From Streptomyces sp. (lineage in GTDB: Bacteria > Actinomycetota > Actinomycetes > Streptomycetales > Streptomycetaceae), in the NCBI RefSeq assembly GCF_019510245.1, contig NZ_JAEKKT010000123.1, positions 62,001-126,000 of the forward strand: 64,000 bases of DNA, in the 5' to 3' direction. Position 1 is the stretch's first letter. Every line of letters begins with the position of its first letter. Shown here in pieces: positions 1 through 64,000 of the stretch. The position numbers and the translations under genes are program-made. The notes under the pieces were generated by a model that had not been told where the DNA came from, made no database searches, and was given only the letters and a program-made list of their open reading frames with translations.

Positions 1-47
1 GCGAGGTCGGCCGGGGCCTCGGGGCCCTGCGTGCCGAAATCCATCAC
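1..47 (-). CDS. 5' end of an unrecognised CDS running off the left edge
   Basis: Reading the minus strand from a GTG-ATG pair (GTG at 47, ATG at 44) gives an open frame starting MDFGTQGPEAPADLA that continues past the window edge. A GGGGGA run precedes the start as a plausible ribosome site. From memory this N-terminus resembles Streptomyces AAA-family ATPases of the EccA/SpoVK type, which begin with a TPR domain, but only about 15 residues are visible, so the family is a guess. The gene is transcribed away from the rest of the window. Confidence 0.45.
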   Translation of the reverse strand, partial: MMDFGTQGPEAPADL

Positions 48-474
48 GTCCCCCACAAACCGTGCCCCCGTGGTTGGCCCCCGGGCTCCCCCCGATGGCC
101 GCCGTTGGTCGAACCGCTGTGCCGCGGACCGGAGTTGCAGGTGCGCGAAGCAGCCGTTCGAAGGTCGCACCGAGGGCATCGTACCTGCGGTTCCACCGCC
201 CGCCGAAGGGTGCCGCACCGGCCGTTTGGCGAGGTGGGGGCAGACGGGGCGCACTCGCTTCGGTGACCGAGGGTGAGCGAAAAGATTCGCGCCGCGCACG
301 CAAAAGGGGTAAAGGGCAGAACGAAGCCCCCGATCACGGGGGAACAACCGGGGGCTTCGCGTCTGCGGGGCGGCCTCGAACGGCCGCTCATTCAGAACGT
401 AAGTCCTGTACGGCCCCCCGGTCAAGCCGAGTTGAGGTACTCGGGCAACTTCCTGAAGGCGCGTCTTCACAAGT
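48..474. other. 427-bp gap between two minus-strand genes
   Basis: This gap should hold the promoter of the leftmost gene and the terminator of the uridine-kinase-like gene. A strong hairpin (322-359) is the only clear element. A possible short plus-strand ORF beginning at 273 crosses the hairpin and is not credible as a gene. Confidence 0.5.
322..359 (-). terminator. Hairpin terminator after the uridine-kinase-like gene
   Basis: An 11-base perfect inverted repeat, CGAAGCCCCCG at 322-332 and CGGGGGCTTCG at 349-359, with a 16-base loop. It lies about 115 bases downstream of the minus-strand stop at 475 and before the next minus-strand gene, as expected for a Streptomyces terminator. Confidence 0.6.
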
Positions 475-1143
475 TCAGCACACAGCGGACGGTCCGTCAC
501 GGTGGGTGATGGACTGGTCCGGTCCAACAGTCTTCGCAGGTCCCGGCAGCACCTCATATCCCTTCTGTGACTGTGCCACCAGAAGGTCCGCATACGGCCT
601 TGACGGGTCTTCGCTGAAATGTTCGTGCTCCGCCCTGACCCACTCGGCCCAGAAGTCCCGCTGCTCCGCGCCGTCCCGCGCCCTGCCCCGGGTCCATGCC
701 TCCTCGTGCGACAGCTCCATCCACAGCAGCCGTGCCAGGAAGGGGCGCAGGGCCCGGCGGCCGGCGCCGACGCCCTCGAGGAGGATCACCGGTGCCGGCG
801 GCAGCGGGCGGGGCGGGCCGAAGCGGCGGGTGTGCCAGTCGTAGGGGGAGTAGTGCGCCGTCCCGCCGTGCCCGAGCGGCTCGATCACCTGGGCCAGCAG
901 CCGGCCGGTCCAGGCGAACAACTCCTCGTGGCTGGCGATGTCGTCGAGGTGCAGCACCGGCGCCCCGCCGAGGGCGCCGGCCAGCCAGCCGGTGAACGTG
1001 GTCTTCCCGGACCCGGCGTGCCCGTCGACGCCGACGAGGCGGACCGGGCCGCAGGAGGGCGGCAGGGCCCGGAGTGCGGAGGCGAGCTGGTGAATGACCG
1101 TTCCCGAGGTGTGCTGCGGTGTGGGGCGTTTTCCGGAAACATT
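475..1143 (-). CDS. Uridine kinase-like P-loop protein, 5' end unclear
   Basis: The minus-strand frame encodes VDGHAGSGKTTF, a textbook Walker A, followed by LHLDDIASHEELFAWT, the acceptor-side Asp motif of the uridine kinase/phosphoribulokinase superfamily, then an EGVGAGRR segment and a C-terminal Arg/Glu-rich lid. It probably phosphorylates a nucleoside or related small molecule in the cytoplasm. The obvious GTG at 957 lies inside the protein, after the P-loop, so it cannot be the start. Upstream, the frame stays open to a TAG at 1144-1146 but has no in-frame ATG, GTG or TTG. The ATG at 1142 is in another frame. Either a rare start (ATT at 1095, or a CTG) is used, or a frameshift has hit the N-terminus. 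Confidence 0.7.
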   Translation of the reverse strand, partial: NVSGKRPTPQHTSGTVIHQLASALRALPPSCGPVRLVGVDGHAGSGKTTFTGWLAGALGGAPVLHLDDIASHEELFAWTGRLLAQVIEPLGHGGTAHYSPYDWHTRRFGPPRPLPPAPVILLEGVGAGRRALRPFLARLLWMELSHEEAWTRGRARDGAEQRDFWAEWVRAEHEHFSEDPSRPYADLLVAQSQKGYEVLPGPAKTVGPDQSITHRDGPSAVC

Positions 1144-1335
1144 CTAGTAGTCGGCGCATAGCGGGTGTTTGCGACCCTGGAAAGTATCGGGTTGAACCAA
1201 TTTCGAGCCGTTCTCCATGGCGGCCATTAATATTTCCGACCGGCTGACCGATATGTCGACCTCGTGCGTTTCCGGTGTGCCCGGCCCTGAGTAGGGTGCC
1301 TGGTGCACGCGTCGGACGGGGACGGACAGGGGAAG

Positions 1336-2286
1336 ATGGCCGCGGAGTTATTCGAGGGGCACTACGTATGGCATCCGGCGGCCGACGACCGCTTGCTCGC
1401 GAGCGTATGCGTGGACGTGCGCGCCGGACGATATCTGAGTACCCGCGAGGCGCTGGCCGAGACACGTGCCGACTTCGCCCTGCGCGCCCACCGCTCCCTG
1501 GTCCTCGCCTCCGAGGCGGCCGGCACCGATCTGGTGGAACGGTGGCTGGCCGAGGAACCGGGCCCCGAGTCCGCGCTGATGTGGGCCCGGGTCGCCGTCC
1601 AGCGGGCGATCCGGGCGGCCGACGCCCGTGACGAGCGGGCCGAGGCGCTGGAGCGGATCGCGCTCGCCGCCTGCGACCGGGCCAGCGCCATGAACCCCGC
1701 CGACCCCACGCCCTGGGCCGCCAAACTGGCCATGGCCCGGCTGCACCGCCCGCACGACCCCGCCCCGGGCGGCCTGCTGACCTCTCCGCCCGGACCCTGG
1801 CGGCTGTTCGCGCACACCCTCGCCCTCGACCCCTGGCACCGCGAGGCACACCACCGCTTCCTGTCCTTCTTCTTCACCCGGTACGGCGGCTCGGTCAACG
1901 CCGCCTGGGACGTCGCAGCCTTCCTCGCCCAGCGGGCCCCCGCCGACTCCGCACTGCGGCTGCTGCCGCTGGTCGCGCTGGTGGAGAGCCACAACCCCAC
2001 CCAGCTGCTCGCCGAGCGGGTCTGGGAACAGCCGCAGTGGCGCAGCACCGCACTGTCGATCTACCTCAACTGGCTGCCCACGGTCGCCGGACACCGCTTC
2101 ACCCCGGTGCTCGACCTGGCCTACCTCGCGCACGCGCTGGTCATGGCCCAGTGCGTGTTCGAGGCGCGCGCGGTCTTCACGGTCATGGGGCCGTACGCCT
2201 CACGCATGCCCTGGAGCGTCTTCGGCGAACCGGCCGACCAGCTCTCCCGGGCCCGCCGCGCCTGCGGCCTGCCCATCCCCTCCTAG
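1336..2286 (+). CDS. Conserved hypothetical protein with a TTA leucine codon
   Basis: A 316-residue alpha-helical, Ala/Leu/Trp-rich soluble protein with no signal peptide or membrane segment. I do not recognise a named family. Repeated helical pairs (for example ERIALAACDRASAMNPADP) give it a TPR-like look. ATG 1336 is preceded by AGGGGAAG. A GTG at 1303 with AGGG upstream would add 11 residues. Codon 5 is TTA (1348-1350), the rare leucine codon read only by the bldA tRNA in Streptomyces, so translation is probably limited to late growth or development. It is followed 21 bases later by a permease gene and may be co-transcribed with it. Confidence 0.75.
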   Translation: MAAELFEGHYVWHPAADDRLLASVCVDVRAGRYLSTREALAETRADFALRAHRSLVLASEAAGTDLVERWLAEEPGPESALMWARVAVQRAIRAADARDERAEALERIALAACDRASAMNPADPTPWAAKLAMARLHRPHDPAPGGLLTSPPGPWRLFAHTLALDPWHREAHHRFLSFFFTRYGGSVNAAWDVAAFLAQRAPADSALRLLPLVALVESHNPTQLLAERVWEQPQWRSTALSIYLNWLPTVAGHRFTPVLDLAYLAHALVMAQCVFEARAVFTVMGPYASRMPWSVFGEPADQLSRARRACGLPIPS

Positions 2287-2307
2287 ATCCCAGAGAAAGG
2301 CCGGCAC

Positions 2308-3819
2308 GTGTCAGAACGCACAGCGGACCCCGTCACGCTCGACGACGACGCGACCCTGCACGCGATGGGTTATCCGCGGAAACTCACCCGCCGATTCCAG
2401 GCCTTCGACAATTTCGCCATCTCCTTCACCATCATCAATATTCTCTCCGGGATCTTCTCGTCCTTCGGATTCGGTATGAACGCGGGTGGCCCCCGCATTC
2501 TGGTGTTCGGCTGGATCGGCGTCTGTGTGATGGTGCTCTGCATCGGCGCCGCCATGGCGGAAGTCGCCTCCGCCTATCCGACGAGCGGCGCCCTGTATTT
2601 CTCCGCCGGCAAACTCGCCAAGCGGCACAAGGGTGCCTGGTCCTGGTACACGGGCTGGCTGAACTTCGTGGGCCAGATCGGCGGCACGGCCGCCACCGGA
2701 TACGCGGCGGCCACCTTCATCCAGGCGTTCGTCGCCCTGCAGTGGCCCTCGTACACCCCGACCGCCCACCAGACGGTCCTGATCACGGCCCTGATCATCG
2801 TGGTCCAGGGGCTCGCCAACACCTACACCGTCCAGCTCGTCGCCGTACTGAACCGGATTTCCGTCTGGTGGCTGCTGATCGGACTCGTGGTGATCGTGAC
2901 CACACTGATCGTGATGCCGGACCACCACCAGTCGGCGTCCTTCGTGACGCATTTCGTGAACAACACCGGCTTCACCAACGGCCTTTACGGCGGCCTCCTC
3001 GGGCTGCTCGTCACCAGCTGGACCTTCACCGGCTTCGATGGCAGCTTCCACATGTCCGAGGAAACCGTCCATGCGACCGTCAACGCACCCAGAGGGATCA
3101 TCCGGTCCATCGGGTATTCGGCGATCACCGGCCTGGTCCTGATGCTCGCCCTGGTGTACAGCATCGGCAACTACGCCAAGGTGGCGAGCTCCTCCGCCCC
3201 GCCGGTCCAGATCCTCATCGACGGACTCGGCATGGGCTGGGCCAAGGCGATGCTGCTCGTCGTCATCGGCGCCATGCTCTTCTGCGGCCTCGCCAACCTC
3301 ACCAGCAACACCCGGCAGATCTTCGCCTTCTCCCGGGACGGCGCGATGCCCGGCTCCCGCCTGTGGCACTCCGTCTCGCCCCGCACCCGGACCCCCGTCA
3401 AGGCCGTCTGGCTCGCGGTGGCCTGCTCGCTCGCCCTGGTGGTGCCGGGCTGGTGGTCGCACACGGCGTTCACCGCGATCGTCAGCGTCAACGTCGTCGG
3501 CCTGTTCCTCGCCTACGCCGTCCCGGTGTTCCTGCGGCTGCGCCTGGGCGACGACTTCCAGCCGGGGCCGTGGAACCTGGGCCGCTGGAGCAGGCCGGTC
3601 GGCTGGCTGGCGGTGGTCTGGATCCTGCTCAGCAGCGTCCTGTTCATGCTGCCGCAGGCCTCGCCGATCACCGTCGACTCCTTCAACTACGCCCCGATCG
3701 CACTGGCCGTCGTCCTGGCCGTGGCGACGGGCTGGTGGTTCGCCACCGCCCGCCGCCGCTTCCAGGGCCCGGTCAGCTACGGCCGTCCCGACGAGGTCGC
3801 CGCGATGGACCTCATCTGA
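2308..3819 (+). CDS. Amino-acid/GABA-type permease (APC superfamily)
   Basis: A 503-residue polytopic membrane protein with about 12 hydrophobic segments. It fits the APC family that imports amino acids, GABA or polyamines by cation symport. The early segment with ISFTIINILSGIFSSFGFG and the later GLLVTSWTFTGFDGSFHMSEE motif (helix 6 plus the acidic loop) are typical of the yeast Uga4/BAT1-like branch; APC members have 480-550 residues. The GTG start has GAGAAAGG about nine bases upstream. It follows the TTA-containing gene by 21 bases and is followed by a hairpin terminator. The substrate cannot be read from sequence. Confidence 0.85.
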   Translation: MSERTADPVTLDDDATLHAMGYPRKLTRRFQAFDNFAISFTIINILSGIFSSFGFGMNAGGPRILVFGWIGVCVMVLCIGAAMAEVASAYPTSGALYFSAGKLAKRHKGAWSWYTGWLNFVGQIGGTAATGYAAATFIQAFVALQWPSYTPTAHQTVLITALIIVVQGLANTYTVQLVAVLNRISVWWLLIGLVVIVTTLIVMPDHHQSASFVTHFVNNTGFTNGLYGGLLGLLVTSWTFTGFDGSFHMSEETVHATVNAPRGIIRSIGYSAITGLVLMLALVYSIGNYAKVASSSAPPVQILIDGLGMGWAKAMLLVVIGAMLFCGLANLTSNTRQIFAFSRDGAMPGSRLWHSVSPRTRTPVKAVWLAVACSLALVVPGWWSHTAFTAIVSVNVVGLFLAYAVPVFLRLRLGDDFQPGPWNLGRWSRPVGWLAVVWILLSSVLFMLPQASPITVDSFNYAPIALAVVLAVATGWWFATARRRFQGPVSYGRPDEVAAMDLI

Positions 3820-3836
3820 TCCGGCGGGGACCTGCG

Positions 3837-3864
3837 CGAAGACCCGCACGAAGACCCGCACGAA
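3837..3864 (+). repeat. Short tandem repeat, period 12
   Basis: The unit CGAAGACCCGCA occurs twice in tandem, followed by a partial third copy (CGAAGG), immediately before the terminator of the permease gene. It is probably slippage-derived. Confidence 0.6.
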
Positions 3865-3895
3865 GGGGCCCTGGCGACCGCACCCGGGGCCCTTT
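3863..3895 (+). terminator. Rho-independent terminator of the permease gene
   Basis: AAGGGGCCC at 3863-3871 pairs with GGGGCCCTT at 3886-3894, followed by a short T run. It is one of the few terminators here with a T tract. Confidence 0.75.
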
Positions 3896-3897
3896 TC

Positions 3898-3913
3898 GTT
3901 GGACCAGACCAAT
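3898..3913. promoter_or_regulatory. dre-like (DasR-type) box
   Basis: TTGGACCAGACCAA contains TGGACCAGACCA, which matches 10 of 12 positions of the DasR core TGGTCTAGACCA. It lies about 120 bases upstream of the exported peptidase gene. A DasR site would link the peptidase to N-acetylglucosamine/chitin control, but the match alone is not proof. Confidence 0.4.
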
Positions 3914-4030
3914 ATTGATGGGCGTGGCATGGGCGGAAGAGCTGGCAGGGGCATGGCGCCTGCTCCATAGTGGGCGCACAGCCCTTGCTCCGGATCAGCC
4001 GTGACGCGCACACCTGGGGGTCTTCCACCC

Positions 4031-5455
4031 ATGAGCAGAGCCGAACAGCCGTCCCGCAGAACCCTTCTGGCAGCCGCCGCCTCCGTCGCGGCGGCGGCCG
4101 TGGCCCAGGGCGTGGTCCCCGCGGTGCCGGCGGCCGCCGCGACGGAGACCGACGCCGACGACACCGCGAGGACCGAGACCCGCCGGGCCGGGAACGGCCG
4201 TCCCGGCCACGGCCGGGACGGGACCCGCCCGATCGACTACCGCTCCTGGACGACCCACAGCGACTGGAAGACCGGCACCGCCAAGGGCGCCCGCGCCGTC
4301 GCCGGGGACCGCCCCGGCGTAGTGATCGGCACCCCGGCCGGCACCACCTCCTACACCGACCCCCACACCGGCACCACCGCCACCTGGGAGTACGCCACCT
4401 GGACCGGCCCGGTGCACCGGCTCGCCGTCCCCGCCACCGAGACCATCGCCTCCTGGAACGCGGACACCCCGGCCGGCACCTGGATCCAGGTCGAACTGCA
4501 CGGCACCTACTCCGACGGCACCACGACCCCCTGGTACGTCATGGGCCGCTGGGCGGCCGGCGACCAGGACATCAAGCGGACCTCGGTGGACGGCCAGACC
4601 GACGGCAAGAGCACCATCTGGACCGACACCTTCGCCGTCGACGACGCGACCACCGGCCTGCGCCTCACCTCGTACCAGCTGCGCCTGACCCTCTACCGCA
4701 AGCCGGGCACCAAGCTCACCCCGACCGTCTGGCGGCTCGGCGCCATGGGCTCCGACATCCCCGACCGCTTCACCGTCCCGGCCTCCACCCCGGGCCTGGC
4801 CCAGGAACTCAAGGTCCCGCGCTACTCCCAGGAGATCCACAAGGGCCAGTACCCCGAGTACGACAACGGCGGCGAGGCCTGGTGCAGCCCCACCTCCTCG
4901 CAGATGATCGTCGAGTACTGGGGCGCCCGGCCCACCGCGGAGCAGCTGGCCTGGGTGGACCCGTCCTTCGCCGACCCGCAGGTCTGCTACGCGGCCCGCT
5001 ACACGTACGACTACCAGTACGAGGGCTGCGGCAACTGGCCGTTCAACGCCGCCTACGCCTCGACGTACCGGGGCCTGCAGGGCGTGATAACGCGACTGGC
5101 CTCGCTCACCGACCTGGAGACCCTGATCGCGGCCGGCATCCCGGCCATAACCTCACAGTCGTTCCTCGCGTCGGAGCTGACGGGAGCCGGTTACGGCACC
5201 TCCGGGCACCTGATGACCGTCATCGGCTTCACCGCGGACGGCGACGTGATCGCCAACGACCCGTGCTCGGCCGACGACGACGCGGTGCGGCGGGTCTATC
5301 TGCGCCGGGAGTTCGAGAACATCTGGCTGCGGACCAAGCGGTACAACGCCAGTGGCAAGGTCGTCTCCGGCACCGGAGGCGTCTGCTACCTGTACTTCCC
5401 GGCCTGCCCGAACCCGGCCCAGCTCAAGGCGCTCGCGGCGGTCGGCGTGCGCTGA
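4031..5455 (+). CDS. Tat-exported C39-like cysteine peptidase
   Basis: 474 residues. The N-terminus SRRTLLAAAASVAAAAVAQG is a twin-arginine signal, so the protein should be exported folded. After a low-complexity linker (about residues 40-70) comes a beta-rich middle region, then a papain-fold Peptidase_C39_2-like domain (about 270-440). The Cys nucleophile is in GGEAWCSPTSSQM, the His in GTSGHLMTVIGF, and the third residue in IANDPCSADDD. Members are 400-500 residues long and are presumed secreted peptidases or amidohydrolases. ATG 4031 places the RR motif correctly. It is a single-gene unit, ended by the hairpin at 5467, with a dre-like box upstream. Confidence 0.8.
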   Translation: MSRAEQPSRRTLLAAAASVAAAAVAQGVVPAVPAAAATETDADDTARTETRRAGNGRPGHGRDGTRPIDYRSWTTHSDWKTGTAKGARAVAGDRPGVVIGTPAGTTSYTDPHTGTTATWEYATWTGPVHRLAVPATETIASWNADTPAGTWIQVELHGTYSDGTTTPWYVMGRWAAGDQDIKRTSVDGQTDGKSTIWTDTFAVDDATTGLRLTSYQLRLTLYRKPGTKLTPTVWRLGAMGSDIPDRFTVPASTPGLAQELKVPRYSQEIHKGQYPEYDNGGEAWCSPTSSQMIVEYWGARPTAEQLAWVDPSFADPQVCYAARYTYDYQYEGCGNWPFNAAYASTYRGLQGVITRLASLTDLETLIAAGIPAITSQSFLASELTGAGYGTSGHLMTVIGFTADGDVIANDPCSADDDAVRRVYLRREFENIWLRTKRYNASGKVVSGTGGVCYLYFPACPNPAQLKALAAVGVR

Positions 5456-5466
5456 CCTGGCACGAC

Positions 5467-5495
5467 AGCGGCCCCCGGGCATCCCGGGGGCCGCT
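5467..5495 (+). terminator. Hairpin terminator after the C39-like peptidase
   Basis: A 13-base perfect stem, AGCGGCCCCCGGG with CCCGGGGGCCGCT, and a 3-base loop, 11 bases after the stop codon. Confidence 0.8.
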
Positions 5496-5551
5496 CTCCT
5501 GTGACCAAGCTCTCCACCGCAAAAGCCGCAACCAATGGCATGGTGGACTTC

Positions 5552-5692
5552 ATGACCACGCACTCAGCCACCGCCGCCCGCGCCCGTACCGGCGGTCCCA
5601 AGGACGACGGACCGAAGGTTCTGGAACATGTCATGGGCTGGACTCTTGTAATGGTCATCGCCATGTTGGTGACTCAACTCGGCCTGCTGTGA
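5552..5692 (+). CDS. Small single-pass membrane protein
   Basis: 46 residues from ATG 5552: an N-terminal Ala/Arg/Gly-rich stretch, then PKVLEHVMGWTLVMVIAML, which forms one transmembrane helix ending at LGLL. A GTG at 5501 would give a 63-residue version, but it sits right behind the terminator stem with no ribosome site. Small proteins like this are recurrent in Streptomyces, but I know no function. It lies between a terminator and a TetR gene and is probably its own transcript. Confidence 0.55.
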   Translation: MTTHSATAARARTGGPKDDGPKVLEHVMGWTLVMVIAMLVTQLGLL

Positions 5693-5712
5693 CCTGAACT
5701 GACATACTGCGG

Positions 5713-6405
5713 ATGTCCCGCAGCCCGTTGAGACCAGGGTCGAAATTGAATGTCAGTCAACAACGTGCCGCCGCCCGCCCAAGGGCGCGCGGCACCGAGC
5801 GTTCCGTCGCTCGTCGTGCCGAGCTCATCGCCATCGGGCGGAAGTTGTTCGCCGACACCTCGTACGACGCGCTCTCCATGGACGACATCGCCAAGCAGGC
5901 GCATGTCGCCAAAGGGCTGATCTACTACTACTTCCAGTCGAAGCGCGGCTACTATCTGGCGATCATCCAGGACTCCGTCGCCGATCTGGTCACCTATGCC
6001 GCGAGCGGCCTGGAGCTGCCCCAGGTGGACCGCGTCCACCGGACCATCGACAGCTACCTGCGCTACGCCGAGCACCACCAGGCCGCGTACCGCACGATCG
6101 TCAGCGGCGGTGTCGGCTTCGACACCGAGGTGCACGCCATCCGGGACGGGGTGCGCGAGGCGATCGTCGCGACCATCGCCGAGGGCGCCTACGGCCGCAC
6201 CGACATCGCCCCGCTCGCCAGGGTCGGCCTGCTCGCCTGGCTGTGCAGCGTGGAGGGCGCGACCCTCGACTGGATCGACCGGCCCGAACTCTCCCGCGAG
6301 ACCATGTGCGAGCTGCTGGTCAAGACGCTCGGCGGCACCCTGCGCGCCATCGAGGAACTCGACCCGTCCTACCGCGCCCCGGCCCCGGCCCGCCGGGACG
6401 CCTGA
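5713..6405 (+). CDS. TetR-family transcriptional regulator
   Basis: 230 residues. After a basic N-terminal tail comes the TetR helix-turn-helix (about residues 38-85): RRAELIAIGRKLFAD, then SMDDIAKQAHVAKGLIYYYF with the YYYF end of the recognition helix and the SKRGYY that follows. The rest is the helical ligand and dimer domain, with no recognisable ligand signature. The start ATG 5713 is chosen because the only later in-frame candidate is a TTG. It lies upstream of the acyl-CoA dehydrogenase and phosphotransferase remnants, with the oppositely oriented chitinase gene between, so a role in fatty-acid gene control is possible but unproven. Confidence 0.9.
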   Translation: MSRSPLRPGSKLNVSQQRAAARPRARGTERSVARRAELIAIGRKLFADTSYDALSMDDIAKQAHVAKGLIYYYFQSKRGYYLAIIQDSVADLVTYAASGLELPQVDRVHRTIDSYLRYAEHHQAAYRTIVSGGVGFDTEVHAIRDGVREAIVATIAEGAYGRTDIAPLARVGLLAWLCSVEGATLDWIDRPELSRETMCELLVKTLGGTLRAIEELDPSYRAPAPARRDA

Positions 6406-6410
6406 CGCAC

Positions 6411-6446
6411 GGGCCTGTCCGTCCACGGCACCCGCCGGACAGGCCC
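6411..6446 (+). terminator. Terminator between convergent TetR and chitinase genes
   Basis: GGGCCTGTCCG pairs perfectly with CGGACAGGCCC across a 14-base loop, six bases after the TetR stop. Confidence 0.7.
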
Positions 6447-6480
6447 CTGGGGCGGAGGACTCGTGGTTCCCCCGCCCCAG
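6447..6480 (-). terminator. Second hairpin, serving the chitinase gene
   Basis: CTGGGGCGG at 6447-6455 pairs with CCGCCCCAG at 6472-6480, just past the minus-strand chitinase stop. Together with the preceding hairpin it isolates the two convergent genes. Confidence 0.6.
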
Positions 6481-6497
6481 GCCCCCGTGACCGGGGT

Positions 6498-7739
<1,242 letters not shown>

Positions 7740-7816
7740 CGGGTGTCTCCTCCTGGGGGAGAGGGGGACGCGCGCCGATTGGCATGAACGCGGTAAAGCG
7801 TTGGTCATGAACCCTA

Positions 7817-7832
7817 GGAGGACTAGACCAGT
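7817..7832 (-). promoter_or_regulatory. dre-like DasR operator, proximal
   Basis: The 16 bases match the palindromic dre consensus AGTGGTCTAGACCACT at about 13 positions, including the whole CTAGACCA half. It is about 80-95 bases upstream of the chitinase start, where DasR would block transcription in the absence of glucosamine-6-phosphate. Confidence 0.6.
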
Positions 7833-7840
7833 CGGGTCAA

Positions 7841-7854
7841 TGGTTCGGACCAAT
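7841..7854 (-). promoter_or_regulatory. dre-like direct repeat, distal
   Basis: TGGTTCGGACCA matches 9 of 12 positions of the dre core. Read with the proximal box on the minus strand, TGGTCCGAACC and TGGTCTAGTCC form the pair of direct repeats described for Streptomyces chitinase promoters. Confidence 0.5.
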
Positions 7855-8069
7855 TTCGCGGGTTTCGAATGTTGGCCTGGATTTCCTGAAGTAAGCGGTC
7901 GTTAACTGGTGACGGGAGGTCCCCGATCGGGCATACTCACTGCGCAGCCGCAGGTCAGCAGCTTCCGAGACCCGGAACGCCGGCCTCGGCCGCACCCGCA
8001 CGACAGGCGGAGCCGCCCCTATCCCACGGGCTGTGGCCGCCGTTGCCCGACAGGGAGGAGACCGACGCC

Positions 8070-9242
8070 ATGTCCGACCGCGACCCGCAGCCGGTGGAGC
8101 GTCAACTGCCCACGGACGAGGCGAGGGACCTGCTCGCGCTGGTCCGGGAGATCGCCCGCCGTGAGATCGCGCCGAAGGCGGCCGAGGAGGAGGACGCCGG
8201 GCGCTTCCCGCGCGAGGTCTTCACCCTGCTCTCCGAGTCAGGCCTGCTCGGTCTGCCCTACGACGCCGAGTACGGCGGCGGCGACCAGCCCTACGAGGTC
8301 TACCTCCAGGTCCTGGAGGAACTGGCCGCGGCCCGCCTCACCGTCGGTCTCGGCGTCAGCGTGCACACCCTCGCGAGCTACGCGCTCGCCGCCTACGGCA
8401 CCAAGCAGCAGCAGGTCGAGCACCTGCCCGCGATACTCGGCGGCGGCCTGCTCGGCGCCTACTGCCTCTCCGAGCCGGCCTCCGGTTCGGATGCCGCCTC
8501 CCTGCGCACCAGGGCCGTGCGGGACGGCGACTCCTGGGTGATCAACGGCACCAAGGCCTGGATCACGCACGGCGGCATCGCCGACTTCTACACGGTCATG
8601 GCCCGCACCGGCGCCGAGGGCTCGCACGGGATCACCGCCTTCCTGGTCCCCGGCGACGCCGAGGGCCTCAGCGGCGCGGTGCCCGAGAAGAAGATGGGCA
8701 TGAAGGGCTCGCCCACCGCCCAGGTCCACTTCGACGACGTCCGGGTCCCCGACGAGCGCCGCCTCGGCGAGGAGGGCCAGGGCTTCGCCATCGCCCTCTC
8801 CGCGCTGGACTCCGGACGGCTCGGCATCGCCGCGTGCGCGATCGGCCTGGCCCAGGCCGCCCTGGACGAGGCGGTCGGCTACGCCACCGGGCGACGGCAG
8901 TTCGGCCACCCCATCGCCGACTTCCAGGGCCTGCGCTTCATGATCGCGGACATGGCCACCCAGATCGAGGCCGGCCGGGCCCTCTACCTCGCGGCGGCCC
9001 GGCTGCGCGACGCGGGCCGGCCGTTCGCCAGGCAGGCCGCCATGGCCAAGCTGCACTGCACCGACACCGCGATGAAGGTCGCCACGGACGCCGTCCAGAT
9101 ACTCGGCGGGTACGGCTACACCGCGGACTTCCCGGTCGAGCGCTACATGCGCGAGGCCAAGGTCCTGCAGATCGTCGAGGGCACCAACCAGATCCAGCGG
9201 ATGGTCATCGCCCGTCACGTGGCGGGGCCGGAAAGTCGCTGA
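8070..9242 (+). CDS. Acyl-CoA dehydrogenase
   Basis: 390 residues, the family's usual length. FAD-dependent alpha,beta-desaturation of an acyl-CoA, passing electrons to electron-transfer flavoprotein in the cytoplasm. The N-terminal helical domain is followed by AYCLSEPASGSDAAS and KAWITHGG (FAD/acyl-CoA binding), the beta domain, and a C-terminal domain with QILGGYGYTADFPVER and IVEGTNQIQRM, whose Glu is the base position of short-chain types. ATG 8070 follows GGGAGGAG. Its stop overlaps the tail of the convergent gene at 9205 by 38 bases. A decayed phosphotransferase lies downstream, a partner often seen with such dehydrogenases. Confidence 0.92.
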   Translation: MSDRDPQPVERQLPTDEARDLLALVREIARREIAPKAAEEEDAGRFPREVFTLLSESGLLGLPYDAEYGGGDQPYEVYLQVLEELAAARLTVGLGVSVHTLASYALAAYGTKQQQVEHLPAILGGGLLGAYCLSEPASGSDAASLRTRAVRDGDSWVINGTKAWITHGGIADFYTVMARTGAEGSHGITAFLVPGDAEGLSGAVPEKKMGMKGSPTAQVHFDDVRVPDERRLGEEGQGFAIALSALDSGRLGIAACAIGLAQAALDEAVGYATGRRQFGHPIADFQGLRFMIADMATQIEAGRALYLAAARLRDAGRPFARQAAMAKLHCTDTAMKVATDAVQILGGYGYTADFPVERYMREAKVLQIVEGTNQIQRMVIARHVAGPESR

Positions 9243-9456
9243 GCTCGCTGAACTGCCCGCGGGTGACCGTCGGCGCCGCCAGCCTGACCCACTCCGGGTC
9301 GTGGCGGCCCGGCAGGGCGCGGCCCCGGTCGGCCCAGGTCCGCATCAGATCGCGGTAGATGGGCGGATCCTGCGGCAGGGGCGGCGGCAGCGACGCCGCG
9401 GGCGGGGGTACGAAGATCCGGCGCTGACGGCCGAGGACGGTGTAGGTGGTCGTCAT
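9205..9456 (-). CDS. Small conserved hypothetical protein
   Basis: 83 residues, starting MTTTYTVLGRQRRIFVPPP, with a proline-rich middle and a helical RDLMRTWADRGRALPGRHD section. No domain, signal or membrane helix was recognised. The sequence looks like small Streptomyces hypothetical proteins I have seen, so the gene is probably real, but I cannot assign a function. It converges on and overlaps the last 38 bases of the acyl-CoA dehydrogenase gene. Confidence 0.55.
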   Translation of the reverse strand: MTTTYTVLGRQRRIFVPPPAASLPPPLPQDPPIYRDLMRTWADRGRALPGRHDPEWVRLAAPTVTRGQFSELSDFPAPPRDGR

Positions 9457-9602
9457 GTCCGGCCAACGCGGAGGCGGCCGCCCTGGTCACCGATGCCCCG
9501 AATCGTGCGTGAGTTCGTGGACGTCCGCTCCCGGATCTGGCCTCCGTCCTTTTTCTGACGTACCGTCAGCCAGACCGTCTCCAGCCGCCGGGGAGGCCTG
9601 CC

Positions 9603-9737
9603 ATGGCCGACGACCGTCCCGTACCGCTCGACGAGTACCCCGTGCACCAGGTCCCGCTCTCCATGAAGCACGTCGCCACCGGGGGCCGGAACGCCTACGA
9701 CCGCTGCGTCTTCCACATCCTCGAACGCGGAACGTGA
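9603..9737 (+). pseudogene. N-terminal remnant of a hypothetical protein gene
   Basis: ATG 9603 opens a 44-codon frame, MADDRPVPLDEYPVHQVPLS and on to VFHILERGT, ending at TGA 9735. From memory this matches the N-terminus of a longer Streptomyces hypothetical protein often found next to aminoglycoside-phosphotransferase-like genes. The normal several-hundred-residue continuation is absent, because the next bases encode the middle of a phosphotransferase. A deletion that fused the two genes best explains it. Confidence 0.5.
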
Positions 9738-10343
9738 GCACCTCGAGGCCGCCTCCGTCGGCCTGTTGGCCCGGCTGCACGACCAAGTGCCCCTGGCGGA
9801 GACCGAGTTCCTCGCCCTTCTACTACGGCTGGGTGGTGGACAGCCTCCCCGCTGTCCGGAGGCGGCCGTCAGGTCCTGGAAGAAGCGGTGCAGGTAGACG
9901 GTCCGGCCGAGGTCCACCCCGCGCGGGGCCGGGGCCGCCATCTCCCAGTCGAGGACGGCGACGGGGTCGAAGCCGTCGCGGACGACGTTCCCGATCCGGG
10001 CGTCGCCCCAGTTGAGGACGGAAGGGCCGGGCTTGCGCGGCCACAGGTCCGCCAGCCGGTCGAAGGCCGCCTCGGTCAGGGGTGAGCGATCAGACTGCCC
10101 GCGTTCCTGCGCCGCGACCGGGTCGAGGCCCGCTACGCCCGCCTGACCGGCCGCACCCCGCGGGACATGGACTTCTACACCCTGTACGCCGCCCTGCGGC
10201 ACGCGATCGTCATGCTGCGCGTCGCCTATCGGCAGGTGTACTTCGGTGAGGTCGCCGTCCCCGCGGATCCGGACACACTGATCCTGCACCACGGCAGTCT
10301 GCGTGCCATGGTGCAGGGCAGTTACTGGGACGCGGTGCGCTGA
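9736..10343 (+). pseudogene. Scrambled phosphotransferase (APH-like) pseudogene with inverted middle
   Basis: Pieces of one aminoglycoside/acyl-CoA-linked phosphotransferase are present in the right order but the wrong orientation. Plus strand 9736-9816 encodes EHLEAASVGLLARLHDQVP. 9818-9847, in another frame, gives FYYGWVVDSL. About 9852-10088 is coding only on the minus strand (RSPLTEAAFDRLADLWP, then LNWGDARIGNVV and VAVLDWEMA, the Brenner and DFG-like motifs). 10095-10343 is again plus strand (LPAFLRRDRVEARYARLTG to the TGA). The N-terminal lobe is missing. The gene cannot make a functional kinase. It would once have acted with the acyl-CoA dehydrogenase upstream. Confidence 0.75.
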
Positions 10344-10344
10344 C

Positions 10345-10803
10345 TCAGGCAGCCTGACGGACGGCGGGGTAGCCGCCCGGGCGGATCGCCGGTACGCGCA
10401 TCGGGCGCGAGCCCGGGCCGCCGACGTGCGAGAAGGGCTGCGTCCGCCAGTTCAGACCCTGCGGGAGGGTGAGCAGGAGGGCGGTGTCCTGCTCCTGCGG
10501 CTCGGCCGACTCGTCCGCGGACGGGGCGTCGTCCGCGGCGCGGCCCGTGCCGGCGCAGACCGTGAGGCCGAACGGATTCCACGGCGAGGCGCACAGCGCG
10601 TGCTCCGGCAGGAACTCCTCGTCCGCCAGGAGCGCGATGGACTGCGCGCAGTCCGGGCAGATCACCCGGAACATCTCGAAGGTGTCGTAGGCGTCCAGTT
10701 CCTCGGCCTCGTAGACGTCGGGTTCGACGCCCTCCGGCTCGGGCTCGACCACCAACTGCGGGCGCTTGGGCGTGGTACGACCAGGGCGCTTAAGACTCTG
10801 CAT
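10345..10803 (-). CDS. Conserved hypothetical protein with a CPDC motif
   Basis: 152 residues with a basic N-terminus (SLKRPGRTTPKRP), an acidic stretch (EPEPEGVEPDVYEAEELDAYD), then FRVICPDCAQSIALL, whose CxxC could bind zinc or be redox-active, and two more Cys (HALCASPW, LTVCAGTG). The C-terminal part is Gly/Pro-rich. No membrane segment. ATG 10803 has GGGGGAG eight bases upstream. Its stop is one base from the end of the phosphotransferase pseudogene on the other strand. Function unknown. Confidence 0.7.
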   Translation of the reverse strand: MQSLKRPGRTTPKRPQLVVEPEPEGVEPDVYEAEELDAYDTFEMFRVICPDCAQSIALLADEEFLPEHALCASPWNPFGLTVCAGTGRAADDAPSADESAEPQEQDTALLLTLPQGLNWRTQPFSHVGGPGSRPMRVPAIRPGGYPAVRQAA

Positions 10804-11057
10804 GGGTAACTCCCCCTCGGGCTGGGCCGTTACGGCGCTGCGGCCTCGACCACAGCAAGCACTTCCCGTCCGCTCTCGGCGGTAATCGCGAGACCATCAC
10901 GGAGCCCGTTCGAGGGCTGTGGCGTTCGTCACATGCCGTACGCAGGTGCCCGCTGCGGCGGTTATTTCGGTGGGACGGCTCGCGGCCGACGCTCCGTGAC
11001 ATCACGAACCGGCCATGACCTGGTCCGCTGAGCTATCCGTGGAGATCAGGCGCACTG

Positions 11058-11071
11058 TAGTTTTTGCGCCA
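11058..11071 (+). promoter_or_regulatory. -10 box for a leaderless Lrp-type mRNA
   Basis: TAGTTT at 11058-11063 is seven bases before ATG 11071. With transcription starting at or next to the A of ATG, the message would be leaderless, a common arrangement in Streptomyces. No clear -35 box and no ribosome site are visible. Confidence 0.45.
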
Positions 11072-11511
11072 TGGAGGAGCTGGACCGTCAAATCGTGCAG
11101 CTGCTCGTCAAGGACGGGCGGATGAGCTACACGGACCTGGGCAAGGCCACGGGTCTGTCCACGTCGGCCGTGCACCAGCGGGTGCGTCGGCTGGAGCAGC
11201 GTGGCGTCATCCGCGGCTATGCCGCGGTCGTCGACCCCGAGGCCGTCGGGCTGCCGATGACGGCGTTCATCTCGGTGAAACCGTTCGACCCCAGCGCCCC
11301 CGACGACATCGCGGACCGCCTGGCGGGCGTCCCCGAGATCGAGGCGTGCCACAGCGTGGCGGGCGACGAGAACTACATCCTCAAGGTGCGGGTGGCGACC
11401 CCGCACGAACTCGAGGAACTGCTGGCCAGGCTGCGCAGCCTGGCGGGGGTCTCGACGCGCACGACGGTGGTGCTCTCCACACCGTACGAGGCCCGCCCAC
11501 CCAAAATCTGA
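11071..11511 (+). CDS. Lrp/AsnC-family transcriptional regulator
   Basis: 146 residues, the family norm. An N-terminal winged helix (MEELDRQIVQLLVKDGRMSY, then LGKATGLSTSAVHQRVRRLE) is followed by the RAM ligand-binding domain (AAVVDPEAVGLPMTAFISV ... HSVAGDENYILKVRV). Such proteins sense amino acids and control their transport or catabolism as octamers. It is likely leaderless (see the -10 box). It lies divergent from the CPDC protein gene, which may be a target, though nothing in the sequence proves it. Confidence 0.92.
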   Translation: MEELDRQIVQLLVKDGRMSYTDLGKATGLSTSAVHQRVRRLEQRGVIRGYAAVVDPEAVGLPMTAFISVKPFDPSAPDDIADRLAGVPEIEACHSVAGDENYILKVRVATPHELEELLARLRSLAGVSTRTTVVLSTPYEARPPKI

Positions 11512-11902
11512 CCCCACGCCCACCGCTGTCGCGCCTGCCGCCGCCCGCTGCTGCGCCAGGCGCCGCGTCGCGCCTGCTGCCGCCACCCGCTGCCGCGCTC
11601 GCCGCTGCCCTCGTGCTCTCCGCTGTCGCGCCTGCTGCTGCGCCCGCCGCGGTCGTGCTCCCCGCCGTCGCGTCCGGTGCCGCTGCCGTCCTCGCCGTGG
11701 CTGCGACGGATACCGCCCTGGGCAGTCGTTCCGAAGGGCGGAACGGGTGGGCACGGCCGACAGCGCCGGGTGCCTTGGAGCGTGGTCCGAGTGCGACTGC
11801 GGGTACGTCGTGGCTGGTCGGGCAGGCCTCCGCGCCCCTGGAGAGGCGCGTTCGGGTGCCCCTCGTTCGGAGTGATCGGTGGGAGGGGCGAGACTGGTTC
11901 CC
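11512..11902. other. 391-bp gap with alanine/proline-coding low-complexity DNA
   Basis: 11515-11720 is built of imperfect repeats of CTGCCGC, GCCTGCTGC and CGCTGTCGC type, giving long Ala/Pro-rich translations in several frames but no gene with a start and ribosome site. The right part leads into the amidohydrolase gene. Nothing else was recognised. Confidence 0.5.
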
Positions 11903-13507
11903 ATGAGTGAGCGCGCCCCCGAGCCCAAGACCGTCCTTCTCCGTCGTGGAGAGGTCCACAGTCCCGCCGATCCGTTCGCGACCGCGATGGTCGTGGAGCG
12001 GGGGCAGGTCGCCTGGGTCGGTTCCGAGGGCGCCGCCGACGCGTTCGCGGACGGGGTCGACGAGGTCGTCGACCTGGACGGGGCCCTGGTCACCCCCGCC
12101 TTCACGGACGCCCACGTCCACACCACGTCCACCGGGCTCGCCCTGACCGGCCTCGACCTGTCCGGCGCCGGTTCCCCGGCCGCCGCCCTGGCGCTGGTCA
12201 GGGACTTCGCCGCCGCCCGCCCCGACGACCGGGTCCTGCTCGGGCACGGCTGGGACGCCGCCCGCTGGACCGGCGGCCGCCCGCCGACCCGCGCCGAGCT
12301 GGACGCGGCCACCGGCGGCCGCCCGCTCTATCTCTCCCGTATCGACGTCCACTCGGCGGTCGTCACCACGGCCCTGCTCGATCTGGTGCCGGGCGCCGTC
12401 CCGCGCCAGGACGCCCCGCTCACCGGCGACGCCCACCACGCCGTACGTGCCGCAGCGTTCGCGGCCGTGACGTCCGCCCAGCGTGCGGCGGCCCAGCGCA
12501 CCGCGCTCGCGCACGCGGCCTCCCTCGGTATCGGCACCGTGCACGAGTGCGGCGGGCCGAAGATCTCCTCCGAGGACGACTTCACCGGACTGCTGCGGCT
12601 CGCCGCCGAACTGCCCGGACCGCGGGTCCTCGGCTACTGGGCCGAGGAGGACGCCGAGAAGGCCCGCCGGCTGGGCGCGCTCGGCGCCGCCGGAGACCTG
12701 TTCGTCGACGGCGCCCTCGGCTCCCACACCGCCTGCCTGCACGAGCCCTACGCCGACGCAGGTCACACCGGCGCCGCCTACCTGGACGCGGACGCCGTCG
12801 CCGCTCATGTCACCGCCTGCACCGAGGCTGGTCTGCAGGCCGGTTTCCACGCCATCGGCGACGCCGCCGTGACCGCCGTCGTGGAGGGCGTCCGGGCCGC
12901 CGCCGAGAAGGTCGGCCTGGCCCGCGTCCGCGCCGCCCGGCACCGCGTCGAGCACGCCGAGATGCTCACGCCCGAGCACATCGCCGGCTTCGCCGAACTC
13001 GGCCTGATCGCCTCGGTGCAGCCCGCCTTCGACGCGCTGTGGGGCGGCGCGGACGGGATGTACGCCCAGCGGCTCGGCGCCGAGCGGGCCCGCACCCTCA
13101 ACCCGTTCGCCGCCCTCCTCAAGGCCGGGGTCCCGCTCGCCTTCGGCTCCGACAGCCCCGTCACCCCGCTCGACCCCTGGGGGACCGTCCGGGCCGCCGC
13201 CTTCCACCACACACCCGAGCACCGGGTCTCCGTCCGCGCCGCGTTCACCGCGCACACCCGCGGCGGCTGGCGCGCGATCGGCAGGGACGACGCGGGTGTC
13301 CTGGTGCCGGGCGCGCCCGCCGACTACGCGGTCTGGCGTACCGGCGAACTGGTGGTGCAGGCGCCGGACGACCGGGTCGCCCGCTGGTCCACCGACCCGC
13401 GCTCCGGCACCCCGGGCCTGCCCGACCTGACCCCGGGCCGCGAACTGCCGGTCTGTCTGCGCACCGTGGTGGGCGGCCGGACCGTGTTCGTACGACCGGG
13501 CGAGTGA
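11903..13507 (+). CDS. Amidohydrolase (Amidohydrolase_3, YtcJ-like)
   Basis: 534 residues, matching the 520-560 of the family. A metal-dependent hydrolase of unknown substrate (amide, N-acyl or ring). Key segments: VTPAFTDAHVHT (the HxH metal motif), then KISSEDDFTGL, AGFHAIGDAAV, HRVEHAEM (further metal-binding His residues) and LAFGSDSPVTPLDPW with the catalytic Asp. The C-terminal beta sandwich carries VLVPGAPADYAVW. ATG 11903 is used rather than upstream 11879 because the protein then starts MSERAPEPKTVLLRRG. It stands alone, 391 bases after the Lrp gene and 630 bases before ppm1. Confidence 0.88.
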   Translation: MSERAPEPKTVLLRRGEVHSPADPFATAMVVERGQVAWVGSEGAADAFADGVDEVVDLDGALVTPAFTDAHVHTTSTGLALTGLDLSGAGSPAAALALVRDFAAARPDDRVLLGHGWDAARWTGGRPPTRAELDAATGGRPLYLSRIDVHSAVVTTALLDLVPGAVPRQDAPLTGDAHHAVRAAAFAAVTSAQRAAAQRTALAHAASLGIGTVHECGGPKISSEDDFTGLLRLAAELPGPRVLGYWAEEDAEKARRLGALGAAGDLFVDGALGSHTACLHEPYADAGHTGAAYLDADAVAAHVTACTEAGLQAGFHAIGDAAVTAVVEGVRAAAEKVGLARVRAARHRVEHAEMLTPEHIAGFAELGLIASVQPAFDALWGGADGMYAQRLGAERARTLNPFAALLKAGVPLAFGSDSPVTPLDPWGTVRAAAFHHTPEHRVSVRAAFTAHTRGGWRAIGRDDAGVLVPGAPADYAVWRTGELVVQAPDDRVARWSTDPRSGTPGLPDLTPGRELPVCLRTVVGGRTVFVRPGE

Positions 13508-14137
13508 CCCGCCGCATTCGTACGGCCGGGCGAGTGATCTCCCGGGGTGGCGCGGCCGTGATCGACGGCCGCCGCCCCGTCGCGCGACCTGCGCATCCTC
13601 TGCTCTGACCAGCGGTTTGAGGGTGTTTCCGCAGGTCAAACGGCTGTTGACAGCCAGCGGCAGCGGGCCGGTAGGTTCGGCGGAGTCCACCACCGGACGC
13701 CCGACCAGGGAGCAGTTCGCGCACTCGTCGCAGCGCCGCTGGGTCAGGGACGGTGTGCCGCACCGGGGCACCGTCACTGGGAGCCAGGCTCAGCGCCCGC
13801 GCCGTCGAGGGAACGTTCCGGCCGGTCGGGAGGTGTGACCCGGGTGGGGCCCGGACGCTCAGTAGACAACGGCTTTCGGTCGACCCGCAGCCAGCGGGTC
13901 CCAGGTCGGCCCGAAGGGCACCGGGCCCCCATCCGCAGGACCGGCAGCGTCGCCCCGCAGGGGAACAGAGTGGCGTCGCGGGGGAACACCTTGGCGAAAG
14001 TACGGATGGACGGCACCCGAAACGGGCATCCTTACCCCGCTCTTGCGGAATCGACACCACCATACGAATGAGTTGTCGCGTCAGTGCAGGCCGCGGCCAC
14101 TATGGTGGTCCCCTGCGTACGACATGAAGGGGCAGCA
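13508..14137. other. 630-bp gap upstream of ppm1, with a possible promoter
   Basis: No convincing gene fills this gap. Overlapping short ORFs on both strands lack ribosome sites and typical codon bias. A TTGACA/TAGGTT pair at 13647-13677 suggests a transcript starting near 13685 of unknown purpose. The ppm1 leader is at its right end. Confidence 0.5.
13647..13677 (+). promoter_or_regulatory. HrdB-type promoter in a gene-free stretch
   Basis: TTGACA at 13647-13652 and TAGGTT at 13672-13677 with a 19-base spacer, close to the Streptomyces housekeeping consensus (TTGAC, about 18, TAgnnT). The nearest certain gene on this strand starts 460 bases away. Confidence 0.4.
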
Positions 14138-14932
14138 GTGAACGACGGCGACGGGACCCTCGCGGCCAAGGCCCAGGGGCGGCGGTTCGGCCCGCTCGGC
14201 ACGGTCTTGGTGATCATTCCCACGTACAACGAGGCGGAGAACGTCAAGTCCATCGTCGGCCGGGTGCGCCGGGCCGTCCCCGAGGCGCACGTGCTGGTGG
14301 CGGACGACAACAGCCCCGACGGCACGGGCAAGCTCGCCGACGAACTGGCCGCCGAGGACGACCACGTCCAGGTACTGCACCGCAAGGGCAAGGAGGGGCT
14401 CGGCGCCGCCTACCTCGCGGGCTTCCGCTGGGGCATGGACAACGGCTACGGCGTGCTCGTCGAGATGGACGCCGACGGCTCCCACCAGCCGGAGGAGCTG
14501 CCCCGGCTGCTGACCGCGCTGAAGGGCGCCGACCTGGTGCTCGGCTCCCGCTGGGTGGCCGGCGGCCGGGTGGTCAACTGGCCCAAGTCCCGTGAGTTCA
14601 TCTCCCGCGGCGGCTCCCTGTACTCGCGGCTCGCGCTCGATCTCCCGCTGCGGGACATCACCGGCGGCTACCGCGCCTTCCGCCGCGAGACCCTGGAGGG
14701 TCTCGGGCTCGACGAGGTCGCCTCGCAGGGCTACTGCTTCCAGGTCGATCTGGCCCGCCGCGCGGTCAAGGCCGGCTACCAGGTCGTCGAGGTGCCCATC
14801 ACGTTCGTCGAGCGGGAGTTCGGGGACTCCAAGATGAGCCGCGACATCCTTGTCGAGGCGCTGTGGCGGGTCACCTCCTGGGGCGTCACCGACCGGGTGG
14901 GCCGGCTGACCGGCAAGGGCAGGCCTTCCTAG
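14138..14932 (+). CDS. ppm1: Polyprenol-phosphate mannosyltransferase (Ppm1-like)
   Basis: 264 residues. A GT2 glycosyltransferase that transfers mannose from GDP-mannose to polyprenyl phosphate, giving the lipid donor for protein O-mannosylation and envelope glycans. Motifs: VLVIIPTYNEAENV, VLVADDNSPDGTG (the nucleotide-binding Asp), VLVEMDADGSHQPEE (the DxD), LVLGSRWVAGG, ITGGYRAFRRE, and QGYCFQVDLARRA. It has no membrane anchor, unlike mycobacterial fusion forms, so it is the soluble catalytic half. The GTG start follows GAAGGGG. A 5-codon ATG ORF (14124-14141) overlaps the start. The position next to FxsA and RbpA genes matches the S. coelicolor arrangement. Confidence 0.9.
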   Translation: MNDGDGTLAAKAQGRRFGPLGTVLVIIPTYNEAENVKSIVGRVRRAVPEAHVLVADDNSPDGTGKLADELAAEDDHVQVLHRKGKEGLGAAYLAGFRWGMDNGYGVLVEMDADGSHQPEELPRLLTALKGADLVLGSRWVAGGRVVNWPKSREFISRGGSLYSRLALDLPLRDITGGYRAFRRETLEGLGLDEVASQGYCFQVDLARRAVKAGYQVVEVPITFVEREFGDSKMSRDILVEALWRVTSWGVTDRVGRLTGKGRPS

Positions 14933-15010
14933 CGGACGCCCGGGAAGCTCATGGTTCCGGTTGATCATCCTCTTATGCCGCACTGAGCCGGGTCCAGGCA
15001 CACTGGGTGC

Positions 15011-15574
15011 ATGACGACTGGTGCGCAGACCCCTCCGTACACCACCCGGCCCCGCCGCTCCCGGCTCGGCAGATACCTGCCGCTGGGTCTCGCGGTGTGG
15101 CTGGTCCTGGAGATCTGGCTGCTGACGGTGGTCGCGGGCGCGGCGGGCGGCATGACCGTGTTCCTGCTGCTGGTGGCCGGTTTCGTCGCCGGTTCCGTGG
15201 TCATCAAGCGGGCCGGTCGGCGTGCCTTCCGTAGCCTCAACGAGGCGATCCAGCGCGGCGGCTCCCCGGAGCGCGGCGGTGGCAACGGCCTGATGATGCT
15301 GGGCGGCCTGCTCCTCATGATCCCCGGCCTGGTATCCGACGCCCTCGGCCTGCTGCTCTTGCTGCCCCCCGTGCAGAAGGCGGTCTCGCGCGTCGCGGAA
15401 CGCACCCTCGACCGCAGGCTCCGCGCCGCCGCCCCCGGCACCCTGGGCGACGCGTTCCAGCAGGCCCGCATGCACCGCCCGGACGGAAAGGTCGTCCAGG
15501 GCGAGGTCATCCGCAACGACGTGCCCCGGCCGGGGGACGAGCCGGCGGGGGAGCGGCCGCCGCTGACGCGGTGA
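15011..15574 (+). CDS. fxsA: FxsA-family membrane protein
   Basis: 187 residues with two clear membrane segments at about 20-60 (LPLGLAVWLVLEIWLLTVVA, then GGMTVFLLLVAGFVAGSVV) and a third near 95-118 (GGLLLMIPGLVSDALGLLLL, the FxsA signature). The tail is cytoplasmic and charged. In E. coli FxsA relieves phage T7 exclusion by F plasmid when overproduced; its function in Streptomyces is unknown. The gene follows ppm1 by 78 bases on the same strand and ends in a very strong bidirectional terminator. Confidence 0.85.
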   Translation: MTTGAQTPPYTTRPRRSRLGRYLPLGLAVWLVLEIWLLTVVAGAAGGMTVFLLLVAGFVAGSVVIKRAGRRAFRSLNEAIQRGGSPERGGGNGLMMLGGLLLMIPGLVSDALGLLLLLPPVQKAVSRVAERTLDRRLRAAAPGTLGDAFQQARMHRPDGKVVQGEVIRNDVPRPGDEPAGERPPLTR

Positions 15575-15582
15575 GCGACCCG

Positions 15583-15635
15583 CAACAACCGAGGGCGCCG
15601 CACGTTCTGTGAACGTGCGGCGCCCTCGGTTGTTG
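15583..15635. terminator. 25-bp perfect hairpin, bidirectional terminator
   Basis: CAACAACCGAGG... at 15583-15607 pairs over 25 bases without a mismatch with 15611-15635, loop TGT. It separates the convergent fxsA and rbpA genes and should stop transcription from both sides. Confidence 0.9.
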
Positions 15636-15657
15636 TGTCGGCTTCCGTTGGACGGAA

Positions 15658-16032
15658 CTATGCGGACTTGCGGCTGTCCCTGGGATGAATCGCGATGTTC
15701 ATCGCCCCGGAACGCAGAACCGCCAGACGCTCCTCAAGGACCTCTTCGAGCTCCTCACGGGTGCGCCGCTCCATCAGCATGTCCCAGTGGGTACGCGCGG
15801 GCTTGGCCTTCTTCTCTTCAGGGCCGTCGCCGTCCACCAGGAGTGCCTGGGCCCCGCAGACCTTGCACTCCCACTCCGGCGGGATCTCCGCCTCGACCGA
15901 GAAGGGCATTTCGAACCGGTGCCCCTTCTCGCATGCGTACTCCACGGCCTGGCGCGGGGCCAGGTCGATACCGCGGTCCGTCTCGTAGCTGGTCACCACG
16001 AGGCGCGTACCGCGAAGAGCTCGCTCACTCAT
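15658..16032 (-). CDS. rbpA: RNA polymerase-binding protein RbpA
   Basis: 124 residues. It binds the principal sigma factor and RNA polymerase and helps open-complex formation. The N-terminal tail and core (SERALRGTRLVVTSYETD) are followed by the zinc site CEKGHRFEMPF ... WECKVCG, a basic linker, and the sigma-interaction helix region RTHWDMLMERRTREELEEVL. Length and motifs match the Streptomyces orthologue. ATG 16032 follows GGGAGG. Upstream is a clear sigma-R promoter (16094-16119), in line with the known control of rbpA by the thiol-stress sigma factor. Confidence 0.95.
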   Translation of the reverse strand: MSERALRGTRLVVTSYETDRGIDLAPRQAVEYACEKGHRFEMPFSVEAEIPPEWECKVCGAQALLVDGDGPEEKKAKPARTHWDMLMERRTREELEEVLEERLAVLRSGAMNIAIHPRDSRKSA

Positions 16033-16093
16033 GAATCGTGCCTCCCGGGCTTGTCGCCCACAGGACAGGTGTCGCTGTCGTCGTCATCCGGTC

Positions 16094-16119
16094 AACGTCC
16101 GGTCGGCGGTAAAGATTCC
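16094..16119 (-). promoter_or_regulatory. Sigma-R-type promoter of rbpA
   Basis: On the minus strand GGAAT (16119-16115) and GTT (16096-16094) are separated by exactly 18 bases, the consensus for disulfide-stress sigma factor SigR. It gives a leader of about 55 bases. Confidence 0.75.
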
Positions 16120-16287
16120 CGTTCCGGGTCATGCGTCGCCGTCGTAGCCGCCCCTTGTTGTACCCACCGGCGCCCGGTTTGTCACATCTGCTAGCAGATG
16201 TCACCCAGCGTTTCGGTATCTTTGACGCGCAGTAACGGTACGCCTGGCAGGCCAAACGCGTACACTACCGCCCTTCCGCGTTGAACG

Positions 16288-17634
16288 CTAAATCTTCTGC
16301 GGAACCGGGTTGCCGGCCTCACTGATCGCCTGCCGCACCGGCACCCGCGCGAGCAGCGCGAAGCCGATGACGAAGAAGGCCACCAGCGAGATGATCGCCG
16401 AGCGGTAGCTCCCGGTCAGCTGGTAGGTGATCCCGAACAACAGTGGTCCCAGCCAGCTCATCCCCCGATCGCTCATCTCGTACGCCGCGAAGTACTCGGC
16501 TTCTTTTCCGGGCGGTACGAGATGGGAGAACAGGGACCGGGACAGGGCCTGGCTGCCGCCGAGCACGAGACCGATGCCGGCCGCCAGGGCGAAGAACCAC
16601 ACGGGTGCCCCGGCCGGCAGGAAGTACCCGGCCGCCAGCGTCACCGTCCACGCCACCAGCGACCCCAGGATCGTGCGTTTCGCCCCGTACGTCCTGGCCA
16701 GTCGTCCCATCGTCAAAGCGCCCGCCACGGCCAGCACCTGCACCATCAGGACCGCGCCGATGAGCGTCGACTGGCCGAGCCCGAGCTCCTCGGAGCCGTA
16801 GACCGACGCCTGGGAGATCACGGTCTGGATGCCGTCGTTGTAGATGAGGTACGCCAGCAGGAAGGAGAGCGTCAGCGGACGGCGGCGCATGTCCCGGGCG
16901 GTCGCCACCAGTTGACGCAGCCCTGGCGCCGTCGCCCCGGCCGCCCGGCCGCCCCGGTCGCGCAGCCGTCGCAGCGGTACGAGGGTGAAGGCGCCCCACC
17001 ACAGGCCCGCCGCGGCCAGGCAGACGCGGACCGCCTCCGTCTCGGAGAGGCCGAAGGAGTCGTGTGCGGAGTAGAGGACCAGGTTGACGATCAGTACCAG
17101 GGAGCCCGACGCGTAGCCGAAGGCCCAGCCCCGGGAGGAGATGGCGTCGCGCTCCTCGGGCGGGGCGATCTGGGGGAGGTAGGAGTTGTAGAGCATCAGG
17201 GCTACTGACTGGGCGGCGTTGGCGACGACCAGCAGCAGCCCGCCGAGCAGGTAGCGGTCGCCGTCCAGGAAGAACATGCCCGTCGTCGCCGCGGCCCCGG
17301 TGTACGCGGCCACGCCGAGCAGCTGCTTCTTGCGGCCGGTACGGTCGGCCGCGCTGCCCACCAGGGGCATGAGCACGACCGCCAGGATCACCGACAGGGA
17401 GACCGAGTAGGCGAAGAAGGAGCCCGCCCGGACCGGGATGCCGAGCGGGTGCACATAGCCGTCCGCGTCCGCCGCGTGGTCGGCGACCGACGTGAGGTAG
17501 GGGCCGAGGAACACGGTGAGGACGCTCGTCGAGTAGACCGAGCACGCCCAGTCGTAGAAGTACCAGCCGCGCTGTTCGCGCCGCAGCTCGGTGGCCTCGT
17601 CGAAGACCCCCGTCCGCACGGTTTCGGTGCCCAC
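16288..17634 (-). CDS. MFS transporter, Atg22/UMF1-like
   Basis: 448 residues with 12 predicted membrane helices. The N-terminal REQRGWYFYDWACSVYSTSV motif identifies the UMF1/Atg22-like branch of the major facilitator superfamily, whose yeast members export amino acids from vacuoles; bacterial substrates are unknown. The loop AADRTGRKKQLLG is the MFS motif between helices 2 and 3. The GTG start at 17634 is the first in-frame candidate. It follows the GDPD gene on the same strand after 39 bases, so it could be the last gene of the YczE-GDPD transcript. Confidence 0.88.
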   Translation of the reverse strand: MGTETVRTGVFDEATELRREQRGWYFYDWACSVYSTSVLTVFLGPYLTSVADHAADADGYVHPLGIPVRAGSFFAYSVSLSVILAVVLMPLVGSAADRTGRKKQLLGVAAYTGAAATTGMFFLDGDRYLLGGLLLVVANAAQSVALMLYNSYLPQIAPPEERDAISSRGWAFGYASGSLVLIVNLVLYSAHDSFGLSETEAVRVCLAAAGLWWGAFTLVPLRRLRDRGGRAAGATAPGLRQLVATARDMRRRPLTLSFLLAYLIYNDGIQTVISQASVYGSEELGLGQSTLIGAVLMVQVLAVAGALTMGRLARTYGAKRTILGSLVAWTVTLAAGYFLPAGAPVWFFALAAGIGLVLGGSQALSRSLFSHLVPPGKEAEYFAAYEMSDRGMSWLGPLLFGITYQLTGSYRSAIISLVAFFVIGFALLARVPVRQAISEAGNPVPQKI

Positions 17635-17673
17635 CCGTGCCCTCGCCTTTCCCGCAGCGGTACCGCGCGCGCC

Positions 17674-18441
17674 TCAGAACCAGACGCCGCGTTTCTGCAT
17701 GACCTCACGCAACGTGTCGATGTGATCGGTCATGATGCCATCGACGCCCAGGTCCAGGAGCCGGTGCATCCGCTCGGGTTCGTTGATGGTCCACACGTGG
17801 ACGTGCAGCCCGAGCGCGTGGGCTGCGCGCACGAAGCGCCGGTCGACCACGGGGACCCCCGACTGCGACTCGGGGACCTGCGCCGCCACCGCCGACCGGC
17901 GCACCGACGCGGGCAGTCCCCAGGAGCGCAGCCGCAGCCCGACCACACCCCGGGTGCCGAACGAGGTGGCCAGCCGCGGTCCGGCCAGCCGCTGCGCCCG
18001 CAGCACCCGCGCCTCCGAGAACGAGCCGACGCACACCCGGTCGTAGGAGTCCGTCTTCTCGATCAGGTCGAGGAGCGGCCGCAGGGCCGGCTCCGCCTTG
18101 GCGTCCACGTTCCAGCGGACGTCCGGGAACTCCTCGAGCAGCTCCTCGAAGAGGGGCAGCGGCTCCCGGCCCGCCACGCGCGCGTGCCGTACGTCCTCCC
18201 ACAGCAGGTCGGCGATCCGGCCGGCCCCGTCGGTGACCCGGTCCAGGGTGTCGTCGTGGAAGGCGACCAGCCTGCCGTCGGCCGTGGCGTGCACATCGGT
18301 CTCGATGTACCGGTAGCCGAGTCGGACCGCGCGCCGGAACTGCGCCACGGTGTTCTCCAGGCCGTCCGCGGCTCCGCCTCGATGGGCGAAGGCGATGGGG
18401 CCGGGGTGGTCCAGGTACGGGTGGCGTGTCAGCGTGCTCAC
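17674..18441 (-). CDS. Glycerophosphodiester phosphodiesterase
   Basis: 255 residues. It hydrolyses glycerophosphodiesters to glycerol-3-phosphate and an alcohol. No signal peptide, so cytoplasmic. The GDPD fold is complete: IAFAHRGGAADGLENT (catalytic HRG), YIETDVHATADG (metal-binding E-x-D), LVAFHDDTLDRVTDG (second catalytic His), WNVDAKAE, and VHVWTINEPERM with the W-T-x-N motif. The GTG start overlaps the stop of the YczE gene by four bases, so translation is coupled. Supply of glycerol-3-phosphate links loosely to the glpF/glpK pair elsewhere in the window. Confidence 0.92.
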   Translation of the reverse strand: MSTLTRHPYLDHPGPIAFAHRGGAADGLENTVAQFRRAVRLGYRYIETDVHATADGRLVAFHDDTLDRVTDGAGRIADLLWEDVRHARVAGREPLPLFEELLEEFPDVRWNVDAKAEPALRPLLDLIEKTDSYDRVCVGSFSEARVLRAQRLAGPRLATSFGTRGVVGLRLRSWGLPASVRRSAVAAQVPESQSGVPVVDRRFVRAAHALGLHVHVWTINEPERMHRLLDLGVDGIMTDHIDTLREVMQKRGVWF

Positions 18442-19091
18442 TTGCGCAGTATCGCGCGCCCGGGTGACCCCGTGGCAACGACCGTGCTGCGGCCGGGTGC
18501 CGCCGGGACGGCGAACACCTTCAGGAACAGCTGTGCGAGGGGGCCGATGGACACCGCGTAGAGCAGGGTGCCGACGCCGACCGTGCCGCCGAGCGCGAAT
18601 CCGGTGACGACTACCGCGACCTCGATCGCCGTCCGGATGAGCCGGATCGAACGGCCGGTACGCCGGTGCAGCCCCGTCATCAGACCGTCCCGGGGGCCGG
18701 GCCCGAAGCTCGCCGCGATGTAGAGCCCGGTCGCCGCCCCGTTGAGCACGATGCCGGCGGCCATCAGCGGAATCCGCACCGCGAACGCGTGCACCGCGGG
18801 AACCACGGCGAGTGCGGCGTTCATGGCGAGGCCGATGACGAAGACGTTGGAGACCGTGCCGAGGCCCGGCCGCTGGCGCAGCGGGACCCACAGGAGCAGC
18901 ACGGCCGCCCCCACGACGATGGACACCGTGCCGATGCTCAGCCCGGTGTGCCCGGCGAGCCCCTGGTGCAGCACGCCCCAGGGTTCCAGCCCGAGGCCGG
19001 CCTCCACGAGGAGCGCGGAACTCACGCCGTACAGCGTGAGCCCCGCGTAGAGCTGGACCAACCGTCGCCCGAGACGGCCTTGCGTGGACAA
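18438..19091 (-). CDS. YczE/YitT-type membrane protein
   Basis: 217 residues with five or six membrane helices: GRRLVQLYAGLTLYGVSSAL at the start, GLSIGTVSIVVGAAVLLLWV, then RIPLMAAGIVLNGAATGLYI. It is a YczE-like protein, a family of unknown function commonly found beside MocR regulators. The start is taken as TTG 19091, six bases after a GGGGGG run. Longer versions from 19277 would read through the neighbouring MocR gene start. It ends in a 4-base overlap with the GDPD gene. Confidence 0.82.
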   Translation of the reverse strand: MSTQGRLGRRLVQLYAGLTLYGVSSALLVEAGLGLEPWGVLHQGLAGHTGLSIGTVSIVVGAAVLLLWVPLRQRPGLGTVSNVFVIGLAMNAALAVVPAVHAFAVRIPLMAAGIVLNGAATGLYIAASFGPGPRDGLMTGLHRRTGRSIRLIRTAIEVAVVVTGFALGGTVGVGTLLYAVSIGPLAQLFLKVFAVPAAPGRSTVVATGSPGRAILRK

Positions 19092-19191
19092 GAGATACCC
19101 CCCGATGGTGAAGGTGGCCTGACCCGTGTCACTCTGTGGCTCGGAGGAGGAAGCCATCCATGGCCAATCCGGGGAAGGTGGACTGATTCTC

Positions 19192-20691
19192 ATGGCGCAG
19201 TGGACCTCGGTAGTGGGCGCCGCGCAGCTTGCCCGGTTGCTCAGCTCCCAGCAGGAGCGCCCGGCCGGTCCCGGCACCCGCCGTCCGCCCGCCTACCGCG
19301 CGCTCGCCGACGGGGTCCGGCTGCTGGTGCTCGAGGGGCGCGTCCCGGTCGCCGCCCGGCTGCCCGCCGAACGCGAACTGGCGCTCTCCCTGTCCGTGAG
19401 CCGTACGACCGTGGCGGCGGCGTACGAGGCGCTGCGCGCGGAGGGGTTCCTGGAGTCCCGGCGGGGCGCCGGCAGCTGGACCGCCGTTCCGGCGGGCAAC
19501 CCGCTTCCCGCCCGCGGCCTCGAACCACTGCCCCCCGAGGCCCTCGGCTCGCTGATCGACCTCGGCACCGCCGCCCTCCCGGCGCCCGAACCCTGGCTGA
19601 CCCGTGCGGTCCAGGGCGCCTTGGAGGAGCTCACGCCGTACGCCCACACCCACGGCGACTACCCGGCCGGCCTCCCGGTCCTGCGCTCGATGATCGCGGA
19701 GCGCTACACCGCGCGCGGGATCCCGACCATGCCCGAGCAGATCATGGTCACGACGGGTGCGATGGGTGCGATCGACGCGATCTGCCATCTCTTCGGCGGG
19801 CGCGGTGAACGCATCGCCGTCGAGTCACCGTCGTACGCCAACATCCTCCAGCTGATGCGGGAGGCGGGTGCCCGGCTCGTCCCCGTCGCGATGGCCGAGG
19901 GGCTCTCGGGCTGGGACATGGACCGCTGGCGCCAGGTCCTGCGCGAGGCGGCGCCCCGGATCGCGTACGTCGTCGCCGACTTCCACAACCCCACGGGGGC
20001 GCTCGCCGACGAGGACCAGCGCCGGCGGCTGGTGGACGCGGCCCGCTCGGCGGGCACGGTGCTGGTCGCCGACGAGACGATGACCGAGCTGTGGCTGGAC
20101 GACGTGGAGATGCCCCGCCCGGTCTGCGGCTTCGACCCGGCGGGCTCGACCGTCATCACGGTCGGCTCGGCGAGCAAGGCCTTCTGGGCGGGCATGCGCA
20201 TCGGCTGGGTGCGGGCGGCTCCCGATGTGATCCGCAGCCTGGTCGCCGCGCGGGCCTATGCCGACCTGGGGACGCCGGTGCTGGAGCAACTGGCGGTGAA
20301 CTGGCTGTTCAGCACGGGCGGTTGGGAGCAGGCTGTCGAACTGCGCCGGGCGCAGGCGCGCGAGAACCGGGACGACCTGCTGACAGCGATCCGACGGGAG
20401 CTGCCGGACTGGGAGTTCGAGGTGCCGAAGGGCGGGCTGACCTTGTGGGTCCGTGCGGGGGGACTGTCCGGCTCGCGGCTGGCGGAGGCGGGGGAGCGGG
20501 TGGGAGTGCGGGTGCCCTCGGGGCCGCGGTTCGGGGTCGACGGGGCTTTCGAGGGCTATGTGCGCCTTCCGTTCACCGTCGGGGGAGCGGTGGCGGACGA
20601 AGCGGCGGCGCGGTTGGCGGCGGCGGCGCGGTGGGTGGAGTCGGGGGCGAGCGGGGGGAACGGCGAGGCGCCGCGGACTTTCGTGGCGTAG
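19192..20691 (+). CDS. MocR-type regulator (GntR winged helix plus aminotransferase domain)
   Basis: 499 residues. N-terminal GntR winged helix (about 30-100: LADGVRLLVLEGRVPVAARL, then LSVSRTTVAAAYEALRAEG), a linker, and a fold-type I aminotransferase domain (120-480) that binds PLP at the Lys in VGSASKAFWAGMRIG; VADFHNPTGAL is the cofactor-binding Asn segment. Proteins of this type sense PLP or PLP-linked amines and regulate vitamin B6, GABA or transport genes. It is divergent from the YczE gene, a pairing recurrent in bacteria, so YczE is the likely target. ATG 19192 is chosen over GTG 19126 on domain spacing. Confidence 0.92.
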   Translation: MAQWTSVVGAAQLARLLSSQQERPAGPGTRRPPAYRALADGVRLLVLEGRVPVAARLPAERELALSLSVSRTTVAAAYEALRAEGFLESRRGAGSWTAVPAGNPLPARGLEPLPPEALGSLIDLGTAALPAPEPWLTRAVQGALEELTPYAHTHGDYPAGLPVLRSMIAERYTARGIPTMPEQIMVTTGAMGAIDAICHLFGGRGERIAVESPSYANILQLMREAGARLVPVAMAEGLSGWDMDRWRQVLREAAPRIAYVVADFHNPTGALADEDQRRRLVDAARSAGTVLVADETMTELWLDDVEMPRPVCGFDPAGSTVITVGSASKAFWAGMRIGWVRAAPDVIRSLVAARAYADLGTPVLEQLAVNWLFSTGGWEQAVELRRAQARENRDDLLTAIRRELPDWEFEVPKGGLTLWVRAGGLSGSRLAEAGERVGVRVPSGPRFGVDGAFEGYVRLPFTVGGAVADEAAARLAAAARWVESGASGGNGEAPRTFVA

Positions 20692-20710
20692 CGGCGGGGC
20701 GGTTCGTCGG

Positions 20711-20790
20711 CTGCGGGCCGGTGGGGCCGGTCACGCAGTTCCTCCCCAGCCTTCGGCCGGGGGTGCCCCCCCAGCGCCCCTTCAGGGCGC
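20711..20790 (+). repeat. Streptomyces palindromic intergenic repeat, copy 1
   Basis: It contains CGCAGTTCCTCCCC, CAGCCTTCGGCCGGGGG, then CCCCCAGCGCCCCTTCAGGG. It is nearly identical to the segments at 34012-34096 (inverted) and 35731-35812. Each copy sits just past a gene and has two hairpin-forming modules (CCAGCCTTCGGCCGGGG and GCGCCCCTTCAGGGGCGC), so it may act as a terminator. Confidence 0.75.
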
Positions 20791-20809
20791 ACAGCTGCGG
20801 GCAGTCGTG

Positions 20810-20850
20810 CCTCCCCCAGTGCCTTAAGGGCCTGGGAGGTGCCCCCAGGG
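20810..20850. repeat. Second palindromic element
   Basis: CCTCCCCCAGTGCCTTAAGG followed by GCCTGGGAGGTGCCCCCAGG is a complex palindrome with two overlapping hairpins, different from the first repeat. It lies between convergent genes and could terminate either transcript. Confidence 0.45.
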
Positions 20851-20908
20851 CGGCGGGTGGGCGCGGGCGGCGCCCGGCAAGCGGCGGTGAGCGTCCCCGC
20901 CCCCGGCC

Positions 20909-22465
20909 TCAGCCCTCGGCGACCGCGGCTTCCAACGGTGCCGCCTGCTCCACCACCCCGCTCCGCGGCGGCAGCAGCGCCAGTACCGCCTCGCGGTCGA
21001 CCTCGCTCGTCGCGTCGTCGTACGGATCGGGAGTCGCCGGCACCTGGAGCCGCAGCACCGGCCCGCGCCCCAGCCGCGCGTACCCCCGCCCCGGCGGCAC
21101 CTGGGCCAGCGGTGTCGTGTGCGGCGGGGCTCCCAGCGCCGCGGCCAGCTCGTCCGGCAGCGCCGGTCCGAGCACGACGCGCGCGCACGCGTGCTGTCGT
21201 ACCGCCTCGCTCAGCACGTCCGCGCTGTCGAGCTGCTCGGCGACCACCACGGTGACGTTGGCCGCGCGGCCGTGCCGGAGGGGGGCCTGGAGGAGGGCCT
21301 GCGGGTCCTTGTGGCCGTCCGCCGAGGCCAGGTGGACGAAGGCGCTCGGGCGGTCGACGAGGATCCACAGGGGGCGCCGGCAGTCGTCCGGCGGCGGATG
21401 GCCCGCCTGGCGCGCGCGGCTCAGGGCGATGAGCCGCCGCTCCGTCTCGTTCGCGGCCCACTCCAGGCTGGCCAGTGCCCCGGCGAGCCCGCACTCCACG
21501 GCCAGGACCCCGTCCCGTCCGGCGAGGCACATGTACTCGCCGGTGCCGCCGCCCTCGACGATGAGGACGTCGCCGTACTGGAGGGCCTGCAGGGCGATGG
21601 AGCGCAGCAGGGTCGAGGTACCGCTGCCGGGGCGGCCCATGACCAGCAGGTGCGGCTCGGTGGAGCGGGCGCCGGTGCGCCAGACGACCGGCGGCACGTC
21701 ACGCTGCTCGTCGCCGTACCCGAGCGGGAGCGTGCGCTGGACCTCGCTGGGGTCGGTGAACCCCAGGACCGTCTCGCCCGGCGCGGTGACGAAGCGCTGG
21801 GCGGCGATGTCGGTGGGCAGCGGGGCGAGGACGGTCACCGTGAGCCGGTTGCCCTCCTCGTCCCACGCGAAGTGGTACTCGCGGCCTCGCCCGGACTTCG
21901 CGGTGAGCAGGTTCTCGATCCGTGCGCGGGCCTGGGGCTCGCCGTCCGGGAAGTACGCGGGATAGCGGAGCAGCAGCTGGCCGAGGCGGCCCGCGTCGTC
22001 GAACTCGTGGGCGAGGAAGGCCTTGTCCCACTCCCCGCCGTGTGCGTACAGCGGCGCCGGGTCCTCGGCGGCCGAGAAGTACGGCACCAGGGCCTCGTAC
22101 AGGGACTGGAGCCGCTGGGTCTGCGACTCGTCGGGGCCCTCCGGCGGGGACGGGGCGCGGTCGCGGCCCTGCCAGGCGCTCGCCGCCATCAGGGTGATGA
22201 CGGCGAGCAGCGGCCCGTACGGCACCAGCGCCATGACCAGGACGACGGAGGCCACCAGGAACAGCAGCGGCCCGCGCTTGTCCTTGGGAGTCTCCGCCCA
22301 GCGGCGCCGCCCGGCCGAGGCCAGCCGGCTCAGCCCGCGGGTCACGGTGATGAGCGGGTGGAGGACGTCGGTGGCGTTGTCGGCGGCCGTCCGGGCCAGC
22401 TCCCGGCTCCGGGCGAGCTGCGCGCCGCCGTTGCTCAGAATGCGGGGGAGAGGGCGCCGGGCCAC
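20909..22465 (-). CDS. FtsK/TraB-like membrane ATPase with altered Walker A
   Basis: 518 residues. An N-terminal helical region and two membrane helices (about 67-97: GPLLFLVASVVLVMALVPYG, then LLAVITLMAASAW) precede a cytoplasmic ATPase domain of the FtsK/SpoIIIE/TraB type. The P-loop is LVMGRPGSGTSTLLRSIAL: the invariant Lys of GKS/T is Thr here, so ATP binding may be impaired or unusual. WILVDRPSAF sits where Walker B is expected. In Streptomyces this gene sits with a 64-residue membrane protein, as it does here (38-base gap). A role in DNA transfer or membrane organisation is inferred only from the family. Confidence 0.82.
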   Translation of the reverse strand: MARRPLPRILSNGGAQLARSRELARTAADNATDVLHPLITVTRGLSRLASAGRRRWAETPKDKRGPLLFLVASVVLVMALVPYGPLLAVITLMAASAWQGRDRAPSPPEGPDESQTQRLQSLYEALVPYFSAAEDPAPLYAHGGEWDKAFLAHEFDDAGRLGQLLLRYPAYFPDGEPQARARIENLLTAKSGRGREYHFAWDEEGNRLTVTVLAPLPTDIAAQRFVTAPGETVLGFTDPSEVQRTLPLGYGDEQRDVPPVVWRTGARSTEPHLLVMGRPGSGTSTLLRSIALQALQYGDVLIVEGGGTGEYMCLAGRDGVLAVECGLAGALASLEWAANETERRLIALSRARQAGHPPPDDCRRPLWILVDRPSAFVHLASADGHKDPQALLQAPLRHGRAANVTVVVAEQLDSADVLSEAVRQHACARVVLGPALPDELAAALGAPPHTTPLAQVPPGRGYARLGRGPVLRLQVPATPDPYDDATSEVDREAVLALLPPRSGVVEQAAPLEAAVAEG

Positions 22466-22502
22466 TGCTGTCTCCTCACGGTGCGTACGGGCTGGCGCGG
22501 CA

Positions 22503-22697
22503 TCAGAACTTGATGCCGCCGAGCAGGCTCGCCAGGCTCTCGCCGCCTGCCTTGATGCTCGGTGCGATGGCCGTGCTGGCGAGATAGAAGCCGAAGAGCG
22601 CCGAGACCGTGGCGTGCGACGGCTTCAGTCCGTCCTTGCGGAAGAAGAGGAAGACGACGATGCCGAGCACGATGACGCCTGAGATGGAGAGGATCAT
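22503..22697 (-). CDS. Small membrane protein, partner of the FtsK-like ATPase
   Basis: 64 residues: a hydrophobic N-terminal helix (MILSISGVIVLGIVVFLFF), a short basic turn (RKDGLKPSHATV), and a second weaker hydrophobic stretch. ATG 22697 is nine bases after AGGAGATCTC, a good ribosome site. It is upstream of and co-directional with the ATPase gene, which starts 38 bases on, so the two are probably one operon. Similar small proteins adjoin TraB/FtsK-like genes in Streptomyces; their function is unknown. Confidence 0.8.
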   Translation of the reverse strand: MILSISGVIVLGIVVFLFFRKDGLKPSHATVSALFGFYLASTAIAPSIKAGGESLASLLGGIKF

Positions 22698-23039
22698 TTG
22701 AGATCTCCTGGTGTCGAAGGGGGGACAGTCACCATGAGTTCTTCCAGGATCACAGCACGTATCCATATTATTAAAGGTGTAAATGGGTGAAACTCGCCTT
22801 ATTTCACCTATTTGGCGTATCGCTCCGTGTTCCGCGTCGGCCGGATCGGTCGTCTCCCGGCGCGGGAATGTGATCGTTCGGCGGGGTTGCGGTGATCTTT
22901 ACCTCGGGCAGATCCGGTCATGTGCACCCGGAGCCAGTACGCTGGCGATTCACTCGTACGGCTCTGCGGCCCGCCCGTTGCCGTACGCTCCCCCAGTCCG
23001 CGATAGTCCCCGCAGCGCACAGGAGAGGCGGTCCGGCCG
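22698..23039. other. 342-bp AT-rich divergent regulatory region
   Basis: 22755-22825 is far less GC-rich than its surroundings and carries a 12-bp inverted repeat (22781-22813). It should contain the promoters of the small membrane protein gene (minus) and the ankyrin gene (plus). Confidence 0.6.
22781..22813. promoter_or_regulatory. 12-bp inverted repeat, likely operator
   Basis: AAATGGGTGAAA at 22781-22792 and TTTCACCTATTT at 22802-22813 are complementary at 11 of 12 positions with a 9-base spacer, suiting a dimeric repressor. It is about 85 bases upstream of the minus-strand gene start. Confidence 0.55.
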
Positions 23040-23432
23040 ATGAGCGAAGCCCTCGACCCCGAGGTCGTGGAGCTGGCGACCAAGATCTTCGATCTGGCCC
23101 GGCAGGGGCGGACCGAAGAGCTCGTGGCGTACCTCGACGCGGGCGTTCCGGCCAACCTCACCAACGACCGCGGCGACTCCCTCGTGATGCTCGCCGCCTA
23201 TCACGGTCACGCCGGAGCGGTGCGTGAGCTGCTCGCCCGGGGCGCCGAGGCGGACCGGGTCAACGACCGCGGCCAGACGCCACTCGCCGGAGCGGTCTTC
23301 AAGGGCGAGACGGACGTGGTCAAGGTGCTGGTGGAGGCCGGCGCGGACCCGGCGGCGGGCACTCCGTCAGCCGTCGACACCGCACGGATGTTCGGCAAGG
23401 TGGAGGTTCTGGAACTGTTCGGTACCTCCTGA
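23040..23432 (+). CDS. Ankyrin-repeat protein
   Basis: 130 residues forming about three to four ankyrin repeats: TEELVAYLDAGVPANLTNDR, GDSLVMLAAYHGHAGAVREL, GQTPLAGAVFKGETDVVKVL, each with the TPLxxA and GHxxxVxxL consensus. No other domain. A cytoplasmic protein-protein interaction module whose partner is not evident. ATG 23040 directly follows the upstream region. It is followed by the leader-like ORF and HEAT-repeat gene. Confidence 0.9.
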   Translation: MSEALDPEVVELATKIFDLARQGRTEELVAYLDAGVPANLTNDRGDSLVMLAAYHGHAGAVRELLARGAEADRVNDRGQTPLAGAVFKGETDVVKVLVEAGADPAAGTPSAVDTARMFGKVEVLELFGTS

Positions 23433-23627
23433 CCCATCTGTTCTGACCAGCTAAAGCACACAAAACGGGGGAGGCGGTACAGGGCCGCCGAAATTTCGGT
23501 CGCGGCAGGTCGAAGTGCCGAGTCATCATGACGTCGTGATTCACGGACGCGATGGCCGGGCAGGTGTTGCCGCACCGCGCGGGCCGTGATGCGGCCCGCA
23601 TGGGCCACTGACGAGAGGCAGAGAGAA

Positions 23628-23687
23628 ATGGTCTACAGCAAGCAAGAGACGGCGGGCGCTCCGACGTTGTGTCACGCGGCCAGGTAG
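23628..23687 (+). CDS. 19-residue leader-like peptide
   Basis: ATG 23628 is preceded by GAGGCAGAGAGAA, a good ribosome site, and encodes MVYSKQETAGAPTLCHAAR, then TAG. The next ATG of a large gene is 47 bases on. Just upstream is a small hairpin (GCGGGCCG/CGGCCCGC at about 23576-23597). It looks like a regulatory leader peptide or an independent micropeptide. Confidence 0.45.
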   Translation: MVYSKQETAGAPTLCHAAR

Positions 23688-23733
23688 TGCGTGTTCTCCG
23701 GTTGCGTCGACGCTTGATGTGAGGCTGTTTCCC

Positions 23734-25152
23734 ATGTTCGATCCGGTCATAGCGCCCAGCGGTACGCTGCTCGGCCTGCTTCAGCGGGGCCGAGGCGACG
23801 GCACGCTGCACGCGCTCACCGCCCCGCGCGCCGAGGCGCTCGCGGCGCTGAACCACTGTGTGCTCCACGACCCCCGCCACGACTGGCAGGTGGAGAACCG
23901 CTCGCTGTACTACGCCCGGCTCTACCTCGACCTGAACGGCGAGCTGGACGCCATCGAGGCACACCTCTTCGAGCCCGAGGACGTCCTCGACACCGAGGAG
24001 TCCCGCACCGGCCTCGCGCTGGCCGTGCTCGGGCACCTCGCCTCCTACGGCAGGCGGGACGCGCTCGACCTGCTGCGCAGGTACGCCGCGACCGGCGCCA
24101 ACTGGGCCTGGGCCCTGGACGAGCTGGCGCTGCGCGACGACGACGCGGGCCTGCGCGCCCTCGCCGCCCCGGTGCTGGCGCGTTTCACCACGGACGCCGA
24201 GGGCGAGGCCGAACTGGCCGCCGCCGTACGGGACGCGTTCGAGCCACGGCCCTGGCGGCTGTGGGCCGAGGATCCGCGCGAAACGATCGCCACGCGTGTG
24301 CGTGCCGCGCAGGAGACCGGCTGTTTCGACCGCTGGCAGCGCCAGATGCGACCTGCCGGGCCCCGTCCGGGGTGGAGCGTGCGCGCCGTCTTCGAATGGG
24401 CCCAGCAAGGCCTCGAGCGGGGCGCGGCCCTCCACGTGCCGGCCGCCCGCTGTCTGGTCGCCGTCGCCGGCCCCGAGGACCGGCCGGAGATCGTCCAGGC
24501 CGCCAAGGACGGCACCGACGGAGCCCGCTGCACCGCCCTGCGCTATCTCGCCGACAGCAACGACCCGGACGCGCTGAACTTGATCGAGGCCGCGGTGACC
24601 GACGGCACGGTGACCGTCGTGGAGGCCGCCGTCGACGCCTTCGAACGCATGCGCAGTGTCGCCGCCGTCGACCGCGCGCGCGGCTGGGCCCGACGGCCCG
24701 ACGCCCTCGGCGCCGCCGCCGGCCGGATGCTGGCCTGCCGCGGCGGGACCAAGGACAGCGACCTGGTCCTCGCCGCGCTGCGGGAGGCCGTACGCGGCGA
24801 AGGCCCCGACGCGCCGACCCTGTGGACACTCGTCGACGGCACCGGACGCCTCGGCATCGTCTGCGCCGCCCCCGTCCTGCGCCACGTCTACCGCGAGACC
24901 GCCTCGTCCCACCTCCGTGGCCGCGCCGCCCGCGCCCTCGCCGCCACCGACCCCTCCTTCGCCACCGGCTTCGCCGTCGAATGCCTGTGGGACTGCGAGG
25001 AGACCACCCGTGAACTCGCCGCCCGGCACGCCGAGACCGGTGACGCCCGGGTCGTCGAACAACTCCGCCGGCTCGCCGCCGACCCCGCCGAGGAGGCGGA
25101 GGTGCAGACGGCCGTACGCAGCCGCATCGGACCGGACACGGCCGCCATGTGA
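23734..25152 (+). CDS. HEAT-repeat protein
   Basis: 472 residues made of helical repeats: TGLALAVLGHLASYGRRDAL, CTALRYLADSNDPDALNLIE, VVEAAVDAFERMRS, GRAARALAATDPSF, which are HEAT/PBS-lyase-like units. No signal or membrane segment. A scaffold protein whose partner is unknown. ATG 23734 has GAGG ten bases upstream; GTG 23719 would add five residues. It follows the 19-codon ORF, which may control its translation or transcription. Confidence 0.85.
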   Translation: MFDPVIAPSGTLLGLLQRGRGDGTLHALTAPRAEALAALNHCVLHDPRHDWQVENRSLYYARLYLDLNGELDAIEAHLFEPEDVLDTEESRTGLALAVLGHLASYGRRDALDLLRRYAATGANWAWALDELALRDDDAGLRALAAPVLARFTTDAEGEAELAAAVRDAFEPRPWRLWAEDPRETIATRVRAAQETGCFDRWQRQMRPAGPRPGWSVRAVFEWAQQGLERGAALHVPAARCLVAVAGPEDRPEIVQAAKDGTDGARCTALRYLADSNDPDALNLIEAAVTDGTVTVVEAAVDAFERMRSVAAVDRARGWARRPDALGAAAGRMLACRGGTKDSDLVLAALREAVRGEGPDAPTLWTLVDGTGRLGIVCAAPVLRHVYRETASSHLRGRAARALAATDPSFATGFAVECLWDCEETTRELAARHAETGDARVVEQLRRLAADPAEEAEVQTAVRSRIGPDTAAM

Positions 25153-25380
25153 CACCTCACTGCGACCGGGAACTGCTGCACCACGGGAACCACGGGGGAT
25201 CCCGCACAAGTCCCCTACGCGGCCGACCGCCCGCCGGGTGAACAACCGGTGACCGCCGGGGCGGCCGAGCATGGACGCCGGTTGGCCCGCTCGGGTGTGC
25301 AGGGCAACGCTCATGGGACGTTTAACAACCGGAAAGATCCACTTTGACGCGGCCACGTCCAGCGCGGCGACAACACCGGT

Positions 25381-26511
25381 ATGCGTGTCGTCATCGTGAC
25401 CGAATCCTTTCCCCCCGATGTGAACGGCGTGGCCCACTGCGCGCTCCAGACCGCCCGACACCTCGTCGATCGCGGTCACGCTCCCCTCGTCGTCGCTCCG
25501 GCCCCCGCCCCCGGAAACAGGCTCGCCGCGGCCGCCGCGCCCTGCCCTGTCGTCCACGTCCCCTCCCTTCCGCTCCCGGGCTATCCCCAGGTCCGCGTGG
25601 CTCTCCCCAGCCGCAAGCTCGCCGCCGCCCTGATCGAGCACCGCCCCGACGTGGTGCACCTGGCCAGCCCCTTCATCCTCGGCGTCCGCGGCATGGCCGC
25701 CGCCGCCCGGCTCGGCATCCCCGCCGTCGCCGTCTACCAGACCGACCTGGCCGGATACGCCCGCACCTACGTGGGCGCCGGCGAGGCCGCCGCCTGGCGG
25801 CGGATCCGGTCGGTGCACGGCGCCGCCGACCGCACCCTCGCCCCGTCCACCGCCTCGATCAGCGACCTGGAGGCGCACGGGGTGCCCCGGATCCAGCTGT
25901 GGCAGCGCGGCGTGGACACCGTCCGCTTCCGCCCCGAGTTCCGCGACGAGTCCCTGCGCCGCGAGATCGCCCCCAACGGCGAGCTCATCGTCGGCTACGT
26001 CGGCCGCCTCGCCCCCGAGAAGCAGGTCGAACTCCTCGCCGGGGTCTGCGGCCTGGAGGGCGTGAAGGTCGTGATCGTGGGCGACGGACCGGCCCAGGCC
26101 CACCTCACCGAGGCGCTGCCCGGCGCTGTCTTCCTCGGCCGCCGCACCGGTGACGACCTCGCCCGGATCTTCGCCTCGTTCGACGTCTTCGCGCACACCG
26201 GCCCCTTCGAGACGTTCTGCCAGACCGTCCAGGAGGCCATGGCCAGCGGGGTCCCGGTGGTCGCGCCCGCCGTCGGCGGCCCGATCGACCTGGTCGACCA
26301 CGGCCGCACCGGGTTCCTGGTGCCGCCGCGCGACGCCGGTGCCGTCCGGGAGGCCGTGGCCTCCCTCGTCGCCGACGCCGGGATGCGGGCCGCGTTCGGC
26401 CACGCCGCCCGCGCCACCGTCGAGGGCCGTACCTGGGCCGCGGTCGGCGACCAGCTGATCGGCCACTACGAGGACGTCCTCGCGGCACGCCGGCCGGTGG
26501 TGGCGGCATGA
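25381..26511 (+). CDS. Glycosyltransferase family 4, mannosyltransferase-like
   Basis: 376 residues, GT-B fold. N-terminal VVIVTESFPPDVNGVAHCAL is the acceptor-side start typical of actinobacterial GT4 mannosyltransferases (MgtA/PimB-like). C-terminal VGYVGRLAPEKQVELL and GPFETFCQTVQEAMASGVPV hold the donor site with the E-x7-E pair. It acts at the inner membrane face on a lipid or sugar acceptor with GDP-mannose or a UDP-sugar. Its stop overlaps the next glycosyltransferase start by four bases. It is the first gene of a three-gene operon with a second GT4 and an SGNH hydrolase. Confidence 0.9.
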   Translation: MRVVIVTESFPPDVNGVAHCALQTARHLVDRGHAPLVVAPAPAPGNRLAAAAAPCPVVHVPSLPLPGYPQVRVALPSRKLAAALIEHRPDVVHLASPFILGVRGMAAAARLGIPAVAVYQTDLAGYARTYVGAGEAAAWRRIRSVHGAADRTLAPSTASISDLEAHGVPRIQLWQRGVDTVRFRPEFRDESLRREIAPNGELIVGYVGRLAPEKQVELLAGVCGLEGVKVVIVGDGPAQAHLTEALPGAVFLGRRTGDDLARIFASFDVFAHTGPFETFCQTVQEAMASGVPVVAPAVGGPIDLVDHGRTGFLVPPRDAGAVREAVASLVADAGMRAAFGHAARATVEGRTWAAVGDQLIGHYEDVLAARRPVVAA

Positions 26512-27713
26512 GCGTCACCTCGCCGGGCCCGCTGCGCATCGTCCGGCTGGCCAACTTCGTCGCCCCCGCCTCCGGCGGTCTGCGCACCGCCCTGCGCGAA
26601 CTCGGCAAGGGCTTCGTGGCGGCCGGGCACGAGTCGGTCCTGATCGTGCCGGGCGAGCGCTACTCGGACCGGTACGAGGAGCAGGGCCGGGTCATCACGC
26701 TGCCCGGCCCGCTGCTCCCCGGCACCGGCGGCTACCGCGTCCTCGTCGACAGGAAGCGGGTCCAGACCCTCCTGGAGCACCTGGCCCCGGACCGCCTGGA
26801 GGTGTCCGACCGCACGACCCTGCGCTGGACCGGCCGCTGGGCCCGGCGCGCCCGGGTCCCCGCCGTGATGGTCTCCCACGAGACCGCCGACGGGGTGCTG
26901 CGCACCTGGGGCATGTCCGAGAACATGTCCCGGCGCACCGCCGACGCGCTCAACATCCGTACGGCGCACACGTACGCGCGCGTGGTGTGCACCACCGAGT
27001 TCGCCGAGCGCGAGTTCGTCCGCATCGGCGCGCGCAACGTCGTACGGGCCCCGCTGGGCGTCGACCTGGTGGGCCGCCATCCCTCGCTGCGCGACCTCGA
27101 GCTGCGGGCCCGGTACGCGCGCGAGGACGAGGCGCTGCTCGTCATGTGCTCGCGGCTGTCCGTGGAGAAGCGGCCCGGCACCGCCATCGACGCCGTGGAG
27201 ACGCTGGTACGGCGCGGCCGCCGGGTGATCCTGGTCGTGGCCGGCGACGGGCCGCTGCGGGAGCGTCTGGAGCAGCGGGTGCGGGAGCGCAGGCTGCCGG
27301 TGACCTTCCTGGGGCACGTCTCCGACCGGGACAGCCTGGGCGCGCTGCAGGCGTCCGCCGACGTCGCCCTGGCGCCGGGACCCGCGGAGACCTTCGGGCT
27401 GGCCGCCCTGGAGGCCATGGCCTGCGGGACGCCCGTGGTCGCCAGCGCCTCCTCCGCGCTCCCCGAGGTGATCGGCGCCGCGGGGGCCACCGCGGCCGAC
27501 CGTGGGGAGGCGTTCGCCGACGCCGTGGAGATGCTCCTGGGGCGTCCCGGCGCCGAGCGCAGGGAGGTCGCACGCGCGCGTGCCGAGTGCTTCGGCTGGG
27601 GCACGGCGGTGGAGGCGTTCCTCGCCGCGCACGACGCGCCGGTGCTGTCCCGTCGTGACGAGAGCGGAGCGACGGCACCGGTCCGTCGTGTCGTGCCGGA
27701 GGGCGTGGCATGA
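26508..27713 (+). CDS. Glycosyltransferase family 4, second of pair
   Basis: 401 residues, GT-B fold. The N-terminal LRIVRLANFVAPASGGLRTA glycine-rich loop and the C-terminal donor motifs SRLSVEKRPGTAIDAV and PGPAETFGLAALEAMACGTP (E-x7-E) classify it as GT4. It starts in ATGA overlap with the preceding gene and ends in ATGA overlap with the SGNH hydrolase, so all three are translationally coupled. Two sequential retaining transferases suggest assembly of a short glycan or glycolipid, whose identity is not deducible. Confidence 0.9.
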   Translation: MSVTSPGPLRIVRLANFVAPASGGLRTALRELGKGFVAAGHESVLIVPGERYSDRYEEQGRVITLPGPLLPGTGGYRVLVDRKRVQTLLEHLAPDRLEVSDRTTLRWTGRWARRARVPAVMVSHETADGVLRTWGMSENMSRRTADALNIRTAHTYARVVCTTEFAEREFVRIGARNVVRAPLGVDLVGRHPSLRDLELRARYAREDEALLVMCSRLSVEKRPGTAIDAVETLVRRGRRVILVVAGDGPLRERLEQRVRERRLPVTFLGHVSDRDSLGALQASADVALAPGPAETFGLAALEAMACGTPVVASASSALPEVIGAAGATAADRGEAFADAVEMLLGRPGAERREVARARAECFGWGTAVEAFLAAHDAPVLSRRDESGATAPVRRVVPEGVA

Positions 27714-28561
27714 GAACGGTTCGTTTCGTGGCGCTCGGGGACTCCCTGACCGAGGGCGTGGGCGACCCCGCCGGCGACGGGTGGCGCGGCTGGGCCGCGC
27801 TGCTGGCCGGCGGACTCGCCGCGAAGGAGGTGGAGTTCACCAACCTCGCGGTCAGCGGGGCCCAGACCCGGGACGTGCTGGAGCGCCAGACCCCGGCCGC
27901 ACTGGAACTGCGCCCCGACATCGTCGCCGTCGTCATAGGGGTCAACGACACCTTGCGCTGCACCTTCGACATCCACGCGGTGGCCGAACGGCTCGACAAG
28001 GTCTACGCGGCCCTGACCGCGCAGGGCGCGATCCTGCTCACGGCGTGCCTGCCCGACCCCGGTTCGATGTGGGGGCTTCCGGGCGCGCTGGCCCGTCCGC
28101 TGGCCCGCCGGGGGCGGGCGGTCAACGCGGTGGTGCACGCGCTGTCCGAGCGGTACGGGGCCGTCCACCTGCACGCGTCGGAGGGCGCCTGGCTCACCGA
28201 CCGCGAGATGTGGAGCGCGGACCGGCTGCATCCGTGCGAGCGCGGCCACCGGCAGCTCGCCGTCCGCTTCCACGCCCTGCTCGCCCCGCTGGGCATGGCG
28301 ACGGGGACGGCGCCGTCCCCCGAGCCCGAGTTCCCGCCGCCGACGAAGAAGGCGAGTCTCCTCTGGCTGGCCACGGCCGGCACCGCCTGGGTGATCAGGC
28401 GCTGCCGCGACCTGCTGCCCCAGCTGCTGCGGCTGGCCGTCGACGAGATGCGGCACCGCCGCAGGGGCACCAGCGGCCGCCTGGACCTGAGCGCGTCCGC
28501 CGCGGTCTCCGCCGCGCTGGCCGCCCTCCAGCCGCCGGAGCGGCCCGCCGATGCCGCGTGA
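27710..28561 (+). CDS. SGNH/GDSL-family hydrolase
   Basis: 283 residues. Block I is VALGDSLTEGVGDP (nucleophile Ser), block III VVIGVNDTLR (Gly-x-Asn), block V DRLHPCERGH (Asp-x-x-His). Such enzymes are esterases, acyltransferases or lipases. No signal peptide, so cytoplasmic, although a hydrophobic-leaning C-terminal region (SLLWLATAGTAWVIRRCRDL) might touch the membrane. Being third in the operon of two glycosyltransferases, it may de-esterify or acylate the product glycolipid. It converges with the pxpC gene. Confidence 0.9.
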   Translation: MRTVRFVALGDSLTEGVGDPAGDGWRGWAALLAGGLAAKEVEFTNLAVSGAQTRDVLERQTPAALELRPDIVAVVIGVNDTLRCTFDIHAVAERLDKVYAALTAQGAILLTACLPDPGSMWGLPGALARPLARRGRAVNAVVHALSERYGAVHLHASEGAWLTDREMWSADRLHPCERGHRQLAVRFHALLAPLGMATGTAPSPEPEFPPPTKKASLLWLATAGTAWVIRRCRDLLPQLLRLAVDEMRHRRRGTSGRLDLSASAAVSAALAALQPPERPADAA

Positions 28562-28626
28562 GGACGACGAGGTGCGCACGGACGACGGCACCGGGCGAGA
28601 CCGCCGGGCGATGCCGCCCCGGCGGA

Positions 28627-29496
28627 TCAGCGACGGCGTACGGCCACGAAGCGGACCGGGATGCCCGGGACCGCCTGGGCCGCCGCCGGGAGGTCTGCGG
28701 CGCGGACCACCGCGATCACCGGATAGCCGCCGGTGGTCGGATGGTCGGCCAGGAACACCACCGGACGGCCGTCCGGCGGCACCTGCACGGCACCGAGAAC
28801 CATGCCCTCGCTGGGGAGTTCACCGGTACGGGCCCGCTCCAGGGCGGGCCCTTGCGTGCGCAGCCCGATCCGGTTGCTCGCCGACGACACGCGGTACGCG
28901 CGCGAGGCGAACGCCCGGACGGCCTCCGGCGTGAACCAGCCGGCCCGCGGACCGAGCGTCACCCGCAGCACGAGCTCCGCCGGCGGGGACGGCTGCGGTA
29001 CGACGTCCACGCGCGCGTGCGGCCCCACAGGGGTGCCCAACGGCAGCACCGTGCCGTCCGCCAGCGGAGCGGGACCGAGCCCGGAGAGCAGGTCCGTGGA
29101 CCGGCTGCCGAGCACCGGCTCCACGGCGATCCCACCGGCGACGGCCACGTAACTCCGTACGCCGGAGCGGGCAGCTCCCACGTCCAGCAGTTCCCCGGCC
29201 GGAACCACGACGGGCGCGCCCCAGGCTGCCGGACGCCCGCCCACCGTGACGGGGCACGGCGCGCCGCCGACCGCCACCACGACCGTCGAACGCGGCCGCA
29301 GGGCACACCCGTTGAGCGTGGTCTCCAGAACGGCCGCGTCCGGTGCGTTCCCGGCCAGCCGGTTGACGAGCGCCGCGGCGGGCGGATCGAGCGCCCCGGA
29401 GCGGGGCACCCCCAGATGCGCGTGCCCGGGCCGCCCGCGGTCCTGCACGGTGGTCAGCGCACCGGCCCGTACGACGACGAGCGCGCGGTCGGTCAT
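28627..29496 (-). CDS. pxpC: 5-oxoprolinase subunit C (KipA/biotin-dependent carboxylase-like)
   Basis: 289 residues. Part of the PxpABC ATP-dependent 5-oxoprolinase, which opens pyroglutamate to glutamate. Family landmarks: ALTTVQDRGRPGHAHLGVP at the start, ALVNRLAGN, and the C-terminal LPSEGMVLGAVQVPPDGRPV and DHPTTGGYPVIAVV. The ATG lies in 4-base overlap with pxpB. It ends the operon MFS-ycsI-pxpA-pxpB-pxpC. In Bacillus, KipA and KipI were first known as a kinase-inhibitor pair, but the metabolic role is the general one. Confidence 0.93.
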   Translation of the reverse strand: MTDRALVVVRAGALTTVQDRGRPGHAHLGVPRSGALDPPAAALVNRLAGNAPDAAVLETTLNGCALRPRSTVVVAVGGAPCPVTVGGRPAAWGAPVVVPAGELLDVGAARSGVRSYVAVAGGIAVEPVLGSRSTDLLSGLGPAPLADGTVLPLGTPVGPHARVDVVPQPSPPAELVLRVTLGPRAGWFTPEAVRAFASRAYRVSSASNRIGLRTQGPALERARTGELPSEGMVLGAVQVPPDGRPVVFLADHPTTGGYPVIAVVRAADLPAAAQAVPGIPVRFVAVRRR

Positions 29497-30188
29497 ACGT
29501 CCTCCACCGGAACGAACCGCACGCGCGTCCCCGGCGTCAGCAGCGCGGCCGGCATGCGTGCGTGGTCCCACAGCACCGCCTCCGTCGTCCCGATGAGCTG
29601 CCAGCCGCCCGGCGAGGAACGCGGGTACACACCGGTGTACGGACCGGCCAGCGCCACCGCGCCCGCGGGCACGGCGGTGCGCGGGGTGGCCCGGCGCGGC
29701 ACGTCGTAGCGGGCGGGCAGCCCGGTGAGGTACCCGAAGCCGGGCGCGAAGCCGCAGAAGGCGACCGTGAACTCGGCGCCCGCGTGGATGCGGGCCACCT
29801 CGCGCTCGGGAACCCGCCAGTGGGCGGCGACCTCGGCGAGGTCCGGGCCGTCGTAGCGCACGGGCAGCTCGATCGCCGCACGCGCGCGTGGGGGAGCGGG
29901 CGGGATCGCGGTGGTGGCCAGTTCGGTGGCCAGGCGGGCCGGGTCGTCGAGGCCGTCGAGCAGGACCGTGCGGGCGGCGGGCACGATCTCGCGGACCGTC
30001 AGCGAGCCCTCCGCGCGGCGGCGCAGCAACTCGACGTGCAGGGCCTGGGCCTGCGTGCCGGAGCCGACCTCGACGAGGAGGGCGTCGTCGCCGACCGGGT
30101 GGACCGTCAGGGGCGTGGCTTCGGGCGCCTCCGACCGTGGGCTCGTGCTCACGCTCACACCTGCGCCCACGTTCGTGCCCGCGCTCAT
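29493..30188 (-). CDS. pxpB: 5-oxoprolinase subunit B (KipI-like)
   Basis: 231 residues. Typical segments: LTVHPVGDDALLVEVG, AARTVLLDGLD, ELPVRYDGPDLAEVAAHWRV, FCGFAPGFGYLTGLP (cyclophilin-like core) and GAVALAGPYTGVYPRSSPGG, ending near PAALLTPGTRVRF. It works with PxpC to phosphorylate and activate 5-oxoproline for PxpA. The extended Ser/Ala-rich first 27 residues follow ATG 30188, which overlaps the pxpA stop. It overlaps pxpC by four bases as well. Confidence 0.93.
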   Translation of the reverse strand: MSAGTNVGAGVSVSTSPRSEAPEATPLTVHPVGDDALLVEVGSGTQAQALHVELLRRRAEGSLTVREIVPAARTVLLDGLDDPARLATELATTAIPPAPPRARAAIELPVRYDGPDLAEVAAHWRVPEREVARIHAGAEFTVAFCGFAPGFGYLTGLPARYDVPRRATPRTAVPAGAVALAGPYTGVYPRSSPGGWQLIGTTEAVLWDHARMPAALLTPGTRVRFVPVEDV

Positions 30189-30943
30189 GCGAAGGCCGCC
30201 ACGGTCACGCCCGCCGCCGTGAGCCGCGCGCGCACCCGCCGCGCCAGCTCCACGGCGCCCGGGGTGTCGCCGTGCAGACAGAGCGAGCGGGCGCGCACCG
30301 CGATGCGCGCTCCGGAGTGCGAGGTGACCGCGCCGGAGCGCGCCAGTTCCACCGAGCGCTTCACGACCGCCTCCGGGTCGCTCACCACCGCGCCCTCGCG
30401 CCCGCGCGGGACAAGCGTCCCTTCGTCGGTGTACGCGCGGTCCGCGAAGGCCTCGGTGACCGTCGGCAGCCCCGCCTTCCCCGCCAGCGTGAGCAGCCGG
30501 GAACCAGGCAGCCCCAGAACCGGAAGCGAGGCGTCCGCGAGAAGCACGCCGTCGACCACCGCGGCGGCCTGCTCCTCGTCGTGCACGACCCGGTTGTAGA
30601 GCGCGCCGTGCGGCTTCACGTACGCCACGCGCGCGCCGGCGGCCCGGGCGAAGACCTCCAGGGCGCCGATCTGGTAGGCCACCTCGGCCGCCAGCTCGGC
30701 GGGCGGCACGTCCATCGCGCGCCGCCCGAACCCCGCCAGGTCCCGGTAGGACACCTGGGCGCCGATCGTCACCCCCTGCGCGGCCGCCAGCTCGCACACC
30801 CGCCGCATGGTGGCCGCGTCCCCCGCGTGGAAGCCGCAGGCCACATTGGCGCTGGTCACGACGGACAGCAGTTGCTCGTCGTCGGTGAGCCGCCAGCGGC
30901 CGAAACCCTCGCCCAGGTCGGCGTTCAGGTCGATCGAGGTCAT
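30185..30943 (-). CDS. pxpA: 5-oxoprolinase subunit A (LamB/YcsF family)
   Basis: 252 residues, the family's standard size. Complete signature: IDLNADLGEGFGRW, TSANVACGFHAGD, YVKPHGALYN and ADRAYTDEGTLVPRG. The hydrolytic subunit that opens the activated 5-oxoproline ring. It overlaps pxpB by four bases and is separated by 19 bases from the ycsI gene upstream. The set ycsF-ycsI-kipI-kipA, with a transporter and regulator, is the arrangement known from the Bacillus ycs-kip operon. Confidence 0.95.
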   Translation of the reverse strand: MTSIDLNADLGEGFGRWRLTDDEQLLSVVTSANVACGFHAGDAATMRRVCELAAAQGVTIGAQVSYRDLAGFGRRAMDVPPAELAAEVAYQIGALEVFARAAGARVAYVKPHGALYNRVVHDEEQAAAVVDGVLLADASLPVLGLPGSRLLTLAGKAGLPTVTEAFADRAYTDEGTLVPRGREGAVVSDPEAVVKRSVELARSGAVTSHSGARIAVRARSLCLHGDTPGAVELARRVRARLTAAGVTVAAFA

Positions 30944-30962
30944 GGATGCGCTGTCTCTCCTG

Positions 30963-31811
30963 TCAGGCCACGCGGTACTGCTCGTCGCGGGCGTCGCTGA
31001 TGAACATCTGGCCCGGTGCGTGGGTGATGGCGAACGGCGGCCGGGAGGCCATGACCGCCGCCTGCGGAGTCACCCCGCAGGCCCAGAACACCGGGATGTC
31101 GTCCGGGTCGGCGTCCACCGGGTCGCCGAAGTCGGGCCGGCCGAGGTCGGCGATGCCGAGCGCGGCGGGATCGCCGCAGTGCACGGGGCCGCCGTGCACC
31201 GCCGGGAGCAGACTGCTCTCCCGGATCGCGGTCGACAGATGCTGCGGCGGTACCGGGCGCATGGACACCACCATCGGCCCGCGCAGCCGTCCCGCCGGAC
31301 GGCACGGCCGGCTGGTCACGTACATGGGCACGTTCCGGCCCTGCTCGACGTGGCGTATCGGCACCCCGGCCCCGGCCAGCGCCCACTCGAAGGTGAAGCT
31401 GCACCCGAGCAGGAACGACACCAGGTCGCCGCGCCAGTACGCGCGCACGTCCGTCGGCTCGTCCACCAACTCCCCGTCCCGCCACACCCGGTAGCGTGGC
31501 AGGTCGGTACGCAGGTCCGCGCCCTCCGCCAGTTCGGTGCCGGTCGCACCGGCGTCGGTGACGTCGAGCACCGGGCAGGGCTTCGGATTGCGCTGGCAGA
31601 ACAGCAGCATGTCGTACGCCCAGTCGGCGGGCACCGAGATCAGGTTGGCCTGGGTGTGACCCGCCGCGACCCCGGCCGTGGGGCCCGTGAGACCGTCCCG
31701 GAAACGGGCCCGGGCGCTTCTCGGGCTCCACGCGTGCGCGTGCTCGTCGACGAGGACGACCGGACGGTCCTCCGTGGCCAGGGTGAGGACGTGGTCTTCC
31801 GCAGGGTTCAC
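30963..31811 (-). CDS. YcsI-type putative hydro-lyase/D-glutamate cyclase
   Basis: 282 residues. The family signature is present: [67 protein letters not shown], and [12 protein letters not shown]. Members are annotated as putative hydro-lyases, and some mammalian relatives are D-glutamate cyclases that make 5-oxo-D-proline, which fits this pyroglutamate operon. The GTG start is in 4-base overlap with the MFS stop. Reaction in bacteria: inferred, not shown. Confidence 0.88.
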
Positions 31812-33127
31812 GCCAGTTCCTTCCCGCGCGTCTCGGGCAGTCCGAACAGCGCCGCGGCGGCGAGCGCGTAGCCGGCCGCGCCGAAGACCAGCGCGCCGCC
31901 CAGGCCCCAGCTGTCGGCGAGGAAGCCCACCAGGGTCGGGAAGACCGCGCCCACCGCGCGGCCCGCGTTGTACGTGAAGCCCTGGCCGGTGCCGCGCACC
32001 GCCGTCGGGTACAGCTCACTCAGGTACGAACCGAAGCCGCTGAAGATGGCCGACATGCAGAAGCCGAGCGGGAAACCGAGCACGAGGAGCAGCGTGTTGG
32101 CGCCACCCGGGATGTTCGCGTACGCCAGCACGCACACCGCCGACAGCACCGCGAACAGCCAGATGTTGCGCCGCCGGCCCAGCCGGTCGGTGAGGTAGCC
32201 GCCGGTCAGATAGCCGAGGAAGGCCCCCGAGATCAGGAAGGTCAGATAGCCGCCGGTACCGACGACCGACAGACCGCGCTCGGTCTTCAGGTACGTCGGG
32301 ATCCAGGTCGCCAGCGTGTAGTAGCCGCCCTGCACACCCGTGGACAGCAGGCCGGCGAAGACCGTGGTGCGCAGCAGCCCGGGCGCGTCGGCCGTGCCCG
32401 GCCGGAAGATGGTGACGAACGAGCCGCGCTGCGGGCTCTGTTCGCGTACCGCGACCGCCTGCGGGGCGTCGTGCACCCGGCGGCGCAGCCACACCACGAG
32501 GAGCGCGGGCAGCGCGCCGGTCCAGAACATCACCCGCCAGGCCAGGTCGTCGCCGGCGAACGAGAAGACCAGCGTGTACACGATCGCGGCGAGCGCCCAG
32601 CCGACGGCCCAGGAGCTCTGGACGGCCCCCAGCGTGCGGCCACGGTGGCGGGCGCTCGCGTACTCGGCGACCAGGATCGCGCCGACCGCCCACTCGCCGC
32701 CGAAGCCGAGGCCCTGGAACGCGCGGAACACCAGCAGGGTCTCGTAGTTGGGGGCGAAGCCGCAGGCCACCGTGAAGACCGCGTAGGTGATCACGGTGAT
32801 CATCAGCGCGCGGACCCGGCCGACCCGGTCCGCGAACACGCCCGCCGCGGCGCCGCCGACCGCGGAGACCACCAGGGTGACGGTGGTGAACAGGCCGGTC
32901 TGGCCGCTGTCCAGGCCGAAGTACGCCGCGAGCGCGACCATGCTCAGCGGCAGGGTGAAGTAGTCGTACGAATCCAGGGCATATCCGCCGAAAGCTCCGG
33001 CGAACGCGCGTCGGCCGCGCGGACCGAGGGCGCGCAGCCAGCCGAACGCGCCGTCCTCGGCGGTGCGTTCACCCCTGCCCGATCGCGCGTCGGAGGACAG
33101 GGCCTGCGGTGGAGGAGTCGTGCTCAT
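31808..33127 (-). CDS. MFS transporter of the pyroglutamate operon
   Basis: 439 residues with 12 membrane helices. [20 protein letters not shown] and [12 protein letters not shown] (MFS motif), [19 protein letters not shown] and [12 protein letters not shown] place it in the sugar-acid/aromatic-acid/sialate-like group. It is first in the operon, with GAGG before ATG 33127. Given the following ycsI-pxpABC genes, the likely cargo is 5-oxoproline or a related carboxylate. The ribosome site and promoter are in the 185-base divergent gap with the GntR gene. Confidence 0.88.
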
Positions 33128-33247
33128 GGGCACCTCGCAGTTGAGGGACGGAGGGTGCGGGGACTGAGCAGTGCGGGGCCGTGCGAAGGGTCGTAGCGGG
33201 CGGCCCACCGAGGGGCGTCGTACGGTGAGCGTGATGAGCACCGTAGA

Positions 33248-33264
33248 GGATCGTTCAACGATCC
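33248..33264. promoter_or_regulatory. 17-bp perfect palindrome, likely GntR operator
   Basis: GGATCGTT-C-AACGATCC has perfect dyad symmetry. It sits between the divergent MFS-pxp operon and the GntR/FCD gene, about 50 bases upstream of the latter's ATG and 120 bases from the MFS start. This is the normal position for autoregulation and control of the operon. Confidence 0.65.
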
Positions 33265-33312
33265 TTCAATACCCGCGTTGTTTCGTTCCTGTGTCTGCGG
33301 TTGAATTCCGTC

Positions 33313-34008
33313 ATGGCAGAGCAGCTGACGGGACTGGCCGACGACCGCGCCCTCCTCGGGCGGACCAGCACCGCGGAACGGGTCTCCGACATCCTCAGGA
33401 GCCGCATCGCGGACGGTTACTTCCCGCCAGGCACCCGCCTGTCGGAGGACGGCATCGGCGGCGCGCTCGGCGTCTCCCGCAACACCCTGCGCGAGGCGTT
33501 CCGCCTGCTCACCCACGAACGCCTGCTGGTCCACGAACTCAACCGGGGCGTCTTCGTCCGGGTTCTGACCGTGGAGGACGTCGAGGACATCTACCGCACC
33601 CGCGCCCTCGTCGAGTGCGCGGTCGTACGCGGCCTCGGTGACCCGCCGTACGCCCTGGAGAGCCTGTCGGCGGCAGTCGCCGAGGGGCAGTCGGCGGCCA
33701 CCGCGGATGACTGGAAAGCAGTGGGTACGGCCAACATCCACTTCCACCGGGAACTGGTCGCCCTGGCCGCCAGCGAACGCACCGACGAACTGATGCGCAG
33801 CGTCTTCGCGGAACTCCGCCTCGCCTTCCACGTGGCCGACGACCCCCACGCCCTGCACGAGCCGTACCTGGCCCGCAACCGGGAGATCCTGGAATCGCTG
33901 GAACGCGGCGACAGGCGCGCCGCCGAGCGGCTCCTGGAGACGTATCTCACGGACTCCCTGGAACGGGTGGTCGAGGTCTACCGCCGCCGCGTCGACAGCA
34001 CCTCGTAG
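33313..34008 (+). CDS. GntR-family regulator (FCD ligand domain)
   Basis: 231 residues. A winged helix (AERVSDILRSRIADGYFPPG, then IGGALGVSRNTLREAFRLLT) is followed by a helical FCD domain (VEDIYRTRALVECAVVRGLG, NIHFHRELVALAAS, HALHEPYLARNREILESLER) whose Asp/His residues typically hold a metal that binds a carboxylate ligand. ATG 33313 is taken; the TTG at 33301 would add four residues. Divergent from the pyroglutamate operon with a perfect palindrome between, so it probably represses that operon and senses 5-oxoproline or glutamate-like acids. Confidence 0.92.
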   Translation: MAEQLTGLADDRALLGRTSTAERVSDILRSRIADGYFPPGTRLSEDGIGGALGVSRNTLREAFRLLTHERLLVHELNRGVFVRVLTVEDVEDIYRTRALVECAVVRGLGDPPYALESLSAAVAEGQSAATADDWKAVGTANIHFHRELVALAASERTDELMRSVFAELRLAFHVADDPHALHEPYLARNREILESLERGDRRAAERLLETYLTDSLERVVEVYRRRVDSTS

Positions 34009-34011
34009 GCT

Positions 34012-34096
34012 GCAGCGCCCCTTCAGGGGCGCTGGGGGTACCCCCCGGCCGAAGGCTGGGGGAGGAACTGCGCGAGCGGCCCCCGCCAGCCCGCAC
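34012..34096 (-). repeat. Streptomyces palindromic intergenic repeat, copy 2 (inverted)
   Basis: Read on the minus strand, this is the same element as copies 1 and 3, with CGCAGTTCCTCCCCCAGCCT, then CCCCCAGCGCCCCTGAAGGG. It lies immediately after the GntR stop, where its CAGCGCCCC/GGGGCGCTG hairpin could terminate transcription. Confidence 0.75.
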
Positions 34097-34175
34097 GCTG
34101 ACAACCGCCCTGCAGTACCCGGCCCCACCGGCGGAGCCGCTCCGCGTCGTTTGGGCCGATGTCGGACCCAGGACC

Positions 34176-34191
34176 TAGTCTGTGCACCGTG
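34176..34191 (+). promoter_or_regulatory. -10 box and leaderless GTG start of the SMC-like cassette
   Basis: TAGTCT at 34176-34181 lies seven bases before GTG 34189, and TTGGGC at 34151-34156 is a possible -35. No ribosome site is visible before either GTG 34189 or ATG 34159, so a leaderless mRNA starting at GTG 34189 is preferred. Confidence 0.4.
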
Positions 34192-35718
34192 ACTTCGCCT
34201 GCATCGACGGACAGCGTTCCGCCCCAGCTCAGCGCGGGGCCGCGCCCGGCACCGGGCCCGGCCGCCGACGAGGGGCTGGCGCGGCGGCTGCGCGCGCTCG
34301 CCTGCACGGCGCCGCTGCACGACCTCGACGCACGCAAGGCGAACCTGGCCGGCGAGTACTCGGTGTACGGCATGGCCGAGGTGGCCCTCTCCGCCATCGA
34401 CCTGGTCACCCTGAACATGGACTTCGACACCGGTGCCGACCACGAGCAGATCGTCGCCCGGCTGATCCCGCGCATCTCCGCCCAGGCCCCGCACCGCCCC
34501 GTCGCCGAGCACGAGCGCGTGGCCCGCTGGATCCTGGAGAACCTGATCAACGTCGGCAGCGTCGACCGCGGCTTCCGCGCGGTGTACGGCACCTTCGCGC
34601 CGGACGGCTCGTACGTCCGCCGGGACTACGACTTCAAGCTCATCGAGGAGGTGCCCGGCCCGGGCGGCACGGTGTACCTCCGGACCACCGACGAGGCGGT
34701 CAACGTCCTCGTCGGCGCCCTCGACACGGATGTCACCAGCGCCCAGATCGCGGCCGAGGTGAAGCTGGAGGTGCTGATCAACCGCGGCCGGCTCGCCGAC
34801 GCCCAACTCGCCGCGGAGCAGGCCCGCTACCGGACCGTGCAGTACTCGGAGAGCCTGCGCCGGGCCCTGGAGGCCACCCGGCGCAACGTCCGCGCGGTGG
34901 ACTGGCTCAACGCCGTCCCCGACATGATCGCCGAGGCCCTGGACCACGTCGCCGACCGGTACCGGCACGAGAACGCGATCCTCACCAACATCCGCAAGGC
35001 CCGCGACGAGACCGAGGAGCCCGAGAACAAGCGGCGCGCCGCCGAGCTCGTCGACATCGTCAAGGACTGCATCCGCCGGCACACCCAGTTGCAGTCACGG
35101 CTGCTGGAGGCGGGGCCGCTGTTCCGTGCGGAGCAGGACCGGCAGGCGTTCGCGACGCCCATGACGACGTCGGGGACGGACCTGTACGGGCACCTCCTCG
35201 CGCCGCTGCTCCCGTTGCCGCTGGAGCAGGCGGGCCGGGTCACGGGGGCGTTCTTCGCGCGTGGGACCGGGCTGCGGACGCCGGTGTCGGTGCGGGTCGG
35301 CGACCTCGTCGACATACTGCTGACGCCGCCGGTGGAGCGGGAGCACCTGGGTGCGGAGATGCCGGAGCCGGACCTCGTCGCCACGCCGGACGACAGCCGG
35401 TTCAGCGAGAATCAGCTGGCGGACGCCATGCGGCTGCTGGACCTTCCGGCCGACGCGCCTCGGCGCTTGTCCGGGCTGCTGGCGGAGGCACGGCGCGTGG
35501 GCGGCGAGGAGCTGGCCTACCTGGTCGCCTTGCTGGCGGTGCACGCCGCGAGCCCGGCCGTGGGCACGGCCTACCGGCAGGGCGAGGAGAAGCTGCTGTT
35601 CGCGGTGGACGACGGCACGCAGCTGGACGACCCCGGCTTCGGCGGTGCCGATCTCATCGTCGGGACGGCCTTGCTGGACGCGGTGGGGATGGCTGCGGAT
35701 CGGACCGAGGCCGCGTGA
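34189..35718 (+). CDS. Kleisin-like subunit of an SMC-type complex (hypothetical)
   Basis: 509 residues, no named family recognised. An N-terminal helical domain (VYGMAEVALSAIDLVTLNMD), a middle with a winged-helix-like block (HEQIVARLIPRI ... RWILENLINVG ... FRAVYGTF), a long helical stretch with coiled-coil character (IAEALDHVADRYRHENAILT), and a C-terminal helical domain. Architecture and position match JetA/MksF kleisins that clamp SMC heads. It is the first of three co-directional genes with a winged-helix partner and a giant ATPase. ATG 34159 would add 10 residues. The role is inferred from its neighbours. Confidence 0.65.
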   Translation: MTSPASTDSVPPQLSAGPRPAPGPAADEGLARRLRALACTAPLHDLDARKANLAGEYSVYGMAEVALSAIDLVTLNMDFDTGADHEQIVARLIPRISAQAPHRPVAEHERVARWILENLINVGSVDRGFRAVYGTFAPDGSYVRRDYDFKLIEEVPGPGGTVYLRTTDEAVNVLVGALDTDVTSAQIAAEVKLEVLINRGRLADAQLAAEQARYRTVQYSESLRRALEATRRNVRAVDWLNAVPDMIAEALDHVADRYRHENAILTNIRKARDETEEPENKRRAAELVDIVKDCIRRHTQLQSRLLEAGPLFRAEQDRQAFATPMTTSGTDLYGHLLAPLLPLPLEQAGRVTGAFFARGTGLRTPVSVRVGDLVDILLTPPVEREHLGAEMPEPDLVATPDDSRFSENQLADAMRLLDLPADAPRRLSGLLAEARRVGGEELAYLVALLAVHAASPAVGTAYRQGEEKLLFAVDDGTQLDDPGFGGADLIVGTALLDAVGMAADRTEAA

Positions 35719-35730
35719 TGTCGTGTGCCG

Positions 35731-35812
35731 GGTGCGGACCGGTGGGGGCTGATCGCGCAGTTCCTCCCCCAGCCTTCGGCCGGGGGTACCCCCAGCGCCC
35801 AGAAGGGGCGCT
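35731..35812 (+). repeat. Streptomyces palindromic intergenic repeat, copy 3
   Basis: CGCAGTTCCTCCCCCAGCCT, then CGGCCGGGGGTACCCCCAGC and an AGAAGGGGCGC end, near identical to copies 1 and 2. It sits between the first and second gene of the SMC-like cassette, so it might weaken transcription into the second gene. Confidence 0.75.
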
Positions 35813-35851
35813 TGCGCAGGCCTCTGTTTTCAAGATCGAGGAGTTGTAGTC

Positions 35852-36721
35852 GTGAGCGAGTACGTCGAGGTCGAGGTGTCTGCTGGGGCGGCGCCCGCCG
35901 CCGTCACGCCCGCCGATGCCGCCGACGCCGCTCGGCTCGTCGCCTTCGGGTTGCAGCCCAAGCTGCAGCCCGCGCGTGATCAGGAGTACACCGAGCTGCT
36001 GCGGCGCTACCGGGAGGACCCGCCATTCGCGCGGCTCGCCGATGCCGTGGCCGCCGGGCTCGGGCTGGTGGTCCTCGAGGTGTCGCCCCGCGCGGGCATG
36101 GCCGTGGCCGCCGCAGAGGACTCGGTGTTCGCCGTGCGCATGGGCGACTACGCGCGCCGTACGTCCGCGGACGGCAGCGACCGGTTCCTGCACGGCCTCG
36201 CCCACCTCGCCGTCGCCGCGCTGGCGTTCCCGCGCCCCGAGGACCTGGCCGACGACGGCTACATCGGGCGGATCACGGTCAACGGCGTCGACGCCTTCGT
36301 CCGGCAGGCCTGCCGGCGGCTGGAGGAGCGGGCCGAGGAGGCGGGGGAGAACACCGACCCGGCCACCGACGCGCCCGGCCTGGAGGCCGCCTGGCGGATC
36401 TGGGCCAGACGCAGCGCGACCGGCGCCACCAAGGACGCCCGCCGGCTGGCCGGTTCCACCACCGGCATCATCGGCAAGGCGGTCGCCTTCCTCACCGACT
36501 CCGGGTTCCTCCAGCGCACCGGCGACGACCAGGGCGGCACGTACCGCACGACGGCCCGCTACCAGCTCCAGGTGCGGGACCTGGCCGGCAGCGCCGCCAT
36601 GGCCGAGCTGCTGGAGCTCGGCGTCGTCCCGGTCACGGACGGCACGGCCAGCCTGCTGCCCGCCGACGCCACCGAGGACCTGGACCTGGTCGCCGACGCC
36701 GGTCTGCCGTTCCACTCCTGA
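35852..36721 (+). CDS. KITE-like winged-helix subunit (hypothetical)
   Basis: 289 residues. N-terminal winged-helix-like segment (ADAARLVAFGLQPKL ... EYTELLRRYREDPPFARLAD), then LGLVVLEVSPRAGMAVAAAE, and a C-terminal second winged helix (STTGIIGKAVAFLTDSGFLQ, then TYRTTARYQLQVRDL). Two tandem winged helices and the size fit the KITE/MksE/JetB component that binds kleisin. It has no recognised name. GTG 35852 lies eleven bases after GAGGAG. The gap before it (133 bases) holds repeat copy 3. The ATPase gene follows after 63 bases. Confidence 0.65.
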   Translation: MSEYVEVEVSAGAAPAAVTPADAADAARLVAFGLQPKLQPARDQEYTELLRRYREDPPFARLADAVAAGLGLVVLEVSPRAGMAVAAAEDSVFAVRMGDYARRTSADGSDRFLHGLAHLAVAALAFPRPEDLADDGYIGRITVNGVDAFVRQACRRLEERAEEAGENTDPATDAPGLEAAWRIWARRSATGATKDARRLAGSTTGIIGKAVAFLTDSGFLQRTGDDQGGTYRTTARYQLQVRDLAGSAAMAELLELGVVPVTDGTASLLPADATEDLDLVADAGLPFHS

Positions 36722-36784
36722 GCCGTTCCCGAAGCCCTTTCCGGGCCGTCACCACCGCCTTCCCACGTCTTACGAGAGTCCGCC

Positions 36785-39700
36785 ATGTACGAGCTGTCCC
36801 GGGTCCGCCTCTACTCCATCGGGCCCGCCGGTGCGCGCTACGCCGACACCGTGCTGGACCTGCGCGGTGTCGGGGAGCCCGTGCCCGATCCCGCCCCCAC
36901 CCAGGCGGAGTTCTTCGAGGAGGAGCCGGTCGGGCCGCCGCGCCGGCCCGCGCCCGCAGGCGTCCTCTTCCTGGAGAACGGCGGCGGCAAGTCGGTGCTG
37001 CTCAAGCTGATCTTCTCGGTGATGCTGCCAGGGCACCGGAACACCCTCGGTGGGGCGAGCTCGGGCGTGCTGCGCAAGTTCCTGCTCGCCGACGACTGCG
37101 GCCATGTCGCCCTGGAGTGGCAGCACACGCTCACCGGCGAGTGCGTGGTCGTCGGCAAGGCGAGCGAGTGGCGGGGGCGGCAGGTCTCCAACGACCCGCG
37201 GAAGTTCGCCGAGGCCTGGTACTCGTTCCGGCCCGGCCCGGGGCTGTCGCTGGACAATCTGCCGGTCGCCGAGTCCACCGCCGTCCGGCAGCCCGTGGAG
37301 GGCACCTCGGGGGCACAGGGGCGACGGCGCACCATGAAGGGCTTCCGGGACGCCATCACCGAGGCGGGCAAGGCGTACCCGCACCTGGACGTGTACTGGG
37401 AGGAGATCCACGACCGCTGGATCGAGCACCTCGGCGACCTGGGCCTCGACCCCGAACTCTTCCGCTACCAGCGCGAGATGAACGCCGACGAGGGCGAGGC
37501 CGCAGGCCTGTTCGCGGTGAAGAAGGACTCGGACTTCACCGACCTGCTGCTGCGGGCCGTGACCGACACCAGGGACACCGACGGACTCGCCGACCTGGTC
37601 GGCGGCTTCGGCAACAAACTCGGGCGGCGCGCCGAGCTGATCGCCGAACGGGACTTCACCGCCGGGTCGGTGGACCTGCTGGGGCGGATCGTGGAGGCCG
37701 CGGAGGCCCGGTCACGCGCGCGTGACATCCACGCGGGCGCCGAACGCCGTACGCGTACGCTGGCGCGCCGGCTGTCCGCGCGGGGCGTGCAGGAGCGGGT
37801 GCGCGCCGCCGACCTCGCCCAGCGGGTCACGGCCGCCGCCTACGCCGTCACGCACTCCGACGGCGCCCGCGAGCGCAGCGCGCTGATCGCCGCCGAACTC
37901 GCCTACCGGCACGCCTCCCTGGCGCTCGCCGTCGGCGAGAAGTCCGCCGCCGCGCAGAAGCGCGAGCTGGCCGACGCACGCACCCTGCACGCGGCCTGGC
38001 AGGCCGCCGAAGCCGTGCTCCGCCACCGCACGGCCACCGACCGGGTCGCGCGCGTGGCCGCCGCCATCCAGGAGGCCGAGCGGGACGCGGCGCCCGCGCT
38101 CGCCGCCCGTGCCAAGGCCGCCGCCGCACTCGTGCGGGCCCTGCACGGGGCCGCCGAGCGTGCCGAGAGCCTCGCCAACGAGGAGGAGGAGCGGTCCGCC
38201 GCGCTCCAGGGGGTCAGCGACCGCGCGTACCGGGACTCGACCTCCGCCGCCACCGAGGCACAGCGCGCCCGCAGCGAGGCGGGGCACCTCAGGCAGCGGC
38301 TCGGCGAGGTCGAGCAGGAGACCGCCGAGGCGGTCCGCGCGGGCTGGCTCGACGACAGCGCCCCGGACGCCGACCCGGCCCGCGCCGCCCTCGCGGCGAG
38401 CGACGCCGAGAAGACGGCCGTGGCCGCCTGGGACACCGCCCGTGAGGCCTCCCGCCGAGCGAGCGAGCACGCGCGCGAGGCGGCCGCCGCCGAGTCCCGC
38501 GCCGAACTCACCGCCGCCCGCGCCGCGGACGCCGCGACAGCGGCCGAGCGGACCTACGACGCCGAGAAACGCCTGGCCGAGAGTCTCGCGGCGGAGGAGC
38601 GACTCACCGAGCTGCTGGGCCTCACCGGCTCCCGTCCCGCCATTCCGCGGCCCCGCCACGAGGGCGGCGACGACACCCTCACGCCCCTCGTGCCCGAGGA
38701 ACTCGACCGGTTCGCGGACGAGTTGCGGGAGCTGCTCGACGACGCCGTGGGGTCCGCCGAGCGGCACCTGTTCGAGCTGCGGACCGCCGCCGCCGACGAC
38801 TCCCGGATCCTCGGCGCCCTCGGCGACGGCGGACTGCTGCCGCCCGGCCCCGACGTGCTGGCCACCGTCGAGTTCCTCGGCGAGCACGGCATCCCCGCAC
38901 TGCCCGGCTGGCGCTACCTAGCCCAGGCCGTCGACCCCGCCGACCACGCGCGTGTGCTGGCCGCCCGTCCCGAACTCGTCGACGGTGTCGTCATCACCGA
39001 CCCCGACACGCACGCCCGCGCCCGCGAGGCGCTCAGCGAGGCGGCCCTGCTGCCCCGCTCCGCCGTGGCCGTCGGCACCGCCGCCGCCCTGCTCGCGCCC
39101 ACCCCGGCCGCGGACGCCACCCCGGGCGACGTGTTCCTCGTACCGCCGAACCCGGCCATGCACGACGAGCACGCCGCCGACGAGGAGCGGCAGGCGCTGC
39201 GCGCGCGGGCCACCGAGCGGGACGAGGAGATCCGCACCCTCGCCGCGCGGCTCGGCAAGGACCGCGAACTGGCCGCGCGGCTCGCCTCCTGGCGCACCGG
39301 CTGCCCGGCCGGGCGGCTCGTGGAGCTGGCGCAGGAGGCCCGGGACGCACGGGCGTTCGCCGACGAGTCGGAGGCCGAGCTGACCGAGGCCCGGACCGTG
39401 CGGGCCGAGGCCGAGGAGGCCGCCGCCGAGGCCGCGCAGGTGCGCGACGAACGGCAGGAGGCCGCCCAGCGGGCCCGGCGCGCGGCCGACGCCCTCGCCG
39501 GCCTCGCGTTCCGGCTGCGCGAGCGGGCCGGCTGGCAGGTCAGGCTGCGCGAACTCGCCGACGAAGCCGCCGAGTCGGAGGCCCGCGCCCAGTCCTGCCT
39601 GGAAAGCGCCCGTGTCGCCGACGAGGACCGGCGCGCCGCCCAGCGCGCCGCCGACGACGCCCGCCGCACCGCCCGTGCGCTGCGCGCCGAGCGCTCCGAG

Positions 39701-41395
39701 ATCGCCGGAGCACCCGACGACATCCCCGAGACCGACGAGGACGCCCTCGGGGTCACGTCCCCGCTGCCCGCCCTGCGCGAGGCCTACCGGGCCGCCTCGC
39801 AGGTGTACGAGAAGGTCGGTGTCGGCGCCGATCTGCGCGCCGAGCAGGCCCGTGCGGAGAGCGACGAGAGCGCCGCGCTCACGGAGCTGGAGCGGCTGAG
39901 CAACAAGGTCCGCACCCGGGCGGAGCAGCTGCTGCAGTCGCCCGACGGCTCCGACGGGCCCTCCCGGCAGGCCGCCGCCGCCCGCGCGGAGGAACTGATG
40001 CAGCTCCTGGAGACCCGCATGTCCACCGCGAGCGAGCAGCTCGGGCGGCTCCGCGGCGAGGCCGAGCGGCACGCCCCCGAGGACGGCGAGGCGCACACCG
40101 AACTGCCCGAGGAGCTCCAGCCGCGCGACGCCGAGCACGCCCAGGCACTCCTGCGCACCGCGACGGCCGAACTCGCTGCGCGCACCGAGGCGCTGGCCCA
40201 GGCCCGGGAGGCGCACGCCGAACTGCTGGACACCCACCGCGCGGCCGAGGACGCGGCGGGCGGCTTCGAGGAGATCGCCGCCATGCTCCGCGACCTGCTG
40301 CGCGAGCACACCGCCGACGAGGAACAGGAGGAGCCCGAGCCGTACCCCGGCAGCCTGGAGGAAGCCCGGCAGTCCGCCGCCGAGGCCCGCAGGTCGCTGC
40401 GCGGCTGCGCCGGTGACCTGTCCGCCGCCGAGTCCGCCGTCCGTGAGGCGAGCGACGTCCTCGTACGGCACGCCAACGCCACCCGGTACGAGGCGGTGCG
40501 GACCCCCGCGCGTCAGCAGATCCGGGAACTGCCCGCCTCCGCCCTGCCCGAGCACGCCCAGAAGTGGGCGGACGCCTTCGCGCCGCGGCTGCGCGTGCTG
40601 ACCGACGAACTGGCCCAGCTGGAGCGGAACCGGGACTCGATCGTGGACCGGCTGCGAGGGCTCGTCGAGTCCGCGCTGGCCACCCTGCGCTCAGCCCAGC
40701 GGCTCTCCCGGCTGCCTGAGGGGCTCGGCGAGTGGTCCGGGCAGGAGTTCCTCCGCATCCGCTTCGAGGAGCCCGACCAGGCCACGCTCACCGAGCGGCT
40801 CGGCGAGGTCGTCGACGAGGCGACCCGGGCCGCCGTGAAGAAGAACTCCGATCTCCGGCGGGACGGAATGTCCTTGCTGCTGCGCGGAGTCGCGGCCGCT
40901 CTTCAGCCGAAGGGCGTCGCCGTGGAGATCCTCAAGCCGGACGCGGTACTGCGCGCCGAGCGGGTGCCGGTGGGGCAGATGGGGGACGTGTTCTCCGGCG
41001 GACAGCTGCTGACCGCCGCCATCGCCCTGTACTGCACGATGGCCGCACTGCGCTCCAACGACCGGGGGCGGGACAAGCACCGGCACGCGGGGACGCTGTT
41101 CCTCGACAACCCCATCGGGCGCGCCAACGCGACGTACCTGCTGGAGCTCCAGCGGGCCGTGTCGGACGCGCTGGGCGTGCAACTGCTGTACACGACCGGG
41201 CTCTTCGACACCACGGCACTGGCCGAGTTCCCGCTGGTCATCCGGTTGCGGAACGACGCGGACCTGCGGGCCGGCCTCAAGTACATCAGTGTGGAGGAAC
41301 ATCTCCGGCCCGGGCTGCCTCAGCAGCCGCAGGCGGGAGAGGCCGTGCACAGCGAGATCACCGCCACGCGGATGTTCAGGAAGCCGTCAGCCTGA
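36785..41395 (+). CDS. SMC/MukB-like giant coiled-coil ATPase
   Basis: 1536 residues. The N-terminal head half has FLENGGGKSVLLKLIFS (Walker A, about 63-75). Two very long Ala/Glu/Arg-rich coiled-coil arms (about 290-620 and 790-1300) flank a globular hinge-like domain (about 620-790: LTPLVPEELDRFADELRELL, PALPGWRYLAQAVDPADH, VITDPDTHARAREAL). The C-terminal head half has GDVFSGGQLLTAAIALY (ABC signature, about 1400-1415) and GTLFLDNPIGRANATYLLEL (Walker B, about 1437). The catalytic Glu after Walker B is Asn here. Architecture is that of MukB/MksB/JetC, which act in plasmid restriction or chromosome organisation. Cytoplasmic. Third in the cassette; no JetD/MksG nuclease follows. Confidence 0.8.
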   Translation: MYELSRVRLYSIGPAGARYADTVLDLRGVGEPVPDPAPTQAEFFEEEPVGPPRRPAPAGVLFLENGGGKSVLLKLIFSVMLPGHRNTLGGASSGVLRKFLLADDCGHVALEWQHTLTGECVVVGKASEWRGRQVSNDPRKFAEAWYSFRPGPGLSLDNLPVAESTAVRQPVEGTSGAQGRRRTMKGFRDAITEAGKAYPHLDVYWEEIHDRWIEHLGDLGLDPELFRYQREMNADEGEAAGLFAVKKDSDFTDLLLRAVTDTRDTDGLADLVGGFGNKLGRRAELIAERDFTAGSVDLLGRIVEAAEARSRARDIHAGAERRTRTLARRLSARGVQERVRAADLAQRVTAAAYAVTHSDGARERSALIAAELAYRHASLALAVGEKSAAAQKRELADARTLHAAWQAAEAVLRHRTATDRVARVAAAIQEAERDAAPALAARAKAAAALVRALHGAAERAESLANEEEERSAALQGVSDRAYRDSTSAATEAQRARSEAGHLRQRLGEVEQETAEAVRAGWLDDSAPDADPARAALAASDAEKTAVAAWDTAREASRRASEHAREAAAAESRAELTAARAADAATAAERTYDAEKRLAESLAAEERLTELLGLTGSRPAIPRPRHEGGDDTLTPLVPEELDRFADELRELLDDAVGSAERHLFELRTAAADDSRILGALGDGGLLPPGPDVLATVEFLGEHGIPALPGWRYLAQAVDPADHARVLAARPELVDGVVITDPDTHARAREALSEAALLPRSAVAVGTAAALLAPTPAADATPGDVFLVPPNPAMHDEHAADEERQALRARATERDEEIRTLAARLGKDRELAARLASWRTGCPAGRLVELAQEARDARAFADESEAELTEARTVRAEAEEAAAEAAQVRDERQEAAQRARRAADALAGLAFRLRERAGWQVRLRELADEAAESEARAQSCLESARVADEDRRAAQRAADDARRTARALRAERSEIAGAPDDIPETDEDALGVTSPLPALREAYRAASQVYEKVGVGADLRAEQARAESDESAALTELERLSNKVRTRAEQLLQSPDGSDGPSRQAAAARAEELMQLLETRMSTASEQLGRLRGEAERHAPEDGEAHTELPEELQPRDAEHAQALLRTATAELAARTEALAQAREAHAELLDTHRAAEDAAGGFEEIAAMLRDLLREHTADEEQEEPEPYPGSLEEARQSAAEARRSLRGCAGDLSAAESAVREASDVLVRHANATRYEAVRTPARQQIRELPASALPEHAQKWADAFAPRLRVLTDELAQLERNRDSIVDRLRGLVESALATLRSAQRLSRLPEGLGEWSGQEFLRIRFEEPDQATLTERLGEVVDEATRAAVKKNSDLRRDGMSLLLRGVAAALQPKGVAVEILKPDAVLRAERVPVGQMGDVFSGGQLLTAAIALYCTMAALRSNDRGRDKHRHAGTLFLDNPIGRANATYLLELQRAVSDALGVQLLYTTGLFDTTALAEFPLVIRLRNDADLRAGLKYISVEEHLRPGLPQQPQAGEAVHSEITATRMFRKPSA

Positions 41396-41426
41396 CGGAC
41401 GATCCCCGTACGGACCGGGGCGCGCC

Positions 41427-41897
41427 TCAGGGGTGCGTCAGCTGCCCCGCCTGGCCGCCCCGCCGCCGTATCCGCTCCTGTTCGCGCTCGGCGGCCCGCT
41501 GCTGCCGCCTGGCCGCGCGCCGCTCCCGGCGGAGGGTGCGGGCCGTGCTGCTCGGCTCCGAGACCACGCCGTGGCGCTGGCTCCACACCTGACGGGTCAC
41601 CAGGACGTCGACCGCGCTCCAGGTGGCCACCACCGTGCTCACCACGCTGCTGATCACCATGGGGAACGCCAGCCAGGACTCCGCCATCGTGCAGAAGAAC
41701 GCCACCATGGCCAGGATCAGCGTGACAGCGATGATGATCACCGACCGCACCGCCGCCGTCCGCACCGGATCCGGCATCCGGTACCGCTTGGCCGGCTCCT
41801 CGATCCACAACGTCCGGTACTGCGCCTGCTGTTGCCGCACCGTCGAGTGCGTCGCCGCGCCGTCCTCCGACACCGCCAGCCGCTCAGCCGTCCCCAT
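41427..41897 (-). CDS. Two-helix membrane protein, hypothetical
   Basis: 156 residues. Two membrane helices near the middle (AAVRSVIIIAVTLILAMVAF and ESWLAFPMVISSVVSTVV), an acidic/polar N-terminus, and a strongly basic C-terminal tail (RTLRRERRAARRQQRAAERE) predicted to be cytoplasmic and perhaps to touch DNA or lipid. The ATG at 41897 follows GGGGAGTG; a longer start at 41924 is possible. It converges on the SMC-like ATPase gene and lies divergently upstream of the conservon. Confidence 0.75.
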   Translation of the reverse strand: MGTAERLAVSEDGAATHSTVRQQQAQYRTLWIEEPAKRYRMPDPVRTAAVRSVIIIAVTLILAMVAFFCTMAESWLAFPMVISSVVSTVVATWSAVDVLVTRQVWSQRHGVVSEPSSTARTLRRERRAARRQQRAAEREQERIRRRGGQAGQLTHP

Positions 41898-42339
41898 CAA
41901 CGTGTCACTCCCCACCGCCGGCAAGCCCTCGCACCGGTGTCCGACGACCCCGGCTCCCCAGTGGCTGCCCGGCTTGCGCTGTTTTACGCTGCCCGGACGA
42001 GAGATGCGGCTCCTGTGGCCGAATCCGCACTCATCACCTGTCTACAAGGACGAACGAACTCGCCCGATGATTCCCAACCAGGGAAAAATTCCGGCCAACT
42101 GATCCTTCGTGGCGTTCCCGCCCCACTCGCGTGAAGTCGACTGAAGTCGACGCGATCGCGGTGGCAATCTCCCGCAATGCCCGGACAACTCGTCCCATCC
42201 GTCCGTCATGTCCGTTCGTCGGGGCGGAAGTTCACCGTCCGGACAGTTCTTCGAGTTATCCCTGTGACGGTAGTAGGCTCGCGCCGTTTGTTGACGTACA
42301 TGTGTACCCCCACCCGAGGGGGTCGAGCTGGGGGAGGCC
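41898..42339. other. 442-bp divergent gap upstream of the conservon
   Basis: It contains two tandem copies of TGAAGTCGAC (42132-42151) and, near the end, the ribosome site GGGGGAGGCC directly before ATG 42340. TTGACGTACATGTG at about 42293 could contain a -35. No gene was seen. Confidence 0.5.
42132..42151 (+). repeat. Tandem 10-mer upstream of the conservon
   Basis: TGAAGTCGAC is repeated twice with no gap, about 190 bases before the CvnA start. It could be a regulator-binding direct repeat. Confidence 0.5.
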
Positions 42340-45096
42340 ATGCGCTTTCGCGGGAAGTCCATCCGCCGGAAGATCGTGGCGCTGCTCCTCGTGCCGCTGG
42401 TGTCCCTGACGGCCGTCTGGGGATTCGCGGCCGTGCTCACGGGACGCGAGGTCACCCACCTGTTCGAGGTGTCGGCGATCGTCGAGGACATCGGCTACCC
42501 CACCGAGGACGCGGTCCGCGCCCTCCAGCAGGAACGCCGGCAGACCCTGGTCTACCTCGCCGACCCGCGCGCCTCCGACGCGCTCGCCGCCCTGAACCGC
42601 ACACGCACCGCCACCGACGAGACCGTGGCGAGGCTCCGCAAGAACGCCGGGGAACAGCACGTACGCGACGGCCTGGACGCGGACGACAGCGACCGCCTCA
42701 CCGCCGAACTCGACGGGCTCGACGGCATCGCCCCCCTGCGCCGCAGCGTCGAGCAGGGCACCGTGGACCGCGCCCAGGCACTGAGCCTCTACAACGCCGT
42801 CGTCGAGCCCTGCTACGCGCTGCTCGGCTCCCTCGACGGAATCGACGACGTCGAGGTGGACAAGCAGGCCCGCGCCCTCGTCAACATCGCCCGGGCCCGT
42901 GAGCTCGTCTCCCGCGAGGACGCCCTGCTCGGCTCCGCCCTCGTGGTCGGGAAGGTCACCTCCCAGGAGACCCGCGAGATCTCCGACCTCATCGCCCAGC
43001 GCACCCTCCTCTACGACATCAGCCTCCCGCTGCTGCCGGCCGGCGAACGCGACCGCTTCGACCGCTTCTGGAGGGGCGCCACCACCGCCCCGCTGCTGGC
43101 CGCCGAGAAGTCCGTCCTCGCCGCCGGGTCCGGCATGCCGAACGACGTCAGCGCCAAGAGCTGGGACGCCACCGCGGGCACGGTGCTGGACGAACTGCGC
43201 ACCCTCGACGACCAGGTCGGCGACCGCTTCCAGGACCGCGTCCGGCCCGTCTCCGTCACCGTGATCGTCCAGGCGGCCGTCGTCGGCGTCCTCGGCCTGG
43301 TCGCCGTGGTGTTCTCGCTGGTCGTGTCGGTCCGCGTCGGCCGCAGCCTCATCCGCGACCTGCGGGCGCTCGGCCAGGAGGCGCACGAGGCCTCCGGGGT
43401 CCGGCTGCCGAGCGTGATGCGCCGGCTGTCCGCGGGCGAACAGGTCGACGTGGAGACCGAGGTCCCGCGCCTGGAGTACGACAGGAACGAGATCGGCGAG
43501 GTCGGCCAGGCCCTCAACACCCTGCAGCGCGCCGCCGTCGAGGCCGCCGTCAAGCAGGCCGAGCTGCGCGCCGGCGTCTCCGAGGTCTTCGTCAACCTCG
43601 CCCGCCGCAGCCAGGTCCTGCTGCACAAGCAGCTCACCCTGCTCGACACCATGGAGCGCAGGACCGAGGACACCGACGAACTCGCCGACCTCTTCCGGCT
43701 CGACCACCTCACCACCCGTATGCGCCGGCACGCCGAGGGCCTGGTCATCCTCTCCGGAGCCGCACCCTCGCGGCAGTGGCGCCGGCCCGTCCAGCTGATG
43801 GACGTGGTGCGCGCCGCCGTGGCCGAGGTCGAGGACTACGAGCGCATCGAGGTCCGCCGGCTGCCCCGCGTCGCCGTCACCGGCCCGGCCGTCGCCGACC
43901 TCACCCACCTGGTGGCGGAACTCCTGGAGAACGCCACGGTGTTCTCGCCGCCGCACACCGCCGTGCAGGTGCTCGGCGAACGCGTCGCCAACGGCTTCAC
44001 CCTGGAGATCCACGACCGGGGCCTCGGCATGGCGGCCGAGGCGCTCCTGGACGCCAACCTGCGGCTCGCCGAGACGCCCGAGTTCGAGCTCTCCGACACC
44101 GACCGGCTCGGCCTGTTCGTGGTCAGCCGCCTCGCCCAGCGTCAGAACGTCCGTGTCTCCCTCCAGCCGTCCCCCTACGGCGGCACCACCGCCGTCGTCT
44201 TCATCCCCGACGTACTGCTGACCGACGACGTCCCCGACACCAACGGCGTCGGCTTCCGCCTCGACCGCGGCCGCCCGGCCCGGGAGGCCGAACCCGAGGA
44301 GAGCCGCGCCGCCTCCCTGGACCAGGTGCCGGGGCAGCGGCCCGGACTGCCGGCCGCGCTGCTGGACGGCCCGGTCGAGCTGGAGGCACCCGTCGATCTG
44401 GACGCGCTCGACGACTTCCCGGGTGCCCTCACCGACGACGACAGCGAGCGCGGCGGCCTGTTCCGTCCCCGCCGCTCTCTCGCCGACGCCGACGACCCGG
44501 CGGCGCCCGCCGTGACCGAACTGCGTCACCCGGCCCGCGAGACCGCCGACCGCTTCGGCGAGGAGCACCCCGGCAGCCCCGTGACACTGCCCGCACGGCG
44601 TACGCCCAAGCTGGTCAGCTCGCACGGCAGGCCGGTCCCCGAGCAGCGCTCCCGCCGCGTCGACCCGGAGGAGCGGGACCCGGCCGGTCAGGGCCGCCCC
44701 GAACCGGGCGGACTCGCCCCGCTGCCCTCCCGCCGCCGCACCGACCCCTCCGGCCCCCCTGCCCTGCCCCAGCGCACCCGCCGCTCCGCGAGCGCCTCCG
44801 GCGGCGGCACCGAAGACTCCGTCCCGCCCCAAGGCAGCACACCCCCGGAGGCCGCGTCCGGCACCCGGCCGCTGCCCAGGCGGGTACGGCAGGCCAACCT
44901 GGCCCCACAGCTGCGACAGGAACCCGCATCATCCGCCGCGCGCGAGCCGGAACTGGTCGAGCGTGACGCCGACGAGGTCCGCAGCCGCATGGGCTCGCTC
45001 CAGCGCGGCTGGCAGCGCGGCCGAGCGGAGAACGCCGAGGGCGACGGCTCCCGGGACAGCACAGCACAAGGAACGACTAAGGGGGACGGTCGATGA
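42340..45096 (+). CDS. cvnA: Conservon sensor histidine-kinase-like protein CvnA
   Basis: 918 residues. N-terminal membrane helix (KIVALLLVPLVSLTAVWGFA), a long extracellular NIT-like sensor domain rich in helices, a second membrane helix (VIVQAAVVGVLGLVAVVFSL at about 307-330), HAMP-like region, a dimer region with VNLARRSQVLLHKQLTLLD, and a GHKL ATPase domain with HLVAELLENATVFSPP (N box) and DRGLGMAAEALLDAN (G box). The roughly 250-residue tail is Pro/Arg/Glu-rich and disordered. It senses an unknown external signal and signals to CvnB, C and D at the membrane rather than a classical regulator. Its stop overlaps CvnB by four bases. Confidence 0.92.
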   Translation: MRFRGKSIRRKIVALLLVPLVSLTAVWGFAAVLTGREVTHLFEVSAIVEDIGYPTEDAVRALQQERRQTLVYLADPRASDALAALNRTRTATDETVARLRKNAGEQHVRDGLDADDSDRLTAELDGLDGIAPLRRSVEQGTVDRAQALSLYNAVVEPCYALLGSLDGIDDVEVDKQARALVNIARARELVSREDALLGSALVVGKVTSQETREISDLIAQRTLLYDISLPLLPAGERDRFDRFWRGATTAPLLAAEKSVLAAGSGMPNDVSAKSWDATAGTVLDELRTLDDQVGDRFQDRVRPVSVTVIVQAAVVGVLGLVAVVFSLVVSVRVGRSLIRDLRALGQEAHEASGVRLPSVMRRLSAGEQVDVETEVPRLEYDRNEIGEVGQALNTLQRAAVEAAVKQAELRAGVSEVFVNLARRSQVLLHKQLTLLDTMERRTEDTDELADLFRLDHLTTRMRRHAEGLVILSGAAPSRQWRRPVQLMDVVRAAVAEVEDYERIEVRRLPRVAVTGPAVADLTHLVAELLENATVFSPPHTAVQVLGERVANGFTLEIHDRGLGMAAEALLDANLRLAETPEFELSDTDRLGLFVVSRLAQRQNVRVSLQPSPYGGTTAVVFIPDVLLTDDVPDTNGVGFRLDRGRPAREAEPEESRAASLDQVPGQRPGLPAALLDGPVELEAPVDLDALDDFPGALTDDDSERGGLFRPRRSLADADDPAAPAVTELRHPARETADRFGEEHPGSPVTLPARRTPKLVSSHGRPVPEQRSRRVDPEERDPAGQGRPEPGGLAPLPSRRRTDPSGPPALPQRTRRSASASGGGTEDSVPPQGSTPPEAASGTRPLPRRVRQANLAPQLRQEPASSAAREPELVERDADEVRSRMGSLQRGWQRGRAENAEGDGSRDSTAQGTTKGDGR

Positions 45097-45527
45097 CCGA
45101 TCCGAAGGCGACCGGCCACACGGCGACGAACAAGGGCGAGCTGAACTGGCTGCTGGACGACCTCGTGGACCGGGTCGCCAGCATCCGCAAGGCGGTCGTG
45201 CTCTCCGGCGACGGCCTGCCCACCGGCGTCTCCAAGGACCTCACCAGAGAGGACAGCGAGCACCTGGCCGCCGTCGCCTCCGGCTTCCACAGCCTCGCCA
45301 AGGGCGTGGGCCGGCACTTCGAGGCGGGCAGTGTCCGGCAGACCGTCGTCGAGCTCGACGACGCCTTCCTGTTCGTCACGGCCGCCGGCGACGGCAGCTG
45401 CCTCGCCGTCCTCTCCGACGCCGACTCCGACGTCGGCCAGGTCGCGTACGAGATGACGCTCCTGGTCAAGAGGGTCGGCGTACATCTGGGGTCCGCTCCG
45501 CGCACCGATCTGCCCTCGGGCGGGTAG
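45093..45527 (+). CDS. cvnB: Roadblock/LC7 protein CvnB
   Basis: 144 residues. A single roadblock/LC7 domain: ELNWLLDDLVDRVASIRKAV, VLSGDGLPTGVSKDL, VVELDDAFLFVTAAGDGSCL and LAVLSDADSDVGQVAYEM. Such proteins scaffold and modulate small GTPases, here CvnD. ATG 45093 lies in 4-base overlap with cvnA, with GGGGGACGG upstream. CvnC follows after nine bases. Confidence 0.95.
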   Translation: MTDPKATGHTATNKGELNWLLDDLVDRVASIRKAVVLSGDGLPTGVSKDLTREDSEHLAAVASGFHSLAKGVGRHFEAGSVRQTVVELDDAFLFVTAAGDGSCLAVLSDADSDVGQVAYEMTLLVKRVGVHLGSAPRTDLPSGG

Positions 45528-45536
45528 TGGGATGAC

Positions 45537-45932
45537 ATGAGCGGAGACGGTCAGGGAAGAAGCCACTGGTTCGACGACGAGGCCGGACCGGTCGTCCGTC
45601 CCTACGCCATGACACGCGGCCGCACCACCAGTGCGGGCCAGCACCGGCTCGACCTGATCGCGGTGGTCGTCACCGAGCCGCACGTGGACGACCCGGACGA
45701 CGACCGGACGCTGTCCCCGGAGCACGTGGACATCGTCGAGCTCTGCCGTGACGCCCCGCAGTCGGTCGCCGAGCTGGCCTCGGAACTCGACCTCCCCATC
45801 GGCGTGGTCCGGGTCCTCATCGGCGACCTCGTCGACGGGGAACTCGTCCATGTCAACCGGCCGGTACCCCCGGCCGAGCTGGTGGACGAGAGTATTCTGC
45901 GCGACGTGATCAACGGCCTCCGGGCGCTGTGA
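45537..45932 (+). CDS. cvnC: DUF742 protein CvnC
   Basis: 131 residues. The DUF742 family signature is clear: PVVRPYAMTRGRTTSAGQH, LSPEHVDIVELCRDAPQSVA, and a winged-helix-like ELASELDLPIGVVRVLIGDL. It may bind DNA or connect CvnB to CvnD, but its role is not known. In typical conservons CvnD follows directly and overlaps; here a large 5-oxoprolinase gene follows 24 bases later. Confidence 0.93.
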   Translation: MSGDGQGRSHWFDDEAGPVVRPYAMTRGRTTSAGQHRLDLIAVVVTEPHVDDPDDDRTLSPEHVDIVELCRDAPQSVAELASELDLPIGVVRVLIGDLVDGELVHVNRPVPPAELVDESILRDVINGLRAL

Positions 45933-45956
45933 CCGGCGCGGAAGCGGAGTAGTGAC

Positions 45957-49572
<3,616 letters not shown>

Positions 49573-49592
<20 letters not shown>

Positions 49593-50178
49593 GCGCGGCA
49601 AGCCCCCGGTCGAGCCCGTCACGCTCAAGATCCTCGTGGCCGGCGGCTTCGGCGTGGGCAAGACGACCCTGGTCGGCGCGGTCAGCGAGATCCGGCCGCT
49701 GCGCACCGAGGAGTTGCTCACCGAGGCCGGGCGACCGGTCGACGACACCTCCGGCGTGGAGGGCAAGCACACCACCACCGTCGCCATGGACTTCGGCCGC
49801 ATCACCCTGCGCGAGGACCTGGTGCTGTACCTGTTCGGCACGCCCGGGCAGGAGCGGTTCTGGTTCATGTGGGACGAGCTGGCCGAGGGCGCGCTGGGAG
49901 CCGTGGTGCTCGCCGACACGCGTCGGCTGGAGGACTGCTTCGCCGCCGTCGACTACTTCGAGCGGCGTTCCATCCCCTTCCTCGTGGGCGTCAACTGTTT
50001 CGAGGACGCGGTCCGCTACCCGGTGGAGTCCGTGCGCAAGGCCCTCGACCTCGACGCGGACGTACCGGTCGTGTTCTGCGACGCCCGGGACCGCGAGTCG
50101 GTCAAGGAGGTGCTCATCGGCGTGGTCCGGCACGCGATGGCGTACGCGGCGGCCCACCGGCAGGCCGTCACCACGTGA
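49573..50178 (+). CDS. cvnD: Small Ras-like GTPase CvnD
   Basis: 201 residues. G1 [20 protein letters not shown]3 [13 protein letters not shown] (replacing the DTAGQ of eukaryotic Ras with FGTPGQ, as in conservons), then [10 protein letters not shown] (NKxD position, here NCFE) and [14 protein letters not shown]-binding switch on the membrane face, controlled by CvnA and CvnB. Start ATG 49573 with AGGAG nine bases upstream, both inside the end of the oxoprolinase gene. It lacks a P450 partner downstream; the glpK gene follows convergently. Confidence 0.93.
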
Positions 50179-50188
50179 GCGGCGGCGG

Positions 50189-50226
50189 CACGGCCCGTAC
50201 CCCCGCCGACCGGGGTACGGGCCGTG
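50189..50226. terminator. Bidirectional terminator between cvnD and glpK
   Basis: CACGGCCCGTACCCC and GGGGTACGGGCCGTG form a 15-bp perfect stem with a short loop. It lies 11 bases past the cvnD stop and 13 bases past the glpK stop. Confidence 0.85.
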
Positions 50227-50238
50227 GTCAGGGGTGGG

Positions 50239-51756
50239 TCACTCGCCGTCCTCCAGCCAGCCGAAGCTCTTCTCCACCGCCTTGCGCCAGTTCGCGTACT
50301 CGCGGTCGCGCACCGACGCCGCCATGGCGGGCGTCCACTCCGCGTCCTTCTGCCAGTGGGACCTGAGCTCGTCCAGGTCGTTCCACACGCCGGTGGCCAG
50401 GCCGGCCGCGTAGGCGGCGCCCAGGCAGGTCGTCTCGGCGACCCGGGGCCGGATCACCGGTACGCCGAGGACGTCGGCCTGGTGCTGCATCAGGAGGTTG
50501 TTCCCGGTCATGCCGCCGTCCACCTTCAGGGTGGTGATCGGCACCCCGGAGTCCTGGTACATCGCGTCCACGACCTCCCGGGTCTGCCAGCTCGTCGCCT
50601 CCAGGACCGCGCGGGCGAGGTGCGCCTTGGTGACGTACCGGGTCAGCCCGGTGACGACCCCGCGCGCGTCGGAGCGCCAGTAGGGCGCGAACAGGCCGGA
50701 GAAGGCCGGCACGATGTAGGCGCCGCCGTTGTCGTCGACGCTCGCCGCCAGCGTCTCGATCTCGTCTGCGGTGCGGATGATGCCGAGCTGGTCGCGGAAC
50801 CACTGGACGAGCGCGCCCGTGATCGCGATCGAACCCTCCAGGCAGTAGACCGGCGCCTCGGTCCCGATCCGGTACCCCATCGTCGTCAGCAGCCCGCTCT
50901 TGGACGGCACCGGCCGGTTGCCGGTGTTGAGCAGCAGGAAGCTGCCCGTCCCGTAGGTGTTCTTCGCCGTGCCGACGTCGTAGCAGGCCTGCCCGAAGAC
51001 CGCCGCCTGCTGGTCGCCCAGCGCGGACGCCACCGGCACCCCGGCGAGCTGGCCGACCGCGGTGCCGTACACCTCGGCGGACGACCTGATCTCGGGCAGC
51101 ACAGCCTCGGGCACGTTCATCGCGGCGAGGATGGCCGGGTCCCACTGGAGGGTCTCCAGGTTCATCAGCATGGTGCGCCCGGCGTTGGTGACGTCGGTGA
51201 CGTGCCGGCCGCCGTCGGTGCCGCCGGTGAGGTTCCAGATGAGCCAGGAGTCGATGGTGCCGAAGGCGATCTCGCCGCGCTCGGCCCGGTCCCGCAGCCC
51301 GGGCACGTTGTCCAGCAGCCAGGCCGCCTTGGGCCCGGAGAAGTAGCTGGCCAGCGGCAGCCCGGTCTGCTCGCGGAAGCGGTCCTGCCCGTCGCTGCCG
51401 CCGAGTTCGTGACACAGGGCCGCGGTGCGGGTGTCCTGCCAGACGATCGCGTTGTGCACGGGCTTGCCGGTGGCGCGGTCCCACAGCACGGTCGTCTCGC
51501 GCTGGTTGGTGATGCCCAGCGCGCTCAACTGGTCGGGGCGCAGTCCCGCGTTGGCGAGCGCCCCGGCCACCACGGCCTGCACCTTGGACCAGATCTCGGT
51601 GGCGTCGTGCTCCACCCAGCCGGGCTTGGGGAAGATCTGGCGGTGCTCGCGCTGGTCGACGGCGACGATCGCGCCGGAGTGGTCGAAGATGATGCAGCGG
51701 CTCGACGTGGTGCCCTGGTCGATTGCGGCGACGTACTTCTCGGCGGTGTCCGGCAT
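50239..51756 (-). CDS. glpK: Glycerol kinase
   Basis: 505 residues, the FGGY family length. Converts glycerol and ATP to glycerol-3-phosphate. N-terminal [19 protein letters not shown] is the phosphate-1 ATP motif, VWQDTRTA the glycerol contact, [14 protein letters not shown] the family signature, and [20 protein letters not shown] the FGGY C-terminal motif. ATG 51756 follows AAGGGG. It follows glpF by 56 bases on the same strand, forming a glpFK operon. No IclR-type GylR gene, the usual regulator, lies next to it. Confidence 0.95.
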
Positions 51757-51812
51757 GGCTACCCCTTGGTCGCTGGGTCGGAAGGCTGCGTTGGTGGGAG
51801 GTCCGCGTCGAG

Positions 51813-52550
51813 TCAGAAGGCCACGTTGTAGATGAGGCCCGCGAGCGCCCCGCCGATCAGGGGGCCGGCGACCGGGATCCAGGCGTAACCCCAGTCCGAC
51901 GTGCCCTTGTTGGGAATCGGCAGGAAGGCGTGCACGATCCGCGGGCCGAGGTCGCGCGTCGGGTTGATGGCGTAGCCGGTGGGGCCGCCGAGCGACAGCC
52001 CGATGCCGACGACGAGCAGCGAGACGATGAGCACGGTGGTGCCGGACTCGCCGAGTCCCTTGGTCAGTCCGAAGGCGAGGATCGGCAGGACCAGCGCGAT
52101 CGTGGCGATGATCTCGGTGATCAGGTTGGCGACCGGGTTCCGGATCTCCGGGATGGTGGAGAAGATGCCGAGCGTCGGCGTCGGCTCCTCTCCCGACTCC
52201 TCGTCGCGCACGTTGGCCTGGAACTGGGCCAGGTAGACCAGGTAGGTCAGCACGGCCCCGAGCACCGCCCCGACGAACTGCCCGAGCAGGTACACCCAGA
52301 CCTTGCCCCACGCCCCGGTGTCGACGGCGATGCCGATGGTGACCGCGGGGTTCAGCTGCCCGCCGGAGAGGGGAGCGGCGGTGTAGGCGCCGGCGAGGAC
52401 GCCGAACCCCCAGCCGAACGCGATCACCACCCACCCCGCGGCCCGGGCCTTGGAGTGTCTGAGGGTGACCGCGGCGCAGACACCGGCGCCGAACAGGATC
52501 AGGATGGCCGTGCCGATGACTTCGCCGACGAAGATGTCTCCGTTGCTCAT
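51813..52550 (-). CDS. glpF: Glycerol uptake facilitator
   Basis: 245 residues, six membrane helices and two half-helices of the aquaporin fold. The first pore motif is intact in [15 protein letters not shown]; the second is NPTRDLGPR rather than NPARD, a variant I believe other actinobacterial GlpF share. [24 protein letters not shown] helices follow. Passive glycerol entry, trapped by the kinase encoded next. ATG 52550 has AGGAG seven bases upstream. The upstream open stretch to 52778 has no start signal. Confidence 0.93.
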
Positions 52551-52857
52551 GGCGGCTCCTAGGGCGCTGGCCGGGGGACGGACCCCGGCGCATTGAGCAG
52601 GAACGGTTCCCTTGGCGACGTCAGCCGAAGGCAGGGAAGGTCCCGCGCCCCGCCCGGCGTCTGTGACGAGCGTGCCGTAGCGGCCGAATCGCCCATGGGG
52701 GAAAGAGCCTGGAGACAGGAGCGGGCCATGGCGCAGTGCCTGAATACGCCGAGAATGTACGGCGATGTCGACCGACACCGGAAGTTTTCACCGGCACTCA
52801 GGGGGCGTCAAGGTCGTCGACGTCAACGATGACAGGCAACTCGTCGCAGGGCAGCTG
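52551..52857. other. 307-bp gap upstream of glpFK
   Basis: It should carry the glpFK promoter and any repressor operator. I found no perfect palindrome or dre-like box. A plus-strand short ORF (52593-52832) lacks a ribosome site and is not supported. Confidence 0.4.
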
Positions 52858-54498
52858 TCACGGCTCCACCGAGGCGTATCCGGCCTGGGCCGGGTACGCG
52901 TCCGAGCCGCGCCGGATCTCGTGTCCGGGCAGTCCCGCCCGCCCCAGCACCCAGCTCGCCCCGTGCAGCGCCTTGGCGGCCTTCTTGAGCGGTGCCAGAC
53001 AGGCGGCCGCCTGCCGGTGGTCGGCCACGCTGCCCGGACCGCACACGACGGTGGCCAGGGACAGCGTGACGGGACGCCCGCCCGCGGACCAGGGCGCGTC
53101 GAGCAGGGCGGCGACCTGGTCCAGCCCCGCCTCGTCGGCGAGCACCAGGAAGTCGTCCCCGCCGATGTGCCCCACGCGCGCGTGCCCGACGGCGGCCTCC
53201 TGCAGCGCCCACCCCACCGAACGGATCAGCTCGTCGCCCGCGGCGAACCCGGCACCGTCGTTCACCTGCTTGAAGTGGTCGATGTCCAGCCAGCTCAGCG
53301 CGAAGGCGCGGCCGTGTGCGAGCCACCGGTCCACCTCGCCCGTGATGGCGTCCGAACCGGGCAGCCTGGTCAGCGGATTGAGCCCGGCCGCCTCCTCTAC
53401 CCGGGTCTCGGCGAGCGCCCGCACCAGGTCGGCGAGGCGCACGACGCCCACGCAGCGACCGAAGCGGTCGACGACCGTCACATCGTCCGAGGTGCGGTCC
53501 GGTCCGCCGCCGGCCACCACGTCCAGCACCTCCCAGGCGGTCGCGTCGACGCCGACGGTGCGCGGGGCGTCGCCCAGCTTGAAGGCCGGGCGGTCCGCGT
53601 ACAGGGCGTGCCCGTAGCGGCCGGACATCGACAGCAGGAACCGGGAGCGGTGCACCGACCGGACGGGGGCGCCGGTCTGGTCGACCAGGAGCACGCCGGA
53701 GACGTCCGGGGAGCCGGTCAGCAGCGCCCGCACCTGCAACGCGGACGCGGTGACCGGCAGGAGCGCGGCGGGCCGGACGAACTCGCGCACGGACGGCCCG
53801 GAGCGCGGTGGCGGTACGACGGCGGGGGAGGGCGGCGGAACGTATACCTCCGCGACCGGGATCCGGGCCGGGGGCGCGAACAGCTCGCCCTGGGCCAGCT
53901 GTGCCCCGGCGGACAGCGCGGTCGCGTGCTGGAGTTCGGTCTCCACGCCCTCGACGGCGACCAGGGCGCCGAGTTCCTCGCAGAGGGTCCGCATCGCACG
54001 CACCGCGGCCGGCCGGGCGAGCAGCGAGGCGTCGAGCTTGACCAGGTCGGGGGAGAGGTCGGTGAGCAGCCGCAGCGGCACGTCCCCGTCCCCGATGCCG
54101 TCCGCGCTGATCCGGAAGCCCTGGCCGCGCAGCACCGCCACGGCCTCCAGCAGGGCCCGCTGCGGTACGTGGGTGTACGGCGGGACGATGTCCAGGGTGA
54201 CTTCCCAGGGCATCCGTCCGGCCTCGCGGACGGCCTCGGGCAGCGGTCCGATGCCGCCCAGGTCGGCGAGGGTGGCCGCGAAGACGTTGAGGTGCAGCGG
54301 CAGCAGTGTCTCCTTGCGGGCCGCCGCGCGGAGGGCCAACACGGCAAGTCTGCTGTCGAGTTCGGGGTTCCGGCGGGCTTCGGCGAGGATGTCCCCGGTC
54401 TCGGGGCGGGCGAGGATCTCCAGTGCGGTGATCCCGCCGGTCGTCAGATTGACCACCGGCTGGAAGGCGAAACGGAGAGCATCCGTCCAGGTGCGCAC
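52858..54498 (-). CDS. EAL-CBS-GGDEF protein, c-di-GMP related
   Basis: 546 residues, cytoplasmic, no membrane helix. Domains in order: EAL (1-230: ALEILARPE with the ExLxR motif, LHLNVFAATLADLG, RISADGIGDGDVPL replacing DDFGTG, LVKLDASLLA, VAVEGVET), a CBS-pair-like region (245-365: LPVTASALQVRALL, VLLVDQTGAPVRSVHRSRFL, SDDVTVVDRFGRCVG), and GGDEF (385-520: NPLTRLPGSDAITGEV, WLDIDHFKQVND, VGHIGGDDFLVLAD, so GGDDF). The second EAL metal motif has lost an Asp, so phosphodiesterase activity is doubtful; the cyclase site looks usable. Probably turns c-di-GMP in response to a nucleotide bound by CBS. GTG start. Confidence 0.88.
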   Translation of the reverse strand: MRTWTDALRFAFQPVVNLTTGGITALEILARPETGDILAEARRNPELDSRLAVLALRAAARKETLLPLHLNVFAATLADLGGIGPLPEAVREAGRMPWEVTLDIVPPYTHVPQRALLEAVAVLRGQGFRISADGIGDGDVPLRLLTDLSPDLVKLDASLLARPAAVRAMRTLCEELGALVAVEGVETELQHATALSAGAQLAQGELFAPPARIPVAEVYVPPPSPAVVPPPRSGPSVREFVRPAALLPVTASALQVRALLTGSPDVSGVLLVDQTGAPVRSVHRSRFLLSMSGRYGHALYADRPAFKLGDAPRTVGVDATAWEVLDVVAGGGPDRTSDDVTVVDRFGRCVGVVRLADLVRALAETRVEEAAGLNPLTRLPGSDAITGEVDRWLAHGRAFALSWLDIDHFKQVNDGAGFAAGDELIRSVGWALQEAAVGHARVGHIGGDDFLVLADEAGLDQVAALLDAPWSAGGRPVTLSLATVVCGPGSVADHRQAAACLAPLKKAAKALHGASWVLGRAGLPGHEIRRGSDAYPAQAGYASVEP

Positions 54499-54609
54499 GG
54501 GAGCATGATGACGTTACCGGCGCACGCCCATGGGCAGTTCATGAGACGTTCACGCACCATTTCGGGATGCTCACGCAGGGTATGCACCCTCTGGTGGGCA
54601 CCCGTCCCG

Positions 54610-55800
54610 TCAGCGCACCGCTATCACGGACGAGCCGTGCCCGAACAGCCCCTGATTGGCCGTGATCCCCACACGCGCGTGTGCCACCTGGCGGTCGCCC
54701 GCCGCGTCCCGCAACTGCCAGGCCAGCTCGCACACCTGGGCGATCGCCTGGGCCGGCACCGCCTCCCCGAACGAGGCGAGCCCGCCGCTGGCGTTGACCG
54801 GTATACGGCCGCCCGGGGCCGTCACGCCCTCGCGCAGCAGCTTCGCCGCCTCACCCTCGGCGCACAGCCCCAGATCCTCGTACCACTGCAACTCCAGCGC
54901 GGTGGAGAGGTCGTACACCTCGGCGAGCGACAAGTCCTCGGGGCAGATGCCGGCCTCTTCGTAGGCGGCCCGCGCGATCGAGGCGCGGAAACTCTCCGGC
55001 GGTGGATCCACGGCAGCCGCCGAGTCCGTGGCGATGTCCGGGAGGTCCAGCACCGTGTTCGGGTACCGGGGCGTGACCGTGGAGACCGCGCGGATCCGCA
55101 CCGGCCGCGCCGCTCCGTGCCGGCGTGCGAACTCCAGGCTGGACAGGACCAGTGCGGCCCCGCCGTCGGAGGTGGCGCAGATGTCCAGCAGCCGCAGCGG
55201 ATCGGCGACCACCTGGGAGGCGGCGACCTCCTCGGCGGTGACCCGCTTGCGGTAGCGGGCGTACGGGTTGAGCGCCCCGAGGGCCGCGTTCTTCACCTTG
55301 ACCAGGGCGAAGTCCTCGGGGGTGTCCCCGAACAGGGCCATCCGGCGGCGCGCGTACAGCCCGAAGTACGTCGGATTCGTCGCCCCCAGCAGCCGGAAGC
55401 GCAGCCAGTCGGGATCGTCGGGGCGCTCTCCTCCGGCGGGCCGGAAGAAGCCCTTGGGTGCCGCGTCCGCACCCACCACGAGCACCGCGTCCGCGAGGCC
55501 CGCCAGGATCTGTGCCCGCGCCGCGGCGACCGCCTGCGCCCCGGACGCGCACGCCGCGTACACGCTCGCGACCCGCGCCCCCTGCCAGCCCAGCGCCTTC
55601 GCGAAGGTCGCGCCCGCCACATAGCCGGGGTATCCGCCACGGACCGTGTCGGCGCCCACGACCGAGCCGATGTCCCGCCACTCGAGTCCGGCGTCCGCGA
55701 GCGCCGCGCGGGCGGCCGCCGTCCCGTACTCGACGAAGTTCCGGCCCCACTTGCCCCAGGGGTGCATGCCCACGCCGAGCACCGCCACGTCCGCCGTCAT
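54610..55800 (-). CDS. Thiolase-like lipid-transfer protein
   Basis: 396 residues, thiolase fold. Starts VAVLGVGMHPWGKWGRNFVE, has VYAACASGAQAV with the active-site Cys, and LLDICATSDGGAALVLSS and VNASGGLASFGEAVPAQAIA before a C-terminal GITANQGLFGHGSSV. This is the nonspecific lipid-transfer/SCP-x thiolase group, which carries out thiolysis or aldolase-type cleavage of steroid and branched acyl-CoAs with a DUF35 partner. ATG 55800 overlaps the OB-fold protein stop by four bases, so the two form a coupled complex. Substrate unknown. Confidence 0.88.
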   Translation of the reverse strand: MTADVAVLGVGMHPWGKWGRNFVEYGTAAARAALADAGLEWRDIGSVVGADTVRGGYPGYVAGATFAKALGWQGARVASVYAACASGAQAVAAARAQILAGLADAVLVVGADAAPKGFFRPAGGERPDDPDWLRFRLLGATNPTYFGLYARRRMALFGDTPEDFALVKVKNAALGALNPYARYRKRVTAEEVAASQVVADPLRLLDICATSDGGAALVLSSLEFARRHGAARPVRIRAVSTVTPRYPNTVLDLPDIATDSAAAVDPPPESFRASIARAAYEEAGICPEDLSLAEVYDLSTALELQWYEDLGLCAEGEAAKLLREGVTAPGGRIPVNASGGLASFGEAVPAQAIAQVCELAWQLRDAAGDRQVAHARVGITANQGLFGHGSSVIAVR

Positions 55801-56243
55801 GCCGCCACCCCCGTCGGCCGCCAGTGCCAGGTCGTCCACGTCGTCTGCGCGTCCTCGCCCAGGACTCCGGGGACGACCTCGACCTCCATGCCCACCGTCA
55901 GATCGGCGGCGGTGATCCCGGGAACCGCCTGTCCCAGCACCACGATCCGCTCGGACGCCAGCTCCACAGCGATCAACGCGTACGGTTCCCACGGAAGTTC
56001 CGCGTCGCTCACATAGGGTGACGGGGGACGGTACCTGCTGTCGGTGTACGACCAGATCCGTCCGCGCTGGGAGAGCGGGACCTCCTCGAGGTCGCCGCCC
56101 GCGCAGCCGGGGTTGCGGCAGTGGACGTCCTCGCGCGGGAAGAAGACCGAGCCGCAGGCCGCACAGCGGGTTCCCAGAAGCCGGAAACCGTCCCCCTCAC
56201 CCGTGAACCAGCCGTCGACCGCCGGCTTGCGTGTGCGCGCCAA
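55797..56243 (-). CDS. Zn-ribbon/OB-fold (DUF35) partner of the thiolase
   Basis: 148 residues. N-terminal rubredoxin-like zinc ribbon CAACGSVFFPREDVHCRNPG (two CxxC-type pairs) and a C-terminal OB fold (GRIWSYTDSRYRPPSPYVS, IVVLGQAVPGITAADLTVGM). Such DUF35 proteins form heterodimers with thiolase-like or aldolase partners, here the gene that overlaps by four bases. The start is TTG 56243, five bases after GGAGGAG; no ATG fits the domain start. First gene of the pair. Confidence 0.85.
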   Translation of the reverse strand: MARTRKPAVDGWFTGEGDGFRLLGTRCAACGSVFFPREDVHCRNPGCAGGDLEEVPLSQRGRIWSYTDSRYRPPSPYVSDAELPWEPYALIAVELASERIVVLGQAVPGITAADLTVGMEVEVVPGVLGEDAQTTWTTWHWRPTGVAA

Positions 56244-56425
56244 AGCTCCTCCAGGACACGAGAGCTGACGGAACGTCAGAAGTGTGCCACGGACCGCCGG
56301 GATTGGGCAGGCCGCGCGGGCGGATCCCGCCGCGCCGCCCCCTCCCGGCTCCGGACCGGCGGATGTCCGTTCACTTCCGGAAGGAGACGTTCCCTTGACC
56401 GTGAGACGTCGTTCTCCTGATCGGA

Positions 56426-56440
56426 TAAAGTCCGCGCGTG
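56426..56440 (+). promoter_or_regulatory. -10 box and leaderless GTG of the Nudix gene
   Basis: TAAAGT at 56426-56431 lies six bases before GTG 56438. There is no ribosome site, and TGAGAC at 56402 is a plausible -35 with an 18-base spacer. A leaderless transcript is likely. Confidence 0.4.
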
Positions 56441-56971
56441 TCCGAAAATCAGCACCCAATTGCCAACTCCGCTCCGGACTCGCACTGTTCGAGCTGCGGA
56501 GCGGCCTACGGAGAGGGAATCTCCGGCTGGCCCCGTACCTGCCCGGCCTGCGGCCACGTCGTCTACCGCAACCCGCTGCCGGTGGCGATCGCCCTCCAGC
56601 CCGTCTACGACACGAAGGGCACCGCCCTGGTCGTCATCACCCGCACGGTGGCCCCCGCGCGCGGGGGCATCGCGCTGCCCGGGGGCTACGTCGACGACCG
56701 TGAGGACTGGCGGCACGCCGTCGTCCGCGAACTCAAGGAGGAGACGGGCATCGACGCGGCCGCCCGCGACGTACGGCTCGTCGACGCCATCAGCTCACCC
56801 GACGGGCACCTGCTGCTGTTCGGCCTCCTCCCGGAACGCCCGGCCGAAGGCCTCCCGCCGTCGGGCGCGACCGACGAGACGGAGGGCTGGCACCTGCTGC
56901 GCCGCCCCGAGGAACTCGCCTTCCCGCTGCACAGCGTGGCCGTACGCGCGTGGTTCGAGGGCCGCTACTGA
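56438..56971 (+). CDS. Nudix hydrolase with N-terminal zinc ribbon
   Basis: 177 residues. A zinc ribbon (CSSCGAAYGEG ... CPACGHVVYRNP) precedes a Nudix domain whose box fits G-x5-E-x7-REUxEExGU: GYVDDREDWRHAVVRELKEE then TGI. It hydrolyses a nucleoside diphosphate linked to another moiety, such as ADP-ribose, NADH or a capped nucleotide; the ribbon recalls NudC and NUDT-type decapping enzymes. Cytoplasmic. Convergent with the GH31 gene, ten bases away. Confidence 0.92.
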   Translation: MSENQHPIANSAPDSHCSSCGAAYGEGISGWPRTCPACGHVVYRNPLPVAIALQPVYDTKGTALVVITRTVAPARGGIALPGGYVDDREDWRHAVVRELKEETGIDAAARDVRLVDAISSPDGHLLLFGLLPERPAEGLPPSGATDETEGWHLLRRPEELAFPLHSVAVRAWFEGRY

Positions 56972-56981
56972 GCCCTGCGGC

Positions 56982-59342
56982 TCATTGCAGCCCCCGGACC
57001 CGGACGGGCCGGGACGGCTCACTCACGCCCGTCTCGTCCTCGCGTGCGACCACCACACGCCGGCCCTCCCAGCGGGCGACGTACCGCTCGATCTCCGGCT
57101 CCTCCCAGCCGTCGCCCGCGTCCGGCACGAACAGCCCGCCTCCCGTCCGCCCCCGGGCGGGCGCCCACACCTCCAGCCGCGTCCCGCCGTCCTCGTCCCG
57201 CACGGGCAGGACGGCGCCCGCGCGCGCCAGCACCGGGATCCGCGACAGCGGGGCATCGACGAGCACCTGCCCGGGACCCTCGTACGCCTGCTCGGTCACC
57301 GTGTCGTACCAGCGCCCGCGAGGCAGCTGCACCGCACGCCGGTCGCCCCCCGGATCCAGCACCGGAGCCACCAGCAGGGCGTCGCCCAGCAGGAACGCGT
57401 CCTCGCAGTCGCGCAGCGCCCGGTCCTCCGGCGCCCCCCACCACACCGGCCGCACGTACGGTGCACCGGTCCGCCGGGCCAGCTGCGCCAGCGTCATGAA
57501 GTACGGCAGCAGGCGCCGCCGGTCGAGAAGCGCCACGCGCGCGTGCTCCAGCACCTCGCCCCCGAACTCCCACGGTTCCCGGCGCCCCGCCCGCATGCTC
57601 GCGTGCGTGCGGAACAGCGGCAGGTACGCGCCCAGCTGGAACCAGCGCAGAAACAGCTCCGGCGACGGGCTCCCGTCGAATCCGCCCACGTCCGGCCCGG
57701 AGTACGGCACCCCGCACAGCCCCAGCCCCAGCACCAGCGACAGAGAGGCACGCAGCCCCGGCCAGCCAGTGGCGACGTCACCGGACCAGGTGCCGCCATA
57801 ACGCTGCACACCGGCCCAGCCCGAGCGGGAGAACAGGAAAGGACGATCCCCGGGCGCGAGTTGACGCAGACCCTGGTAGGCCGCCCGCGCCATGCAGAGC
57901 GCGTAGACGTTGTGCGCCTCCCGGTGGTCGCCGCCGCGCCCCTCCAGGGCGTGCCGCGCCGAACGCGGCAGCGTCGACTCGCCGAACGCGCTGAAGGACG
58001 TCGGCTCGTTCATGTCGTGCCAGAACCCGGCGAAGCCCTGCGCCAGCCGCTCCTCGTACAGCCCGCCCCACCACGCGCGCACGCGCGCGTCCGTGAAGTC
58101 GGGGAAGACCGCCTCCCCGGACCACACCACCCCCTGCACCGTCCGCCCCGACGGATCACGGACGAAGGCGTCGACCGCCGTTCCGCTGTCGTAGACGGCA
58201 TTGCCCGGTTCCGCCTTGACCGCCGGGTCGACGATCGACACCAGCCGGATCCCGTCCCGCCGCAGCTCCTCCGCCAGCGTCGGCAGCTTCGGGAAGCGCT
58301 CGTGGTCGACCGTGAACACCTGGTTGCCGTCGTAGTGGTCGATGTCCAGGTGGACGGCGTCCAGTGGCAGACCGCGCTCCTGGTAACCGGCGACGATCCG
58401 CCGCACCTCCTGCTCGCTGCCGAAGCCCCACCGCGCGTGCTGATGACCCAGCGCCCACGCCGGCGGCAGCGCGGGCGCGCCCGTGAGCGAGGCCCACGTG
58501 TGCAACACGCGCGCGGGGGTGCCCACCATCACCCAGCAGCGCAGCGGACCGCCGTCCATCCGCAGCTCGCAGCGCCCGGCCCGGTCGTGCCCGGAACCGG
58601 CGCCCTCCTCGCCCTCCCGGAGTGTCACGGACCCGTCCCAGGAGCTGTCGTGGAACACCAGATGCGCCGCCGCGTCCGCCACCACGAACTGCACCGGCAT
58701 GGTGATGTACAGCGGATCGTCACCGGGCCCGAAGGCACGGCCGGGATCGGTGTTCCACAACCGGTACGTGCCGTCCCGCAGCCGCGGCCCCGAGGGACGG
58801 CCGCCAAGACCGAAGAACCGCGCGTCCGCGGCCACCTCCGACCGCTGCACCCAGCGCGCCTCACCCCCGCCCACCGGCTCCCACCAGCGCGGCGGCAGAT
58901 CCCGCCGCAGCATCACGCCACCGGGCGTGCACACCTCCACCGCACCGTGCCGCGAGACGCTGACCGTCACCCGCTCCGCCACGACCCGCCAGCCGCCGTT
59001 CGTGTCCGGTTCGAGAACCGCGCGCGGATCCGGCTCAGGACAGCGCCCTGCAAGCGCGTACGACGGCTCGGGACCGGCCCCGTCCCAGCCCCAGAAAACG
59101 GCCCCGTTCACGGCGACCGTGATCCGCAGCTCGGACCGGCTGAACCGGATCACACCGCCGCCCGGCCCCGGCTCCGCGCCCTGCACCGGCCCCGGCACCC
59201 GGGCCCGCTCCGCCCCGCGCGCGGGCAGCCCGGCGGCATCGATCCGCTTTCTGCGCCACGCGGCCCGCACGGTACGCAACCCCTGAGCCGCCTTGCTCGA
59301 ACCGACCACTCTCACCGAACGCACCAGGTCACGACCGTCCAT
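56982..59342 (-). CDS. Family 31 glycoside hydrolase (alpha-glucosidase-like)
   Basis: 786 residues. N-terminal beta-sandwich, then the catalytic barrel with the nucleophile in GFWHDMNEPTSFSAFGE and the acid/base region SRSGWAGVQRYGGTWSGDVA, followed by C-terminal beta domains ending in PEIERYVARWEGRR. It likely hydrolyses or transglycosylates alpha-glucosides such as maltose or isomaltose. No signal peptide is seen, so cytoplasmic. The start is ATG 59342, eight bases after AGGG, in preference to GTG 59351. Monocistronic, convergent with the Nudix gene. Confidence 0.92.
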   Translation of the reverse strand: MDGRDLVRSVRVVGSSKAAQGLRTVRAAWRRKRIDAAGLPARGAERARVPGPVQGAEPGPGGGVIRFSRSELRITVAVNGAVFWGWDGAGPEPSYALAGRCPEPDPRAVLEPDTNGGWRVVAERVTVSVSRHGAVEVCTPGGVMLRRDLPPRWWEPVGGGEARWVQRSEVAADARFFGLGGRPSGPRLRDGTYRLWNTDPGRAFGPGDDPLYITMPVQFVVADAAAHLVFHDSSWDGSVTLREGEEGAGSGHDRAGRCELRMDGGPLRCWVMVGTPARVLHTWASLTGAPALPPAWALGHQHARWGFGSEQEVRRIVAGYQERGLPLDAVHLDIDHYDGNQVFTVDHERFPKLPTLAEELRRDGIRLVSIVDPAVKAEPGNAVYDSGTAVDAFVRDPSGRTVQGVVWSGEAVFPDFTDARVRAWWGGLYEERLAQGFAGFWHDMNEPTSFSAFGESTLPRSARHALEGRGGDHREAHNVYALCMARAAYQGLRQLAPGDRPFLFSRSGWAGVQRYGGTWSGDVATGWPGLRASLSLVLGLGLCGVPYSGPDVGGFDGSPSPELFLRWFQLGAYLPLFRTHASMRAGRREPWEFGGEVLEHARVALLDRRRLLPYFMTLAQLARRTGAPYVRPVWWGAPEDRALRDCEDAFLLGDALLVAPVLDPGGDRRAVQLPRGRWYDTVTEQAYEGPGQVLVDAPLSRIPVLARAGAVLPVRDEDGGTRLEVWAPARGRTGGGLFVPDAGDGWEEPEIERYVARWEGRRVVVAREDETGVSEPSRPVRVRGLQ

Positions 59343-59555
59343 GCTGCTCACCCTGCCACTCAGCGCCCCACACGCGTGTGCCGTTCAACTGCCGTTCACC
59401 CGTGCCGGGACCACATCTTCATGACACGGACTATGTGGAGCGCGCCCTGGTGTAGAAGTCGATCACATGGCATCGTCCCTGTCAGCCGCGTCACGCGCAC
59501 ACCCCAGCCCGTGCGCGTCCCACGCACACAAAGCGCAGAAGCCCGGGAGCCTCCC

Positions 59556-61523
59556 ATGTCGACCGCGAATCCCCAGCCGCTCTGGCAGCCCGATCCGCAG
59601 CGGATCGCCCAGGCACGCATCACCAGGTTCCAGTCCTGGGCGGCGGAACACCACCAAGCCCCCGCCGACGGCGGCTACCCGGCCCTGCACCGCTGGTCCG
59701 TCGACCACCTGGACACCTTCTGGAAAGCCGTCACGGAATACTTCGACGTGCGGTTCTCGACGCCCTACGCGCGCGTGCTCGGCGACCGCGCCATGCCCGG
59801 CGCCGAGTGGTTCCCCGGCGCGAGGCTGAACTACGCCGAGCACGCCCTGCGGGCCGCCGCCACCCGCGCGGACGAACCCGCCCTCCTGTACGTCGACGAG
59901 ACCCACGAACCCCGACCGGTCACCTGGGCGGAGCTGCGCCGACAGGTGGGCTCCCTGGCCGCCGAACTCCGCGCCCTCGGCGTCCGCCCCGGCGACAGCG
60001 TCAGCGGCTACCTCCCGAACGTCCCGCAGGCCGTGGTCGCCCTGCTCGCCACCGCCGCCGTGGGCGCCGTCTGGACCTCCTGCGCCCCCGACTTCGGCGC
60101 CCGCAGCGTCCTGGACCGCTTCCAGCAGGTCGAGCCCGTCGTCCTGTTCACCGTCGACGGCTACCGCTACGGCGGCAAGGAGCACGACCGGCGCGAGACC
60201 GTCGCCGAACTCCGCCGCGACCTGCCCACCCTGCGCGCCGTCGTGCACATCCCACTGCTCGGCACCCCGGCTCCCGAGGGCGCCCTGGAGTGGTCGGCGC
60301 TCACCTCGGCCGACGCCCAGCCCGAGTTCGAACAGGTCCCCTTCGACCACCCGCTCTGGGTGCTCTACTCCTCGGGGACCACCGGCCTGCCCAAGGCCAT
60401 CGTCCAGTCCCAGGGCGGCATCCTGGTCGAACACCTCAAACAACTCGGACTGCACTGCGACCTGGGCCCCGAGGACCGCTTCTTCTGGTACACCTCGACC
60501 GGCTGGATGATGTGGAACTTCCTCGTCTCCGGCCTCCTCACCGGCACCACGATCGTCCTGTACGACGGCAGCCCCGGCTATCCCGACACCGGCGCCCAGT
60601 GGCGCGTCGCCGAACGCACCGGAGCCACCCTCTACGGCACCTCCGCCGCGTACGTGATGGCCTGCCGCAAGGCCGGGGTGCACCCCTCCCGGGACTACGA
60701 CCTCTCCCGGGTGAAGTGCGTCGCCACCACCGGCTCGCCGCTGCCCCCCGACGGCTTCCGCTGGCTGCACGACGCGGTCCGCGACGACCTCTGGATCGCC
60801 TCCGTCAGCGGTGGCACCGACGTCTGCTCCTGTTTCGCCGGCGCCGTGCCCACCCTGCCGGTCTACACCGGCGAACTGCAGGCACCCGGCCTCGGCACCG
60901 ACCTCCAGGCCTGGGACCCGGCCGGCCACCCCGTCATCGACGAAGTGGGCGAACTGGTCGTCACCAACCCCATGCCCTCCATGCCGATCCGCTTCTGGAA
61001 CGACCCCGACGGCAGCCGCTACCACGAGAGCTACTTCGACACCTACCCCGGCGTCTGGCGCCATGGCGACTGGATCACCGTCACCGCACGCGACACGGTG
61101 ATCATCCACGGCCGCTCCGACTCCACGCTCAACCGCCAGGGCGTACGGATGGGCTCGGCCGACATCTACGAGGTCGTCGAGCGCCTCCCCGAGATCAAGG
61201 AGTCCCTCGTCATCGGCGTCGAACAGCCCGACGGCGGCTACTGGATGCCCCTCTTCGTCCACCTGGCACCGGGCGCGGTCCTCGACGAGGCCCTGCTGAA
61301 CCGCATCAAGCAGGCCATCCGGGAACAGCTCTCGCCCCGTCACGTCCCGGACGAGGTCATCGAGGTCCCCGGCGTCCCGCACACCCTCACCGGAAAGCGC
61401 ATCGAGGTACCCGTCAAGCGCCTCCTCCAGGGCGCGCCCCTGGAAAAGGCCGTCAACCCCGGCTCCATCGACAACCTCGACCTGCTGATCCACTTCGAGG
61501 ACCTCGCCCGCAAGCGCGCCTGA
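59556..61523 (+). CDS. Acetoacetyl-CoA ligase
   Basis: 655 residues. An ANL-superfamily adenylating enzyme that converts acetoacetate, CoA and ATP to acetoacetyl-CoA. N-terminal LHRWSVDHLDTFWKAVTEYF and PGARLNYAEHAL are acetoacetate-branch marks, LYSSGTTGLPKAIVQSQGG is the P-loop, TSTGWMMWNFL and SVSGGTDVCSCFAGAV the active-site walls, and HTLTGKRIEVPVKRLL carries the C-terminal catalytic Lys. The ATG follows GGGAG eight bases upstream. It salvages ketone-body carbon or leucine-derived acetoacetate. Followed by a hypothetical gene after 73 bases. Confidence 0.93.
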   Translation: MSTANPQPLWQPDPQRIAQARITRFQSWAAEHHQAPADGGYPALHRWSVDHLDTFWKAVTEYFDVRFSTPYARVLGDRAMPGAEWFPGARLNYAEHALRAAATRADEPALLYVDETHEPRPVTWAELRRQVGSLAAELRALGVRPGDSVSGYLPNVPQAVVALLATAAVGAVWTSCAPDFGARSVLDRFQQVEPVVLFTVDGYRYGGKEHDRRETVAELRRDLPTLRAVVHIPLLGTPAPEGALEWSALTSADAQPEFEQVPFDHPLWVLYSSGTTGLPKAIVQSQGGILVEHLKQLGLHCDLGPEDRFFWYTSTGWMMWNFLVSGLLTGTTIVLYDGSPGYPDTGAQWRVAERTGATLYGTSAAYVMACRKAGVHPSRDYDLSRVKCVATTGSPLPPDGFRWLHDAVRDDLWIASVSGGTDVCSCFAGAVPTLPVYTGELQAPGLGTDLQAWDPAGHPVIDEVGELVVTNPMPSMPIRFWNDPDGSRYHESYFDTYPGVWRHGDWITVTARDTVIIHGRSDSTLNRQGVRMGSADIYEVVERLPEIKESLVIGVEQPDGGYWMPLFVHLAPGAVLDEALLNRIKQAIREQLSPRHVPDEVIEVPGVPHTLTGKRIEVPVKRLLQGAPLEKAVNPGSIDNLDLLIHFEDLARKRA

Positions 61524-61596
61524 TGTCCGCATCCCCCGTTGTCAGTGGCGCCGGTTACTGTGAGTGAGCATTGATCGACCGCTCACAGGGGGAACC

Positions 61597-62490
61597 ATGG
61601 CGCACACCGACCACCGGACCATGCGACGCGTCCTGCGCCGCGAGATCGCCGGCACCATCGGCCTGCTCACCGACGAACACGACTTCCGCGCCATGCGGCG
61701 TTACCGCACCTTCACCTTCGACGACCACCTCACCTACCTGCGCCAGATCGAAGCCCTCCTCAGGGCCCGCGCCGCCGAGGGCACCCACACCACACTCGCC
61801 TTGTTCGACCCGGAGGAATACGCCGAGTTCTGCACAACCACCGGCCTCCCCCCGGACGACCCGGCCAGCCGCACGCGCTTCACCGCCGAACTCGCGGCCA
61901 CCGGCGCCACCGTCCCCTACGACGGCCGGCCCCTCACCGATCTCGTCCCCGCCCTCGTCGACGAGGCCGTACGACAGGCCACCTGGGAGTACGCCAGCAC
62001 CCTCCTCGCCCGCCTCGGACCCTGCCCCACTTGTGGTGAAGACATCGGACGCGCCGCCTTCACCCGCGCCTCCCACCTCCTGACCCGCATCCTCGACACC
62101 GCCCCGGCAGGCATCCGGCACCTCGTGTGCAGCGTCTCCGGATCACCCGAAACCCTCGTCACCGTCCTGCACGCCGACCGGAACAGCGACGGCACCACCC
62201 ACCTCGACGAGGCCGAAGCCCTCGAATTCACCAGCGTCCTCGCCCTCGGCCTCGCCACCAGCAGTCCCGGCGGACTCGTCATGCGCACCAGCGCCGCCGG
62301 CACCCCCGACCGCGTCTACGGCTGGCGGCTGCGGGGCAACGAACTCGGTCCCCTCACCGCCGGCGAGGTGTTCGACGCGTACTGCACCGACGTCGAATCG
62401 GGCGACCTCATCTCACCGGAATCGGACGTCGACTACTGCGCGCCGCCCGACCTGGGCGACCAGCGGACCATCCCCGGCCACCACCACTGA
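61597..62490 (+). CDS. Conserved hypothetical protein, RNase-H-like or coiled context unknown
   Basis: 297 residues. N-terminal helical part (MRRVLRREIAGTIGLLTDEH), middle with PCPTCGEDIGRAAFT (a CxxC pair that could bind zinc), and a beta-rich C-terminal part (LVCSVSGSPETLVTVLHADR). I recognise no family. ATG 61597 follows AGGGGGAACC, a strong ribosome site, and is preferred over GTG 61564. It sits between the acetoacetyl-CoA ligase and ptsI genes, as in the related S. coelicolor region, which suggests a core-genome gene. Confidence 0.72.
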   Translation: MAHTDHRTMRRVLRREIAGTIGLLTDEHDFRAMRRYRTFTFDDHLTYLRQIEALLRARAAEGTHTTLALFDPEEYAEFCTTTGLPPDDPASRTRFTAELAATGATVPYDGRPLTDLVPALVDEAVRQATWEYASTLLARLGPCPTCGEDIGRAAFTRASHLLTRILDTAPAGIRHLVCSVSGSPETLVTVLHADRNSDGTTHLDEAEALEFTSVLALGLATSSPGGLVMRTSAAGTPDRVYGWRLRGNELGPLTAGEVFDAYCTDVESGDLISPESDVDYCAPPDLGDQRTIPGHHH

Positions 62491-62495
62491 CAACA

Positions 62496-62531
62496 CCGGG
62501 GGCGCCCCACCCACAGGTGGAGCGCCCCCGG
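62496..62531. terminator. Terminator between the hypothetical gene and ptsI
   Basis: CCGGGGGCGC(CCCAC) pairs with (GTGG)AGCGCCCCCGG around a 6-base loop, with one bulge. It lies 6 bases after the hypothetical gene's stop and 28 bases past the convergent ptsI stop. Confidence 0.75.
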
Positions 62532-62558
62532 AAAGACAGCCGGTCACAGCCGTGCCGG

Positions 62559-64000
62559 CTACTCGCCGGACAGCACCGCCTGAGCCGCCGCACGGGCCTC
62601 GACCGCGCTGTCGGTGGCACGCGCCGCCGCCGCGGCCCGCTCGCACTGAGCCAGCGTGTACTTGGCCAGCATCGCCCGGACATAAGGAATCGACGCCGCG
62701 CCCATGGAGAGGGAGGTGACACCCAGACCCGTCAGCACACAGGCCAGCAGCGGATCCGACGCGGCCTCACCGCACACGCCACAGCTCTTGCCCTCGGCGC
62801 GCGCTGCCTCCGCCGACAGCGCGACCAGGTCGAGCAGCGCGGGCTGCCACGGATCCTGCAACCGGGACACCGCACCGACCTGACGGTCGGCGGCGAACGT
62901 GTACTGAGCCAGGTCGTTGGTGCCCAGCGACAGGAACTCGACCTCCTGGAGGACCGAGCGCGCCCGCAGCGCGGCCGACGGGATCTCCACCATCGCCCCG
63001 AACTTGGCCCGCAGCCCCGCCTCCCGGCAGGCGTCCGCGAACGCCTTCGCGTCGGCGCGGTCCGCCACCATCGGTGCCATGACCTCAAGGTGGACGGGCA
63101 GCCCTTCGGCGGCCTTCGCCAACGCCGTCAGCTGGGTACGCAGCACTTCGGGGTGGTCGAGCAGGGTGCGCAGACCACGCACGCCCAGCGCCGGGTTCGG
63201 CTCGTCCGCCGGCGTCAGGAAGTCCAGCGGCTTGTCCGCGCCCGCGTCCAGCACCCGCACGACGACCCGGCCCTCGGGGAAGGCCTCGAGCACCTGACGG
63301 TAGGCCTCGACCTGCTTCTCCTCGGAAGGAGCGCTCTTGCTGTCGTCGAGGAACAGGAACTCGGTACGGAACAGACCGACGCCCTCGGCACCGGCCTCCA
63401 CGGCAGCCGGCACGTCCGCCGGACCGCCCACATTGGCGAGCAGCGGCACCTTGTGCCCGTCCGCGGTCGCGCCCGGGCCGGTCGAGGCGGACAGCGCCGC
63501 CTTCCGCTCGGCGGCCGCCGCCGTCAGCGCCGCCTTCTTCTCCGCACTGGGGTTCACGAAGATGTCGCCGGTGCTGCCGTCGACGGCGACCACGGTGCCC
63601 TCGGCAAGCTCCCCGGCACCCGGCAGCGCCACCACGGCCGGCACACCGAGGGCCCGCGCCAGGATCGCGCTGTGGCTCGTCGGCCCGCCCTCCTCGGTCA
63701 CGAAACCGAGCACCAGAGCAGGGTCGAGAAGGGCGGTGTCAGCAGGCGCGAGATCCCGGGCCACCAGCACGTACGGCTCGTCACTGTCCGGGACACCCGG
63801 CATCGGAACGCCCAGCAGCCGGGCGACGATACGATTCCGCACATCGTCCAGGTCGGCGACCCGGCCGGCGAGGTACTCGCCCGCTCCGGCCAGCAGCTCG
63901 CGGTACGCGGCGAACGCGTCGTACACGGCGCGCTCGGCGGTGCTGCCGACGGCGATCCGGCGGTCCACGTCGGACATCAGCTCGGGGTCCTGCGCCATCA
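62559..64000 (-). CDS. ptsI: PEP-protein phosphotransferase enzyme I, 5' end beyond the window
   Basis: About 480 of the usual 550-560 residues are visible; the N-terminal part is cut off at the right edge. Starts the sugar phosphotransferase system by taking phosphate from PEP to its active-site His and passing it to HPr. The His is in EEGGPTSHSAILARALGVPA, the PEP site signature is FLSLGTNDLAQYTFAADR, and SCGVCGEAASDPLLACVLTG holds the C-terminal catalytic Cys. GVGLFRTEFLFLDD is the nucleotide/PEP loop. The visible M at 63998 is internal. Cytoplasmic, general carbon uptake (fructose and GlcNAc in Streptomyces), so it also feeds the chitin response. Confidence 0.95.
   Translation of the reverse strand, partial: MAQDPELMSDVDRRIAVGSTAERAVYDAFAAYRELLAGAGEYLAGRVADLDDVRNRIVARLLGVPMPGVPDSDEPYVLVARDLAPADTALLDPALVLGFVTEEGGPTSHSAILARALGVPAVVALPGAGELAEGTVVAVDGSTGDIFVNPSAEKKAALTAAAAERKAALSASTGPGATADGHKVPLLANVGGPADVPAAVEAGAEGVGLFRTEFLFLDDSKSAPSEEKQVEAYRQVLEAFPEGRVVVRVLDAGADKPLDFLTPADEPNPALGVRGLRTLLDHPEVLRTQLTALAKAAEGLPVHLEVMAPMVADRADAKAFADACREAGLRAKFGAMVEIPSAALRARSVLQEVEFLSLGTNDLAQYTFAADRQVGAVSRLQDPWQPALLDLVALSAEAARAEGKSCGVCGEAASDPLLACVLTGLGVTSLSMGAASIPYVRAMLAKYTLAQCERAAAAARATDSAVEARAAAQAVLSGE

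Follow-up and report, generated by a model that had tools for sequence, protein, structure and literature searches.

A nuclease-free type III JetABC locus of the Streptomycetaceae with a DNA-damage-type promoter motif

In this work, we analyzed a window of 64,000 nucleotides of Streptomyces sp. DNA (contig NZ_JAEKKT010000123.1) and found in it a type III jetABC gene set without the nuclease gene jetD. In our preferred explanation, to which we give a probability of roughly 0.55, this set, present throughout the Streptomycetaceae, encodes a predicted SMC complex, likely damage-inducible via a PafBC-type promoter, that would loop chromosomal DNA and leave it uncut. The predicted complex likely has a part in chromosome management once DNA is damaged, and not in the destruction of plasmids. 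It is more tentatively that we propose an evolutionary route, in which the Streptomycetaceae may have turned an anti-plasmid Wadjet motor into an Smc5/6-like, damage-inducible repair condensin by dropping the nuclease and keeping the promoter, beside SMC-ScpAB.

The gene set and its missing nuclease

Three genes follow one another on the plus strand and encode proteins of 509, 289 and 1536 residues, with the lengths and coordinates given by the first-pass annotation. The features of the locus are the following:

33313..34008, plus strand: GntR/FCD regulator, upstream neighbour (in 72/80 loci)
34149..34152, plus strand: conserved GTTT box immediately upstream of the motif (alignment of loci)
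34159..34181, plus strand: PafBC/RecA-NDp-type motif, atgtcggac-N8-tagtct (9/12 scored positions; core TGTCR + TAnnnT kept)
34189..35718, plus strand: jetA, type III, presumed kleisin, GTG start (PADLOC JetA3, PDLC00567, 611 bits, over residues 24-507)
35852..36721, plus strand: jetB, type III, presumed KITE (54% identity to Rhodococcus JetB; JetB3 matches of relatives)
36785..41395, plus strand: jetC, type III SMC-like ATPase, DUF3584 type (PADLOC JetC3, PDLC00588, 1405 bits, over residues 1-1534)
36980..36994, plus strand: JetC Walker A, GGGKS, residue 66 (alignment with JetD-linked JetC)
40991..41005, plus strand: JetC ABC signature, FSGGQ, residue 1403 (same alignment)
41099..41119, plus strand: JetC Walker B, FLDNPIG, residue 1439 (same alignment)
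41427..41915, minus strand: convergent neighbour of 162 aa at the place expected for jetD (fast-evolving, dN/dS 0.36)

The type III JetA, JetB and JetC families thus stand in a row, and the Wadjet-like relationship and layout proposed from the sequence hold, with JetB assigned through its relatives. JetB itself had no PADLOC match; the Rhodococcus JetB to which it is 54% identical comes from a JetABCD operon, and 10 of the 28 members of its alignment match PADLOC JetB3 (PDLC00573; E up to 0.1, best 6.4e-6). Neither the NCBIfam and Pfam scans of the three proteins, which gave nothing useful, nor their sequence/profile comparison with the PDB, which found no relative, nor hhalign of JetA and JetB against the presumed type I JetA and JetB of the same genome, which gave no match, added to these assignments, and the kleisin (JetA) and KITE (JetB) roles are presumed from the family labels.

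JetC has the intact nucleotide-binding motifs of an SMC ATPase, and its heads are the most conserved part. In the Walker B motif, JetC has Asn where Glu is usual in SMC proteins. A broken Walker B peculiar to the nuclease-free clade was considered and rejected, as the alignment shows D-N-P to be common to type III JetC with JetD.

The absence of a nuclease gene, already noted in the first-pass annotation, was borne out by tblastn with five JetD queries, which found JetD in none of 115 contexts (the window and 114 related loci), while the same queries matched 11/11 JetD-bearing loci used as positive control. The annotation had also asked whether a JetD homologue is consistently adjacent in relatives, and none lies beside the 114 related loci. 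The next gene is indeed convergent, and its product has no Pfam or PADLOC match. A JetD hidden in the flanks was rejected, the tblastn search being negative and the scanned flank proteins having no nuclease family match. Since no JetD lies next to JetC, the locus is not filed as a Wadjet system.

Genome-wide, (i) a strong JetD3 match (E under 1e-40) occurs in only 11/150 Streptomyces genomes, (ii) all 11 of these fall among the 13 genomes with at least two JetA matches and none among the 134 with one, (iii) 129/150 have no JetD3 match at all, and (iv) JetD_C is present in at least 2 of 31 family genomes. The one JetD that the genome under study does carry belongs, together with JetC1, to a type I operon of its own. 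A partner encoded elsewhere, as had been suggested, is therefore disfavoured, and so is this JetD as the partner of JetABC. Outside this family, nuclease-free JetABC was seen in one Prauserella and among the Frankiaceae. The Streptomycetaceae form one group in the JetA tree and in the JetC-head tree, and a single origin for the nuclease-free Streptomycetaceae and Frankiaceae groups is neither established nor rejected, with a p-AU of 0.33. No JetA position is conserved in JetD-bearing rows yet lost in JetD-less rows; nine JetC positions are, too few to read. The absence of the nuclease is not a local loss.

The promoter motif before jetA

The motif tTGTCRgtg-N8-TAnnnT has been described as the PafBC (RecA-independent) DNA-damage promoter, RecA-NDp, of mycobacteria (PMC5656591). 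The jetA promoters were scored against this consensus, mycobacterial as given in that source, over 12 positions. The copy in the window, which misses three less-conserved positions, identifies a PafBC-type promoter sequence before jetA, with recA as positive control. The motif core ends exactly 7 bases ahead of the GTG start in 78/79 sites, and it occurs in 0/1168 upstream regions of other genes, this background being made up of neighbours in the same loci rather than of whole genomes. When both strands of the 80 loci (3.8 Mb) were scanned, 10 matches scored 11-12 of 12, and every one of them is a jetA promoter. The window has one other, perfect, site, ahead of an unrelated gene. In the control, a single 800-kb stretch of one Streptomyces chromosome, two perfect matches were found, before recA and before a DinG-like helicase, the names at matches other than recA having been read from the sequence by the analyst. 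For S. venezuelae, an initial motif search is reported to have suggested a lack of conservation of the PafBC motif of M. smegmatis (PMC9380542); in contrast, our scan of one other Streptomyces does place it at recA.

A GTG lies at the place of the jetA start in 78/78 aligned loci. GTG 34189 is the right start because the ATG of the longer open reading frame (34159) falls within the promoter motif. As this GTG lies 7 bases past the -10 element, the jetA mRNA is probably leaderless.

The motif also precedes jetA in 6/19 loci labelled JetD-linked, and for this reason its presence alone cannot tell a repair function from a defence function. Among nuclease-free loci of other lineages, only 2/19 from Frankiaceae score 9 or more, and the Prauserella locus scores 8; like the imperfect copy and the second site in the window, these scores weigh against our preferred explanation.

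Conservation and competing explanations

JetA3 matches were found in 147/150 Streptomyces genomes, in 145 of the 146 of good quality (the match in genome G149 reaching only E 1.2e-30), and in 120/121 family genomes covering 17/17 genera, one of which is counted only through a JetD-linked operon. ScpB is present in 143 of the same 150 Streptomyces genomes. The dN/dS of jetABC is 0.11-0.17 (0.04-0.07 in the ATPase heads), its synonymous divergence is similar to that of neighbouring genes, and the aligned pieces of JetA (78 loci), JetB (79 loci) and JetC (80 loci) are free of internal stops; by these measures, jetABC is under purifying selection.

The genomic neighbourhood is largely constant across 80 loci. 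The GntR/FCD regulator is not thought to be part of the complex. The scanned flanks hold genes for betaine/sarcosine-type catabolism, 5-oxoprolinase genes, a histidine-kinase cluster and gapA-pgk-tpiA. No parS-like site was found within the window with up to 3 mismatches allowed. In 31 single-contig genomes, the median distance between the locus and the closer chromosome end is 15% of the length of the chromosome (from rounded sizes and manually chosen copies), so that of the "conserved core region" suggested earlier the conservation stands and the position, toward a chromosome arm, does not. Wadjet systems are likewise enriched toward chromosome extremities (PMC10482375), and we counted this placement against our preferred explanation.

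The conservation of jetABC could also be accounted for by a constitutive second condensin, similar to MksBEF of Pseudomonas aeruginosa, that organizes or segregates the chromosome at all times, with the promoter motif as a minor input. A near-universal, slowly evolving and syntenic gene set fits this explanation, but the conserved block before jetA is a damage-type motif with a GTTT box, and sharing the promoter class of recA would not be expected; we regard it as unlikely. The DNA-damage promoter motif before jetA, which the first-pass annotation did not mention, shifts the likely role of the locus from the constitutive housekeeping suggested there to a damage-inducible one.

Defence genes tend to be patchy in distribution and to evolve fast. 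For jetABC neither is true, which weighs against a nuclease-free defence system that binds, compacts or silences small circular or incoming DNA, or that borrows JetD or another nuclease in trans. The scarcity of JetD3 and JetD_C described above also stands against it, as do the lack of any plasmid copy more than 60% identical among 72,556 plasmid records and of any JetC match among 50,697 phage records. In a RecA search in PLSDB, intended as a Streptomyces control, no Streptomyces appeared among the 60 listed of 1293 records. On the other side, plasmids are the target of those Wadjet systems for which tests have been published (PMC10586767), the motif is shared with some JetD-linked loci, the genome has its type I JetD, and PafBC is described as triggered by single-stranded DNA (PMC11804915), which conjugation or phage entry could supply. 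On balance, we find defence an improbable function. A decaying Wadjet remnant without function, suggested by the missing nuclease gene and by a shortened JetA match in 1/80 loci (L038), is already contradicted by dN/dS values far below 1 and the lack of internal stops, and keeps next to no probability.

Proposed role and comparison with known systems

In the damage-inducible complex that we favour, JetA, JetB and JetC would assemble, load onto DNA and use ATP, as in related complexes, and would extrude or bridge DNA loops, as is thought for the JetABC of Wadjet. With JetD missing, extrusion would end without triggering a cut, and the activity would therefore compact, tether or align DNA. The promoter suggests that, when single-stranded DNA accumulates and PafBC becomes active, jetABC would be raised along with recA and repair helicases. 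While repair goes on, the complex may then act beside SMC-ScpAB on damaged or sister chromosomes, holding or compacting them.

The passages cited from the Streptomyces condensin literature take SMC as the condensin (PMC13121528, PMC8410768), and P. aeruginosa has been called, in the text cited, unique among model bacteria for encoding two condensins (PMC7485682). If our explanation is true, a Wadjet-derived second complex in almost every Streptomyces would be a natural partner or back-up of SMC, and would clearly exemplify how a motor for defence can become a core function. The recA-type motif bears on the possible existence in Streptomyces of a damage response independent of RecA/LexA, a question that PMC9380542 did not settle, and the locus is a concrete target for testing both this response and the second condensin.

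The Streptomyces locus resembles Wadjet type III in its JetA3, JetB3 and JetC3 families, their A-B-C order and the Walker motifs, the D-N-P form of Walker B among them, and has its promoter motif in common with some JetD-linked loci; it differs in having no JetD after JetC, and in being near-universal and syntenic whereas JetD3 is patchy. With P. aeruginosa MksBEF it shares a three-subunit set beside SMC-ScpAB, and with MksBEF/MukBEF-type condensins in general the lack of a nuclease gene adjoining the three subunits (0/115 contexts), but it differs from MksBEF by a type III JetC without a Pfam MukB-type match, by its damage-type promoter and by the phylum. The PafBC regulon and RecA-NDp promoters of mycobacteria, as described in the cited text (PMC5656591), have their counterpart in tTGTCRgtg-8 nt-TannnT at Streptomyces recA and jetA; the difference is an SMC complex as target, of which we found no example in the literature searched.

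Smc5/6, also an SMC complex, has a role in DNA damage and restricts extrachromosomal circular DNA. Its likeness to Streptomyces JetABC would be one of analogy only.

Type III Wadjet-like genes and the absence of JetD

The first-pass annotation had described a three-gene kleisin/KITE/SMC cassette without a recognisable nuclease, with a convergent gene next. Three consecutive genes were confirmed:

34189..35718 (+), jetA, presumed kleisin
35852..36721 (+), jetB, presumed KITE
36785..41395 (+), jetC, SMC-like ATPase

JetA and JetC scored 611 and 1405 bits against the PADLOC type III Wadjet models, and JetB was identified via its relatives: it is 54% identical to the JetB encoded by a JetABCD operon on a Rhodococcus plasmid, and the JetB3 model matches 10 of the 28 members of the window JetB alignment. 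The convergent gene was also found, its end lying 31 bases past the jetC stop, and the next called gene after jetC is on the opposite strand in 73 of 80 loci.

5-oxoproline-type genes (CT_A_B, CT_C_D, YcsF, D-glutamate cyclase, MFS and GntR) occupy one flank (28627-34008) and a hydantoinase/oxoprolinase the other (45957-49592). A cluster encoding NIT histidine kinase, roadblock, DUF742 and ATP_bind_1 (GTPase-like) proteins (42340-50178) is interrupted by the oxoprolinase gene. DUF969, DUF979 and pyroglutamyl peptidase genes sit between GntR and jetA in S. rimosus (L079), and in L028 (14734-21608) and similar Streptomyces loci an insertion right after jetC carries Rieske oxygenase, sarcosine-dehydrogenase-like and related genes.

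The missing nuclease was borne out: tblastn with five JetD proteins gave no match at E 0.01 in 115 contexts (the window, the 80 named loci and 34 more; some stop shortly after jetC), and the same queries recovered 11/11 JetD-bearing loci as positive control. In the window's own genome JetD_C matched once, on a different contig (C189, L154 1545-8234) and within a distinct type I operon, whose JetD1 and JetC1 were assigned by PADLOC and whose JetA and JetB by position only. JetD_C was found in 2/31 family genomes, a lower bound because PF09983 failed to recognise two of the four type III JetD proteins on which it was tried. Nine plasmid records had a JetC match; among the five fetched, a JetD3 gene immediately follows jetC in four (L083, L084, L086, L087), and the fifth, from Salmonella, has a split jetC followed by a JetD-like stretch. 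This Salmonella jetC is broken into two ORFs (L085 6303-10729).

JetD3 matches occurred in 21 of 150 Streptomyces genomes: (i) strong ones (E <1e-40) at 12 places in 11 genomes, all among the 13 with at least two JetA matches and in 0/134 with one, and (ii) weak ones (E 2e-7 to 8e-4) at 12 places in 10 other genomes, on a different contig or >1 Mb from the listed JetA in nine, the JetA place of the tenth (G042) being absent from the listing. Where both JetA copies were fetched (G135, G119, G166, G114, G085, G037, G614), the JetD-adjoining copy was 35-51% identical to window JetA, and the other was 82-94% identical with no JetD seen (in G166 the contig stops within jetC). Across five genome pairs, core JetA was 82-92% identical vs 35-95% for JetD-linked JetA; since the 95% pair reflects a recent shared copy, JetD-linked copies tend to change faster but do not always do so.

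Distribution, descent and conservation

JetA3 was found in 147/150 Streptomyces genomes, one of them (G149) matching only at E 1.2e-30; two of the three negative genomes are <85% complete, and the remaining one is split into 1140 contigs. Within the family, taken as Streptomycetaceae since the nearest named relatives of the window are Streptomyces, it was present in 120/121 genomes and 17/17 genera, genus g10 being represented by a JetD-linked operon (G010), so this genome may be without a core copy. A class-wide draw gave 61/394 genomes and 7/137 genera, one of them by a weak match. ScpB, one subunit of the standard condensin, was detected in 143 of these 150 Streptomyces genomes; thus, the standard condensin and the Jet set coexist.

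The 80 named loci are the best of 531 confirmed ones, and 79 carry a Streptomyces title. All 80 retain JetC, 79 retain JetB and 78 retain JetA, the gaps falling at contig starts (L057, L068). The neighbourhood is mostly constant, with GntR upstream in 72 and more variable downstream genes. Median dN/dS relative to the window was 0.114 for JetA, 0.167 for JetB and 0.135 for JetC (0.074 and 0.044 in the JetC head parts), and 0.115 to 0.419 for seven neighbour genes; synonymous divergence was 0.41-0.45 for jetABC vs 0.42-0.59 for neighbours, as expected if descent is shared. No internal stops were present in the aligned JetABC pieces of the loci. Only in one species (L038 7258-8289) did the best JetA piece align just up to residue 344, possibly a break or a sequencing error.

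In the JetA tree (64 rows, excluding five JetD-linked ones that were very long), the 31 nuclease-free Streptomycetaceae rows form a single group (99/91) and the 19 nuclease-free Frankiaceae rows a separate one (100/100), and joining both was not rejected (p-AU 0.33). A quick JetC-head tree (47 rows) was concordant, with groups of 27 and 12 rows. For seven of the 19 Frankiaceae loci (L099, L104, L107, L108, L109, L111, L114) and for L122, where the contig or stretch stops by the jetC end, "nuclease-free" means tree position plus no adjoining JetD3 match. JetD was possibly lost one to three times. The name Frankiaceae was assigned from JetB of L094, which is 100% identical to one from Frankia sp. 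AvcI1. Prauserella isguenensis (L116) provides one more nuclease-free locus; there, gapA-pgk-tpiA directly follows jetABC (3043-13248), and relatives >80% identical to its JetB are frequent in Amycolatopsis.

A damage-type promoter motif upstream of jetA

Alignment of 69 upstream regions revealed a single strongly conserved block just upstream of the jetA GTG, in the order GTTT box, TTGTCRGAC or TTGTCRGTG, 8 bases, TARTCT, 7 bases, GTG. PMC5656591 gives the mycobacterial consensus identified with PafBC as tTGTCRgtg-8 nt-TannnT, and PMC8223512 states that the RecA-NDp promoter reaches other Actinobacteria. Scored at 12 positions against this consensus, the 79 jetA sites (78 loci and the window) and their backgrounds were distributed as follows.

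Motif scores at jetA and elsewhere
Sequences: result
79 jetA sites: score 9 in 24, 10 in 45, 11 in 2, 12 in 8
609 other upstream regions: score 9 in 17, at least 10 in none
Random Markov sequence: at least 10 in 67/20,000
80 loci, both strands (3.8 Mb): all matches scoring 11-12 are jetA promoters; score 10 at 45 jetA promoters vs 50 places elsewhere

The strict core TGTCR-N11-TAnnnT stops exactly 7 bases before GTG in 78/79 sites (in L051 it is one base nearer) and is absent from the 150 bases upstream of each of 1168 other genes. As the jetA sites share descent, 78 sites are not 78 independent events, and the fixed spacing is a stronger point than their number. Of 17 nuclease-free loci within L134-L151 (family draw, wider search stretch), 15 scored at least 9 and 10 at least 10, the two lower ones being L146 and L147. 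The window holds two core matches, at jetA and before an uncharacterised gene. The latter, a perfect PafBC-type motif, TTGTCAGTG-N8-TACTGT (61539-61561, +), lies 35 bases before the gene at 61597-62490, whose 297-aa product has no relative in the PDB.

In one 800-kb Streptomyces chromosome stretch used as control (G135:C1:5400001-6200000, L156-L195), the consensus matched perfectly at two places. The first lies upstream of recA, a gene located with E. coli RecA as tblastn query (68% identity); the second stands 9 bases ahead of a gene whose sequence reads as a DinG-like helicase. A further 51 matches scored 10 and six scored 11. One of these six is without a called gene, and the other five precede genes read from sequence as an ABC transporter, a permease (located a short way upstream of recA), a 145-aa protein, a MazG-like protein and an Lhr-like helicase. 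These matches point to a PafBC-type regulon in Streptomyces, contrary to the "initial motif search" in PMC9380542. The motif (11-12 of 12) also precedes jetA in six of 19 loci labelled JetD-linked (L083, L087, L117, L119, L125, L133); this wiring may therefore be older than JetD loss. For two of the 19, L133 and L152, the fetched stretch is without JetD. Judged from these promoters, actinobacterial Wadjet III could be damage- or ssDNA-inducible.

Proposed function and known relatives

Homology, nuclease absence, conservation and the promoter motif are the parts established here. Beyond them, we infer that PafBC would induce jetABC and that JetA, JetB and JetC may form a complex, which would load and extrude loops driven by ATP, as proposed for JetABC in PMC10586767, and would act on damaged or sister chromosomes. 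The main rivals to this damage-induced complex are a constitutive condensin and a defence system that does not cut. Within the accessible text of the literature found, there was no description of this locus, of a nuclease-free Streptomyces Jet complex or of a link between PafBC and an SMC complex. P. aeruginosa MksBEF offers a precedent for a relative without JetD acting on chromosomes, and Borrelia MksB is described in PMC10406323 as promoting long-range chromosomal contacts. Set beside these systems, the Streptomyces locus combines Wadjet parts, condensin-like conservation and a damage-type promoter.
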